Shown here: piece after piece, positions 1 through 64,000 of the stretch
Position numbering within the stretch: position 1 is the stretch's first letter
Layout: the number at the start of each line of letters is the position of its first letter
NCBI GenBank assembly: GCA_004154925.1
Contig: QJNS01000042.1
Coordinates: forward strand, 62,001-126,000
Source of the DNA: Monosporascus cannonballus
Lineage: Eukaryota; Ascomycota; Sordariomycetes; Xylariales
Length of the DNA: 64,000 nucleotides
Direction: 5' to 3'
Notes under the pieces: generated by a model
What the model was told of the DNA's origin: nothing
What the model saw: only the letters and a program-made list of their open reading frames with translations
The model's database searches: none
Program-made: the position numbers and the translations under genes

Positions 1-1905
1 AAATTAAAGATTCGTAATAATTTTTTAATAATATTTTTAACCGTATACTAAATTAACTCCTTTCTCGTTTAATAATTATATTATCCGTAATAATAAAAAT
101 GTTTTTCTTACGGATATTATTCTTTTTCGGGCCAATTTTTTGTTTCGGCTAATTACTGGACATTTTTTAAAGTTATAATTCTAAACTGTCGATACTATTA
201 TTTATCGTTTTTATTATTTTTGGTACGATTTAAAAAATCAAATCCCTTATAATATATATACGTAATTCGTTCGTAAATATATTATTTCCATTTTTCGTAA
301 TCGGGACATTTTCGTCGTCGACAATATATAACGTATATTTTGCCATATCGATCAGATATTCCGGAATAAACTTTTTTTATCTAATTTTAATATTCGCATA
401 ATTATCCTTATAACGTTTTTTATTATGTTCGTAATATTTATTAAGTTAGTTTTTTAACTTTTCGTATTTTTCGTCAAATTTCTTATTATAACGGTTTTTA
501 TTAAACCTTTTGCTATAAGCCTAATATATATTTGGCTTAAATTATATTAATAATTTTATTATTATGTTTTTAATTATTTCTAATTTATTTTTCCGGTGTA
601 AGGATCTAATTATCTTATCGTAACTTTTTAAGCTTTTTATATTTATAAATCTTATATCTTATTTTGTTATAATTAAAGCATTTAATTTGGTTTTAATTTT
701 ATCTATAGGTAACGCCGAATTCCATAAGTTTTATTACCGTTCCGTAAAAAAATAAAAGATATATTTCGTTTTTTTCCTTAATTAAAGTTATATCGCGAAC
801 GTAAAATATATTATTTTTTTTCTTTTATTATTTTTTCAACTATCGATTATTAATTTTAATTATCTTTATAATATACCGGTTTAAAATAATTAATTATTCG
901 ATTTAAATAATTTCATTTTTTATATTTTTTTAGCCCTTTATAAAATATGTTAATAAAAACGTTAATTTCGTTATTTTGTTATACGGCTTTAGCTGCAAAA
1001 CTTTTAAAAGTTACGGTATACTTAAACGCCAATTTTTTTTATCGAAATTGCAAAAATTATTAAGCCGTAAATCGTTTTTTATCAGGATTACCGAAATTAT
1101 TGCGTACTTTATTTTCGAAATTAATATAAAATAAAAAAAATTTATTAATAAAATCCTTTTTTTTCGGCTTTTTTATTATTAGGAAATTTCTTATAATAAG
1201 CTTAAATTAATTAACTACATTTCCTATTAAGTATATTTTTATTACTAGGACTTAATCCGTTAAATTATTAAGGTTTAAAGAACGAAAATAAATTCGTATC
1301 TAAATTAAAAAAGTCTGAAAATTACCTTTTCTATTATAGGGCTCCGGCTTTTTAAATTTTATACAGATAAAAAAAATTAGGTAGGTAACGTAACCCTAAT
1401 TTGTTAAATTTTTTTTAGTTCCCGAATTCGAGCCTAAAACTGCTAAATAAGGGTTTTTTAAGCGTTAGTCAATATTTTAACAATATTAAATATTGCTTAA
1501 AGTTTAACGGTATTATTAAATAAAAACTTGTAAGGTATAACGAACTATACGGTTTAATTAATTATTAAACCTTAAGTCGACGTGTTTATGTTAATAAGAA
1601 TATTATAGGAATTTAAACAATAAATATAATAACGTATTATGTTTCGTAATACCAAAAGTGCTTTAAGTAACGATATTGTATTACAAACTAAAGGTATCTA
1701 AATTATGGAAATAATAAGGGTATATATTTTTATAAATTAATTAGATTTTATTAGATCTCGACCTTATTACAGATCTAATACTATTGGATTCGGTTGGGTC
1801 TATATGGATTTATTTAGATCTTAATGCTAAAAGAGATCCAAATTACCTGATCCTTTTTTGTGTGTCCGACCGTTTTTGTGGCCAATTTTGGGTTGGGTCG
1901 TAATA
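1..1905 (-). mobile_element. Ty3/gypsy element I, 5' part (runs off the window start)
   Basis: This is the 5' LTR plus gag-side interior of a minus-strand gypsy element. The 5' LTR is at 1536-1905 and the interior runs from 1535 down to 1 and beyond. The interior mirrors the 5' interior of element B (9298-10700), for example in the Gag-side block near 1320-1440. It is extremely A+T-rich with stops in all frames, as expected after heavy RIP. The outer LTR edge ends ...GGGTCGTAATA, like the other minus-strand LTRs. The element lies inside a copia pol relic that resumes at 1906. The base run ATTCC at 1906-1910 is the expected TSD, but its partner is outside the window. Confidence 0.85.
1536..1905 (-). 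repeat. 5' LTR of element I (U3 type d)
   Basis: The LTR is 370 bp. The inner edge TATAACGAAC matches the U5 end shared by all gypsy LTRs here (RIP form of TGTRACG...), followed by the shared U5 block with GGTTTAAT...AATTATTAAACC. The outer part (U3) is unlike the LTRs of A-D and H. It holds several AGATCT / GATCT-like repeats between 1755 and 1850. Confidence 0.8.
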
Positions 1906-2466
1906 ATTCCATACGTACTCTAGCCCTGGAATTCAGAGGTAACGAAAATCCTAACGTATAATCGTTCCTATACGCGAATAATATATCCTTCGCGAATAAC
2001 TCTAACCGGAAAAACTTTTAAGAATTTATGTTATTATTTTTCGGTAACCTTATCGTATAAAAGGCAAATAAGTAAAATATAATTATTACCTTAAGCACAG
2101 AAACTAAACTACTAGCTTTATCGCAACCCGTTAAGAAAACCTTTTTTATATTAAGGTTATTTAAAGTTATAAGGCTAAAACTAAACAGGGACTTAATTTT
2201 CCAGATAAATAATAAACAAACGATGCGGCTAATTATTAAAAAAACTATACGCTTAATTACGAAACTAAAATACGTTAACGTCTATAATTACTAATTTCGC
2301 GAAATTTACGCAATAAAAAAATAAAAATTAAATAAACGCCTATTAACGCCATAATAACAGATGGCTTAATTAAGCTCTTAAAACTTTAACAGCATCAAAA
2401 GTTCGTTAAACTACTAAACCTTCAGGACGTTATTAAGAGGTTAAAAAAAACCTAAGAAATATTAAT
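1906..2466 (+). pseudogene. Ty1/copia pol 3' end (RNase H and C-terminal tail), relic L
   Basis: The plus-strand reading gives the end of a copia Pol. It shows SFANNSNRKNF near 1990 (RIP form of the SDASFADN..RKS block), then KANK followed by TLSTETKLLALSQ at about 2065-2130 (the usual RNase H block with the acidic residue), INNKQT near 2207 (originally DNKQT) and the helical tail QHQKFVKLLNLQDVIKRL at about 2394-2445. One frame change lies near 2365, and the stops are TAA or TAG at likely former CAA, CAG or TGG codons. Copia element E ends with the same order of motifs at 37540-38138. The upstream part of this element is cut by gypsy element I at 1905, so it continues beyond the window start. 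No LTR could be delimited downstream. Confidence 0.8.
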
Positions 2467-2600
2467 TTATCCTAGGCGTCGCCCAGTAACGGAAAACTAT
2501 TACCCCCGTTTCCTTCCTATCGTTCTTTCCCTTACCGTTTTTATACCTTTATCCTTAAATAACCTTAAAAATAAAATTAATAAGGAAACTTTCCAACAAA

Positions 2601-2673
2601 GCTTATGTGGTCTAACGGTATAATATTAGGTTTTAATATCTAAATACATAGGTTCAAATCCCATTAAAAACTT
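2601..2673 (+). pseudogene. tRNA-like relic with A and B boxes
   Basis: An A box (TGGTCTAACGG, 2608-2618) and a B box (GGTTCAAATCC, 2651-2661) sit at tRNA-like spacing. The T arm pairs ATAGG with CCCAT with one A-C mismatch that a G-to-A change would explain. The acceptor strands GCTTATG and TAAAAAC pair imperfectly. The anticodon arm folds as TTAGG/TCTAA around an 8-nt loop instead of 7, so a normal isotype cannot be assigned. It is either a RIP-damaged tRNA gene or the head of a tRNA-derived SINE. Confidence 0.5.
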
Positions 2674-2792
2674 CGGAGATACGTCGTAAAAAATATTTTA
2701 TAACGTACTTCCTCGACTTTTATTTTCCTTATTTTTATTCTAAATATTACGGTATTTCCTTTTTGGGCAGTTATTCAATATCGTAAAAGCTT

Positions 2793-2869
2793 CAGCTGTT
2801 AGTTCTTAACAGCTGGAGGGGTATATCAAACCCAGCTAAAGTTAATTAAACAGCTAAGCCTTGGCTTAG
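2793..2869. repeat. Two short perfect inverted repeats
   Basis: CAGCTGTTA (2793-2801) and TAACAGCTG (2807-2815) form a 9-bp stem with a 5-nt loop. CTAAGCC (2854-2860) and GGCTTAG (2863-2869) form a 7-bp stem with a 2-nt loop. No function is evident. Confidence 0.5.
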
Positions 2870-3469
2870 TTTAATCACTTACTGAAACAAGGCTACTTTA
2901 TGTACCCCCGGTATCTTTTCCTCTTAGCCACAATTGTATTTACATGTATAAAAGGAAGGTTCGCTACCCTCACCTTCTAGCTAGGACCTTCTAAAGGTCA
3001 TGCAACCTTTAATATACCTTTTCTTCAGTTATATGCTTCTGTGTGTGATGCAGGGTCTCATATCAGCTAATCAATCCTTTTTGACCCAAGCGAAGGGGCG
3101 GAGGTATGAGACGCAAGCACTGCCACGCACATGACGCAAATCGCTTCAGTGTGGTATGAAAATTCATTTCCAGTTTCCTGAATAACATGACCCTGTGGTC
3201 ACCAGACCTCATTCGGCCCTTGGTGGCATACGCCCAAATGATAAATATGCGTTGCAACTTTTCCGTGGCCGCTCCAGCCACCCCCACCCCCCAAGTCCTG
3301 CAAATCGTACGTCTGATAAGCTGACTGCTATCCTCATTGTCTTTTACTAATAATCCCCGTGGGACTCCGGTCGAATATATTAAATCAATGCCATTTACAA
3401 AAGAAAAAGGCATCCTTAAACCTTGCATTTCCCCTTTTTACTCGCCTAACCTAGCTTATAATATCATTA
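2870..3469. other. Region with no convincing gene
   Basis: This is moderate-GC sequence between the copia relic and the 3470-3862 coding relic. A 121-codon minus-strand frame (3063-3428) and a 77-codon plus frame (3337-3570) are open, but neither resembles a known family and they overlap each other, so both are treated as chance frames. Confidence 0.4.
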
Positions 3470-3862
3470 TTGCGGTTAAAGTTTGTGCGAAAAGACTTAA
3501 AGCATGTTGTTCTGACCGAATATCCCGACTATATACAGCCCCGGGAACTGTTAAAGGCGTTAAAGGCTAGGTTTGGAAATAAGCAGTATAAGATATCGTT
3601 AATAAGAAATATATACGTTATATATGTTAATTTAAATGCTGCAGATATATAGTTCGTAAATTAATCGAACTTATTATTATTAGACTAGTTATTTAAATAG
3701 GGGATATAAAAGCATTTTTATAACGCCGAAAATCCTGAGAGGAACCCTTTAGCAAAGTATGCATGCCTTGATTATTAGCAACAATTACGGGATACGAAGT
3801 TGGTTAAGAAGATGCTAGATAAAGCCCGGACACGAAATTTTAACAGGACAGGGACTCCTTAA
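3470..3862 (+). pseudogene. Unidentified coding relic with RIP-type stops
   Basis: One plus-strand frame runs from about 3470 to the TAA at 3860-3862. It opens with KFVRKDLKHVVLTEYPDYIQ and, after a stretch with several stops (3650-3710), returns to protein-like sequence (NAENPERNPLAKYACLDY near 3722, then RDTKLVKKMLDKARTRNF). The internal stops are TAG or TAA, and the one after CLDY precedes two glutamines, which suggests former CAG. The frame stays the same on both sides of the damaged part, which argues for a single gene mutated in place. I do not recognise the family. It could be a transposon gene or a duplicated accessory gene. Confidence 0.4.
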
Positions 3863-4092
3863 AAGTACTATGTGCTTCTGAATTTCTACTGTATATTATA
3901 TCAATTATATCAATAACGGATGTTCATATTATGTCGTGTTAATGCGTCCTGTGATACGTAATACTCACCTTAGGTCCCCACTTAGGATGCTGCAAATATC
4001 CCAAGCACCGCGCCCCAGCCCCTCAACGCCCAGGGGGTTTCTCATACAAAATCCGCAAAACCATATATTTATAACTAAGTAACAAAAAGATA

Positions 4093-4359
4093 TTGAAACA
4101 GGAAGAGTTATTAAATTATATAATAAATATAAATAATCGATTGTTAAAAGAGTATAAGGTAAATTTAATTCTTAATATTTACAAAGTGGACCCGTTCTAC
4201 GCTGAGTGTCGTGCATACGGTTGTATAAAGGAAAGGGAAAGGGACGGGATTATCAAACGGAAAATTGCAGCAGAATGCTACGGGTTCCTAGCACTTAACC
4301 GAAAGGACGAACGCATCCTAGCTGATATGGGTATCGAACTGTGGGATCTGTTTCTTTAA
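4093..4359 (+). pseudogene. FTA2-like (kinetochore Sim4 subunit FTA2 / kinase-like) domain fragment
   Basis: The 88-codon frame contains DPFYAECRAYGCIKE (about residues 33-47) followed by a basic spacer and AAECYGFLALN. That order (DPFY-ECRAYG, then a C-[HY]-G-[YF]-L block) is typical of the large fungal family annotated as kinetochore Sim4 complex subunit FTA2 or protein-kinase-like. The region before DPFY is A+T-rich and lacks an ATG; the frame opens with TTG, so the N-terminal half of the domain is lost or lies in a decayed upstream exon. The frame stops after WDLFL without the C-terminal lobe. It is probably a degenerate accessory copy. The family call rests on motif memory only. Confidence 0.55.
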
Positions 4360-4639
4360 ATGCCCGCAAAACAGGAGGTAGGCCGTCTGATGTGCTGTTC
4401 TCTTTCTGTATACAGAACTCCAGGTCGAGGGAATCTGATGCCTGCAACGGCGGACTGGCTTCCCTTCTGGAGGCCCGTACAATATCAAATCGCCAGTCGA
4501 AAGGATCGGCAGGATTCTCGATATAAACTTCATGAAGTCTTAAATGAATGTCTTCGGCCAAATACCGATGGGAAGGAAGCTGTATCTCGACGAACTTTTG
4601 CAATATCGTATATGTAGGAGAGATATCGAAGAAAAGCAA
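4295..4639 (-). CDS. Unidentified minus-strand reading frame
   Basis: This 114-codon frame has protein-like composition (HRYLAEDIHLRLHEVYIENP, then PFDWRFDIVRASRREASP and DSLDLEFCIQKENS). It has no RIP-type stops. Its C-terminal 20 or so codons overlap antisense with the FTA2-like fragment at 4093-4359, so both cannot be fully coding. I do not recognise the family. It may be the last exon of a minus-strand gene or an opposite-strand shadow of decayed FTA2-like sequence. Confidence 0.3.
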   Translation of the reverse strand: MLFFDISPTYTILQKFVEIQLPSHRYLAEDIHLRLHEVYIENPADPFDWRFDIVRASRREASPPLQASDSLDLEFCIQKENSTSDGLPPVLRAFKETDPTVRYPYQLGCVRPFG

Positions 4640-5024
4640 GATAAAACAAGATTGGTGACAGTAAAAGAGAGGCGATGTGGCATATAGAGCGTATATTGCG
4701 TCTTCAAATAGGTCCCACCAGTCTATATGCCAGTCGTTGTATGTCGTGGAATAGGGGTATCTATGTTAGTCATCAAGCTCCCAGCACCCCGGAAGAACCT
4801 TATTCCGGCGCGTGCACAGTATATAGAGAGCTTCCTAGCCACCGCTCGCTAGAGCTCAATTCTAGCAAGACAATTATCACTTCTCACACTCTATGTTACC
4901 TTATATTCCGATCAGCTTAACTGTGACATTATGAAAGCTCGTTGTTATTATGGCTGTCGATTTAAGCATTATAAAGCGCCGCATTGGATTACATAAGAGA
5001 GCACGGGTGGGAAAACTGGCAGAC

Positions 5025-5053
5025 GTGGCTAATAGTGGCTAATCGTGGCTGAT
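5025..5053 (+). promoter_or_regulatory. Triple GTGGCTAAT repeat at 10-bp spacing upstream of the nuclease-like gene
   Basis: GTGGCTAAT occurs at 5025-5033 and 5035-5043, and GTGGCTGAT at 5045-5053. The period is exactly one helical turn, about 170 bp before the ATG at 5224. The leader just upstream of the ATG (about 5195-5221) is pyrimidine-rich, as in many filamentous-fungal promoters. A binding-site array is an inference. Confidence 0.35.
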
Positions 5054-5223
5054 AATAAACTCGATGTTAATACTAGTCGCTGGTTGCTACTGCAGCCTTT
5101 GAATCGTGCAATGTAACTCTTTCATATGCCTTCTTCCATCTTTATAGTTGCCTTCTGCCCCGCACCACCGGGGTCGCGCTGACGGCCATTCCATTCTCCC
5201 CTATCTCTAGACTCTCCTGAAAC

Positions 5224-6616
5224 ATGATGCGCGGGGGCGAAAGCGACTTCACGCGCTTAGCAACCTGGCTGATTGAACTACCGGATATCCCGCTCTCCTC
5301 GGTGCCCCGAACACCAAGCCCAACTAAGCGCCGAAGGCAAGACGAAGATCAGGACGAAACCCCACGAGCACCGCCGTCGACCAAAGGCCCAACCGACGAT
5401 TCTCTCGATCAATTATTCTCCCGAGACCATGACTCACGGCCATCCCGCTCGTCGCGATCATCTAGGTCGTCGCCGGTGAAGCACGACCTCGCAATGCGCT
5501 TCGCCCGCAGCCTTCCCCTCGATCGTCGACCAATTGTCAGCGCGCCGCGGCACGTCCAACAACTGGCAGGTCGGCTGACCGACCTGGAGGGCAAGCATGG
5601 CATCCTGCCGGCCAAATTGAAAGACGCAATACAAGCGCACCAGTCGCTAAGCGAGCCTATCAAGGATTACATGTTTACGAGCGACGGGATCGACGCTAAC
5701 GCCAACACCGAAGCCGATAGCAATGACGACGGCAGCCCCCATGATGGCAGCTTGGAACAGCTTGACCGCTTGGTCAAGATACGCGATAATACGCGGGAAT
5801 GCGACACGATAGGGCGTAATTTCCACGAGGTTGAATGGAACGAGACTGTCCATTCGCCAATGCTGCGACTCGTGACCAGGGGACGTCGGGATCTGGCGTG
5901 CCGGAATCTGTACGTATGCATCGTCATCATGCATGCCACGTATATATCTCTTGTTATTTTTGTTTAGCATGCGAGCAGCAGACCAATGCCAACGTAAGAG
6001 AAGACTAACCATTATTGTGTTTAGCACCCAAGCGAATGTCTCAAGACGCTGGACCGACCCTGAAACGCAAGATAATCGCATCGACTACGGCATCTTCGTC
6101 GTTCCAGCCGAGGATTCAGACCTCCATCATCGCATCTTGACCTACATCCAGCAGCAACGGGGATCCCAGGTCAATCCCCTTATCGATATAGATCCCGACC
6201 GTCCCCTCGCCGTCAGCATAGAGACTAAACGACTTGCGCCCGGCGTTGAGAAGGCGGACACGCAACTGGCAAGCTTTGCGAGATGCCTCATCCGTTTGAC
6301 GCGCGAATTGACCCCCCCTGAAGACCCTCAGCTGGTTCTTCCGTTGTTGAGGGCTGTAGGGTCCGCTTGGGAGGTCGGCTTTATAATACGCGAGAAGGAT
6401 CGTGCGGTGCGTTTTCTGCTATCCCCCTTTCCCCTTCTTTATTATCTTTATCTAACCTCCTTTTTTCCTATGTTACAGGTTGTTTACGGTCCGGTCGAAC
6501 TCGGTTCCACGCGTACATTAACAAATTGTTATCGCTTATATAGGTCGTTAACGATTCTTTTTACCTGGGCTAGACGACAATGTGCGGATTGGTGGACCAG
6601 TGCATTACCGGAATAG
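5224..6616 (+). CDS. PD-(D/E)XK nuclease-like domain protein, three exons
   Basis: The predicted exons are 5224-5909, 6025-6406 and 6479-6616, giving about 401 residues. Intron 1 (5910-6024) is GTACGT..TTTAG with a GACTAACC branch-like site at about 6003; intron 2 (6407-6478) is GTGCGT..ACAG with TCTAAC near 6451. Phases join cleanly: exon 1 leaves two bases, exon 2 supplies one. The N-terminus (TWLIELPDIPLSS, then TPSPTKRRRQDEDQDETPRAP and an Arg/Ser-rich stretch) is the disordered head seen in the fungal PD-(D/E)XK nuclease-like family. The core has IDYGIFV in exon 2 and SIETK as the E-x-K element, and the C-terminus carries YGPVELGST. Catalytic activity is inferred from motifs only. The gene is GC-rich and free of RIP stops although transposons lie within 4 kb; exon 3 is more A+T-rich. 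Confidence 0.8.
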
Positions 6617-7565
6617 GATCTGGACTGTCAAAAACGTAGCTGGAATATTTGGCCATAAGTGCTAATAAGTAATATATTCGATCACGATCCATTAGTTAAA
6701 CGGTTTTCCAGAACCTTGGATACTTTTTGGCGATCCTCGTTATACTTATCCCGGGTTTGTATGCCTGCAACTCTAAGGCGAAGATAAGTAGGATCGACCA
6801 GGTGTAACTTGGAGGCCGTTCGGATGGACCTCCCATCAGTAACGGTTGGGAAGGTGATTCAAGCGTTGACGGAGTGCTGAGGGGATAGAACTGGATTCTG
6901 ATTGGCATGAGGCGGTGACCGGCGATGTCTCAAGATATCACCTCGGACAAGGCCGTGGGAGACGGCTGAATGCAAGAAGTCGTAGGAACTCACCTTGACA
7001 GAATGTCCCAAACAGAAGTAGGGTTTGCAATGGGTACCCACGGACTACGCGCAAATAATTGGTTTTCGATAATGTACTAATCCTCGTATTAACATTCTTA
7101 CCAACATAACGTATTTCAGAGGTGCTTTGGTTATTGAAAGCCTGAGAGATCCCTAGGAACCCTCGGGTTACCTAGGGAATTCTTCCATACAGATTCTTGT
7201 TACAGAACTACCCTACGTCCTAACTCTTATGGTTCTCTAGTGATGTTAGAATACGGCTGGTGCTCTGGCATAGATAGGCCTGCTGGCCGAGTAGCTATGA
7301 ATGTGAAGCACAATCCACAACGGCCAACACTGTTTGTCTCATGGTGACTTCGGGAGTTGCCTCCGTCCTTACCGTGCTGGAAGTCATTAGTTCTTGATAA
7401 TTACCAGTTCTTTAAGCCCTGGAAGCTTTTGTAGCCGTAACACCTATTGGGCAATAGCCCTCGCCGTTAATATCGAGGGGGGCGACGAGATGCCGCGTTA
7501 GTCTAAGCTTTAGCTACGTCTTTGTCACACCGGCCGCCGTCGTTTTCTGAGCTGCGTGCCGACCG
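6617..7565. other. Region with no recognisable gene; one strong hairpin
   Basis: This is moderate-GC sequence without long frames. At 7150-7178 an inverted repeat pairs TCCCTAGGAACCC (7150-7162) with GGGTT-A-CCTAGGGA (7165-7178), giving a 13-bp stem with a one-base bulge and a 2-nt loop. It has no U-tract after it and no known role. Confidence 0.4.
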
Positions 7566-7937
7566 ATGTCACCTGAAAGCACTAACTGCCGACATGTTGT
7601 AGCAAATAGTTGGGTTCGGTCGGAGATAGGTACTGTAGCTCTTTTTTGGAATACCTATTGTGATATGCTTCAATGCGCTGGAATTTCCCACCCAACTGGA
7701 GACCTGCTGTTAGCAGACCCGCCTGCTCTGGCTTACCCTGAACAATACCCTGAATTGCTACCTTGCTACCATCCCTTTCATGCGGCAATGGTTTCATTGC
7801 CGTATGACCCCCAACGTTCCGGGATCAGTCCCAGTCCAATCCCCGATTCTATTCCCAGCCGCCCTCCATCCCTCGCTACTGTCATGGTTCCCTTGTCTAG
7901 GTATAATTTACGATTGAGCAGCTGTGAAACCGCGTAA
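7566..7937 (+). CDS. Hypothetical 123-codon reading frame, doubtful
   Basis: An ATG-initiated frame of 123 codons lies in moderate-GC sequence, rich in Pro and Ser (DPPALAYPEQYPELLP, then SPIPDSIPSRPPS). It has no known motif, signal peptide or membrane segment, and no clear promoter or intron signals. It may be a chance frame in a non-RIP island. Confidence 0.2.
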   Translation: MSPESTNCRHVVANSWVRSEIGTVALFWNTYCDMLQCAGISHPTGDLLLADPPALAYPEQYPELLPCYHPFHAAMVSLPYDPQRSGISPSPIPDSIPSRPPSLATVMVPLSRYNLRLSSCETA

Positions 7938-8370
7938 GCTTTACGAGGTTCCACTTATCCCAGGAAGCAGACAAGCTTGCGAAAGCGAAAATCTCTTTTG
8001 GTTTGGTAAGGCGATAATTATCGAGGAGGTCTCGGGTGATTATTTCGACGAATCAAAATATTTCAGGTTTTGACCCACAATCCTTTCAGTACCGATTTCG
8101 TAACTGAATGCTTATGTCCGTACGTTTAGCAAACTTAAAAAAAATAACTAATTTTAATTGGGTGCATCGCTGATTGAGTGGATACTAACCCACAAGTAAA
8201 TTTCAAGATACCTGGGGTACAAGCCCTATAATACTTTTTCGAAAAAACCTAAGTATATTCAAAATCAGCCGCCTTTGCTGAAAGTTTGAGAACTGCCCCT
8301 TAGAAAGATATAAGATTGTTTGAAATTGATGGTTGAAAAACCTTGTTTCTTTTTTGATGCTCCTGATAGT

Positions 8371-8763
8371 TTATTGTGCCGCCATGGGTTGTTGATCTGG
8401 TTTCGCCTTAATAGTTGGACGCTGCCTGCCCTTGCCAACATATGGCTTATCTCCATGAGCTATGTCCGAGTCGTTAATCTTACGAGGATATTCGTAACCG
8501 CTTTGTTGTAGGCGAACTTCTGCGGTAAAGACCGGAATGTTATCCAAGGGTAAAGCAGGTAATGGGTCAGTTTTTGGATTCGGTCGCATCTCGTCAAGGC
8601 ACTTGACACCTGCCATTAGGCCGTCAATCTCCGCGAATACAATTTTCAAATCCTTTTGGTGCCCCGTTTTAAAGGATTTTGTCTCTTTGGTAGCCCTATT
8701 CGCCCACGAGTGTTTCCGGCAGAATATATCGAGGAGCAATGGCGGTGGTAAAGAATTCTGAGA
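8371..8763 (-). pseudogene. Unidentified protein-like reading frame
   Basis: The minus-strand frame contains FCRKHSWANRATKETKSFK, DLKIVFAEIDGLMAGVKCLD, EMRPNPKTDPLPALPLDN and a C-terminal stretch of Gln/Lys/Pro. It ends in a TAA at 8371-8373, but the same frame is then open again for about 55 codons toward 8208, and it is also open upstream past 8763 toward 8830. Many CAA codons are intact, so it has escaped RIP; the single TAA could be the real end or one mutation. No ATG marks a clear start. I do not recognise the family; it could be an exon of a host gene or a transposon gene that existed before element B inserted at 8926. Confidence 0.4.
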
Positions 8764-8925
8764 TATCTTTGCGGCTATATACGCTGAAAATGTCGAAAAA
8801 TATATTTTATTAAGCGAACCACCGCATTAAAAATAAGACAGTTCGTATAAACTTACCGAAAGTTCGTAGGGAAAATTTATATATAAGTTTTGCGGTATTA
8901 TTATTTTTCGCCCGGCGGGAATATT

Positions 8926-9297
8926 TGTTACAACCCAAGTCAGCTGGGCCTGCGAAAACGGTCCAGCCAAGATCACAAAGCTACGTTAGTTCAAAGTTAC
9001 GTAATTAGTGCTTAGCGGGTCTTAACTAAGCACGACTAAGCAGTATTAAGCAATTATTTAGCAGGGCTTTGCTAAATAGAGATAAGCAGTAATAAAGGAA
9101 TTAAGATATATACGTTTATTATTTCCATAATTTAAATAGCTTTAGTTTATAATATAATATCGTTATTTAAGGTACCTTTGGTATTACGAAACGTAATACG
9201 TTATTATATTTATTATTTAGGTTCCTACGATATTTTTATTAATATAAACCCGTCGATTTAAGGTTTAAAAATTAGTTAAACTTTATAGTTTATTATA
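8926..9297 (+). repeat. 5' LTR of element B (U3 type b)
   Basis: It starts TGTTACAACCC and ends in the RIP form TAGTTTATTATA. U3 holds repeated TTAAGCA / ACTAAGCA-like units (about 9000-9075). The start is barely mutated while U5 is A+T-rich. Confidence 0.9.
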
Positions 9298-12200
9298 CGT
9301 TACAATTTTTTGTTTAATAATACCGTTAAATTTTAAGTAATACTTAATATTATTAAAATATCGACCAATATTTAGGAAACCCTTATTTAATAACTTTAAA
9401 TTCGGATGCGGAAATTAGAAAAAAAAGTTCGATAACTTAGGGCTACGCCATTTACCTAATTTTCTTTTGCTCGTATAAAACCAAAAAAGCCGGAACCTTA
9501 CGATAAAAAAGGCAACCCTTAAACCTTTTTAATTTAGGCATAAATTTATTTTCGTTTCTTAAATCTTAATAACTTAACGGATATAATCTTAATAATAAAA
9601 ATATATTTAATAAAAAATATGGTTAATTAATTTGAACATATTATAAAAAATTTTTTGAAAATAAAAAAAGCAAATAAGAAAAACCTTATTAATAAATTTT
9701 TTTTAATTTATATTAATTTCGAAAATAAAGTACGCGATAATTTCGGCAATCCGGATAAAAAATAATTTACGGCTTAATAACTTTTATAATTTCGATAAAA
9801 AGGATTTACGTTTAAATATGCTGTAATTTTCAAAAGTTTCGCGGCTAAGGCAAGATAGGGAAATAATAAGGCTAATATTTTTATCGATATATTTTATAAA
9901 AAATTAAAAAATAATATAAAAAATGAAATTATTCGGATTAAATAATTAATTATTTTAAATCGGTATATTTTAAAAATAATCAAAATTAATAATCGATAAT
10001 TTAAAAAACGATAAAAAAAAAGATAATATGTTTTATATTCGGAATATAATAAGTCCAATTAAGGAAAAAACGAAATACATTTTTTTTTATAAAACGGCAT
10101 TAGAATTTGTAGAACTCGGCGTTACCTACGAATAAAATTAGAGCCAAATTAAATATTTTAATTATAGCAAAATAAAATATAAAGTTTATAAATACAAAAA
10201 CTCAAAAAGTTACGATAAAATAATTCGACCTTTATATCGGAGAAATAATTTAAAAATAATTAAGAAAATAATAATAAAATTATTAATATAATTTAAGCCA
10301 AATTTTTATTACGCTTATAACAAAAGGTTTAATAATAATTATGACGATAAGAAATTCGAAACAAAATACGAAAAATTAAAAGGCTAACTTGATAAATATT
10401 GCGAATATAATAAAAAACATTATAAGGATAATTATATAAGTACCGAAATTAAACAAAAAGATTTTATTCCAAAATATTCGATCAATACGGTAAAATGTAG
10501 ATTATATATTGTCGACGACAGGAATATTCTAATTATAAAAAATAAAAATAATATATTTAAATACGAATTACTTATATATATTAAAAGGGATTCGATTTTT
10601 TAAATCGTACCGGACATAATAAAAATAATAAGTAATAATATTGATAATTTCGAATTATATCTTTAAAAATATTTAATAATTAGCCGAAATAAAAAATTAG
10701 CTTAAAAGAAAATAATGCCTATAAAAAAACTTTTTTAATTATTATAGATAATATAATTATTAAACGGAAAAGGAATTAATTTAACGTACGGTAAAAAACA
10801 TAATTAAAAAGTTATTACGGATTTTTATTTCAAATTGGTATTTACGGTTAATTCTTACAAAAAAAAGTTATTAAAAAATACGTTAATTTATAAAAGATCT
10901 TTAAAATAATAATTAAAACGTTATATAATAAGATGTAATCGTAAACATAAAAAATAATTTATTTAATAAGGGAAAAAATTATAAAAAAATTAAAAATAAT
11001 TAATATAACTTGAAATAATAATACGTTAATAATAACGATAAATATAATAATTTAATATATTAAACGAAAAAATATAAATAAAGTTTAACGGATTCGAATA
11101 ATAATTAAAAGAAATTACTTATAAAAAAGTTATAAAATAACGAAATTTAAAAAAATCAAAAAATATTTTTAAAAACGGTTTTAAATGCGATATTAAAAAA
11201 TGTTAATAACTTTATTACTTTAAATATATAAATTAGAACGTATTAATATATCGTAATAATAAATTACGAAACTCTGAACGGAAATTATATTATACCGGAT
11301 ATAATTAATAAGTTTAAATTGCCAAAAAATATAAGTTAAAGCTTTTTATAACGACAAATATCAAAAGTTAAGAATTCCTTTACGATAACGGAAATATTAT
11401 ATGCGAAATTAATTACTTTGAGATTTTTATAAAAAAGTAATACTTAATAATTAATTTCGATATCGATTTATTTGGGACTTACGAATATAATTTTAGGATT
11501 ATCATAAATATGCTAGTACGGAATTTTTATTAACTGCAAAATTGGCTTAATAAAATTTATTTTATTTTTTATTAATAAATAAAAAAAATTAAAATTTTAA
11601 TATTCGATCGATAATAACGACAAATATAAGCATAAAAATATAACAAATACCATATTACTTAAAAAACAAAATTTACAAAAAACGAATATTAAAAGAAAAT
11701 ATGACGTATAATTATTATTATTAAAGTAAAATTAAAGCAATTAAATATCGATTTAAAATAAAAAAACTAATAACTTAAAAAATTAAAATATTTAATTAAT
11801 AAATTACCATAATATTATAGATATAAGTAGCTTTTTAGCAAAGAGCCCGATATAAAATTATTAGAATATAACGAATAGGATTACGAAATAATTTTTGAAA
11901 AAGGATTTTCGACAAAGTTTTACTTTATTTATAATCTTAATAAAAACGAATTACGTATTTTCAGAAAATACCTGGAAAATTGGCTATAAAAAATAAATTT
12001 AATTTTCGAAATTATTAACAAAAAACCTTTTATTTTTATATTAGAAAAAATTAAAAAATTGTAATTTATTATTAATTATTAATAATTAAATAATATTTTT
12101 ATTAAAAATTAAATATTATTACCTTTAATTACGGAAATAAAAAACTGATTTTATAAAGTTAAATAATTTATAATATATAATTTTAAAAATAAATATAACC

Positions 12201-14600
12201 TTATTAAAATCAAAAAATACAAATAAAAAATAATTTTGTAACGAAATATGGATTATTTAAGAATTTAATTATATTAATAGGATTTATAAATATATTAATA
12301 ACTTTCCAGGAAATAATTAATTACGTATTAGGAAAATATTTCGATATTTTCGTTATTTGTTATTTTCGATAATATTTTTATTTCTTTGGAAACAAAAAAG
12401 GTATACGTAAAATACGTTTATAAAGTTTTTTAAGTTTTATAAAATATAAAATTATTTATTAACGTAAAACAAATTAATTTTATATTTAGAAAAAAAATAT
12501 TTAAAACATATTATTATTTTAAGATATATTAAAATAAACTTTTAAAAAATTATTATAGTTATAAAATAATTAACGCTAATAATAATTAAGGAGGTACAGG
12601 TATTTTTTAGTTTCGCTAACTATTATAAGAAATTTATTCGAAATTTTAATAAAATAATTATACCTTTAATACATTTTACAAAAAACAAATTTAAATAAAT
12701 GCCTAATATGGAAAAAACATTTCAAAATATTAAGATTACAATTATTAATAAATTAATATTAAATATATACGATTTAAACGGCCTTGTTAAATTAAAAACC
12801 GATATTTCGGATTACGTATTAAACGTAATAATCGGATAATAAAATAATTAAAGCAAATTATACCTTATTATATTTTTTTCGTATAAGTGAAAAAAGCCGA
12901 ATTTAATTATAATATTCCAAATAAGGGATTTATGGCCATTATTATGGTATTTCGAAAATTTAGAAATTTCCTAAAGGGAAATTTGTACCAGGTTAAGGTT
13001 TATACGAATTATCAAAATTTTACCTAATTTATTACGACCAGGGAACTTGTAAGATAATCATTAAAATACGAGAAAAAATTGGCAAACTTTGATTTCGTTA
13101 TTATTTATAAAAAAAGATTAAAAAATAACAGAATAAATGCTTTAAGTAAATAATTAAACCTTAAAAAGAAATTAATTAAAATTAGCAGTATAATATTATA
13201 ATAAAAAATATTTACGTTTATAACAATTTGCAATAATTCGAATAATACTTTATACTATATATTAGGAAATTTAATATTATAATAATAATTTCCTAAAAAA
13301 CCAAAATATAAATAAAATATTAATTTTAAAAAAATACCAGAAATATTTAATACGAAAAATATACGAATATTAATTATACGGATATTCAAAGATCTACAAA
13401 ACCCTAAAGCGATTTCGACATATATATTTTTTTCTTAAAATGAAATTAAGGGTATAGAAAATCATACGGTAATACGATATTTGCGCCAAAATAAAAATAT
13501 AAGAATATAAACGTGACGGAAAATTATAATTATTATTAATTTTAAAATAACCATAATATTTAATTATATTTAACTTTATTATTTAACTTTTTATATTAAA
13601 AATTCCAGTTACGGAAATATATTATAATAGTATTTTCGTAATTATTAATCGATTTACGAGGTTTTTCTATTTTTTATTATATTATAAGGATATAAATGCC
13701 GAAAAACGAATATATATTTTTTTAAAAAATATTTTTAATATATATAAATTATTAATAAAAATTATATCAAATAAAGAATTAATATTTATATCTCAATTTT
13801 AATAAAGTTTAATAACATAAATCGACTTAAATCACAAATTATTTAACGTTTTTAAATTATAAACAAATAAATTAATAAAATAAATACATTAAATTTTGAA
13901 AGTTTACTTATAATATTACATTAATTATAAAGAAAATGATTAAATTGAAAAATTATTAATTATATAATTAACTTATAATATTAATTATTATTAAAATATT
14001 AAAATAACATTTACGAACGTAAATTTCGGTTTTATTTTAAAAATTTATAAAAAAATACGCAATAATAATTTAATTAATATTAAAATAATTTTTACGTTAA
14101 AATAATTACGACAGCTATATTAAGAAATAAAAATAAAATTAAAATCCGTACGAAATCAAATAAATAAATATTATAATTAAAAAAAATTAAAAAGATTAAC
14201 CTTTAAAAAATGAAAAATGGTTTTCCTTATTACAAAAAATATTTAAATGAAATAACCCAGCAAAAAACGTAATATTAAATATATCGGTCTATATAAAATC
14301 GCAAAGAAAATCTTACAAAACAATTATTAATTAAAACTTTTACCAAAAATCAAATTCAATTTAATTTTTTATATTTTTTTATTTATATTAACAACAGATA
14401 TAATTAAAATACATATGGTATAAAATAATATGAAAATAAAAAAACGAATAAATATACGAAATAAAAAAAATCTTCAACATACGAAAATAAGACGGATTTA
14501 CTTAATACCTAATTAAATGGAAAAAGTACCCAAATTCTGAAAACACTTAAGAACCCGCCAAAAACCTTATTAACGCCCAATACTTACTAAAGAACTTTTA
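9298..14600 (+). pseudogene. gag-pol of element B (RIP-killed)
   Basis: Readable landmarks in order: a Gag block near 9440-9520; the RT catalytic tyrosine/aspartate block at about 12361 (Y-F-D-N-like, with a one-base insertion); RNase H KTDISDYVLN at about 12796; an integrase core block with the first Asp converted to Asn near 13640; and the chromodomain at about 14450-14590, where the K-W-K-K-Y/YP and NT*EPAKNL blocks are visible. Stops are mainly TAA or TAG. The chromodomain places the element among chromoviruses, whose integrases are thought to target histone marks through it. Confidence 0.85.
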
Positions 14601-14629
14601 CTAATAATAACGGAACCACCGGATATAAT

Positions 14630-15169
14630 TATATCCTAAGTAACGTTATCCCACGGCCAGGCAACGCCGGATAGCTTAAGGGAAAAAGCTAAGGCAGCTA
14701 AGAAAGCCTCGGCGTTAACCTATTCCTGACGTTTCTGCTCCTCCAATTCCTTTAGCGATTACAATTTTTATTATACTATTTTAATCCCTTTCGAACGAAA
14801 AAACGCTTTTTATTTTCGAAAATGGATTAACCGCGTAATGGTTTCGTTCATTTTTTGCTAATAACGTTTTTATAATTCCAAGAAACGTTTTTCCACTAAT
14901 ATCTCCTTACGTTTTAAACGCTGGTTTTCGGTACGAATATTTTCTAGGGAGAATAAAAGAACGCTGTTATTATTGCATAAACAGTTATATTTGATATACG
15001 CCTTGCATTTAGAAACGTTTTTTATTATTTCGCATTTTCAGCCCTTAAAAAAGCACAGAAAATACGGCATAATTTCAAAACTGAAATCGTCAAAAATAAG
15101 AAACAGATTTTAATATCGCGTAATAGACGAAGGGACCTAACGATAATTTTTAATAACGCAAGCTGATAT
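14630..15169 (-). pseudogene. Antisense Zn2Cys6/coiled-coil gene of element B
   Basis: Read on the minus strand, the frame starts at an ATA (probably former ATG) at 15169, 72 bp inside the 3' LTR. The cysteine block reads Y-x2-C-x6-C-x8-C-x2-Y-x6-C, that is four of six cysteines kept and two changed to Tyr. It is followed by LFSLENIRTENQRLKRKE and a long Lys/Arg/Glu-rich coiled coil, then a hydrophobic tail with AALAFSLKLSGVAWPWDNV. Stops are TAA, TAG or TGA. It converges tail-to-tail with the chromodomain end of pol. Homologous frames sit at the same place in A, C, D, G and H. Confidence 0.75.
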
Positions 15170-15240
15170 CTTAAAGGGAAAAAGCTTACCAAAAGGGAAA
15201 AAAAAATCTTAAAAGCAAAATTTGGGAAAAAGGGAGATCG

Positions 15241-15612
15241 TATTACAATCCAAATCAGCTGGGCCTACGAAAACGGTCCAGCCAAAATCACAAAGCTATG
15301 TTAATTCAAGGTTACGTAATCAATATTTAACGGGTTTTAATTAAGCACAACTAAATAGCATTAAGTAATTATTTAGCAGGGCTTTACTGAACAAAAATAA
15401 GCAGTAATAAAGGAATTAGAATATATACGTTTATTATTTCCATAGTTTAAATAACTTTAGCTTGCAATACAATATCGTTATCTAAGGTACCTTTGGCATA
15501 ACGAAACGTAATACGTTACTGTATTTATTGCTTAGATTCCCACGATATTCCTGCCAACATAAACCCGTCGACTTAAGGTTTAATAGTTGGTTAAACCCTA
15601 TAGCTCGTCGCA
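15241..15612 (+). repeat. 3' LTR of element B
   Basis: It starts TATTACAATCC and ends TAGCTCGTCGCA. It is the same length as the 5' LTR and has fewer changes, especially toward the outer edge. Confidence 0.9.
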
Positions 15613-15801
15613 ATATTGCAATTCGAAATGGCAAACTGCTTTCTTTCGACATTGTCCCGCCTTTGTTCCGCCTTTGTCCCAATTGCGGCTCTAAGAAATG
15701 AGACAGAAGGTAAGGCTACCCTGCAAAGATTTGTATGGAAAACGTTTAGGGAAGACTTAAGGTGTGTTACAAAAGATAGAATTTTTACTATATTTTAGCT
15801 A
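15613..15801. other. Host spacer between elements B and A (continues at 22613-22719)
   Basis: This 189-bp non-RIP stretch was continuous with 22613-22719 before A inserted, and with sequence left of 8926 before B inserted. A 60-codon frame at 15616-15798 is open but unrecognised. The pre-insertion target is not identifiable. Confidence 0.6.
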
Positions 15802-16193
15802 TATTACAACCCAACAAGCTGCGGCCTCAAAAAACGGTTAAACAAGGATCATACGGACCACTCCATGGGTTACGTAACGGTGATCACTGCCAAGCCAGTA
15901 ATCAAAAGTAATTAAAGGTAATCGCAAACGATTATGATTACTACCAGACGTATAATTATAAGTAATTAAGCCAAAAAGGAAAAAAATATATACGTTTATT
16001 ATTTTCATAATTTAAATAACTATAATTTGTAATATTTATTAATATTAATCGTTTGCAATACGTTTTTATATATATGGTAATAAAACATATAATATGATTA
16101 TTATATTTATTACCTAAATTTCAACGATATTTTTACCAATATAAACTCGTATAATTAAAGTTTAATAATTAATTAAACCGCTTAGCCGTTATA
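15802..16193 (+). repeat. 5' LTR of element A (U3 type a)
   Basis: It starts TATTACAACCC and ends CCGTTATA, the RIP forms of TGTTACGACC and CCGTCACA as seen in solo LTR K. Confidence 0.9.
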
Positions 16194-19100
16194 AATTATC
16201 AGCTTTTATTTAATAATACCGTCAAATTTTAAACAATATTTAATACTATCAAAATATTGACCAACATTTAAAAAACCCTTATTTAACAGCTCTAAATTCG
16301 AATTCGGGAACTAAAAAAAGAAATTCGACAAATTAAGGTTACGTTACCTGCCCAAACCTTTTTTACCCGTATAAAACCTAAAAAGCCGGAACCTTATAAT
16401 AAAAAGGGTAACCTTTAAACCTTTTTAATTTAAATACGAATTTACTTTTACTTTCTAACCCTTAACGATCCGGTGAATCAGATTTTAACAATAAAAACAT
16501 ACTTAACGGAAAATACAGTTAATTAATTTAAGCTTATTATAAGAAATTTTTTAGAAATAAAAAAATCAGATAAGGAAAATTTTATTAATAAAACTTTTTT
16601 ACTTTATATTAATTTCGAAAATAAAATACGCAATAATTTTGATAACCAAAATAAGTAACGATTTACGGCTTAACAATTCCTATAACTCCAATAAAAAGGA
16701 CCTATATCTAAATAAGTTATAAGTTTCAAAGGTTTTACGGCTAAAGCAGGATAGGAAAATAATAAAACCGATACCTTTATCGATATAGGTTATAAAGTGT
16801 TACAAAATAATATAAAAAACGAAATTATGCCGATTAAATAATTAATTACCTTAAACTGATATATTACGGAAATAATTAAAATTAAGAATAAACAATTTAA
16901 AAAACAATAAGAAAAAAAACAATATATTTTACGTTCGGAATATAATAAATCCAACTGAAAGAAAAAACGAAACGTACCTTTTATTTCTTACAAAACAGCA
17001 CTAGGACCTATGAAACTCGACGTTATCTAAAAATAAAATTGGAACCAGATTAAATATTTTAATTCCGATAAAATAAAATATAACGTTTATAAATATAGGA
17101 AATCCAAGGAATTACGACAAAATAATTAAATACTTATACCGGAAAAACAATTTAAAAATAATTAAAAAATAATAACATAATTATTAACATAATCCAAGCC
17201 AAATATATATTAGGTTTATAGCAAAAAGTTTAACAGGGATTATCCCGATAAAAAATCCGATAAAAAATACGAAAAGCCAGAAAGCTAGCTTAATAAATAT
17301 TACGAATATAACGAAAAACATTAGAAGCCTAATTACGCAAATATTAAAACTGGATAAAAAAAGTTTATTCCGGAACCCCTGATAAAATTGCAAAATATAC
17401 GTTATATATTGTTAACGACGAAAATATCCCTATTATAAAACAAAAAAACAATATATTTATAAACGAATTACCCGTATATATTATATGTAATTCAATTTTT
17501 TAAAACATACTGGAAATAATAAGGACAATGAATAATAATATTAATAGTTTCGAACCATAATCCCAGGAAATATCCAGCAGCTGCCGAAGTAAAAAATTAG
17601 CTAAAAAAAGCAGTGCTCGTAAAAAGACCTCTTTTATTATTATTAATAATATAACTACCAAATAGAAAAACAATTAATCCAGCGAATAATAGAAAAATAC
17701 TATCAGAAGACCATTACGAATTTCCATTTTTAATTAATATTTATTACAAATTTTTATAAAAAAAAGTTATTAAGAAACAAATACGTCAGTTTACGGAAAT
17801 TCTATAAAACGACAGCCAGGATAACGCATAATAAGATATAATCGTAAATATAAGAAAATAATTTATTCTATAAAATAGTATAAAAAATTTAAAAATAGTT
17901 AATATAATTTAAAGGGATAATACGTTAATAATAACGATAAATATAGCAGCCTTAATGCACTAAATAAAGAAATATATGCAAAATTCGATAAACTCAAATA
18001 GGAATTAAAAGAAAAAGTTTATTTATAAAAATGCTGCAAAATAATAAAACTTAAAGGAATTAAATAGAATTCTCGAAAAAGGCTTTAAATGCGCCAATAA
18101 GAAACGTTAATAACTTTATTACTTTAGATTTACGAATCGGAACGTATTAATATATCGTAATAATAAATTACGGAGCTTTAGATAAAAATTATATTGTATT
18201 AAATATAATTAATAAGTTTAAATAATTATGAAAATATAAGTTAAAACTTTACATAGCGACAAATGCCGAAAGTTAGGAATTTGTTTACGATAATGGAAAA
18301 ATCATACGCGAAATTAATTATTTCGAGATTTTTGTCCAAGAATAATATTAAATAATTGATTTCGATATCGTTTTATTTAAAAATAACGATATGATCTTAA
18401 AATTATTATAAATACGTTAATACGGAGTTTTGATTAATAGTAAAATTAGTTAAATAAAATTGATTTTATTCTTTGTTAAAAAACCAAAAAAAAGAAATTA
18501 AGATCTTAATATTCGATCGATAATAACGAGGAATATAGGCATAAAGATACGGCAAAAACGATATTACTTAAAGAAATAAAATATAAAAAGGAAAACGGGT
18601 ATTAGAAAAAAATATAACGAATAATTATTATTACAACGAAATTAAAGTAATTAAATAACGACTTAAAAAATAATTGCCCTAAAAGTTAAACGATTTAATT
18701 AATATGTTATTATAATATTATAGATATAAGCAGTTTTTCAGAAAAAAGCTTAATACGAAATTTTTAAAATATAACGAATAAAATTACGAAATAATTCTCA
18801 AAAAAGGATTTTCGACAAAAATTTACCTTATTTATAACCTTAATAAAAACAAATTACGTATTTTTAAAGAATATCTAGAAAATCGATTATAAAAAGGATA
18901 AATTCGACTTTCGAAATTATTAACAGAATATTTAATGTTTTTTATACATAAACAGAACGAAAAATTACGATTTGTGGTTAATTATTGCCAATTGAACGAT
19001 ATTACAGTTAAAGATTAAATATTATTACTTTTAATTATAAAAATAAAGGACCAATTTTACGAAGCCAAAAGGTTTACAGTATTCGATTTCAAAAATGGAT

Positions 19101-21545
19101 ATAACTTTATTAGGATTAAAAAAGGATATAAATAAACGATAGCTTTTGGAATGAAATATAGATTATTTATATATTTGGTTACATTAATAAGATTTACGAA
19201 CGTATTAGTAACTTTTTAAAAATATTTAATTACGTATTACGAGAATACCTCGCTATTTTTATTATTTGGTATTTTGATAATATTTTTATTTTTTCGGAAA
19301 AAAAAAGAAACATATACACAATACGTTTATAAAGTTTTTCGAAATTTATAAAATGCAAAGCTATTTATTAACGCAAAAAAGGTTAGTTTTATAGATAAAA
19401 AATGGAATATTTAGGATATATTATTACTTTAAGATATATCAAAATAAACCTTAAGAAAATCGTTAAAGTTCTAAAATGGTAAATATTAACGACAGTTAAA
19501 ACAGTATAGATATTTTTTAAATTCGTTAATTATCAAAAAAGCTTTATTCGAAACTTTAATAAGATAATGATATCCTTAATAAATTTTACGAAAAAAAAGA
19601 AATTTAAATAGACGCCAAATCCGGATAAAGCATTTTAAAATATGAAAAATACAATTATTAATAAATTAATACTAATTATATACGATTTAAACCGTTCCGT
19701 TAAGTTAAAAACCGATATTTTGGATTACGCGTTAAACGTAATAATCGGATAATAAGATAATTAAGGCAAATTATACCTTATTATATTTTTTTCGCATAAA
19801 TTAAAAGGAGCCAAATTTAATTATAATTTTTAAATACGGAATTTATAGTTATTATTATAACATTTTAAAAATTGAAGTATTTCTTAAAAAGAAATTTATA
19901 TTAAATTAAAATGTAGACGGATTATTAAAATTCTACTTAATTTATTACAATTAAGGAATTTATAAAACGATAATTTGATTATGTAACAAAATTAGCGAAT
20001 TTCGATTCCGTTATTATTTATAAAAAAAGATTATAAAATGGTAAAGCAAATATTTTAAATAAACGACCAAACCTCGATAAAAATTAGTTAAAATTAGTTA
20101 TATAATTTTTGATATTATTATAAAAAGATATTTATATTTACGATAAATTAAAACAATCCGAGCAATACCTTTCGATATATATTAAAGGATTTAATAATAT
20201 AACAACAATTTTCCAAAGAACCAAAAAACGGATAAGATACGAATTTCAAAAAATTACTAGAAAGGTTTAATATAAAATAATATACAAACATTAGTTATAC
20301 GGATATTTAGGGATTTATAAAGACTTAAAGTAACTTTAACGTATATATTTCTTTCTTAACATAAAATTAGAAATATAAAGAATTATTCGGTAATACGATA
20401 TTTAAATTAAAATAAACGCTCCACGATATAAGCCACGCGGAAAATTATAACTAATATTATTCGTTAAACGATTATGGTATCTAGTTATATTCGATTTTAT
20501 TATTAAACTTTTTATATTAAAAGATACAGTTATAAAAATATATTACGATAATATTTTCGTAATCGTTAACTAATTTACGAAAATATTTTATTTTTTATTA
20601 TATTATAAAAATACAAACCCCGAATGAATAACATATATTCTTTAAGCATAATTTTACTATATTCGGATTATTAATGGAAATTATTTTAAATAAAGAATTA
20701 ATCTTTTTATTTACGTTTTAATAAAACCTTATAACATAAATCGGCTTAAATCATAAATTATCCAGCGTACTTAGATTATAAATAAATAAATAAATAAAAC
20801 GAATAAATTAAATTATAAAAGTTTACTTTTAATATTATATTAATTATAAATAAAATAATTAAGTTTAAAAATTATTAATCGCATAATTAACTTATAATAT
20901 TAATTATTACCAAAACATTAAGATAATACCTGCGAACGCAAATTTTGGTTTTATTCTAAAGGTTTATAAAAAATATACGACAATAATCCAATTAATATTA
21001 AAGTAATGTTTACGTTAAAACAATTACGATAATTGTACTAAAAAATAAAGATAAAACTAAAATTCGTACGGAATGAAATAAGCAAATATTTTAATTAAAA
21101 AAACTTAAAAAATTAATTTTCGAAAAAGGGAAAATAATTCTCCTTATTACAAAAAACATTTAAACAAAAAGACCCAGTAGAAAATCCGATTTCAAATATA
21201 TTAGTCCATACAGAATTACTAAAAGAATATCAGACAATAATTATCAAAAGAATTTCAGAAAATAATTACCAATTAAATTTGACGCCAAAAGTTAAATTTT
21301 ATTTAATTTTTTATATTTCCTTATTCAAATTAACAATAAATATAATCAAAATATATACGGCATAAAACATTATGGAAAAAAAATATAAATAAATATATAA
21401 GGTAAAAAAGATTTTCGACATATAAAAATAAAACAGATTTACGTAATACCTGATCAAATAAAAATAGTACCCAGATTCCGAAAATACCTAAAAACCTAAC
21501 AAAAATCTTATTAACGGTTAACGCTTATTAAAAGATTTTTACTAA
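16194..21545 (+). pseudogene. gag-pol of element A (RIP-killed)
   Basis: Landmarks: Gag-like block with KSRNL near 16380; RT catalytic block WYFDNIFIFS at about 19267-19295 (YFDD with one Asp to Asn); RNase H KTDILDYALNVIIG at about 19710; integrase core with IFVIVN (Asp to Asn) near 20555; and chromodomain at about 21370-21535, with EKIFDI-like start, the YPDSEN block and the NL-NG/NA end. Stops are abundant. Confidence 0.85.
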
Positions 21546-21546
21546 T

Positions 21547-22128
21547 AATAACAAACGCGTTTCAATTAATAACTAACTAATTAATGGCTGGAATATCGGG
21601 CCAATCGGCCGCAATATATGTTAACGTAATAATTATAACGGCAGCCTCCAATTATTTTTATTTTCGACGTTTTTATTTTTTTAATTTATTTAACGATTAA
21701 AACCTACGTTATACTATAATAACGCCTTTCGAACGAATTAACGCCTTTTGCTTACGTAAACGAATAAAACGAAAATTTTTTTTATTTATTTTTTTCAAAT
21801 ATTAAAATTAAGCCTCGAAATAAAGCCGTTTAAACTTTAATAATCACTTTTTCATAAGCGCTTTTTTACGTTCTAAACGTTAATATTCGCGATAAATGTT
21901 TTGTAAAGAAAAAATAGGTACGCCGGTACCATTACAAAATCGACCTTAATTAACATATTTCTTATACCTGAAAATGCTTTTCATTATTTTGCACTTTATA
22001 TTTTTCGAAATATAATAAAAGTAAAATATAATTTCGTACCTAAATTCGTTAAAGACTTTTACGAAATTAATACGACAAATAGTAAAAAAACGAAAAACGT
22101 AACGAATCTTGGAAATAGGAAACGACAT
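21547..22128 (-). pseudogene. Antisense Zn2Cys6/coiled-coil gene of element A
   Basis: The minus-strand frame starts at the ATG 22128-22126, 87 bp inside the 3' LTR, with MSFPISKIRYV. The cysteine block has Tyr at positions 1, 2, 4 and 5 and Cys at positions 3 and 6 (NIKC and GRFCNGTGVP), with spacing x6, x8, x2 and x6. A coiled coil follows with the RLRKQKA block shared with B, D and G. The first stop (TAA at 21946-21948) falls within the second half of the cluster; further TAA/TAG stops follow. Confidence 0.75.
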
Positions 22129-22215
22129 ATTTAAAAATAAAAATAAAAATACTTACCAGACGAAAAAAAGGAAAAAAAAAATCTTAAAAGTAAGATTTTG
22201 GAAAAAAGGAGATCG

Positions 22216-22607
22216 TATTACGACCTACCAAGCTGCAGCCTCAAAAAACAATTAAATAAGGATTATACGGACTACCTCATAAATTACGTAACGATAATTA
22301 TTACCAAGCCAGTAATTAGAAATAATTAAAAGTAATCGTAAACAATTATAATTACTACTAGGCGTACAATCATAAATCATTAAGCCAAAAAAAGGAAAAA
22401 TATATATACTTATTATTTCTATAATTTAAATAGCTTTAACTTGCAACATTTATTAATACCAATCGTTTGCAATACGCTTTTGCACCTATAGTATTAAAAG
22501 ACGTAATACGATTACTATATCTATTGCTCAGATTCCCACGATACTCCTTCCAATATAAACCCGTACAACTAGGGTTTAATAATTGGTTAAACCGCTTAGC
22601 CGTCACA
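22216..22607 (+). repeat. 3' LTR of element A
   Basis: It starts TATTACGACCTACC and ends CCGTCACA. It is less mutated than the 5' copy, particularly over its last 150 bp. Confidence 0.9.
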
Positions 22608-22719
22608 AGCTATCAAAACCTAATAACAGCTGGGGGAATTCAGGGCTATATATATATGCGAATAATGGCTTATTAAGCTTTATCGTTCCATAATTAATCA
22701 GTATTTTCCATTATTAATC

Positions 22720-23095
22720 TGTTACGACCTGACAGGCTCCGGCCTTAAGGAACGGTCAAACAAGGATCACACGGGCCACCCTTCGGGTCACGTGACGGTG
22801 ATCACCGCCAAGCCAGTAATTATCGGTGATCAAAGGCGATCCCAAATAATCATGATCACCACCGGCTGCGTAATCAGAAGTGATCAAGCCAAAAGGAAGA
22901 AGGATATATACGCTCATGATTTCCATAGTCTAGATAGCACCAGCTTGCAATATAACATCGTTACCCAAGGCACCCTTGGAATTACGAGACATAATACGAT
23001 TACTATATCCATTGCTCAGATTCCCACGATACTCCTGCCAACATAAACCCGTACGACTAAGGTTTAATAGTTGGTTAAACCGCCTAGCCGTCACA
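22720..23095 (+). repeat. Solo LTR K, nearly unmutated (U3 type a)
   Basis: This 376-bp LTR starts TGTTACGACC and ends GCCGTCACA, with a perfect TSD TAATC (22715-22719 and 23096-23100). U3 carries at least four TGATCA palindromes. It is GC-rich with no sign of RIP, unlike the LTRs of A, D and H from the same type. Single LTRs of this size may fall below the repeat length that RIP detects. Confidence 0.93.
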
Positions 23096-23217
23096 TAATC
23101 AATGGAAAGGTTTGGAAGACTTTGGAAGACTCAGCCACCTTCGCTACAGGCTATAAGGGTATATTCGAAGCTAAACTCCGAATTCTTACAGCGGCTATCC
23201 CCCCAACCTATCCTACC

Positions 23218-23395
23218 TAGGGTGAGGGAATGGGTACCCGTGGGTGACCCACGAAGACCCATGGGTCCTGATGGGTACCCATCCATTACCTATCTGATTT
23301 GGTGAGTACCCGCGGGTACCCATCGGATTTGCTAAGGACCTATTAGGTACTTATTAGGTCTTGCCAAGGACCTACGGGTACCTAATAAGTAAAAA
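23218..23395 (+). repeat. Left subterminal palindrome cluster of the hAT element
   Basis: It holds GGGTACCC, ACCCATGGGT, TACCCGCGGGTACC and several GGACCTA/TAGGTC inverted units. The region is GC-rich compared with the adjacent interior. Confidence 0.75.
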
Positions 23396-23604
23396 ATTTG
23401 CATATAAAGCAAATCGCTTTAATAATTTGAAATAATTTGAAATAATCCGGTAAAAGTAGTAATATTAAAGAATTTGCAGCTAAATTGCACAAAACTTTTT
23501 GGGTATCATAAAATCAAATAACGCCGATTTCCTTTTAAACCGAGCCTAAATTTCGCTTAAGATTTTATTATTATTGTTATTTTGTGTATTGTCCGAATCC
23601 TTAT

Positions 23605-23670
23605 TGTTTTGCGCGTTATTATTTTGCGCGTTATTATTTTGCGTATTATTATTTTGCGCGTTTTTTTTTG
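23605..23670. repeat. 15-bp minisatellite inside the hAT element
   Basis: About four copies of TTTTGCGCGTTATTA. On the minus strand it would encode an Ala/Gln/Asn-rich repeat, possibly part of a transposase tail. Confidence 0.7.
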
Positions 23671-24176
23671 GTACGTTTAAAATTTTGGTTATAAGCTTTG
23701 CTTAACGAAACGTTAAGTTTTTTATTAGGAGCCGCATTTTTTATTTACGGTTCTGCTAAGCTTTGGTAATAGCTTAAAACATTTTTAATTAATTATATAT
23801 CCTTTTATTAAATAATAATTCGTTTATTATAAATAACGTATAAATTGGTTATTATAAAAAATTAAATTATTTTAAGATTATTTTATATATTATTTATATT
23901 TAAATAATTCGATTAATACAGTTTTTACTGTTTCCTATATAACGCTTATAACAAAAACTTGGAATCGTTATTAATTTTTAAACTGTTACGAAATTTCCTT
24001 TATTAAACGTTAAGAAGGCGTTTTTTTAAGTAATAACTTAATATTTGATTAATATTGTCGGATTTTACGTAAAACGGCGGTTATATATATTAATATTATT
24101 TCAAAATTATTTTATTTTTTTGAAAAAAATTTATTGCCAGGTAAAACGCGTCGTTTTTACCTTTTAAAAGGAACCG

Positions 24177-24235
24177 GGCCCTTAGGTATTATTTTCCCAG
24201 CCGGGCGCTTAGGTATTATTTTCTTAGCCGAGGGT
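24177..24235. repeat. 27-bp tandem duplication
   Basis: TTAGGTATTATTTTC plus an AGCCG-containing remainder occurs twice in a row. It lies in the left part of the hAT element. Confidence 0.7.
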
Positions 24236-24849
24236 TATTTTATAATGCGAAAAAATCTTTTTTTAGCATTAGGTAATTTTTTTAATTGTAAAATTAATTG
24301 GCGAACCGTTTATCTAATACGTATTATTTCGGCCAGTACTGTAATTATTAAATTATTAGTAAATAATTATTTTAGGATTATTTTAATAAATTTTATTATT
24401 ATAATTAAATTTATTATTATAATAACGTAAAATTATTAATTATAATGGCGGTATAATAATTAATAGGGATTTTGCGAATTTTTAATTAGGTATAAATATA
24501 AGCGATTTTTTTTGGAAGGTAGGATATGTAAGATAATATAAAGTAATTAAAAAAAGTTTTTATAATTTACTTAAATGCCTTATTTTAAAAAGTTTTATTT
24601 CCTTATTATGATAAAAACAATACATATAATATTATTATTTTATAATTATTATTTTAATTTTAATTTATATAAATAAATATTTATTATAATAAATATTTAT
24701 GTATTATGTAATAAAAATAAATAATAAAAAAAAGAATAACTTTATATCAAATTTAATCCGCCTTTAAAAATTGCGAATATATTAATTATATTTCTTATTG
24801 CCTTAACCTAATAATTACGGACCTAGTTTATTATAATTATTATGATAGA

Positions 24850-27000
24850 TTTAAATTATCCCGGGAAAACGGCTGGTTTTAAATAAACGTTAAAATTTAA
24901 TTTTTCGAAATCTTGTTTATTTATTTTTTAATAACGCCCTTATTTTTGGTATTAGTTGGCCTTTTTTTTTGCAAAATTAATCCTTAAATGTAACTTTTTT
25001 ATGTTAAAATCCGTTTACCCTAATAATCCAATTAGCATATGGATATTTCCGGAATACATAATTTTCGTTTTCGTTATTTTCGGTTTTATCCGGATTTTTT
25101 AAATCGTTATTTAATATTTTGTAAAGTTTATCTGATAATAGGTTATATTAATCCGGCAATTTCCTTAGGTTTTCGATAAACGGAATTTGGAATATTTTCC
25201 GTATTTTTTCCTTACGTTTTTCGAATCGTTTTCGGGCATAAATAGGGTCGTTATTATCGTATATAATATTGTTATCCAAATTAAATGCTTTGGTTCGGAT
25301 ATAAAATAAAATAATTAAAATTAATTTGAATTATTGCGGTAATATTAATTAACGGTTAACATAGTACTTTAATTAAATAAGATTTTACGTATATTTTCTT
25401 AATACGGAAAAATATTGGATATATAGTAAATTATGTGTAAAATAAACAAAACTGGGGATTATATTGTTAATTTATTATTATAGTATTAAAATAATTTTAT
25501 TCGAATAAATACCTAAATAATATATTTAAGAAATAATCGTCAAAATATTAATTAAATTATTTATGTTCGTATTAAAGATATTCGTCAATAATATCCTCCT
25601 ATAGACTGTTGTTAATACGGTATACCGAACCCTTTTTTTTAGGATTTGAATTTAGTAAGAAAATTTCCGTAATGTTTCCGTAATTCGAAATAAAAGTACG
25701 TATAATAAATTATATATTCTGCTTGTTATATTTTTCCTAATATTTTTTGTACGTTTACTTAAAGTATTTAACGGTTTTTCTATAAAGTATATTATTAGAT
25801 AATTTTAATTAAAAATATTTTTATTAATCGTTAAAATAATTACGGAATGTAATAACCATATTATTTAATAGTAAGTAAATTAGGATGGAAAAATAAATTA
25901 ATGGGCGATTATTAATAAATAATTTATGAATATATTTAAGAATTTTCGAAATTGCTAATATAATACCTTTTCGTAATAGTTATAACCATATTAGTAATTA
26001 GTTATTAAATTTAAAAAATATTAGTTTTTTCTTATTTTTTATTTTTTTTTATCTTTTGGTTTTTTATCCGGGTAATATTTTTGATAAGCTTTAACGATAT
26101 ATTTTTCGTATTTACGTAATTACTTAAATATAATTTTATATCCGCCCATTATGTGAGAAATATGGTTTTCCCGGGAAAAACCGAAATTATTCGTTATCCA
26201 GATAAAATATTTGGAAATATGAACCAAATAATGAATAAATTTGATATTGTTAGGGGGTAATATGTAACCTATTTTTTTAATGGTAAATATTTACGTACAA
26301 ATTTTTAAAATATAGGGTATATTTTTATAATACGTAATAAAAAAAGGTTACCGAATTTTAATAGTTATAAACGTTACGGATTATTTAAAATACGTTCTTA
26401 TAATCCAAAGTTTTATTTATGATTATGTTTTATTAGATTTATAAAAAAAATATTTTTATCGAAATCGAAATAAATCCAAATAATAATTATAGGTAATTAT
26501 AAAAGTTAAATAATTATTTTATAATTATTTTAAAAATACGTACCAGTATAATTATATTTTTTTTTCGGGTTAATAAGGTTTTTGCCTTATATCGGCAAAT
26601 TTTTAAATTTTTTGTTTTATTCGCTCAAAGTTTTTTTAGATTTATTCGATAGTTTTATGCCATAAGTTTTAAAACAGTTGTTAAATGCCCTTTATAAAGA
26701 ATACGACGTATATACATAATGCCGAATTTCGTTTACTTATTAGAATTTGTCGCTTAACTTTTAATAAAGCCATTTTTGCATAATTATTTATTTAATACCA
26801 AGGCTATTATCCGTAATAAAAACGCGAAATCGATCGGTTATTCCTAGCTTTTTTAATTAATATAATAATTTGTCGTTATTAAATTTATTCGATTTAATAT
26901 TATAAAGTTGAATATTAATTAAAAATAATATTTGTTTTATTTCCGGTTAATTCAATAAATAATAATTTCTTAAAACGAAAATATTAAATAAGGCGTAATT
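24850..27000 (-). pseudogene. hAT transposase relic (minus strand)
   Basis: The minus-strand reading gives long stretches of protein-like sequence separated by TAA/TAG stops. Near 26800-26900 it shows KKLGITDRFRVFITDNSLGI, resembling the helix and T-D-N catalytic block of hAT transposases. From about 25310 down to 25020 it reads NNDPIYARKRFEKRKEKI, then FQIPFIENLRKLPD, and ends near YVFRKYPYANWI. The dimerisation domain could not be found by eye. The family call rests mainly on the 8-bp TSD plus the T-D-N block. Confidence 0.5.
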
Positions 27001-28399
27001 TAAATATTATAAATAATTAATATATAAGATTTTAAGGAAATATCTTTAAATTTATATTTAATAATTGCGTTAATATATATCTCTATATGCTTTATATATA
27101 TTTTTATTATTAATAGTTTAAAACCGTTACCGTAAAATAATATTATAACTTGGAAATATTTATTTAGGAAATTTTTAATAAACAAATACTAAAATACGAA
27201 GTAATTAATGAAAAGGATTTCATTAAGATTAAGTATTTTAAGTAATACTGGGTTTTATTTATAATAAATAAAGATTATTTTAAAATTATTACCGTTAAAA
27301 AAAGGGGGAAAAAATAAAAATAAAAAAAGTTCAATAAAAACCTATTAATAAAAGATTATATAATAATTATGTCAGAATTATTTTAAATTATATATATATT
27401 ATAATTATATTAAGAACTTTATTATTAATAATTAGGTCCGTTTCATTTATTTTCTTACGGCATATATTATTTCGTAAGTATTTTTTTATAAAACTTATTT
27501 CGTTTTTTTTAGGAACAATAGGATATGTAAAATAATACTTATATTGCCGATATTTAATCTTAAATTACTTAATTATCCGTTAATAAATTTATATAAGGTT
27601 TTTCTAATATTCCGAATTACGGTTTGTTTTATTAAATATGCCGATAATTTCGTTTAATAGGTTTTCGTTATTTTTGCTGTTAATATTTTTTTAAAACCAT
27701 AACTGCCGTTAAAATCAAATTACTTAATCCTTATATTAACGGTTTCGATATTCGTAATATTTCCGGTTAATAATAAGAAAATCGGCTTTCCGTCGTATTT
27801 AGGATTAATTTCGGCTTAAATGGTCTGGCGTAATAAATTGGTTTTTTTGGCTAGATAGGTTCGGTAAATTAAGTTCTTTTTCGTTCGGTAATTATTAACT
27901 AAATTATAAATAAGTAAGTTCTAAATTTAACTTTCGAATATTTTATTTTTAATTCGAATTTATTTTAATCGGCTTTTAATTTTAGTCATTTTTACTGTTA
28001 TTTTTTAATAAATAATTTTCGTTAAGTATTTTGTTATTATTTTAATTATTGATAACAAAATTCTTTGAATTATTATCTTAATTAAGGTTATTATTTTATA
28101 AAAAAGTATTTTGTAATAATTTATTATTATCGAAATTATTATTGCTAAAGCCAAAATTTTCGAAAATTTGTAATATTAATTCGGTATTATAGTAAATTCG
28201 ATTAAAATTATAAAAACATTCTTTTGCAATAAATAAATAATTGGCGAGAATAGAAAATAATATAATCGAAATTACGTAAATAACTGGCGATATATGGTTT
28301 TAAAATTACGTATTAACTTTTTCGAACGTTGTTTATTTTTTTATTAAATTTTTATTATAAAATTATTTATTTTATTTATTTTAATTCTAATCTAATACT

Positions 28400-31300
28400 A
28401 CCAAAATAATGTAATTAAAGGATTACCCGTTTTAGGTAATATTTTAAATCCTTTACGAATTAACGATATTTAAAGCGAATTTAACCAAAATTCTAATAAT
28501 TTTATTTTTAATTTTCCCCCGTTATCGAAATTTACTGGATATATACCTATTTAACGTATAGTACAAAATAAGCTAATATTATTAACTAACTTTATTTTTA
28601 AATCCGCCAAAAAAACGTTAAGTAAACCGATAAAGTTTTAATAAAAAATATTTACGCGTAAGGTTCGACGTTATAAACGGAAAGCTAATAATAAATATAT
28701 AATCCGGATAATTTTATGATTATTTCATTATTAATATTTTCCAGTAAATACATTCCGTAAAATTCGGAAATACCAAAAGAATACTTATTTAATTTTCGGA
28801 AAAGTATTATTTTAATATATCGTTCGTAAAGTATTTATAAATATATTATTTTAATTTATACGGATTAAGGCGTTCATTTTGGAAATATTATAAAAAATTG
28901 TAAAATATTTTTTGGTTTTTTTATTTTAAAGTAATAATTTTTATATTATTTATAATAAGCGAATAACGTTTTAAATAAAAAATATTTATATTATTTAAAA
29001 AATTTGTTTTTATTAAAATATAATTATTCTAAAGCCGGTTATTAAAATTTCAAAGAAATCAAAAAAATAATATAAATTTTATGGATTATTTTAATTAACC
29101 CTTTTTTATTTATTTTAAATATTTATTTAAAAAGGGGTTAAAAAATAATTGGTTTAATTTAATTACATAAATTCTTCTTTAAATTTTATAGGTATAAAAT
29201 TCCTTATTAATAAATCTTTAAGTTTTGTATATTTTATATAAATTGCCATTTAAATAAAATTTTACATTTATTAAAAATTTTCCATTTTATTTTTTTATTT
29301 AATTATTTAATTCCTTTTATTTTTAGCTTAATTAAATCTTATTATTTTGCTTTATTATAATATGTTATTTTTAATTACCGTTACCTAATTTCTAAAATAA
29401 TTTTAAAATAATCGCATTTAGAATTTTTAATTTTTAATTCCGCAATACCCTTTTTATTTAAACGTTAAAAATCCGATAAATTATTATCTTAAAATCCGTA
29501 TACCAAAAAGGTTCGAATACGAAAAACTAATATTTTGGCAAAACAAAATAATATCAAAAAAGTTCGTTATAACTTAAGGTAATAAATTAAGTACAAATTA
29601 AATAATTAAAAACGTTTTAATTTATATATAATTCCTAAGAAATAAATAGCATATAATATAATTATTAAATAAAAAATTAATACTTATTGATAAATATTAT
29701 TTTATAATTATTTTAATATTTTATTAATTATTAATAACTGGGCAAAATAATAATATTTTAATTAAATTATAATAAAATAAATTAAAGCTAAAAATGCATT
29801 TATAATATTAAATAATAGTAATAAAATATATATTAATATTAGTAATAAAATAGCCGAAATATTTTATTATGGCGATAATACCGTTAACTATATTTATTAT
29901 AAATTTATTATTAATTACTTAGATAATTTAATACCTTAATTACCGGAAAATCCTGTTATATCTTGAGTTTAAAAATTTTATATAACGATCCGATAAGTAA
30001 ATTTTTGCTTTAATTAATTTTTAATTATTTTATTAATATTTTTAATAATTATTACCAGCTTAAGGCAGAAATATTTTACCAAATATTCGTATAAAAAGTA
30101 ATAACGAATTTTTATATATACGTTACGTTAAAATTGCCAAATTTATTATTAATAAAATTGCGGATTTCCTAATATAACTTTATTATATGGATTCATTATT
30201 TTCGGCAAATAATGCCCTTATAAATTAAAATAATTTGAACGTTAATATTAAAATTATAAATATTAAGGAAATTACCTTTATATTTCGTTCTGTAAATTGA
30301 AATTATTTTTTTATTATTTTATTTTTTTATTTTTTTAATATAATTTTAAATTATTTAATACTTAGTACATAAAATAATATGATATTATAAATAATTTATA
30401 CTTTAAGTTACATTAATATAAAAATAATTTCCCAATATTTTTAAAAATTATAAATTTTTGCTTACAAAAATATTTCGGCATTAAGTATATTTTTCGACAG
30501 TTATCCAAAATACCTTTTACTTACGAAAAAGGCCTTTTACTATATTATTTAGCCCGTTATGGATTTTACGATATTTCTATTTAAAAAAAATATTTTCGTT
30601 TAGCATTACAAAAAAAAATAAACCTTGTAAAAAGTTATTGCGGTTTTCGATTTAGGCAAATTCGAAACTGGAGAAAAAAGTTTGCCCGTTTAATTACGTT
30701 AAAATTTAACATTATAAATAAATATATTAAATAATTATTTTAAAATAATTTTAAAATAATTTAATTAAATTTTAAAACATATATAAGTGGATATCCGGTT
30801 TATTTAGGATTATACGGTATTCTATTGCCAAAGGTTACCGGCTTTATAACCTGACGTAATAAGGCCAAAAAAACCATTTTATACGTTATTTCGATACGAA
30901 ATCCCACGGCCTTATTCCTAAGGTTTGTTCTTAACGTTTAAACCTTTTTTCCATTATAGGCATATTACGAAAAATTATGGGATAAGGTTTTAATTATATT
31001 AAGGAATCCAAGCAAATATAATTTTAAATATATAAAAGCAATAAGAATTAATAGGATTTTAAAATTAACGCATTAATTAACGGCGCAAAAAACGTTTTAA
31101 AAAATTTATTAGATAAGGCCTTTAAAAAAGGTTTAACGTTATTAATTACGCTTATATCAAAGTTATTTTTACCGTATTCAATAACGCGAACCCTAGGTTT
31201 TATATAGGTGAAAGCTTTTTGCAAAAAAAGCTAAAAATAATTTAAGTTAGTAGCGGTTATAGCATTAATTTGTTAACCGTAACGTAAATAATTTTCCTTT

Positions 31301-31400
31301 TTTTTCCCGTTAAGTTAGGTTTATAGGAATAATTAATTATAATGGACTTAATTTATTATATATAATAATTATTTTAAATTATTTCAAATTATTTTCAGGA
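28400..31400. other. Right interior of the hAT element with no readable gene
   Basis: Three kilobases of very A+T-rich sequence with stops in all frames. A less mutated patch at about 30790-31300 may be a second gene remnant, but no motif was recognised. Confidence 0.4.
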
Positions 31401-31554
31401 AATAATTAAATTTACGGTATTATTTATATCGTTTAAAAGTAATATATATTATTTTTGTAACATCATAATTATTTTAAATTATTTCCTTATTTTTTTTTAG
31501 CACGTTTGGAATTTACGTATTTTACTAATAAATAATCGTAAGTATTTAATAGGT

Positions 31555-31726
31555 TTTTAACAGGACCTATTAAGTACTTACGAGTAATGCCAAGGACTTA
31601 TTAGGTACCCGCGGGTAATTCTGACTTACGCCAAGGACCCATGGGTCACCCATGGGTCCTTGGCATTACCCGCGGGTACTCGTGGGCCGTGGGTAATTTT
31701 CGGTGGGTGGTTCCTCCCTCACCCTA
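31555..31726 (-). repeat. Right subterminal palindrome cluster of the hAT element
   Basis: The most striking part is a perfect 17-bp inverted repeat with a 1-nt spacer (31630-31646 against 31648-31664, arm GCCAAGGACCCATGGGT). It is followed by TACCCGCGGGTA-like units as on the left end. Confidence 0.8.
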
Positions 31727-31765
31727 ATCCTACCGAGACTTTCCGAGGTCCCGATATGTCCCAAT

Positions 31766-31956
31766 TATAACGGCTAGGGGTTTAACCAACTATTAAACCT
31801 TAGTCGTACGGGTTTATGTTAGCAGGAGTATCGTAGGACTTTATAGCAATAAATAACTTACTTACATCTCTTAATACTAAAGGTACAAAAGTATATTGCA
31901 AACGATTAGTATTAATAAGTGTTATAAGCTAAAGCTATCTAGGCTATGGAAATAAT
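31766..31956 (-). repeat. Truncated gypsy LTR J (interrupted by element G)
   Basis: The minus-orientation LTR starts TATAACGGCTAG and matches K for about 190 bp, through the block ending CTATGGAAATAAT. It is then cut by the start of G at 31957. ATAAT (31952-31956) would be G's TSD; its partner and the rest of J should lie beyond the window end. Confidence 0.75.
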
Positions 31957-32381
31957 TGTAACGAACCTGTCATACATCCACCTGGAGGTATAAGCAGTAT
32001 CCGAAATGGGGTCTTAATTTGCAGGTAACAATAGGCCGAGGAATAATTCAGTGGTTTTGTTCGTTAAAGAGATTTAAAGACTTTTCCCTTAATCTAAAGA
32101 ACGGTACAGTTACCTCCGAATTAACAGCTTAGATTAATAGCTAAAAAACGAAAAACTAGGTAGGTGGCTATTTACATAGGAGACCTAAAGCTTTATACCT
32201 CCTTTTATTCTGCTGGTATAATACTAATTTTTTAAATCTTTTAAATTATTTAGATTATAATGATCTATATAATCTAATAAATTAATTAAATCATTTTAAA
32301 TTACGGGACTTAGAATATGGAGCTTTCCTTTTTCTGCAGCTCTGGGGCCTCCAGAACGGGTTTACTTGGGGATCCGTAATA
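31957..32381 (-). repeat. 3' LTR of element G
   Basis: It starts TGTAACGAACC and ends GATCCGTAATA (RIP form of ...CGTAACA), 425 bp. No second copy is in the window, so the boundaries rest on the TG..CA-like ends, the truncation of J and the position of the antisense gene 96 bp further in. Confidence 0.55.
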
Positions 32382-32476
32382 CCATTCTTTTTATTTCAGG
32401 ATCTTTGTCCCAAAGATAGGAAAGTAAGCACTTCTTTTTTCTAATTGAAAATTGTTTTTCTTATCGCCAACTCATT

Positions 32477-32757
32477 ATGGCGGGTCGAGTAGAAAAATCG
32501 ACGCGCCAATCCCGTACGAATTAGCGTCAGATTTACGATAACCGGTCTGCTTACATTTTCAAATTTGGGTTCGAGGTGTTGCCTTATTCCAGCTGCCTCT
32601 TATTCGGAAAATCTAAATGTTTTATGACGGAAAGTATTCCAAATTGTTATTATTGTACCCGTAATTAACGTTATTGCGACGGACTAGCGATTACTATGTT
32701 TTCGTTAGAGAATATCAATTCTGAACGCGACCATCTCCAAAAAAACGTCGTGCCGCT
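32477..32757 (+). pseudogene. Antisense Zn2Cys6/coiled-coil gene of element G, first part
   Basis: The frame starts at ATG 32477 (MAGRVEKST) and reads the best-preserved zinc cluster of the window: Tyr at 32585 (position 1), then Cys codons at 32594, 32618, 32645, 32654 and 32675. The spacing is x2, x7, x8, x2, x6, against CX2CX6CX5-12CX2CX6-8C for Gal4-type clusters. After it comes ITMFSLENINSERD, then a 7-A run near 32739-32746 with an apparent one-base deletion. Stops at 32522 (TAG) and 32666 (TAA) sit where Gln codons are likely. Element D interrupts at 32757; the frame resumes at 53176. Confidence 0.75.
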
Positions 32758-32824
32758 TATGACGGCTAGGCGGTTTAACCAACTATTAAACCTTAAGGCG
32801 ACGGGTTTATGTTGGCAGGAGTAT

Positions 32825-32986
32825 TGTCAGCTAGCCAGGTGTGCTATAGCACACCAAATACGGAAAGGTCACCTTCTGGTCGGAGTATATATACTCCGTT
32901 CCTAAGCTACACTAAAGTTGAACGCGTTACGAGAACGTACGCAATTGGCTGAATACAACAACAACTGATATCCCCTATATCTGATA
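32825..32986 (+). repeat. 5' LTR of copia element E
   Basis: It starts TGTCAGCTAGCC and ends TATATCTGATA, 162 bp. A TATATATA box-like run lies near 32888, and inverted repeats GTGTGCTATAGCACAC and GGAGTATATATACTCC are present. Confidence 0.92.
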
Positions 32987-33095
32987 ATTAAGAGTCTTAT
33001 TCGCTTAATTCGTATATATATTTATTGATCAGCTGTTACTAAGACGATATAAGCTGTATATCAATAGCAATTGTTAATACGTTCTAATATCAATA

Positions 33096-34350
33096 ATGGC
33101 GACCGTACCGTTAACGTCCTTAGTTATTTATAAAGGACCTAAGGACTGGGACCGCTTTAAGGGCGAATTCCAGTCTAAAACGTACGCGCTTGACATTTAG
33201 GACTTTATCGATCCTGATTAATTATTTCCGTAATTTGTCAAACCAATAGAACCCGATATAACCTCTTATCCCAAAAGACGAATTCGCCATATAGCATAAT
33301 CCAATATCCCATTATCGTCCTTATCGTCCGGAAAAACCACCGAAAAGATTAATCCTACGGAACACCTAACAAATACCCTTAAAATAACGACCGAAGGCAG
33401 ATAAGCCTATAATCAGGACTTTACGGCATATACCTTTAAGGATCGAAAATACGATATTTTCCGCAAAAACGTTAATAACCTAACGAAATAGGTCCTGGAG
33501 TTAGTATCTCCAGCGATCAGGGAAACGAATCTCCTCCTTGGAAAGAACTTACGGAAGTGGTACGCCAAACTGGCCGAATTAGGCAAGGTATACGATAACA
33601 AGCTCCTAATTAACACCTAACGAAAATATTGCGAAATATTAAAACAAGTTTCGAAATTTGGCAAAAGGTTAAACGAATAAATCGTAAAATAGCAAAAGAT
33701 CATAGCCTTAGGATAGCAACATAGTGTTCCAGAAACGAAAACGACGATTATATAGGTTAACGACCTGTATACAGTATTAGCCCCTATAATTAGGATATGG
33801 ATTACCATTTTCCAGATAATAAAAAAAACCGAGATCGATACCGGTACGATTAGTTTCCAAAAAATGGCAATTAACCTTCTGGACTATTAGGCTATGACCC
33901 ATCCCCCGTTAATATCGCGAAATATTAAGGCAACGTTTTTAACCTTTCATAAAGCTTTTGCAGACTTATCTGTTCAGGATAATTTTAATTAAGAAGAAAC
34001 TAAGCCTACTAATCCCCAATTGCGAGGAAAAACTCCGGTATAAAGGCAGAAACAAGGTAATCGTAAAGGTTTTTATTCGGACCGAAACGCTAACAAAAAA
34101 AAACGCAACGAATTAAATATTTAAAGTACTTATTATAAGGCTTATTTAAGCCCTTATCACATATTACCTCAGTGTTTTTATGCGTTCCCTAATAAGGCCT
34201 TAACGCGTTTCCGTTTTAATAACGAAATAATAAAGCTAATTTATTAACGATTTATCTCTGATTAATCCTTAAAGGAAAAAATCGAACGGCTATCAAAAAG
34301 TATAGAAAAGCTAATTGCCCGAGAGATTAAGTGATTCTCAAAGGGAGTAA
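33096..34350 (+). pseudogene. gag of copia element E
   Basis: The frame begins ATG at 33096 (MATVPLTSLVIYKGPKDWDR), about 110 bp after the 5' LTR, and reads as a typical copia Gag with the WDRFK motif early. A zinc-knuckle remnant near 34125-34190 shows the last His and Cys (PYHILPQCFY) with the first cysteines apparently changed to Tyr. Stops are TAA, TAG and TGA at former Gln, Trp or Arg codons. Confidence 0.8.
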
Positions 34351-37300
34351 GGCGAATATTAACGTATTTTCTGATCAGCTGTACGTACGGTACGATAAGC
34401 GTTTCGTTTTACCCCTTAAAAAATTTTTCCATCCTGGATTCAGGATCGACGATACATATATTTAACGTAATCAGCAGGTTTTTTAATTATAGATTTATTA
34501 TATAAGGCGACGGAATGTACGTAGGCAATAATTTCGTCCCGATTAATGGTTACGGAAAAGTAAATATATTATTTCGAAGCCCTGACGGTATAAGGGCGTT
34601 ACGTTTATACGATATAACCCATTATAAGGATTTCGCGTGCAATTTAGTATTATTCCGACAGCTCCGGAAAAAAGGTTACTGGTAAAATAATAAGGGGATT
34701 AACAATTATATTCAAAATAAATATAATTAGGTTGTTGCTACGTTAACAAATAAATTTAATCAGTTCGTTTTCGAGAATATCGACGCAATAACTCCTAACG
34801 CAACACTTGCGGCCTATAGACGAAACGTTAACTTAAGGACTGCGAAACCATTACGTACTGGCGATAAGACCATATGGCATTTACGTCTAGGTCATCTAGG
34901 CCTTAAAGTAATCGTTCAGTTTCCGTCCCATTTAAAAGGGGTGCAATTAAAAGGCCTTACGACGGTCGAATGCCAGGCCTGCGGCAAAACAAAGGCTAAG
35001 AGGCAAATACGTCGCATACCGAGAGAAAAAGCTTCCCGATCAGGCCAAAGAATAGCCATCGACTTTACGGACTTCGAGGAAAACCCGAAAGAATACAGAT
35101 ACGTAATGTTCGCTACCGACAGGTACTTAGGCTACATCTGGGATATCTACCTTAAGAACCGAAAACAGGATACCCTAATCAGCGCATTCCGATACCTCTT
35201 AAACGTCCTTAAAAACCAGGACAAAATCCTTCCACAGGTAATCGAATGCGATAACGAAATCTTAAAAAATTATCTGTTTCGAAATACGCTGCAATCGCCT
35301 CCTTTTAACATCAAATTGGAACCCTTAGCACCTTATACCCAAGCCCAGAACGGAGGTACAAAACGCTTAAGGGATATAATTAAGGAGAAAGCGACCGTAA
35401 TACGAAATAACGCTAAATTACCCTTATTCCTAATCGTATACATCTTTAAAGCAGCAGTGTACCTATATAACCGTACCCCTAAATACGGACTCTTTTAACA
35501 AAGCCCATACGAGATTTACTATATTTACCTGGCATACAAAAACGGTATTGCAATGCTTGATCGTAAGCCATAACAAGCCCACTTACGAACCTACGGCTGT
35601 ATGGCCTATGCTATAACGAAGACCGCTATGAAAAAAAAACAAAAGCTTCAAAAATTAAACCCAAAGGCTTAAATCGGCTACCTCGTCGGTTACCGATCAA
35701 CGAATATCTACGAAATCTGGAACCCTTTAACGAACAAGGTTATCGCCATTCGAAACGTATAATTTAACGAAAAAGTTACCTTTTCCGGAGATATTAAGGA
35801 CCTTAAGGACAACCTTTTCCATATTAGCGAAAACAAATTGCAACGCATCCTTCGACAAATATCTATACCTAATCAGGCTATAAGCCACCCAAATATACAT
35901 ATATAAAAGGAAAATGAAAACCTAAGCAGAACAATTCAACTACCGGTTAGACCGGAAGCTTTGGAACAAAATGGCACTGGCGCAAAAAACGCACAGGATA
36001 AGCAAAAACAAGCCTATTCGCAAAAGACTGATCACCCTTATACGACCGCTATATTCGAGCCATTCCTATCCCCTAAACCATTTTCTCCTCCAGCGTCTGC
36101 TCTGATAACTATTACAATCATTGCGCTGACGGAAAGAATAAAGGTAGCCTTAGGCTCCTGTCATACTGTTCAACCCAGAGTGACGGTAGAAAACGCAGGC
36201 ACCCCACGGGTTGTAAACGTAAGCTCCCCGTATATTCCGTACCAAAATAGTATTATGCGAAACGATCACAGGGTATAAAAAGCCGCCTTTAACGCAGGAC
36301 GGTTGGCCCATTCTATAAGGACTTTCGATAACCGGCCGGTAAACTGCAAAAGTTTAAAAAAGTTAATTATCCAAAATACGCGCCGCCCTGATCGGAAAGG
36401 CTTTAATCCATTAGTATACGAAAGGATACCTAAGTCGCAAAACCGGGTATATAAACGTAACTTACCTCTACCGCCGCGAGGCCATAAAAAGTTAAGTATA
36501 TACCCGCTAGGGCAAAGATTTCTAAAAGCCGAAAAAGCTTATTTACAAAGTTACAAAGATATGCAGTCCTAAAAGACCGTTAATTAATCTTTTACTAAAA
36601 GAAAACAGGTTCTAGGATATATGTAAATATACGTCTATAAATTCGACAAAAACGGTTAGCTGCAAAAGTACAAAGCACGACTTATAATGCGTAATAATTA
36701 ATAGCTGAAAAGCGCATATAACAACACATATACGTCCACGTTTACCGGAAGGTCCTTCCAAACGTTAATCGCCATCGCAGCCCGATTTAACTTAGAACTT
36801 AAACAGTATAACGCTGTTAACGCTTTCGTTTACGCGAATTTCCCTTACGACGTATATATAAAAACGCCCCCAGGGCACCCATATCGTGGCAAAGTCCTAC
36901 GGATCAAAAAGGCCCTATACGGCTTAAAAGAATTACCGTTACTGTGGCAGAAAGACTTTACCAACACATTAAAGGACTTAGGATTTGACCCCGTTCCTTA
37001 TAAGCCCTGTTACTTCCTTCGTTAAAAGGTGCTTTTTTTCTTTTACGTTAATAATATTGTCATTACGTACTACAAAAAAAGCTAACACCTCGTCGATCAG
37101 GCGATTTAACAAATTAAAGAATGGTATACCCTTTCAGAAAGTAAGGACCTTCAGTGGTTCTTTGGTATCGAAATAATCAAAAACCGTATTAAGCGAAAAA
37201 TCTAATTATCCCAATCTAACTTCATAAACAAGCTGGCTAACTTTGTCCCCAAAGAACGTCTAAATAACCTTCCAAATACTCCGATAATTACTTTTAAACT

Positions 37301-38138
37301 GTTACCTAACCCTAATCTGGCACATCCAAGTTCAGTTAATAAATATTAAAAGAAAATAGGTTCGATTCTGTACGTAACGGTTAACACCCGACCCGATATA
37401 TCCTTTGCCGTATCCTAATTAGCACGATTTAACTTAAACCTTAATACCGCATATCACGAAACGGCCGATCGAGTCATATTATACCTGATCGGAACCAAAA
37501 TATAAGCTCTGCAGTTCGGCGGCGAGAATTTAATGGACACATAGAGCGACGCTTCCTTTGCGGACAACATTATCGACCGAAAAAGTTCCCAAGCATATGT
37601 TATAAAGCTATTTGGAGGAATAATCGGGTAAAAAGCAAACAAGCAGAACACAGTAACTACTTCCACAACCGAAACGGAATTATTATCTCTTACGCAAGCT
37701 GCCAAAAAAACCCTTTTCACTTCCCGACTGATCATTGAATTGGAAATCGACTTAAAGACGGGACCGCTAAATATATAGTGCGATAATTTGCAGACCATAC
37801 GGCTTGTTAACGCGGATATCGTCCTCCTTATAACGAAACTACGACATGTTAATATATACAACCACTGGCTACGAAAGGCAGCAAAAAAGGACCTGATCAA
37901 AGTAGATTATATACCTACGGGTAATATGTTGGCAGATGGACTGACGAAAGCCCTACCAAAAAAAACCTTCAGGCATTTCAGAAAGCAGCTAGGATTGATA
38001 GATATCACGGAAGCCCTCGAACAGCGGAGGAACATTTTACGGGTGATTTCAAAGGAGGAATTAGCCGATCGGGAGGACTTAATCGCTGGAGGAAAGGTGG
38101 AATGGACAGCTGCAGCTCTAGGAAGTGGTGAAGAATGA
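34350..38138 (+). pseudogene. pol of copia element E
   Basis: Protease ILDSGSTIHI at about 34431 keeps its Asp. The pre-integrase block WHLRLGHLG is at 34875, and a zinc-type CQACG follows near 34975. An uninterrupted integrase stretch covers 34941-35498: Asp in AIDFTDF and CDNE are kept, but the catalytic Glu is Lys (AAA at 35361). RT shows LYGLKELPLLW near 36917 and YVNN at 37044-37055 (both Asp to Asn). RNase H has SDASFADN, TSTTETELLSLTQ and CDN; the tail DYIPTGNMLADGLTKAL is intact to the TGA at 38136. A purine tract precedes the 3' LTR. Confidence 0.9.
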
Positions 38139-38177
38139 TAATCAACGCCCTGAATGCTTTAAGGCGTTAAGGGGGTG

Positions 38178-38339
38178 TGTCAGCTAGCCAGGTGTGCTAT
38201 AGCACACCAAATACGGAAAGGTCACCTTCTGGTCGGAGTATATATACTCCGTTCCTAAGCTACACTAAAGTTGAACGCGTTACGAGAACGCACGCAATTG
38301 GCTGAATACAACAACAACTGATATCCCCTATATCTGACA
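38178..38339 (+). repeat. 3' LTR of copia element E
   Basis: 162 bp, starts TGTCAGCTAGCC and ends TATATCTGACA. It is preceded by the purine-rich AAGGGGGTG. Confidence 0.92.
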
Positions 38340-38451
38340 AGTATCGTAGGAATCTAAGCAATGGATACAGTAATCGTATTACGTCTTTTAATACCTTATT
38401 ATTATAAACGATTAGTATTGATAAATGTTGCAAACTGAAGTTATCTAAACT

Positions 38452-38655
38452 ATGGAATTAATGAACGTATATATTTTACTTTTTCTTGGCTTAATTACTT
38501 ATAATCATGCCGTTGGTGGTAATTACGATCATTTGGGATCACTTTTAATTACTGATAATCACTGGCTTGGCAGTGATTACCGCTACGTAACCCGGAAGGT
38601 AGCCTGTATGCTTCTGCCCGATCGTTTCTTAAGGCCGGAGCTTATCGGGTCGTAA
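38452..38655 (+). other. Small open frame antisense in the D LTR, conserved with H and K
   Basis: A 67-codon frame (start MELMNVYIL, containing DRFLRPEL) fills the U3 part of D's 3' LTR on the strand opposite to the element. The same frame is open at 59352-59555 in H and, in a variant, on the minus strand of K (about 22912 down to 22735). It ends about 90 bp before the antisense Zn2Cys6 gene. It could be an upstream frame of that transcript or simply conserved because LTR sequence is conserved. Confidence 0.3.
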
Positions 38656-38746
38656 TACGATCTCCCCTTTTCCTAAATTTTGCCCTTAAGATTTCTTTTC
38701 TTTTTTTTCTTTAGTTGGTCAGTATCCTTTTTCTTTACGTTTAGTT

Positions 38747-39335
38747 ATGTTGTTTCGCATTTCCAAAATTCGTTACGTTCCCCGTTCTTCTACCGTTTAT
38801 CGTATTAACCTTATAGAAGCTTTTGACGAATTTAATTATGAAATTATGCCTTGCTCTTATTATTTCTCAAAAAACATAAGGTATGAAATAATAGAAAACG
38901 TTTTAAGATATAAGGAATATATTAATCGAGGCCGATCTTATAATGGTACCGGCGTACCCATTTCTTCTCTATAAAATATTCGGTATAAGTATTAACGCTC
39001 AGAGCGCGAAAAAGCGCTTGCCGAAAAGCAATTATTAAAGTTTTAACGGCTTTATTTCGATGTTTAACGTAAATATTAGGAAAAAAATAAATAAAGCTTT
39101 TTTTTGTTTTATTTATTTGCGTAAATAAAAGGCGCTAGCATGTTCGAAGGGCGTTATTAGGGTATAACGTAAGTTTTAATTATTGGATAAGCTAAAGGAA
39201 CAAAAACGTCGGGAATAAAAGTAATTGGAGGCCGCCGTTGCGGTTATTACGTTAACGTAAGCCGTAGTTAACTGGCTTGATATCCCGGTTACTAATTGGT
39301 CGATTGTTAATTTTGGATACGCCCGTCGTTGCTGA
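38747..39335 (+). pseudogene. Antisense Zn2Cys6/coiled-coil gene of element D
   Basis: ATG 38747 lies 90 bp inside the 3' LTR edge. The first 75 codons are open (RISKIRYVPRSSTVYRINLI, then EAFDEFNYEIMPCS). Cluster positions: Cys at 38852, then Tyr codons at 38861, 38882, 38909, 38918 and 38939, with spacing x2, x6, x8, x2, x6. All five Tyr codons are TAT, one G-to-A step from TGT. The coiled coil follows (RSEREKALAEKQLLKF), with a one-base A insertion near 39080 and stops where Gln is expected. The frame ends at TGA 39333-39335, tail-to-tail with pol. Confidence 0.8.
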
Positions 39336-39515
39336 TAAAAGTTTTTTAACAAGCGTTGGGCGTTAATAAGGTTTTTGGCGGGTTCCCAGGTGTTCTCGGC
39401 GTCTGGGTGCTTTTTCCATTTGATCAGGTACTAAGTAAGTCCGTTTTGTTTTCGTATGTTAAGGATTTTTTCTATTTCGTATGCCTGTTTGTTTTTTATT
39501 TTTATATTATCCTAT

Positions 39516-39909
39516 TATTATGACCTAACGATCTTGGCTTCCCCAAAACGGTCGGAGAGCTTGGGCACTCAAGCCCGACCATGCCAAGAAGGTCACGTGA
39601 TTGGCTCAAAGGGCTTAAGGGCTTAGCGCCTTTGAGCCGGTTAAGCCAGCAGATGGTTTAAAGGGCTTAAGGGGCTTAAGGGCTTAAGCCGGTTAAGTAC
39701 CTCGAACCAAAACAAAAATATATACGTTCATTATTTCCATAATTTAGATAGTTTTAGCTCATAATAATAATTCGTTATCCAAGATATTTTTAATATTACG
39801 AAACGTAATACGTTATTATATTTATTATTTAGATTTTTATGATATTCCTATTAATATAAATACGTCGATTTAAGGTTTAATAATTAATTAAACCGTTTAA
39901 TTCGTTATA
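39516..39909 (+). repeat. 5' LTR of element C (U3 type c)
   Basis: It starts TATTATGACCTAACG. U3 carries repeated AAGGGCTTAAGGGCTTA units (39605-39700), unlike types a, b and d, while U5 matches the others. U3 is nearly unmutated; U5 is A+T-shifted. Confidence 0.9.
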
Positions 39910-42272
39910 CGTTACAAGTTTTAATTTAATAGTAACGTTAAATTTTAAATAATATTTAACATTATTAAAATATTAATTAGTATTTAAGAAACCTTTATTT
40001 AACAATTTTAGGTTCGAATTTTAGAACTGGAAAAAGAAGTTCGATCACTTAAGGTTACGTTATTTACTTAATCTTTTTTCGTTCGTATAAAGCCGAAAAA
40101 ACCAGAACCTTACGATAGAAAAAGTAATCTTTAAATTTTTTTAATTTAAGTACGAATTTATTTTTACTATTTAAATCTTAACGACTTAGCGGATATGGTT
40201 TTAATAGTAAAAATATGCCTAATAAGAAATACGGCTAATTAATTTAACCTTATTATAAAAAGTTTTTTAAAAATAAAAAAAGCAAATAAGGAAAATTTTA
40301 TTAATAAAATTTTTTTAATTTATATTAATTTCGAAAATAAAATGCGCAATAATTTCGGCAATCCGAATAAAAAACGATTAACGGCTTAATAACTCCTATA
40401 ATTCCGATAAAAAAAATTTGTATCCAAATACGCTATAATTTTCAAAAATTTTGCAATTAAGGCAGGATAAGAAAATAACAAAATTAATATTTTTATTAAT
40501 ATATTTTACAAAGGCTTAAAAAATAATATAAAAAATGAAATTATTCGGATTAAACGATTAATTATTTTAAATCGATCTATCGCAAAAATAATTACGATTA
40601 ATAATCGATAATTTAAAAAACGTTAAAAAAAAAGAATAACATGTCTTACGTTCGGAATATAAATTTAACGAGGGGAAAAAACGAGATATACCTTTTACTT
40701 TTTACGGAACGGAACCAGGTTTATGGAATTCGGCATTACCTATAGATAAAATTAGAACCAGATTAAATGCTTTAATTACGGCAAAATGGGATATAAGGTT
40801 TACAAATACAAAAAACCCATGAAATTACGATAAGATAATTTAACCCCGATATCGGAAAAATAGTCCAAAAATAATTAAAGAAATAATAGTAAAATTATTA
40901 ACATAATTTAAGCTAAGTACAAATTAAGTTTATAGCAAAAAATCCAATAAGAATTATTACGACAAGAAATTTGACGAAAAATATAAAAAATTGAAAAACT
41001 AGTTCGATAAATATTGCAAATATAATAAAAGGCGTTATAAAGATTATTATACGAATACCGGGATTAGATAAAAAAACTTTATCCCGAAATACTTAATTAA
41101 TACGGTAAAATATACGCTATACACTGTCGACGACAAAAATATCCCGATTACGAAAAATAAAAATAATATATTTACGTACGAATTACCCGAATATATTATA
41201 AGGGATTCGAATTTTTAAACCGTATTGGGCAAAATAAAAATAATAAGCAATAATATCGATAATTTCGAACTATAACTCCAGAAAATATTTAATAATTAGC
41301 CGAAATAAAAAGTTGGCCTAAAAAAAAATAATACCCGTAAAAAGCCTTTGTTGTTATTATGGATAATGCAATTATTAAATGGAAAAGGAGTTAATCCAGC
41401 GTACGGTAACAAAGCATTATTAAAAAGTTATTACGGATTTTTATTTTTAATTAATATTTATTACGGATCCTTAAGAAAAAAAGGCCATTAACGAAAAAAT
41501 ACATTAATTTATAAAGAATTTTTGGAACGATAATTAAAATGATATATAATGGGATGTAATCGTAAATATAAGAAAACAATTTATTGGATAGGAAGAAAAA
41601 TTAAAATAAAATTAAGAGAAATTAATATAACTTAAAGAAACAATACGCCGATAATAACGATAGATATAGCAGCTTAACGCGTTATATATAAAAATATAAA
41701 TAAAGTTCGACAGATTTAAATAGGAGTTAAAAAAAGTTATTTATAAAAAAGCCGTAAGATAACGAAACTTAAAGAAATTAAAGGGAATTCCCAAAAAAGG
41801 TTTTAAATGCGATAATAGAAAACGTTAACGGCCTTATTATTTTGGATATACGAATTAAAACGTATTAATATACAGTAATAATGGACTACGGAGCTCTGGG
41901 CGGAAATTATATTATACCGGATATAATTAATAAATTTAAATTATTATGGAAATATAAGTTAAAACTTTATATAACGACAAATGCCGAAAATTAGGAATTC
42001 GCTTACGATAACAGAAAAATTATACGCGAAATTAATTATTTCGAAATTTTTGTTTAAGGACGATATTAAATAATTAATTTCGATATAATTTTATACGGGA
42101 ATTACGATATTATCTTAAAATTGTTATAAATACGTTAATACGGTATTTTAATTAACGGCGGAATTAGACAGGTAAAATTTATTTTATTTTTTGTTAATAA
42201 ATAAAAAAAAATTAAGATCTTAATATTCGATCGATTATAACGATAAATATAGGCATAAGGATACGATAAATA

Positions 42273-43669
42273 CAGTGGGGGTGCAAAAGTCTCGGTAAAT
42301 TTCTGCAAGCTTTACAAAAACGCGTATTTCTTTCACTTTAACGCCAACACCCTTCATACTTTAATCATAAGTAAACAACTTAATTTGGGTTTAATTATTT
42401 CGCGAAAAAAATAGTTACCTTATACGAGAACGAAATGGAAGTCCGAAAAAGATTTAAGTGACGGCTTTACCGAAATCGCGAGAAAATACGGAATATTCCC
42501 TATTACCGTCTGCGGCGTTTATAATCGCTATACGCGTTAAAATTTAGCCTAATTTTCGTTACGTTCGGATCGCCCATATAAATTTCGGCCGGTTTATAAA
42601 AAGTATTTATGGCGATTTATTAATCTTAATCCTTTTATATCTATCGTAAAACTTACTGAATTATGTTATCCACATATATTTAGGTAAATTTTAACGTAAT
42701 GGCTTCGCTGGAAAAGGATAATACATTAATACGTACTTTAACGTCCGTTTTTAATTTCGGAATATGCGAAGCAAAGGTTTTCTTAAACTTTGGAATACCG
42801 TAATAAGCTTCCCAAATAATAACGGAAAGTTTTATCTAGCAACGAAACGAATATAAACCGTAATTACGGTAAACAGGCGCAATAGATTTTCCGCCGAAAA
42901 GATCTTTAATATGTTATCCTTTTTAACCTTAATTATTACGCCAATTATTAATTGTTTTCCGTTAAATAAAAAAATCCCGTTTATTACCCATATATATATA
43001 GCCCCGGTACAAAAAAACCGGCCAAACGCAAATATTTTGGGATAATATCCGATATGGAAAACGGAACTTCCTAATAACCCTTAATGGGGATCCCGAAGCC
43101 GCTCAGGACAAAATAACCGGCCGCGTTTATCGTAATTACCTTAACGAATACCTCCTCGCATACCTCGATGGCAACTTTATTTTCATACAAAATAACGTTC
43201 CCGTTTATATCGCCCGAATCGTAAAGGAATAACTTTAAATGTAGGCCGTCGAAATGCTGGAATAACCCCTATATTCGCCCGATTTAAACCTTATCGAAAA
43301 TATATGGAAGCTATTAAAAAAACGTATCTAAAAAAAAGAACCGAAACTTAGGTTATCCGGCAATATGTAGGAAGCATTAAATTTATTTATTGCTATTGTA
43401 ATTATTATATAGGAAAAATTCGTAAAAGGTATGCTAAATAATCTAATAAATAACATACTAAGGCAGATCTAAATTATAATTACAATTTAGGGCTGGTATA
43501 CGAAATATTAAAGTAACTTACTGTATACGCAATCCATTTATCTATAAATAATTAAAATCGCTAGCAATCTTATTAAAAGTTAATAAAGAAACGTATAAAT
43601 AAAGTTATGAAGGTGGTAGTTGGAAATATGGGGTGTAGAGACTAAACCTAGACTTTTGCACTCCGACTG
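42273..43669 (+). mobile_element. Tc1/mariner-type element F
   Basis: This 1397-bp element has TIRs of at least 24 bp with few mismatches: left starts CAGTGGGGGTGCAAAAGTCT, right (complement) starts CAGTCGGAGTGCAAAAGTCT. It is flanked by TA at 42271-42272 and 43670-43671. Removing it restores the alignment of C with A and B. It is moderately RIP-mutated. Confidence 0.93.
42423..43430 (+). pseudogene. Tc1-like transposase of element F
   Basis: The plus frame begins with a helix-turn-helix region, DLSDGFTEIARKYGIFPITV then CGVYNRYTR (42450-42540). The middle has NGKFYLATKR near 42827 and RVNRRNRFSAEKIF. The second catalytic block reads QNNVPVYIA at about 43188 (Asp to Asn), and the third, SPDLNLIENIWKLLKKRI-like, is at about 43275-43320 with its Glu kept (GAA 43296). 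TAA/TAG stops break the frame in several places, and the spacing fits a DD34E enzyme. Confidence 0.85.
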
Positions 43670-46654
43670 TAACTTATTACCCAAAAAAAATAAAATACAA
43701 AAAAAAAAACGGGTATTAAAGAAAAATACGACGTATTGTTACTATTATTAAAGCGAAATTAAAGTAACTGAATAACGATTTGGAATAATAAGAATAATAA
43801 TTTAAGGAATTAGAAAATTTAACTAATATATTACCATAATATCATAAATACGTAGAATTTTTTTAAAAAAAAGCTTAATACAAAATTATTAATATATAAC
43901 GAATAAGATTATAAAATAACCCTTAAAAAGATTTTCGATAAAATTTTATCTTATTTATAATTTTAATAAAAACGAATTACGTATTTTCAAAAAATATTTG
44001 AAAAATCGGTTATAAAAAATGGATTTAACTTTCGAAATTACCGGCAAAATATCCGATATTTTTCGTACTTAAGAAAAATAAAAAACTGCGATTTATAATT
44101 AATTATTAATAATTAAATAATATTACAGTCAAAAATCGAATATTATTATTTTTAATTACGGAAATAAAAAACCAATTTTACGGAACCAAATAATTTATAA
44201 TATTCGATCTTAAAAATAAATATAACCTTATTAAAATCGAAAAAAAATACAAATAAAAAATAGCTTTTAAAATAAAACATAAATTATCTAAATATTTCGT
44301 TATATTAATAGGACTTACGAAGATATTAATAATTTTCTAGCAAATAATTAATTACGTATTACGAAAATACCTTAATATTTTCGTTATTTGCTATTTCGAC
44401 GACATTTTTGTGTTTTCGGAAATAAAGAAAATATATACAGGATACGTTTATAAAGTTTTTTAAGCTTTATAAAACGTAAAATTACTTATTAATATAAAAG
44501 AAAATTAATTCTATATATAAAAAATGGAAAGTCTGGAATATATTATTATGTTAAAACATATTAAAATAAACCTTAAGAAAATCGTTATAATTATAAAATA
44601 ATAAATATTAACGATAATTAAAAAAATATAAGTATTTCTTGGATTCGCTAATTATTATAAAAAATTTAGTCGAAATTTTAATAAAATAATTTTACCTTTA
44701 ACGAATATTAAAAAGAAAAAACTTTTTTAAATAAATACTAAATACAAAAAAAACATTTTAAAATATTAAGGACGTAATTATTAACGAATTAATATTAATT
44801 ATATACGATTTAAACCGTTCCGTTAAATTAAAAACCGATATTTCGGATTATGCGGTAAACGTAATAATCGGATAACGAAATAATTAAGGCAAATTGCATT
44901 TTATTATATTTTTTTATATAAGTAAAAAAAAGCCGAATTTAATTACGGTATTCCAAATAAAAAGCTTATTGCCATTATTATGGCATTTTAAAAATTTAAG
45001 TATTCCTTAAAAGAAAATTTATATTAAATTAAGGTTTATACGGATGATCAAAATTTTACCAGATTTATTATAACCAAAAAAATTACAAAATAATAATTTC
45101 GTTATGCAGAAAAATTGGCGAACTTCGATATCGTTATTATTTATAAAAAAGGATTAAAAAATAATAAAACAAATACTATAAATAAGTAATTAAATTTCGA
45201 AAAAAAATAATTAAAATTAATCATATAATTTTTGATATTATTATAAAAAGATATTTATATTTATAATAAATTACGATAATTGGGGTAATATCTTGCGATA
45301 TATATTAAAAAATTTAATAATATAATAACGGTTTTCCAAAAAATTAAAGAACGAATAAAATATAAATTTCAGAAATATATTAGAAATATTTAGTACGAAA
45401 ATTATACGAATGTTAATTACATAAATATTTAAGGATTTACAAAATTTTAAAGTAATTTTAACGTACATATTTTTTTAAAATAAAATTAATAATATAGAAA
45501 ATTATATAATAATACGATATTTGCGTTAAAACGAAGGCTTAACGATATAAATGAAACGGAAAATTATAATTATTATTAATTATAAAGTAATTATAATATT
45601 TAATTATATTCGATTTTATTATTAAATTTTCTATATTAAAAATTTTAATTATAAAAATATATTATGACAATATGTTCGTAATCGTCGATCGATTTACGAA
45701 AACTTTTTATTTTTTATTATATTATAAAGATATAAACCCCGAATAATTAATATATATTTTTTTAAAATATATTTTTAATGTATTTAAATTATTAATAAAA
45801 ATTATATTAAATAAAAAATTAATATTTGTATCAAAGTTTTAATAAGGCCTTATAATATAAATTAATTTAAATTATATATTATTTAAAGTATTTAAATTAT
45901 AAATTAATAAATAAATAAAATAAATAATTTAAATTTTAAAAATTTATGTACGATATTATATTAATTACGAACAAAATAATAAATTGAAAAAATTTTAATT
46001 ATTTGGTTAATTTATAATATTAATTATTACGAAAATATTTAAACGATATTTACGAACATAAATTTTAATATTTTATTTAAGGTTAACAAAAAAGCGCGTA
46101 ATAATAATTTAATTAATATTAAAATAATTTTTATATTAAAATAATTATAATAATTATATAAAAAAATAAAAACAAAATTAAAATTCGTACAAAATCAAAT
46201 AAATAAATATTATAATTAAAAAAAGTTAAAAGGATTAATTTCCAAACAGGGGGAAATAGTTTTTTTTATGACAAAAAATATTTAAATAAAACGACTTAGC
46301 AAAAAACTCGATTTCAAATATATCGGTCCATACCAAATAGCCAAAAAATCTCAAAAAATAATTATTAATTAAAACTTTTACCGAAAGTTAAATTTTACTT
46401 AATTTTTTATATTTTTATATTCGAATTAACAACAAATATAATTAAAATATATATAATATAATACGATATAAAAATAAAAAACGAATAAATATATAAAATG
46501 GAAAAAATCCTTAATATACGGAAAGAAAACGAACTTACCTAATACCTAATTAAATGGAAAAAGTATTCGGATTCCGAAAACACCTGGGAACCCGCCAAAA
46601 ATCTTATTGGCGTTTAATACCTACTAAAAAACTTTTATTAAAAATAACGGGCGT

Positions 46655-47176
46655 ATTTTAATTAAGGGTCGACCAGTTAATAGCCGGAATATCGGGCTAA
46701 TCGGCTGCGGCCTGCATTAACGTAATAGCTATAACGGCGGCCTCCAATTATTCTTATTCTTTTTCGAAACGCTTAAATTTCTTTGTCGTTTTCGCACTTT
46801 AAATATTACGACGAAATATTTTAATTTTACGACGACGAAATAACTTTCCTTATTTTTACAAGCGGTTTAAAATTATTTATAGCATTATGTAAGGCTTTAT
46901 GAACCTATTCCTTTTTGTGTTTTAAACGGTTTTCCTTATTAAAAACTTTTTATATTCAAATTCCGAAAAGCTAAATAAGTCGCAAAAATTATCGTATTAT
47001 ATATAACGGGCGTATTTCCCAGAATTGCGGTACGTTTTGAAAGGTCCGCTAACAAAATAATAACAAGAATAAAAATTTTTTTAAGGCATAATAAAATCTA
47101 ATAGTATAATACGTTTTATAAGAATGAAAACGTTAATACATTTACGGGAACGGGATTTTTCGATACGACCTAACAT
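46655..47176 (-). pseudogene. Antisense Zn2Cys6/coiled-coil gene of element C
   Basis: The frame starts at ATG 47176-47174, 90 bp inside the 3' LTR (MLGRIEKSRSRK, close to the start in G). The second half of the cluster reads Y-x2-Y-x6-C, with cysteines 4 and 5 changed to Tyr; the first half is too diverged to align with certainty. SFSEFEYKKFL and a basic coiled-coil region follow. This is the most diverged copy. Confidence 0.6.
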
Positions 47177-47266
47177 AATAAATATAAAAAAGGAAAAGTT
47201 ACTTACCGGAATTAACAAATAAACGAATAATCTTTAAGGATAAAGATGTTAAAAAGGAAAAGATTC

Positions 47267-47660
47267 TATTATAACCTAACGATTTTGGCTTCCCCAAAAC
47301 GGTCGGAAAACTTGGGCACTTAAGCCCGACCATGCCAAAAAGGTTACGTGATTGGCTTAAAGGGCTTAAGGGCTTGGCGTTTCTAAGCCGGTTAAGCTAG
47401 TAAATAGCTTAAAGGGCTTAAAGGGCTTAAGGGCTTAAGCCGGTTAAGTACCTCGAACCAAAATAAGAATATATACGCTTATTATTTCCATAGTTTAAAT
47501 AATTTCAGCTTGCAATAACAATTCGTTACCCAATGCACCCTTGGTATTACGAGACGTAATACGTTACTATATTTATTGCTCAGATCCCCACGATATTCCT
47601 GCCAACAAAAACCCGTCGACTTAAGGTTTAATAGTTGGTTAAACTGCCTAGCTCGTTACA
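47267..47660 (+). repeat. 3' LTR of element C
   Basis: 394 bp, starts TATTATAACCTAACG and ends TAGCTCGTTACA. Its U5 is far less mutated than that of the 5' copy. Confidence 0.9.
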
Positions 47661-50600
47661 CCTATGCCATATGCACCTTAATCGTATTTGCTGCTAATTT
47701 GAATAAGGAAACATGAAAAATTAGGTGGAATTTAACTTTTAATAAAAGTTCCAATTAATAATTATTTTCTGAAAGTTCCTTAGCGATTTTATATAAACCG
47801 ATATATTTAAAATCGAATTTCTTGCTGGGTTCTTTTGTCTAAATGTTTTTTGTAATAAGGAAAATTATTTCCCCTTTTTCGAAATTTAATTTTTTTAACT
47901 TTTTTTGGTTATAATATTTATTTATTTAATTTTATATAAATTTTAATTTTATTTTTATTTCTTAATACGATTATCGTAATTATTTTAACGTAACAATTAT
48001 TTTGATATTATTTAAACTATTATTACGCGTTTTTTATAAACCTTTAAAATAAAAATAAAATTTACGTTCGTAAATATTATTTTAATATTTTCGTAATAAC
48101 GAATATTATAAGCTAATTAAGTAATTAGTAATTTTTCAACTTAATTATTTTGTTCGTAATTAATATAATATTATAAATAAATTTCCAAAATTTAATTTAT
48201 TCGTTTTATTTATTTATTTATTTATAATTTAAATACGTTAAATAATTAATAATTTAAGTTAATTTATATTATAAGGCCTTATTAAAAGTTTAATGCAAAT
48301 ATTGATCTTTTATTTAATATAATTTTTAATAGTAATCCGTATATATTAAAAACAGGTTTAAAAAATATATATTAATTATTCGGCATTAATATCTTTATAA
48401 TATAATATAAAATAAAAAGGTTTCGTAAATCGATCGACGATTACGAAAATATTATTATAATATATTTCCGTAATTATATTTTTTAATATTAAAAATTTAA
48501 TAATAAAATTAAATATAATTAAATATTATAATTATTTTGCAGTTAATAATAATTATAATTTTCCGTATAACTTATATTATTAAGTTTTTATTTTACCGCA
48601 AATATCGTATTACCAAATAATTTTTTATATTTTTAATTTTATTTTAGGAAAATCATATATATTTTAAAATTGTTTTAAAATTTTATAAATTTTTAAATAT
48701 TCTTATAATTAATATTCGTAAATTTTTGGTATTAAATTTTTTAATATCTTTTTAAAATTTATATCTTATTTATTTTTTGGTTTTCTGGGAAACCGTCGAT
48801 ATGTTATTAAATTTTCTAATATATATTATAAGGTATTACCGGAATTATAATAATTTATCGTAAACGTAAATATTTTTTTATAATAATATTAAAAATTATA
48901 TAACTAATTTTAACAATTGTTTTTAAAATCTAATTATTTATTTAAAATATTTACTTTATTATTTTTTAATTTTCTTTTATGGATAATAATAAAGTTAAAG
49001 TTCGCTAATCTTTTTATATATTTTAATTATTATTTTGTAAATTCGTTAATTGTAATAAATTAGGTAAAATTTTGATAATCCGTATAAAGTTTAATTTAAT
49101 ATAAAGTTTTTTTTAAAAAATATTTAAATTCCCGAAATTTTACATTAATAGCCATAATCTTTTATCTAAAATATTATACTTAAATTTAATATTTTTTTAA
49201 TTTGAACGAAAAAAATATAATAAGGTATAATTTGCTTTAATTATTTCGTTATCCGATAATTACGTTTAATACGTAATGCGAAATATCGGTTTTTACTTTA
49301 ACGGGGCGGTTTAAATCCTACATAATTAATATTAATTTATTAATAATTATGTCGTTAATATTTTATAATATTTCTCCGTATTTGGCATTCATTTAATTTC
49401 TTTTTGTAAAATTCGTTAAAAGTAAAATTATTCTATTAAAGTTTCGAATAACCTTTTTATAAAAATTAATAAATTTAAAAAATACTTATATTTTTTTAAC
49501 CGTAATTAGTATTTATTATTTTGTAATCATAACAATTTTTATACGGTTTATTTTAATCTATTTTAAAATCATAATATATTTTAAATATTTTACTTTTTAT
49601 ATATAAAGTTAATTTTTTTGGCGTTAATAAATACTTTTACGTTTTATTAAACTTAAAGAACTTTATAAATATATTTTACGTATATTTTTTTATTGTTAAG
49701 AAAATAAAAATATCGTCGAGATAAAAAACGATGAAAATATTAAGGTATTTTCGTAAAACGTAATTAAATATTCGTTAAAACGTTATTAATATATTTATAA
49801 ATCTTATTAATATAACCAAATCCTTAAATAATTCGTATTTTATTTTAAAAGTTATTTTTTATTCGTATCCTTTTTTAATTTTAATAAAATTATATTCATT
49901 TTTAAAATCAAATTCTGTAAATTATTTGGCTTTATAAAATCGGTTTTTTATTTCCATATTTAAAAGGAATGGTATTCAATTTTTAATAATAATATTATTT
50001 AAATATTAAGACTTAATTATACATTGTAATTTTTCGTTTTTCTTAAGTACGAAAAATATTAAATATTTTATTAATAATTTCGAATATCGAAAATATCCTT
50101 TTTATAACCGATTTTCCAGGTATTTTTTGAGAATACGTAATTCCCCTGCGTTAAAGTTATAAATAAAGTAAAATTTTATCAAAAAACTTCTTTTAAAAGT
50201 TATTTCATAATTTTATTTATTATATTCTAATAATTTTGTATCGAATTCTTCCGTAAAAAACTATTCCTATTTATAATATTATGATAACATATTAATTAGA
50301 TTTATAACTTTTAAGGTTATTATTTTTATTAATTTAAATCGTTATTTAATTACTTAAATTTCGTTTTAATAATAATAAATATATATCGTATTTTTCTTTA
50401 ATATCCGTTTTTTATGTTTTATTTTTATACGTAATAAAACACTTATTATACTTTTATATTTGTATTCGTTATTATTATCGATTAAATATTAAATTTTTAA
50501 CTTGTTTTTATTTATTAATAAAATATAAAGTAAATTTTCTTTAGCTAATTCTATTATTAAATAAAATTCCGTATTAACGTATTTATAATAATTCTAAGAT

Positions 50601-52797
50601 TATATCGTAATTTCCGAATAAAACGATATCGAAATTAACCGTTTAGTATCGTCCTTAAATAAAAACCTTGAAGGTTTTAATTTCGCATATAAATTTTTTA
50701 TTATCGTAAGCGAATTCCTAATTTTTGGCATTCGTTGTTAAATAAAATTTTAATTTATACTTTTATAACAATTTAAACTTATTAATTATATCCGGTATAA
50801 TATAATTTCCACCTAAAATTCCGTAATCCATTATTATAATATATTAATATGTTCCGATTCGTATTTTAAGGTAATAAAGTTATTAACGTTTCTTATTATT
50901 GCGTTTAAAACTTTTATTAGAAATTCATTTTAATTTTTTTAAATTTTATTATTTTGTTATTTTTTTATAAATAACTCTTTTTAAATTTTTATTTAAATTA
51001 GTCGAATTTTACTTATATTTTTTCGTTTAACGCATTATGTTATTATATTTATCGTTAATACCGGCGTATTATACCTTCGAACCGTATTAATTATTTCTAA
51101 TATTTTTATAATTTTTTTTATCGAATAAATTATTTTTTTATATTTACGATTATATCCTATTATACGTCGTTTTAATTATCGTCCTAAAAATCTCCTATAA
51201 ATTAACGTATATCTTTTTAATAACCTTTTTTTCGTAAGGATTTATAATAAATATTAATTAAAAATGGAAGTTCGTAATAATTTTCTAATAATATATTTTT
51301 ACCGTATATTAAATTAACTTTTTTTCCGTTTAATAATTATATTATTCATAATAATAAAAAAAGTTTTTTTATAAATATTATTTTCTTTTATGTTAATATT
51401 TTATTTCGGCCAATTACTGGATATTTTTTGGGCTTATAATTCGAAATTATCGATATTATTATTTATTATTTTTGTTATAGCCGGTACGGTTTAAAAAATC
51501 GAATTTCTTATAATATATATGGGTAATTTATACGTAAATATGTTATTTCTAGTTCTTATAATCGGGATATTTTCGTCGTCGACACTATATAACATATATT
51601 TTGCCATATTGATCGGAAATTTTAAAATAATTTTTTTTGTTTAATTCTGGTATTTGCGTAATTATTTTTATAACGTTTTTACCGTAATTATAATACTTAT
51701 TAAGTTAATTTTTTATTTTTTTATATTTTTCGTCGAATTTCTTATCGTAATAATCCTTATTAAATCTTTTACTTAAGGCCTATTACGTATTTAACTTAAA
51801 TTATATTAATAACTTTATTATTATTTTTTTCATTATTTTTAAATTATTTTTTCGGTATAAAAATCTAATCATCTTATCGTAACTTTTTAGGTTTTTTATA
51901 TTTATAAACTTTATATTTTATTTTGCCATTATTAAAACATTGAATCTGGCTTTATTTTTATTTATAAATAATGCCGAATTCCATAAGTCCTGGCGTTATT
52001 TCGTAAGAAATAAAAGGTACGTTTCGTTTTTTCCCTTAATTAAACTTATATTTTAAATGTAAAATAAATTATCCTTTTTTTTATCGTTTTTCAAATTATC
52101 GGTTATTAATCTTAATTACCTATACATTATATTGGTCCAGCGCAATTAATTATTTAATCCGAATAATCTTATCCTTTATATTATCATTTAACTTTTTATA
52201 AAATTTGTCGATAAAAATATCGGTTTCGTTAATTCCTTATCCGGCTTTAATTATAAAATTGTTAAAAGTTATAATATACATAAATATAAATATTTTTTAT
52301 CGGAATTATAAAAATTATTAAAATGTTAATCGTTTTTTATCCGGATTACCGAAATTATCGTATATTTTATTTTCGAAATTAGTATAAATTAAAGAAATTT
52401 TGTTAATAAAACTTTCTTATTTATTTTCCTCATTTCCAAAAAACTTTTTATAATGGATTTAAATTAATCGGCCGCATTTTTTATTAGGTATATTCCTTTT
52501 GTTAATACCATATCCGTTAAATTATTAAGGTTTAAAAAGCGAAAATAAATTCGTGCCTAAGTTAAAAAAATTTGAAGGTTGTTTTTTTCATCGTAAGCTT
52601 CTGGCTTTTTTGACTTTATACGGGCGAAAAAAAAATTAGGCAAATAATATAACCCTAAGTTGTCGAACTTTTTTTTCTAATTCCCGAATTCGAGCCTAAA
52701 ATCATTAAATAAGGGCTTTTTAAATATTGGTCGATATTATATTAATATTAAATATCGCTTAAAGTTTAACGGTTTTATTAAATAAAAATTTATAACG

Positions 52798-53170
52798 TAT
52801 AATAACTAAATAATTTTATTAATTATTAAATCTTAAATCGACAGATTTAAATTAATAGGAATATCGTTAGAATTTAAGTAATAAATATAATAATCGTATT
52901 ACGTTTTTTAAAATCTTATTATTACAAACGATTGATATTAATAAATGTTATAAGCTGAAATTATTTAAACTATAAAATTAATTAATATATATATTTTTTT
53001 AACTTAATTATTTGTAATTACGCCGTTGGTAATAATCACGATCACTTAAGATCACTTTGGATTATTGATAATCATTGGTTTGGCAGTGATCACCGTTACG
53101 TGACCCGAGAGATGGCCCGTATGTTCCTGCCCGACCGTTTCTTCAGGCCGGAGCTTGTCGGGTCGTAATA
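52798..53170 (-). repeat. 5' LTR of element D
   Basis: 373 bp. The inner edge TATAATAACTAAA is fully A+T-shifted while the outer 110 bp, ending GGTCGTAATA, is GC-rich and nearly unmutated. This is a clear gradient within one LTR. Confidence 0.9.
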
Positions 53171-53175
53171 CCGCT

Positions 53176-53529
53176 GAAAACGAGCTTATAGAACTGCAGC
53201 GAATGTTTCAAAAGGAAATATCAAAAAAAATAGCCAAGTTGCAACGCTTACGTCATTAAAAAAACATTTTGAAGGAGAAAAGGTTGCAGCTGCTTTTCGA
53301 AAATTACGAGTTGGACCAACTAAAGAAACGGGAAAGGATGGAAAAGGAGCGATATCGTATGGAAACGGAGCAAGCGTAACTTGCTTCAGAAATAAACGCC
53401 ATAATAAAGGCGTCTATTTTTTTCGACTGGAACGTCGCAAGGTTGCATTTAAGCGGAGGACCGTTATTGCTTACGACGTTAACTGCGCTGAAAACGGTTG
53501 GTCAGGGTTCTGCCGGTAAAACGTCTTAA
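53176..53529 (+). pseudogene. Antisense Zn2Cys6/coiled-coil gene of element G, second part
   Basis: This continues the frame cut at 32757: ENELIELQRMFQKEISKK, then AKLQRLRH, a TAA (53257-53259), LKEKRLQLLFENYELDQL, KKRERMEKERYRMETEQA, a TAA, then SEINAIIKASIFFDWNVARL and GGPLLLTTLTALKTVGQGSA, ending TAA at 53527-53529. Heptad-like charged residues indicate a coiled coil. Each internal TAA falls where Gln would fit. It ends immediately where the pol chromodomain of G, on the other strand, begins. Confidence 0.75.
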
Positions 53530-56500
53530 CCAGATATATCGCATTCGTTAAGTGATTAAATGGTTCCTATATGTTTTTTTTAAATAAATAATTTTTCCAT
53601 TTAATTAAGTACTGGATTTTATTTTTAACTATTTTCGAATCCAGTATTCGTTCGATTTCGTATTCGTCAAAATCTTTTTCGAATTTTAAGTCTGTTTCTA
53701 ACGGGGCGTTTTTGGGTATTGGTTCCAGCAGAAAGATATAGAAAATAAGGTGTATTTTTATGTTATTAAGTAACGATTGTCGGTAATTAATTTTAGAAAT
53801 AATTTTATCAATTTTAAACGGGCCAAGTTTTTTGAAATCGAACTTATTGTGAAGTTTTTTTGTTTTAATTTAAAAGATATTCGAAGTTACGTTTTGTTTT
53901 TGGCGTAATAAGTAAACCTTATTTCCTTTCGTTAAAATTAATTTTTTAATTCTTTTTTTATTATAATATTGGGTTATCCGTTATTAAAGGAATCGTAATT
54001 CGTTTTAGAAATAGGTTTGAATTATTTTGATTTCTATTATTAATATTTTTGCTTTTGAGGCAATTATAATAATCTTTAATACAGTATTAAACGGTTATTT
54101 AAATCGTTTTGGTTTTGCTTTATATTCGTATATAGCTATATAAGAAAATACGGCCATATTTTCGTTAACAAATATGTTATAAGCGATTTATGCTAATAAT
54201 AAAAGCTTTACCTAATTATTCTGTTAGTGATTAATATAATTTTGGAAATATTGTTCTAAGGTTTGGCTTAGTTTTTCGGTTTAGCCGTCCATTTAGGGAT
54301 AATAAGCTATTAAAAATTTAAGTTTAGTACCTATTTATTTGAAAAAACTGGTATAAAATTTTAAAATAAATAAAGTATTTTTGTCGGAAATAATCTTTTT
54401 TGATATATTATATTTGTTAAGGTAATATCTGATAAAGGCATAGGCCAATTATTTTGCCGTTACGTTTTTTTTAAAAGGTAAAAAATACCCATATTTGGTA
54501 AGTCTGTCGATAATCACCCATATTCCGTCGTATTAAACTTTAATAACTGCGTTCTTAAATAGAAATAAGCTAATAATAAAATTTTAAGTTATGGTATTCC
54601 ATATTTTGTTAAGAATATTAGTGGGTTATAGTAGCCCGTAAGGCTTATAACGTACTGCCTTAGTCTTATTATAAATATTATAATTCTTTATTATTTTCTT
54701 AATTATTTGGCGTAATTCTGGAAAGTTATATTTTTCTTATAATCGTTTAGTAATTTTGAAAATTCCTTAGTATCCGTATAATAGGTTTTCGTAAAATTCA
54801 TTTACGAACTATTCCTATTAATCCTTTGGAATATAAACCTTATTATAGTATAGTAATTGGTTTTTTGGTTACCCTTTTAGTTGCTAAACCTTTTTTTATT
54901 CTTTCGTATTATAAAAATTTCGGAACCGCGTTAAAAGTTCGGGAAATAGTTTTTTCAGGATTTCGTATAATTATATAATGTTATTTTGGTTATATTATAA
55001 CATTTATATACTTTTTTTGCGGATTTTAGGATTGTAATTACCTTTATAATTCAAAATATCCATTTAAATATTTTATTAATATAATATATTTTAAAATTAA
55101 ACTTAAATAAAAAAATATTTATTTTGATGTTATTTATTTAATTTTTAAGCTTTTATAAATCGGTTAAGGTTTTTGTAATTAAAATAAATATCGAAAGGTT
55201 TTTTCGTTCCGTTAAAAAAAATTCCTATTCCTTAAAGGCGTTAATAATTACCAATAATTTTTTGTCGTAAATCTGGTATCTGAATTCTGCATTCCGGAAT
55301 GTTTTTAAGTAATATGCCACTAGGTACCATTTGCCGTTATCTTTTAGTTATTTTAAAACGGCATTTAATACGTAATCTAAAGCATCCGTTTTTAAGCGTT
55401 TCCTTTTACTTACGTTAAGTAATCTTATTATGGGTTTATTGGTAATTATATTTTTTAATACCTAGAACATTTCCTTTATGTTTTCTGGAAATTTAAACTC
55501 CTTTTTTATGTATTTTTTGGTAATGAGTTTCGTTAACGGCCTAATGATATTTCCGTATCCCTTAATTAGGCCGCGTACGTAACCCGTAAATCCTAAGATG
55601 TGCCGGATATCTATAATAGTCGCCTTGTTAGGGATAAGCCAGTTCTTAATTATTTCCATTTTAAAATGTTAAATCTGAATTTGGCCGGAAGTAAAAATAT
55701 ATCCTAAAAAATCTAGTTTTTGTATGTACCATTTCCTTTTGACTGGGTTAACTCGGATATTTATTTTATTTAGCGTTCGGAACACTTAGGTAATTTGCTT
55801 TTTGTATTTTGCGAAAATTTCGGAATAAATATAAATATTATCGAGATAAACAAATATAAACTTATTTAGAAATTTTCTGAAAATAATTTTAACTAGGCGT
55901 TGGAAACTGGCGGGAGCATTAATAAATCCTATAGGCATTATTTTGTTTTCGTAAAGTCCATGTATTGTTCTAAATGCCGTTTTTTATTTTTTTTTGGTTA
56001 TTTTTATACGGTAATAACCGTTTCGGAAATCAAGTACAATAAACCATTTTATTTTGCTAGCGTTTTTTTAACGTATTTATTAAGGTTAAAGGATATCCCT
56101 TTTTAATTATGACATTATTTAATTATCGGTAATCGATTATTTTGCTAAAAACTAAATCTTTATTTTCGTTAATTTTTTGCTTTTTATCCTTGGGTTTTGG
56201 TACTATGAAAACGGGGTATCTAGCGAGAAAATTAAAGGGTTAAATGTATTTTTTTAAAAATTAAATTAAATGTTTTCTATAAGGCCTTTAACTTATTAAG
56301 GTTTATGTAATAAATTTTGTGAAGTTTGGGATAATATCTTTCTTTAATAGGTATCCGATAGTTTTATTAATTATAAGGCGGTAATTTGTAATTTTCTTTA
56401 TCCTTAAATAATTTTTTAAATCCTTAATACTTTGGTAGTACCGTAAAGGTTTGATTAGGAATCCGTATTTCCTTTATAATATAGCAAATTTCTTAATTAT

Positions 56501-58990
56501 CCTTTTAAGGTATTTTTGTTTCGTTTTTCCAAAAAAATATTTAGTTTTTTAATTAATCCGTAAATTACTAGAACAAAATTAAGGTATTTTTAAGATAATG
56601 TTATATCCGGAAATGTTAGCGATATTTAGCGAAACTCGTTTTGGATATCCTTAGATTTATACTGGGAGTTTCTTAGTTTTTTGCAGAATTTGTTCGTTTT
56701 CGTAAGTAGATAAGTTTTTATTTACTGTACGTAATTTGTAGAACTTTAACTTGTATTTCCAAGGGATTTAATGCTTTTTTGCTCCAGCAGGAGAAATAAA
56801 GTTACTTTTTGCTCCAGAATTGATCATAGCCTTAAACGTCTTATTTTTGTATTAAAAAGGAATTTTAATTTAATTACGTGTTCCTTTGGCCGCCTTACAT
56901 AAAGTTTTATATAATGGGGTTTTTCGCTGCTTTACTTTCGAAGGCCTTTGTTATTTTTTGACTGACGCGATTTATTTATAAAAAGGCGTCTCCATTTTCG
57001 CGCCTTTTTAACCGCGTATTTGGTACAGTGGTTATCCATATATTTGTACCATTTCTTTCTGCCTAACTGGTATCCGAAAATAGCTGTTTTCTTTTAGTCT
57101 AACCCTTAGTCCTGTACCTCCTAAGTTATAAGGTCGGAAAGGTATACCTCCGAAAAGGGTATCCCCATATCTAGGAGTTCGTACTGGATATAAAACATCG
57201 GAAAGTAATATAAGTATCCTTTTAATAGAGCCCTCCGACTCCGTTCTAAATTAGGATATAAGTAACAAAACCTGGGGTATTCTGGTTATCGAAAAGTTTC
57301 CGTATATCGATATTCGTTATTAGGTTCGGTAGGTATTTTATCGTTCCATCCGGGCCAAACGTTATTATTTTTTTTGGCTTTAAAATAAATAAGATATTTG
57401 TCGATATAGCAGGCAGTAAAATATAGCAGATTATAAAGGTTTATCGATAATATGTTTTGATAAATAATATATTTTAGGAGTTCGTAAAGGTTTGGGGATA
57501 AGTATTTATGGTTACTGATATCTGGTCGAAATTAACCGTCCTTTATATATATCTTACATATTTAGGAATTCAGGTAATACTGGTATCCTAGCCCTATGGC
57601 TATTCTAGAAGCCGTTTATCCTAAATAGTACTTACAGGTTTTAAACTTAAAATCCTGGCAAATAAGATAATTTTCGTATTTTAGGATGTCGTTCTAAATT
57701 TAAGTAATTATGGCAATAATAAATTCTGGCTAGGAAAAAATCGAATTAATCTTTTTTTCCTTTTTTTTGCCTTATTATCGGTTTCTTATTTAATTATTTT
57801 AACTTTTTTTGGGGTTAAAAAATTCCTTTTTTCTTAGAATTCTTTTTAGCAAGGAAACAGTATTCGTTTTTAAAATGCCCCTTTTTGCCACAGTTAAAAC
57901 ATTTTACTTTAAATTTATTTTTCTTAGGCTTTTTCGAAACGGAATTCGTTTCCTTTTAAGGTTTACCTTTATCCTTTTTAACTCGGTTATTAAAGCTTTT
58001 GTTATCGTTTCGTCTATCGGTTCCCTTTTTTTCGAAATACCGATTAAAAATACGTTGGTCGGCAATAATAACTTTATCTATATATTTTGTAAAAGATCCT
58101 ATCTTAAGTTTTATAAATAATTCGTTTTTAACTTAAAACTTTAAGCCGTTATATTAAAGACAAAATAACGTATTTTTTAACAAATTAAAAATAATTACTA
58201 AGTAATTAAATTCGGTTATATATGCAGATATTAACCTAATTTGGCGAAAAAAATAAAATTATTTAACCGTATATTATTTTTTATTTAAATTCTTAAATAA
58301 AGGTCGTATTTTTTTAAAAGTATTTATATTTGCTAAAAATATAATTAGTTATATCCGAAAATTCCTCGGAGTAATTTTGCAAATAATTCTTTAAAATAAG
58401 TTCGAACCGTACAAAATTTTTTTCAGTAATTAATTACCAAATAATTATTACCTTTTAATAATTTTCCGTTAAAGAACTTTTATAAATCTTAAGGCAAAAT
58501 CTGGCCTAAACCAAAAATCCTTTTATATTTATAAATCCATTATAAGGCTTAAAGGCAGTTAATTTATAACCTTTGACGTCCGGTATTCCATGGTAACTAA
58601 AAGGCGGTATAATTTTTTTTCGTAATTGATTTACGCCAAATAATGGCAAAATCAAAGTTCTTTGTTATTATGGTTATTCCGCATTGTACGAAAATAATTA
58701 AAAACCACTTCTTTCGTTTCGTCCCTTAAGGAAGCCGAATTACGGAAAAGTTAATTTCCTTTTTTTTGCGAATCGAATATTTTCCATTTTTAGGCTTTTG
58801 ACCTCTTGGGCCAAAATTTCCAGTCTTTTTTCCATAATAAACTTTCTTTTTCCGGTTAAATATTTTAGTACTTTTCCTTTTTAATTTTCGGCGAAATATT
58901 TTTTCTTGTCTTTATTTATTTTAACCCTTTATACCTTAATTATTTTCTTCGCAGATAAAAGTTATTATTAAGGTTACGAAAATAATAAAT
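53530..58990 (-). pseudogene. gag-pol of element G
   Basis: From the 5' side (high coordinate): Gag; zinc knuckle CFNCGKKGHFKNE then Y-C at 57857-57901 (the last Cys now TAC); a 1-kb linker; protease MINSGAKSNFISPA at about 56775-56830 (Asp to Asn); RT with FVYLDNIYIYSE at about 55820-55860, followed by KLDFLGYIFTSG and a 65-codon open stretch (55462-55659) covering the RT end; RNase H KTDALDYVLNAV at about 55361-55400; integrase; and chromodomain at about 53555-53720 (LDSKIVKNKIQYLIKWKN). It is less decayed than A-D. Confidence 0.85.
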
Positions 58991-59183
58991 TTCCTTAAGA
59001 TTTAATAATAAGGGATATTATGTTATTAATTAATTAAAAAACTCTTTCGATAAAGGGTAAATCGTTTAATTTAATTACTGATCTTTTATTAACTAATAAC
59101 GGGGATTGGATATATTATTTGTTTTCTAAATATCGTCCTATATGATCGTTTGCATTAAGTTTAATAAAGTTTATATCTCCACT

Positions 59184-59557
59184 TGTGACAGCTAGGCGGT
59201 TTAACCAATTATTAAGCCTTAAGTCGACGGGTTTATGTTAGCAGGAGTATCGTGGGAATTTAAGTAATAGATATAGTAACGTATTACGTTTCGTAATGCT
59301 AAGGGTGTTTTGGGTAATAATATTATATTGTAAGTTAAAGCTATTTATATTATGGATTTAATAAGCGTATATATCTTTTTTCTTTTTGGCTTAATTATTC
59401 GTAATTACGCCGTTAATAGTAATTACGATTATTTGGGTTTATTCTTAATTATTAATAATTATTGGTTTGGTAGTGATTACCGTTACGTAACCTGGGAGAT
59501 GGTCCGTATATTTTTGCCTGACCGTTTTTTGAGACCGGAGCTTGTCGGGTTGTAATA
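59184..59557 (-). repeat. 3' LTR of element H (U3 type a)
   Basis: 374 bp, ends GGTTGTAATA. The outer 70 bp is nearly unmutated. Confidence 0.88.
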
Positions 59558-59635
59558 TGATTTTCTTTTTCCTTAAATCTTGTATTTAAGTTTTTTTTTT
59601 TCGTTTGGTAAGTATCCTTTTTTTTGCTTTTAATT

Positions 59636-60230
59636 ATGTCGTTTCGCATTTTTAAAATTCGTCGTGTTCCTCGTTTTTTTATCGTTCGTCATATTAATCT
59701 TATAAAAGTTTTTAACGAATTTGGTTAGGAAATTATCTTTTGTTTTTATTGTTTTTTGAAAAATATAAAGTGTGAAAAAATGGAAAACGTTGTAATGTAT
59801 AAGCAATATGTTAATTGGGGTCGATTTTATAATAATATCGGTATACTTATTTTTTTTTACAAAATATTCGTTATAAATATTAATACTTAAAACGCAAAAA
59901 ACCGTTTACCGAGGAATAATTATTAAAGTTTTAACGGTTTAATTTTAAAATTTAACGTAAATATTAGGAAAAAATAAATAAAACTTTTTTTCGTTTTATT
60001 CATTTGCGTAAATAAATAACGTTAATTCGTTCGAAAAGCGTTACTATGATATAACGTAAACTTTAATCGTTAGATAAGTTAAAGGAATAAAAATATCGGG
60101 AATAAAAACAGTTGGAAGCCGTTATTACGGTTATGACGTTAACGTAAGCCGTAATCGATTAGCCCGATATCCCGGTTATTAATTGGTTGGCTGTTAATTG
60201 GGATGCGCCTATCGTTATTAATAAAAATTC
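59636..60230 (+). pseudogene. Antisense Zn2Cys6/coiled-coil gene of element H
   Basis: ATG 59636 lies 79 bp inside the LTR (MSFRIFKIRRVPRF). The first half of the zinc cluster is fully kept: Cys codons at 59741, 59750 and 59771 (C-x2-C-x6-C). The second half has Tyr at all three positions with the same x2 and x6 spacing. A stop at 59726 (TAG) and later stops and frame changes follow through the coiled-coil part. Confidence 0.75.
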
Positions 60231-63200
60231 TTTAATAGGCGTTAGGCGGTAATAAGGTTTTTGGCGGATTCCTAAATGTTTTCGGAATTTAAGTACTTTT
60301 TCTATTTGATTAGGTATTGAGTAAATCCATTTTACTTTTGTATATTAAATATTTTTTTATTTTGTATATTTATTCGTTTTTTACTTTTATATTGTTTTTT
60401 GCCGTATATATTTTGATTATATTTATTATTAATTCGAATAAAAAAATATAAAAAATTAAATATAATTTATTCGTTGGTAAAAACTTTAATTAATAATTAA
60501 TTTTTAAAGTTCCCTTAGTAATTTTATATAGACCGATATGTTTGAAATCGAGTTTTTTGTTAAATCGTTTTATTTCAATATTTTTTGTAATAAGAAAAAC
60601 TATTTCTTTTTTTTCGAAAGTAAATCCTTTTAATCACTTTTATTTATAATATTTGTTTATTTAATTTCGTACGAATTTTAATTTTGTTTTTATTTTTTGG
60701 TATAATTATTATAATTATTTTAACGTAAAAATTGTTTTGATATTAATTGGACTGTTATTATGCGTTTTTTTGTTAACCTTTGGAATAAAACCAAAATTTG
60801 CGTTTATAGGTGTTATTTTAATGTTTTTATAATAACTAATCTTATAAGCTAATAAAATAATAGGTAATCTTTTAATTTAATTATTTTATTCGTAATTAAT
60901 AAAATATTATAAGTAAATCTTTAAGGTTTAATTTATTTATTTTATTTATTTATCCGTTTACCGTTTAAATACGTTAAATAATTTATAATTTAAATCGATT
61001 AATATTATAAGGGCTTATTAAAACGAAAATATAAATATCGCATTTTTATTTAATATAATTTGTATTAATAATTCGGATATATTAAAAATATATTTAAAAA
61101 AATATATATTAATTATTTAACGTTTATTTTTTTATAATATGGTAATAAATGGGAAAATCTTATAAATCGGTTAACGATTACCAAAATGTTATTATAATAT
61201 ATTGCCGTAATTAAACTTTTTAATGTAAAATATTTAATAATAAAATTAAATATAATTAAATATTATAGTCGTTTTGCAATTAATAATAGTTATAATTTTC
61301 CGTATAGTTTATGTCGTCGAGTTTTTGCTTTGGCGCAAATATTATATCGCCGTATAATTTTTTATACCGTTAATTTTATTTTAAAAAAATATATACGTTA
61401 AAATTACTTTAAGATTTCCTAGATTCCTGGATGTTTTTAGAATTAGTATTTATATATTTTTTATATTAAATTCTTTTGATATTTTTTCAAAATTTGCATT
61501 TTATTTATTTTTTGGTTTTTTAAGAAATTATTATTATATTATTAAATTTTTTAATATATATCGAAAAGTATTGCCTGAATCGTTACGATCCGTCGTAAAC
61601 GTAAATATCTTTTAATAATAATATTAAAAATTATATGGCTAATTTTAACTAATTTTTTTTAAAAATTTCATTATTTGCTCTAGATATTTGCTTTATTATT
61701 TTTTAAACCTTTCTTAAAAATAATAACAAAATCGAAATTCGCCAATTTTTTCGCATAACGAAATTATCATTTTATAAATTTTTTGGTCGTAATAAATCGT
61801 ATAAAATTTTAATAATCCGTATAAACCTTAATTTGATATAAATTTCCTTTTAAAAATGCTTAAATTCCCAAAATATTATAATAATAATTATATATTTTTT
61901 ATTTAAAATATCATAATTAAATTTAATTCTTTTTAATTTGTACGAAAAAAATGCAATAAGGTATATTTTACCTTAATTATTTCGTTATCCAATTATTACG
62001 TTTAATATATAATCCAAATTATCGGTTTTTAGTTTAATAAAATAATTTGGATCGTACATAATTAATATTTATTTGCTGGTAATTATATCCTTAATATCTT
62101 AAAATACCTTTTCCGTATTTAATATTTATTTGAATTTTCTTTTTATAAAATTCGTTAAAAATATAATTATTTTACTAGAATTTCGAATAACTTTCTTATA
62201 ATAAATAGCGAATTTAAAAAATACCTATATTTCTTTAATTTTTATTAAAATTTGTTTTTTTGTAACTGCAGCTATTTTTTTGGAGTTTATTTTAATATGT
62301 TTTAAGGTAATAATATGTTGTAGATATTTTATTTTTTATATATAAAATTAACTTTTTCCCGCGTTAATAAAAAACCTTACGTCCTATAAAGTTTAAAAAA
62401 TTTTATTAACGTATCTTACGTATATTTCTTTTATTTCGAAAAAGATAAAAATATTATTAAAATAATAAACGACGAAAATATTAAGGTATTTTCATAATAT
62501 ATAATTAATTATTTGTTAAAAGGTTATTAATACGGTCGTAAATCTTATTAATATAATTAAATACTTAAATAATCCGTATTTCATTTTAAAAATTATTTTT
62601 TATTTATATTTCTTTAAGTTTTAATAAAATTATATTTATTTTTCAGATTAAATATGGTAAATTATTTAGTTCCATAAAATCGCTTTTTTATTTCCGTCAT
62701 TAAAAATAATAATATTTAATTTTTAATAGTAACATTATTTAATTATTGATATTTAATTGTAAATCGTAATTTTTTATTTTTTTAAGTATGAAAAATATCG
62801 GATATTTTATTAATAATTTCGAAAGTTCAATTTATTTTTTTATAATCGATTTTTTAGATAAATTTTAAAAATACGTAATTTATTTTTATTAAAATTATAA
62901 ATAAAATATAATTTTGTCCAAAATCTTTTTTAAAAATTATTTCATAATATTATTCGTTATATTCCTATAATTTCATATTAAGCTCTTTTTTCAAAAACTC
63001 CTTATAATTATAATATTATAATAACATATTAATTAAATTTTTACTTTTTAAAGTAATTATTTTTATTATTCCAAATCGTTATTTAATTATTTTAATTTTG
63101 CTTCAATAATAATAACTATACGTTATATTTTTAATACCCATTTTTTATATTTTATTTTTTAGGTAATAAAGTATATATCGTATCTTTATGCTTATATTCG

Positions 63201-64000
63201 CCGTTATTATTAATTAAATAATAAAATTTTAATTTTTTTTAAATTTATTAATAAAAAATAAAATAAAATTTATTGGGCCAGTTTTACCGTTAATTAAAAT
63301 TTCGTATTAACGTATCCATAATAATGCGAAGATTATATCGTAATTCCCGAATAAAACGATATCGAAATTAATCGTTTAATATTATTTTTTATTAAAAATA
63401 TCGAAATAATTATTTTCGCGTATAATTTTTTTTTATTATCGTAAGAAAATCTTTAACTTTCGGTATTTATTATTATAGAACCTTCCAATTTATATTTCCA
63501 TTATAATTTAAATTTATTAATTATAACCAGTACAATATAATTTCCGCCCAAAATTCCAGAATTTATTATTACAATATATCAATACGTTCCGATTCGTATT
63601 TTCAAAGTAATAAGGTTATTAACGTTTTTTATTATTACGTTTAAAATCCTTTTTAAAAATCTTTTTTAATTTTTCTAGGTTTCGTTATTTTATAACTTTC
63701 TTATAAATAATCTTTTTTTTAAATTTCTGTTCGAATTTATCGAACTTTACTGAAATATTTTTGTTTAATACGTTAAATTATGATATTTATTATTATTGTC
63801 GGCGTATTATTTCTTTAAATTACATTAATTACTTTTAATTTTCTTATAATTCTTTTTTTTATCGAATAAACTTTTTTCTATATTTACGATTATATCCTAT
63901 TATGCATTATTTCAATTATCGTTTTCAAAACTTTTTATAAATTAACGTATTTTTATTTTAATAACTTTTTTTATAAGGTTTTATAATAAATACTAATTAA
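60231..64000 (-). pseudogene. pol of element H (RIP-killed, partial)
   Basis: Minus-strand landmarks: chromodomain at about 60245-60380, integrase core near 61155-61210, RNase H near 61990-62035, and RT with YFNNIFIF at about 62450 (both Asp to Asn). The Gag side continues beyond the window. Confidence 0.8.

What the first reader, a model, noticed from the sequence alone, without database searches (positions are those of the whole stretch)
32477..53529. Antisense Zn2Cys6-type gene carried by a fungal chromovirus family, best preserved in element G
Between the chromodomain end of pol and the 3' LTR, on the opposite strand, G carries a frame of about 210 codons with Cys at 32594, 32618, 32645, 32654, 32675 and Tyr (one G-to-A step from Cys) at 32585, followed by a long charged coiled coil. 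This is the layout of Gal4-type regulators. The same frame lies in A (22128 down), B (15169 down), C (47176 down), D (38747 up) and H (59636 up), always 70-95 bp inside the 3' LTR and tail-to-tail with pol. Each of the six cysteine positions is still Cys in at least one copy. That a retrotransposon family keeps an antisense DNA-binding-like gene suggests self-regulation, host-gene regulation or targeting. Antisense extra frames are known in some plant LTR elements; I do not know of a Zn2Cys6 one in fungi.
Basis: partly seen in the sequence, partly recalled or inferred. Interest (0 to 1): 0.92.

Follow-up and report, generated by a model that had tools for sequence, protein, structure and literature searches.

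The report
Antisense zinc-cluster gene in fungal retrotransposons
A large family of mutated jumping genes in this fungus carries, on the opposite strand, a second gene whose protein looks like a small fungal gene regulator (a zinc cluster plus a long helix), and open versions of that protein exist in other fungi, so these elements may carry their own control protein.

Summary
In RIP-mutated chromodomain Gypsy elements of this 88.8-Mb genome (relatives point to Monosporascus or kin), a ~200-codon frame lies antisense between pol and the 3' LTR. Of 66 loci read (65 distinct places), 63 have it tail-to-tail with pol; three hold no pol in the DNA at hand. In the window G's frame is split by a ~20-kb nested block. 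Open-frame relatives occur in Thyridium, Corynascus, Verticillium, Apiospora, Cryphonectria and unnamed sources; 19 of 22 have exactly CX2CX6CX8CX2CX6C. Between subfamilies, transversions (which RIP does not make) pile up at codon position 3, also outside the pol overlap, and not in the flank: the frame was selected as protein. For a 96-residue relative's model all solved structures listed are Zn2Cys6 proteins, but scores are weak, the full-length model found none by Foldseek, and Pfam's cut-off is missed (18.1 of 21 bits). Antisense genes at this place are known (plant Grande, Retand; brtn of Botrytis Boty). What looks new is the zinc-cluster identity, the breadth and the constraint. Best mechanism (inferred): a dimeric nuclear DNA-binding accessory protein acting on the element's own LTRs.

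The parts
32477..32752 (+). Element G, N-terminal part of the antisense gene (subfamily 1: CX2CX7CX8CX2CX6C; first Cys now Tyr); interrupted at its end by a nested block
   Evidence: codons; tblastn, 136 of 150 rows match the gene, mostly ending at residues 87-105, and 14 rows cover only residues 80-118, a different repeat
53149..53529 (+). Element G, C-terminal part of the antisense gene (charged helix and conserved tail)
   Evidence: tblastn (query 90-215; P0005, E 1.1e-37)
53600..56363 (-). Element G pol (integrase/chromodomain end and RT pieces), tail-to-tail with the antisense gene
   Evidence: tblastn
32753..53148 (.). Nested block of other elements (D, C and others) inside G's antisense gene; edges approximate; no 5-bp target duplication found in the ranges tried
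21661..22128 (-). Element A antisense gene (subfamily 2), 88 bp inside the 3' LTR 22216-22615 (5' LTR 15802-16201)
14573..15169 (-). Element B antisense gene (subfamily 2), 74 bp inside the 3' LTR 15243-15603 (5' LTR 8928-9288)
13563..14441 (+). Element B pol end (integrase, chromodomain region), convergent with its antisense gene
20469..21458 (+). Element A pol end (integrase, chromodomain region), convergent with its antisense gene
38747..39308 (+). Element D antisense gene (subfamily 2)
59636..60102 (+). Element H antisense gene (subfamily 2); pol at 60346-61256 on the - strand
46760..47176 (-). Element C antisense frame (diverged subfamily 3); lower edge approximate; pol pieces at 45603-46554 on the + strand
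   Evidence: indirect, through the genome relatives; pol

Best explanation
The chromodomain Gypsy elements of this fungus carry a real accessory gene, convergent with pol and about 75-90 bp inside the 3' LTR. Its protein (~200 aa) has a basic N-terminus, a Zn2Cys6-like binuclear cluster, a ~90-residue charged helix expected to pair as a coiled coil, and a variable tail. Most likely it is transcribed antisense from a promoter in or beside the 3' LTR, enters the nucleus as a dimer and binds the element's own LTR/U3 to control sense transcription, in the manner of the HTLV-1 antisense regulator (recalled analogue). Shown: the gene, its place, its breadth, its selection as protein, the six-Cys spacing. 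Predicted: fold and helix. Inferred: zinc binding, dimerisation, DNA target, antisense transcription, regulation.
For: Convergent with pol in 63 of 66 loci (62 of 65 distinct places), no pol in held DNA in the other 3; all 66 match database proteins at E 1e-3 or better, the subfamily-1 loci best to Monosporascus proteins, the subfamily-2 loci best to other fungi or unnamed sources. Chromodomain at the pol end of both subfamilies (Pfam Chromo E 1.6e-12 and 7.4e-15). Relatives in five named genera, 19 of 22 with CX2CX6CX8CX2CX6C. In own-genome copies 358 of 360 distinct cysteine cells are Cys or its RIP product Tyr. Constraint outside the pol overlap: e.g. transversions by codon position [10,8,39], p 1.3e-7; 5 of 5 subfamily-2 pairs p 0.0016 or less, 3 of 3 subfamily-1 pairs p 0.044 or less, 0 of 6 flank controls; pairs listed within a subfamily show no bias. 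Fold of a 96-residue relative: Foldseek gave four chains at E 10 or less, all Zn2Cys6 (Leu3 three times, AlcR); all 17 entries listed by VIA-align are Zn2Cys6 proteins (some names recalled), e.g. the Hap1 NMR domain 1.9 A over 39 residues and 1cld 1.7 A over 33.
Confidence: 0.42

Rival explanations
1. Integration or chromatin partner: the zinc-cluster protein acts in the preintegration complex, adding DNA specificity or nuclear entry to the chromodomain integrase, rather than controlling transcription.
For: Paired with a chromodomain-type pol; PMC7264820 (passages and section 7 read) proposes preintegration-complex or nuclear roles for plant antisense ORFs and notes nuclear localisation of Grande GENE23.
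Against: Antisense expression would separate it from Gag-Pol packaging; nothing seen in the sequences ties it to integrase.
Confidence: 0.22
2. Nucleic-acid chaperone or silencing suppressor: the six-Cys domain binds RNA or DNA without sequence preference and protects the element's RNA or counters RNAi.
For: Non-canonical basic pattern, with the RRGR run in the second half, and failure at the Pfam cut-off.
Against: The 96-residue model's listed matches are sequence-specific Zn2Cys6 DNA binders and a long helix follows.
Confidence: 0.15
3. The function is the antisense RNA (dsRNA, promoter interference), and the frame is incidental.
For: Antisense transcripts of elements are discussed as RNA regulators (PMC7264820, passages; PMC10648671, listing only).
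Against: Codon-position bias outside the pol overlap and none in the flank; protein conserved across genera with open frames.
Confidence: 0.08
4. Recent capture of a host Zn2Cys6 gene by one element.
For: The host genome holds at least 111 Zn_clus matches.
Against: At least three subfamilies in one genome and relatives in several genera; weak, out-of-register similarity to six host zinc clusters. An ancient capture is not excluded.
Confidence: 0.08
5. Chance frame: an antisense reading of a conserved pol tail or AT-rich noise.
For: The last part of the frame overlaps the pol frame end.
Against: Most of the gene lies outside pol; open frames elsewhere; phase bias with negative flank control.
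Confidence: 0.02

Closest known systems
brtn of Boty Gypsy elements (Botrytis cinerea; Zhao et al. 2011, not held, known from passages citing it in PMC8365987, PMC7264820, PMC5987419, PMC4227169)
   Same: Antisense gene (PMC7264820 lists it among the antisense ORFs between pol and 3' LTR) of a fungal element whose gag-pol has integrase and chromodomain (PMC4227169 passage)
   Different: The 2020 review says no clear database similarities had been described for this class
Plant antisense aORF-3R genes: Grande gene23, RIRE2, Retand ORF4, PvRetro13 (PMC7264820, passages and section 7)
   Same: Same place and orientation, present in most copies of a family; nuclear localisation for Grande
   Different: Other hosts; domains noted there are SMC-like (PvRetro13) and transposase 28 (Retand), not a zinc cluster
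Fungal Zn2Cys6 regulators (PF00172: Gal4, Hap1, Leu3, Put3, Ppr1)
   Same: Six-Cys spacing, similar predicted fold, long helix after a short linker
   Different: Below the Pfam cut-off, other basic-residue pattern, small (~200 aa), borne by an element on its antisense strand
HTLV-1 antisense regulator from the 3' LTR (recalled; only the HTLV antisense promoter is mentioned in PMC7264820)
   Same: Antisense gene by the 3' LTR giving a DNA-binding-type dimer protein
   Different: bZIP, animal retrovirus, no homology claimed

Membership tests
Fungal Zn2Cys6 binuclear cluster (PF00172) | CX2CX6CX5-12CX2CX6-8C spacing (recalled) | tested here: met
   19 of 22 relatives CX2CX6CX8CX2CX6C, one with Tyr at C1, two lack part or all of the domain. 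G's subfamily has X7 in the first half, outside the recalled pattern.
Fungal Zn2Cys6 binuclear cluster (PF00172) | Score at or above Pfam's curated cut-off (21 bits) | tested here: not met
   Best 18.1 bits, E 0.0028 (P0015); 15 of 22 match at E 1 or less.
Fungal Zn2Cys6 binuclear cluster (PF00172) | Arg after the second Cys and Pro before the fourth Cys | tested here: not met
   Invariant in six host zinc clusters (two of eight with stops left out), absent from the relatives.
Fungal Zn2Cys6 binuclear cluster (PF00172) | Fold | tested here: inconclusive
Fungal Zn2Cys6 binuclear cluster (PF00172) | Two zinc ions, DNA binding | not testable with these tools
   Bench experiment needed.
Antisense aORF-3R of LTR retrotransposons (incl. 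brtn) | Between pol and 3' LTR, opposite strand, in most copies | tested here: met
   63 of 66 loci convergent with pol (loci were found by the gene itself, so copies lacking it would not be seen); LTR edges 74 and 88 bp away in B and A.
BRTN protein family | Sequence homology to BRTN | not tested
   Sequence and paper not held.
Chromoviruses (chromodomain Gypsy) | Chromodomain at the C end of integrase | tested here: met
   Pfam Chromo E 1.6e-12 and 7.4e-15 in L071 and L069, stops given as X.

The most novel reading that the evidence does not exclude
Fungal chromodomain retrotransposons across Sordariomycetes have carried, for as long as their subfamilies have existed, their own antisense Zn2Cys6-type transcription factor that dimerises and binds the LTRs: a retrotransposon counterpart of a retroviral antisense regulator, and a possible source or derivative of the host's large Zn2Cys6 transcription-factor family.
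Probability: 0.35. Interest if true: 0.82.

Novelty: new variant of a known kind. Interest (0 to 1): 0.66.

Why it matters
Antisense genes next to the 3' LTR are known in plant and fungal elements, but their function is not (review PMC7264820, which notes only SMC-like and transposase-28 domains in two plant cases). A recognisable zinc-cluster DNA-binding layout, with evidence of protein-level selection, gives such a gene in fungi a concrete, testable function: bind zinc, find the site, look for it in the LTR. It also warns that some small six-cysteine hypothetical proteins in fungal annotations may be transposon genes.

Tried and rejected
Single-sequence Pfam scans of five mutated frames gave no zinc-cluster match. 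PDB sequence searches gave coiled-coil and unrelated chains, no Zn2Cys6 one. Phase test within subfamilies: few shared transversions (5 in subfamily 2, p 0.82; 10 in subfamily 1, p 0.024), singletons unbiased; replaced by between-subfamily pairs. In one search (only pairs with at least 25 transversions were printed) 18 of the 20 listed subfamily-1 pairs between groups had p below 0.05 and two 0.056 and 0.061; the fourfold-site ratio was 0.9-1.0 for some; 3 listed pairs within the group showed no bias; all 10 listed subfamily-2 between-group pairs were at 0.0015 or less and 6 within-group pairs at 0.37 or more. Pol: 15 of 15 listed subfamily-1 pairs below 0.05, but only 3 of 18 in subfamily 2. 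Pairs share history and are not independent. The tally put the sixth Cys of subfamily 1 out of register (X6 against X7); recounted on the 30 G-type loci only (L070-L072 left out). L049 lies inside L073, so it is counted twice. The first alignment of G-type loci turned most rows round and was discarded. Viral-contig scan: no relative. Full-length model. hhalign against host zinc clusters weak. NCBIfam nothing relevant. LTR pairs for G and H not found in the ranges tried. Verticillium transposon paper PMC3441728 (term search of its text): no 'antisense'. Paper searches for an antisense zinc-cluster gene; none seen in the listings, but the key Virology paper is not in the library.
Full report
OBSERVATION. 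The frame carries stops, and element G is broken by a nested block: query residues 2-87 match at 32483-32743, residues 90-215 at 53149-53526, then pol at 53600-56363 on the other strand. A, B, D and H carry relatives of the same protein. C's frame is a diverged subfamily, confirmed only through relatives elsewhere in the genome. LTR pairs were found for A (22216-22615 / 15802-16201, 80% identical) and B (15243-15603 / 8928-9288, 85%), which puts the start codon 88 and 74 bp from the LTR.

GENOME. The window lies in an unnamed 88.8-Mb genome of 618 contigs. The six database proteins closest to the L071 frame are all from Monosporascus species (6 of 6), so the host is probably Monosporascus or near kin (inference). 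Searches with four types of the frame each gave 150 matches, the scoring limit, among 1736, 3101, 487 and 1576 first-look candidates, 14 of the 150 rows hit only the repeat inserted into G and not the gene. True copy numbers were not measured.

ARRANGEMENT. Of 66 loci held (65 distinct places, L049 lying inside L073), 63 have pol (integrase, chromodomain region or RT) convergent with the antisense frame; L009 and L039 (the window's own interrupted copies) and L056 hold no pol in the fetched DNA. The pol end carries a chromodomain in both subfamilies. In the less mutated locus L071 the antisense stop is at 3223-3225 and the pol frame, itself broken by two stops, runs on past it, so the two genes overlap at their 3' ends.

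RELATIVES. A search with the L069 frame found two proteins of Thyridium curvatum, and one of these found 22 proteins (itself and the other included): Thyridium, Corynascus similis, Verticillium dahliae, Apiospora rasikravindrae, Cryphonectria parasitica and unnamed sources, 18 of them 180-222 aa long, four named 'partial' by their source. Alignment A1 shows a conserved block VMPCS.C......C.M......C..C.RRGRSCDG, a charged helix and a tail with a DVIDW-like motif. The spacing CX2CX6CX8CX2CX6C is exact in 19 of 22; P0019 has Tyr at the first site; P0028 and P0008 lack part or all of the domain. G's subfamily has X7 in the first half. Their DNA context is not held here.

RIP AND CYSTEINES. TGY codons contain the CpA target on the other strand, so RIP turns Cys into Tyr (established knowledge). 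In 31 subfamily-2 copies 184 of 186 cells are Cys or Tyr; in 30 G-type loci (29 distinct) 180 of 180.

SELECTION. RIP makes transitions, so I counted transversions only. Between subfamilies they concentrate at codon position 3, for instance L069 against L037 [13,10,46], p 2.9e-8, while the pairs listed inside a subfamily, which differ mostly by changes after insertion, show none. In a nucleotide-only alignment restricted to the part that does not overlap pol the bias stays: subfamily 2, 5 of 5 pairs with p from 1.3e-7 to 0.0016; subfamily 1, 3 of 3 with p from 0.0013 to 0.044; the 5' flank, 0 of 6. Pol as a positive control shows the bias in 15 of 15 listed subfamily-1 pairs but in only 3 of 18 listed subfamily-2 pairs, perhaps because pol diverged less there. 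The pairs are not independent. A first attempt within subfamilies had too few shared changes.

HELIX. Best heptad contrast exceeds the shuffle mean in 18 of 18 relatives tested (of 22; four too short), but 95% of shuffles in only 6. A dimeric coiled coil is plausible, not shown.

INTRON HINT. P0017, P0022, P0026 and P0028 have a 17-column insert at the same place just after the zinc domain, and P0027 is identical to P0014 up to that place and then departs. This looks like an intron read through by gene callers without splicing (inference; DNA not seen). An intron in the antisense direction would survive retrotransposition of the sense RNA.

LITERATURE. Antisense genes at this place are known in plants and, as brtn, in Botrytis Boty (PMC7264820 passages and section 7 read; PMC8365987, PMC5987419 and PMC4227169 passages read; Zhao 2011 itself not held). 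The review states that no clear similarities with other database proteins had been described for them, apart from the two domains it names. My searches for a zinc-cluster antisense gene found none, within that library and those terms only.

MECHANISM. Shown: an element-borne, antisense, selected protein gene with six-Cys layout. Predicted: zinc-cluster fold and long helix. Inferred: antisense transcript, dimer, nuclear, DNA-binding. I think control of the element's own LTR most likely (0.42 for the full chain), since the gene starts beside the LTR and its protein resembles transcription regulators; integration partner next.

Noticed in passing
window:5224-6616: Two overlapping + strand ORFs (247 and 227 aa) in a GC-rich island both match PDDEXK_12 nuclease (Pfam E 7.6e-11 and 1.8e-25), looking like one gene broken by a frame change or intron.
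   Followed up: partly
window:34941-35498: 185-aa open frame with a weak integrase core (rve) match (E 2.8e-5, below cut-off): another retroelement in the nested block.
   Followed up: partly
window:2601-2672: Rfam tRNA match (32.3 bits) that ARAGORN does not report; perhaps a tRNA-derived repeat or decayed tRNA.
   Followed up: no
A1 rows P0017, P0022, P0026, P0028; P0027 against P0014: Insert or break at one place after the zinc domain, consistent with an intron in the antisense gene of some relatives.
   Followed up: partly
L071:3226-3350: The pol frame stays open past the chromodomain and overlaps the 3' end of the antisense gene, so the conserved subfamily-1 tail may be constrained from both strands.
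   Followed up: partly
L073 (with L049) against L043, L045, L050, L053: Their pol ends differ by many phase-biased transversions while their antisense genes do not, as if one antisense subfamily were paired with two pol lineages by recombination.
   Followed up: no
G000:C130:120311-120586: Two adjacent Zn_clus matches in one 827-aa open frame, not examined further.
   Followed up: no
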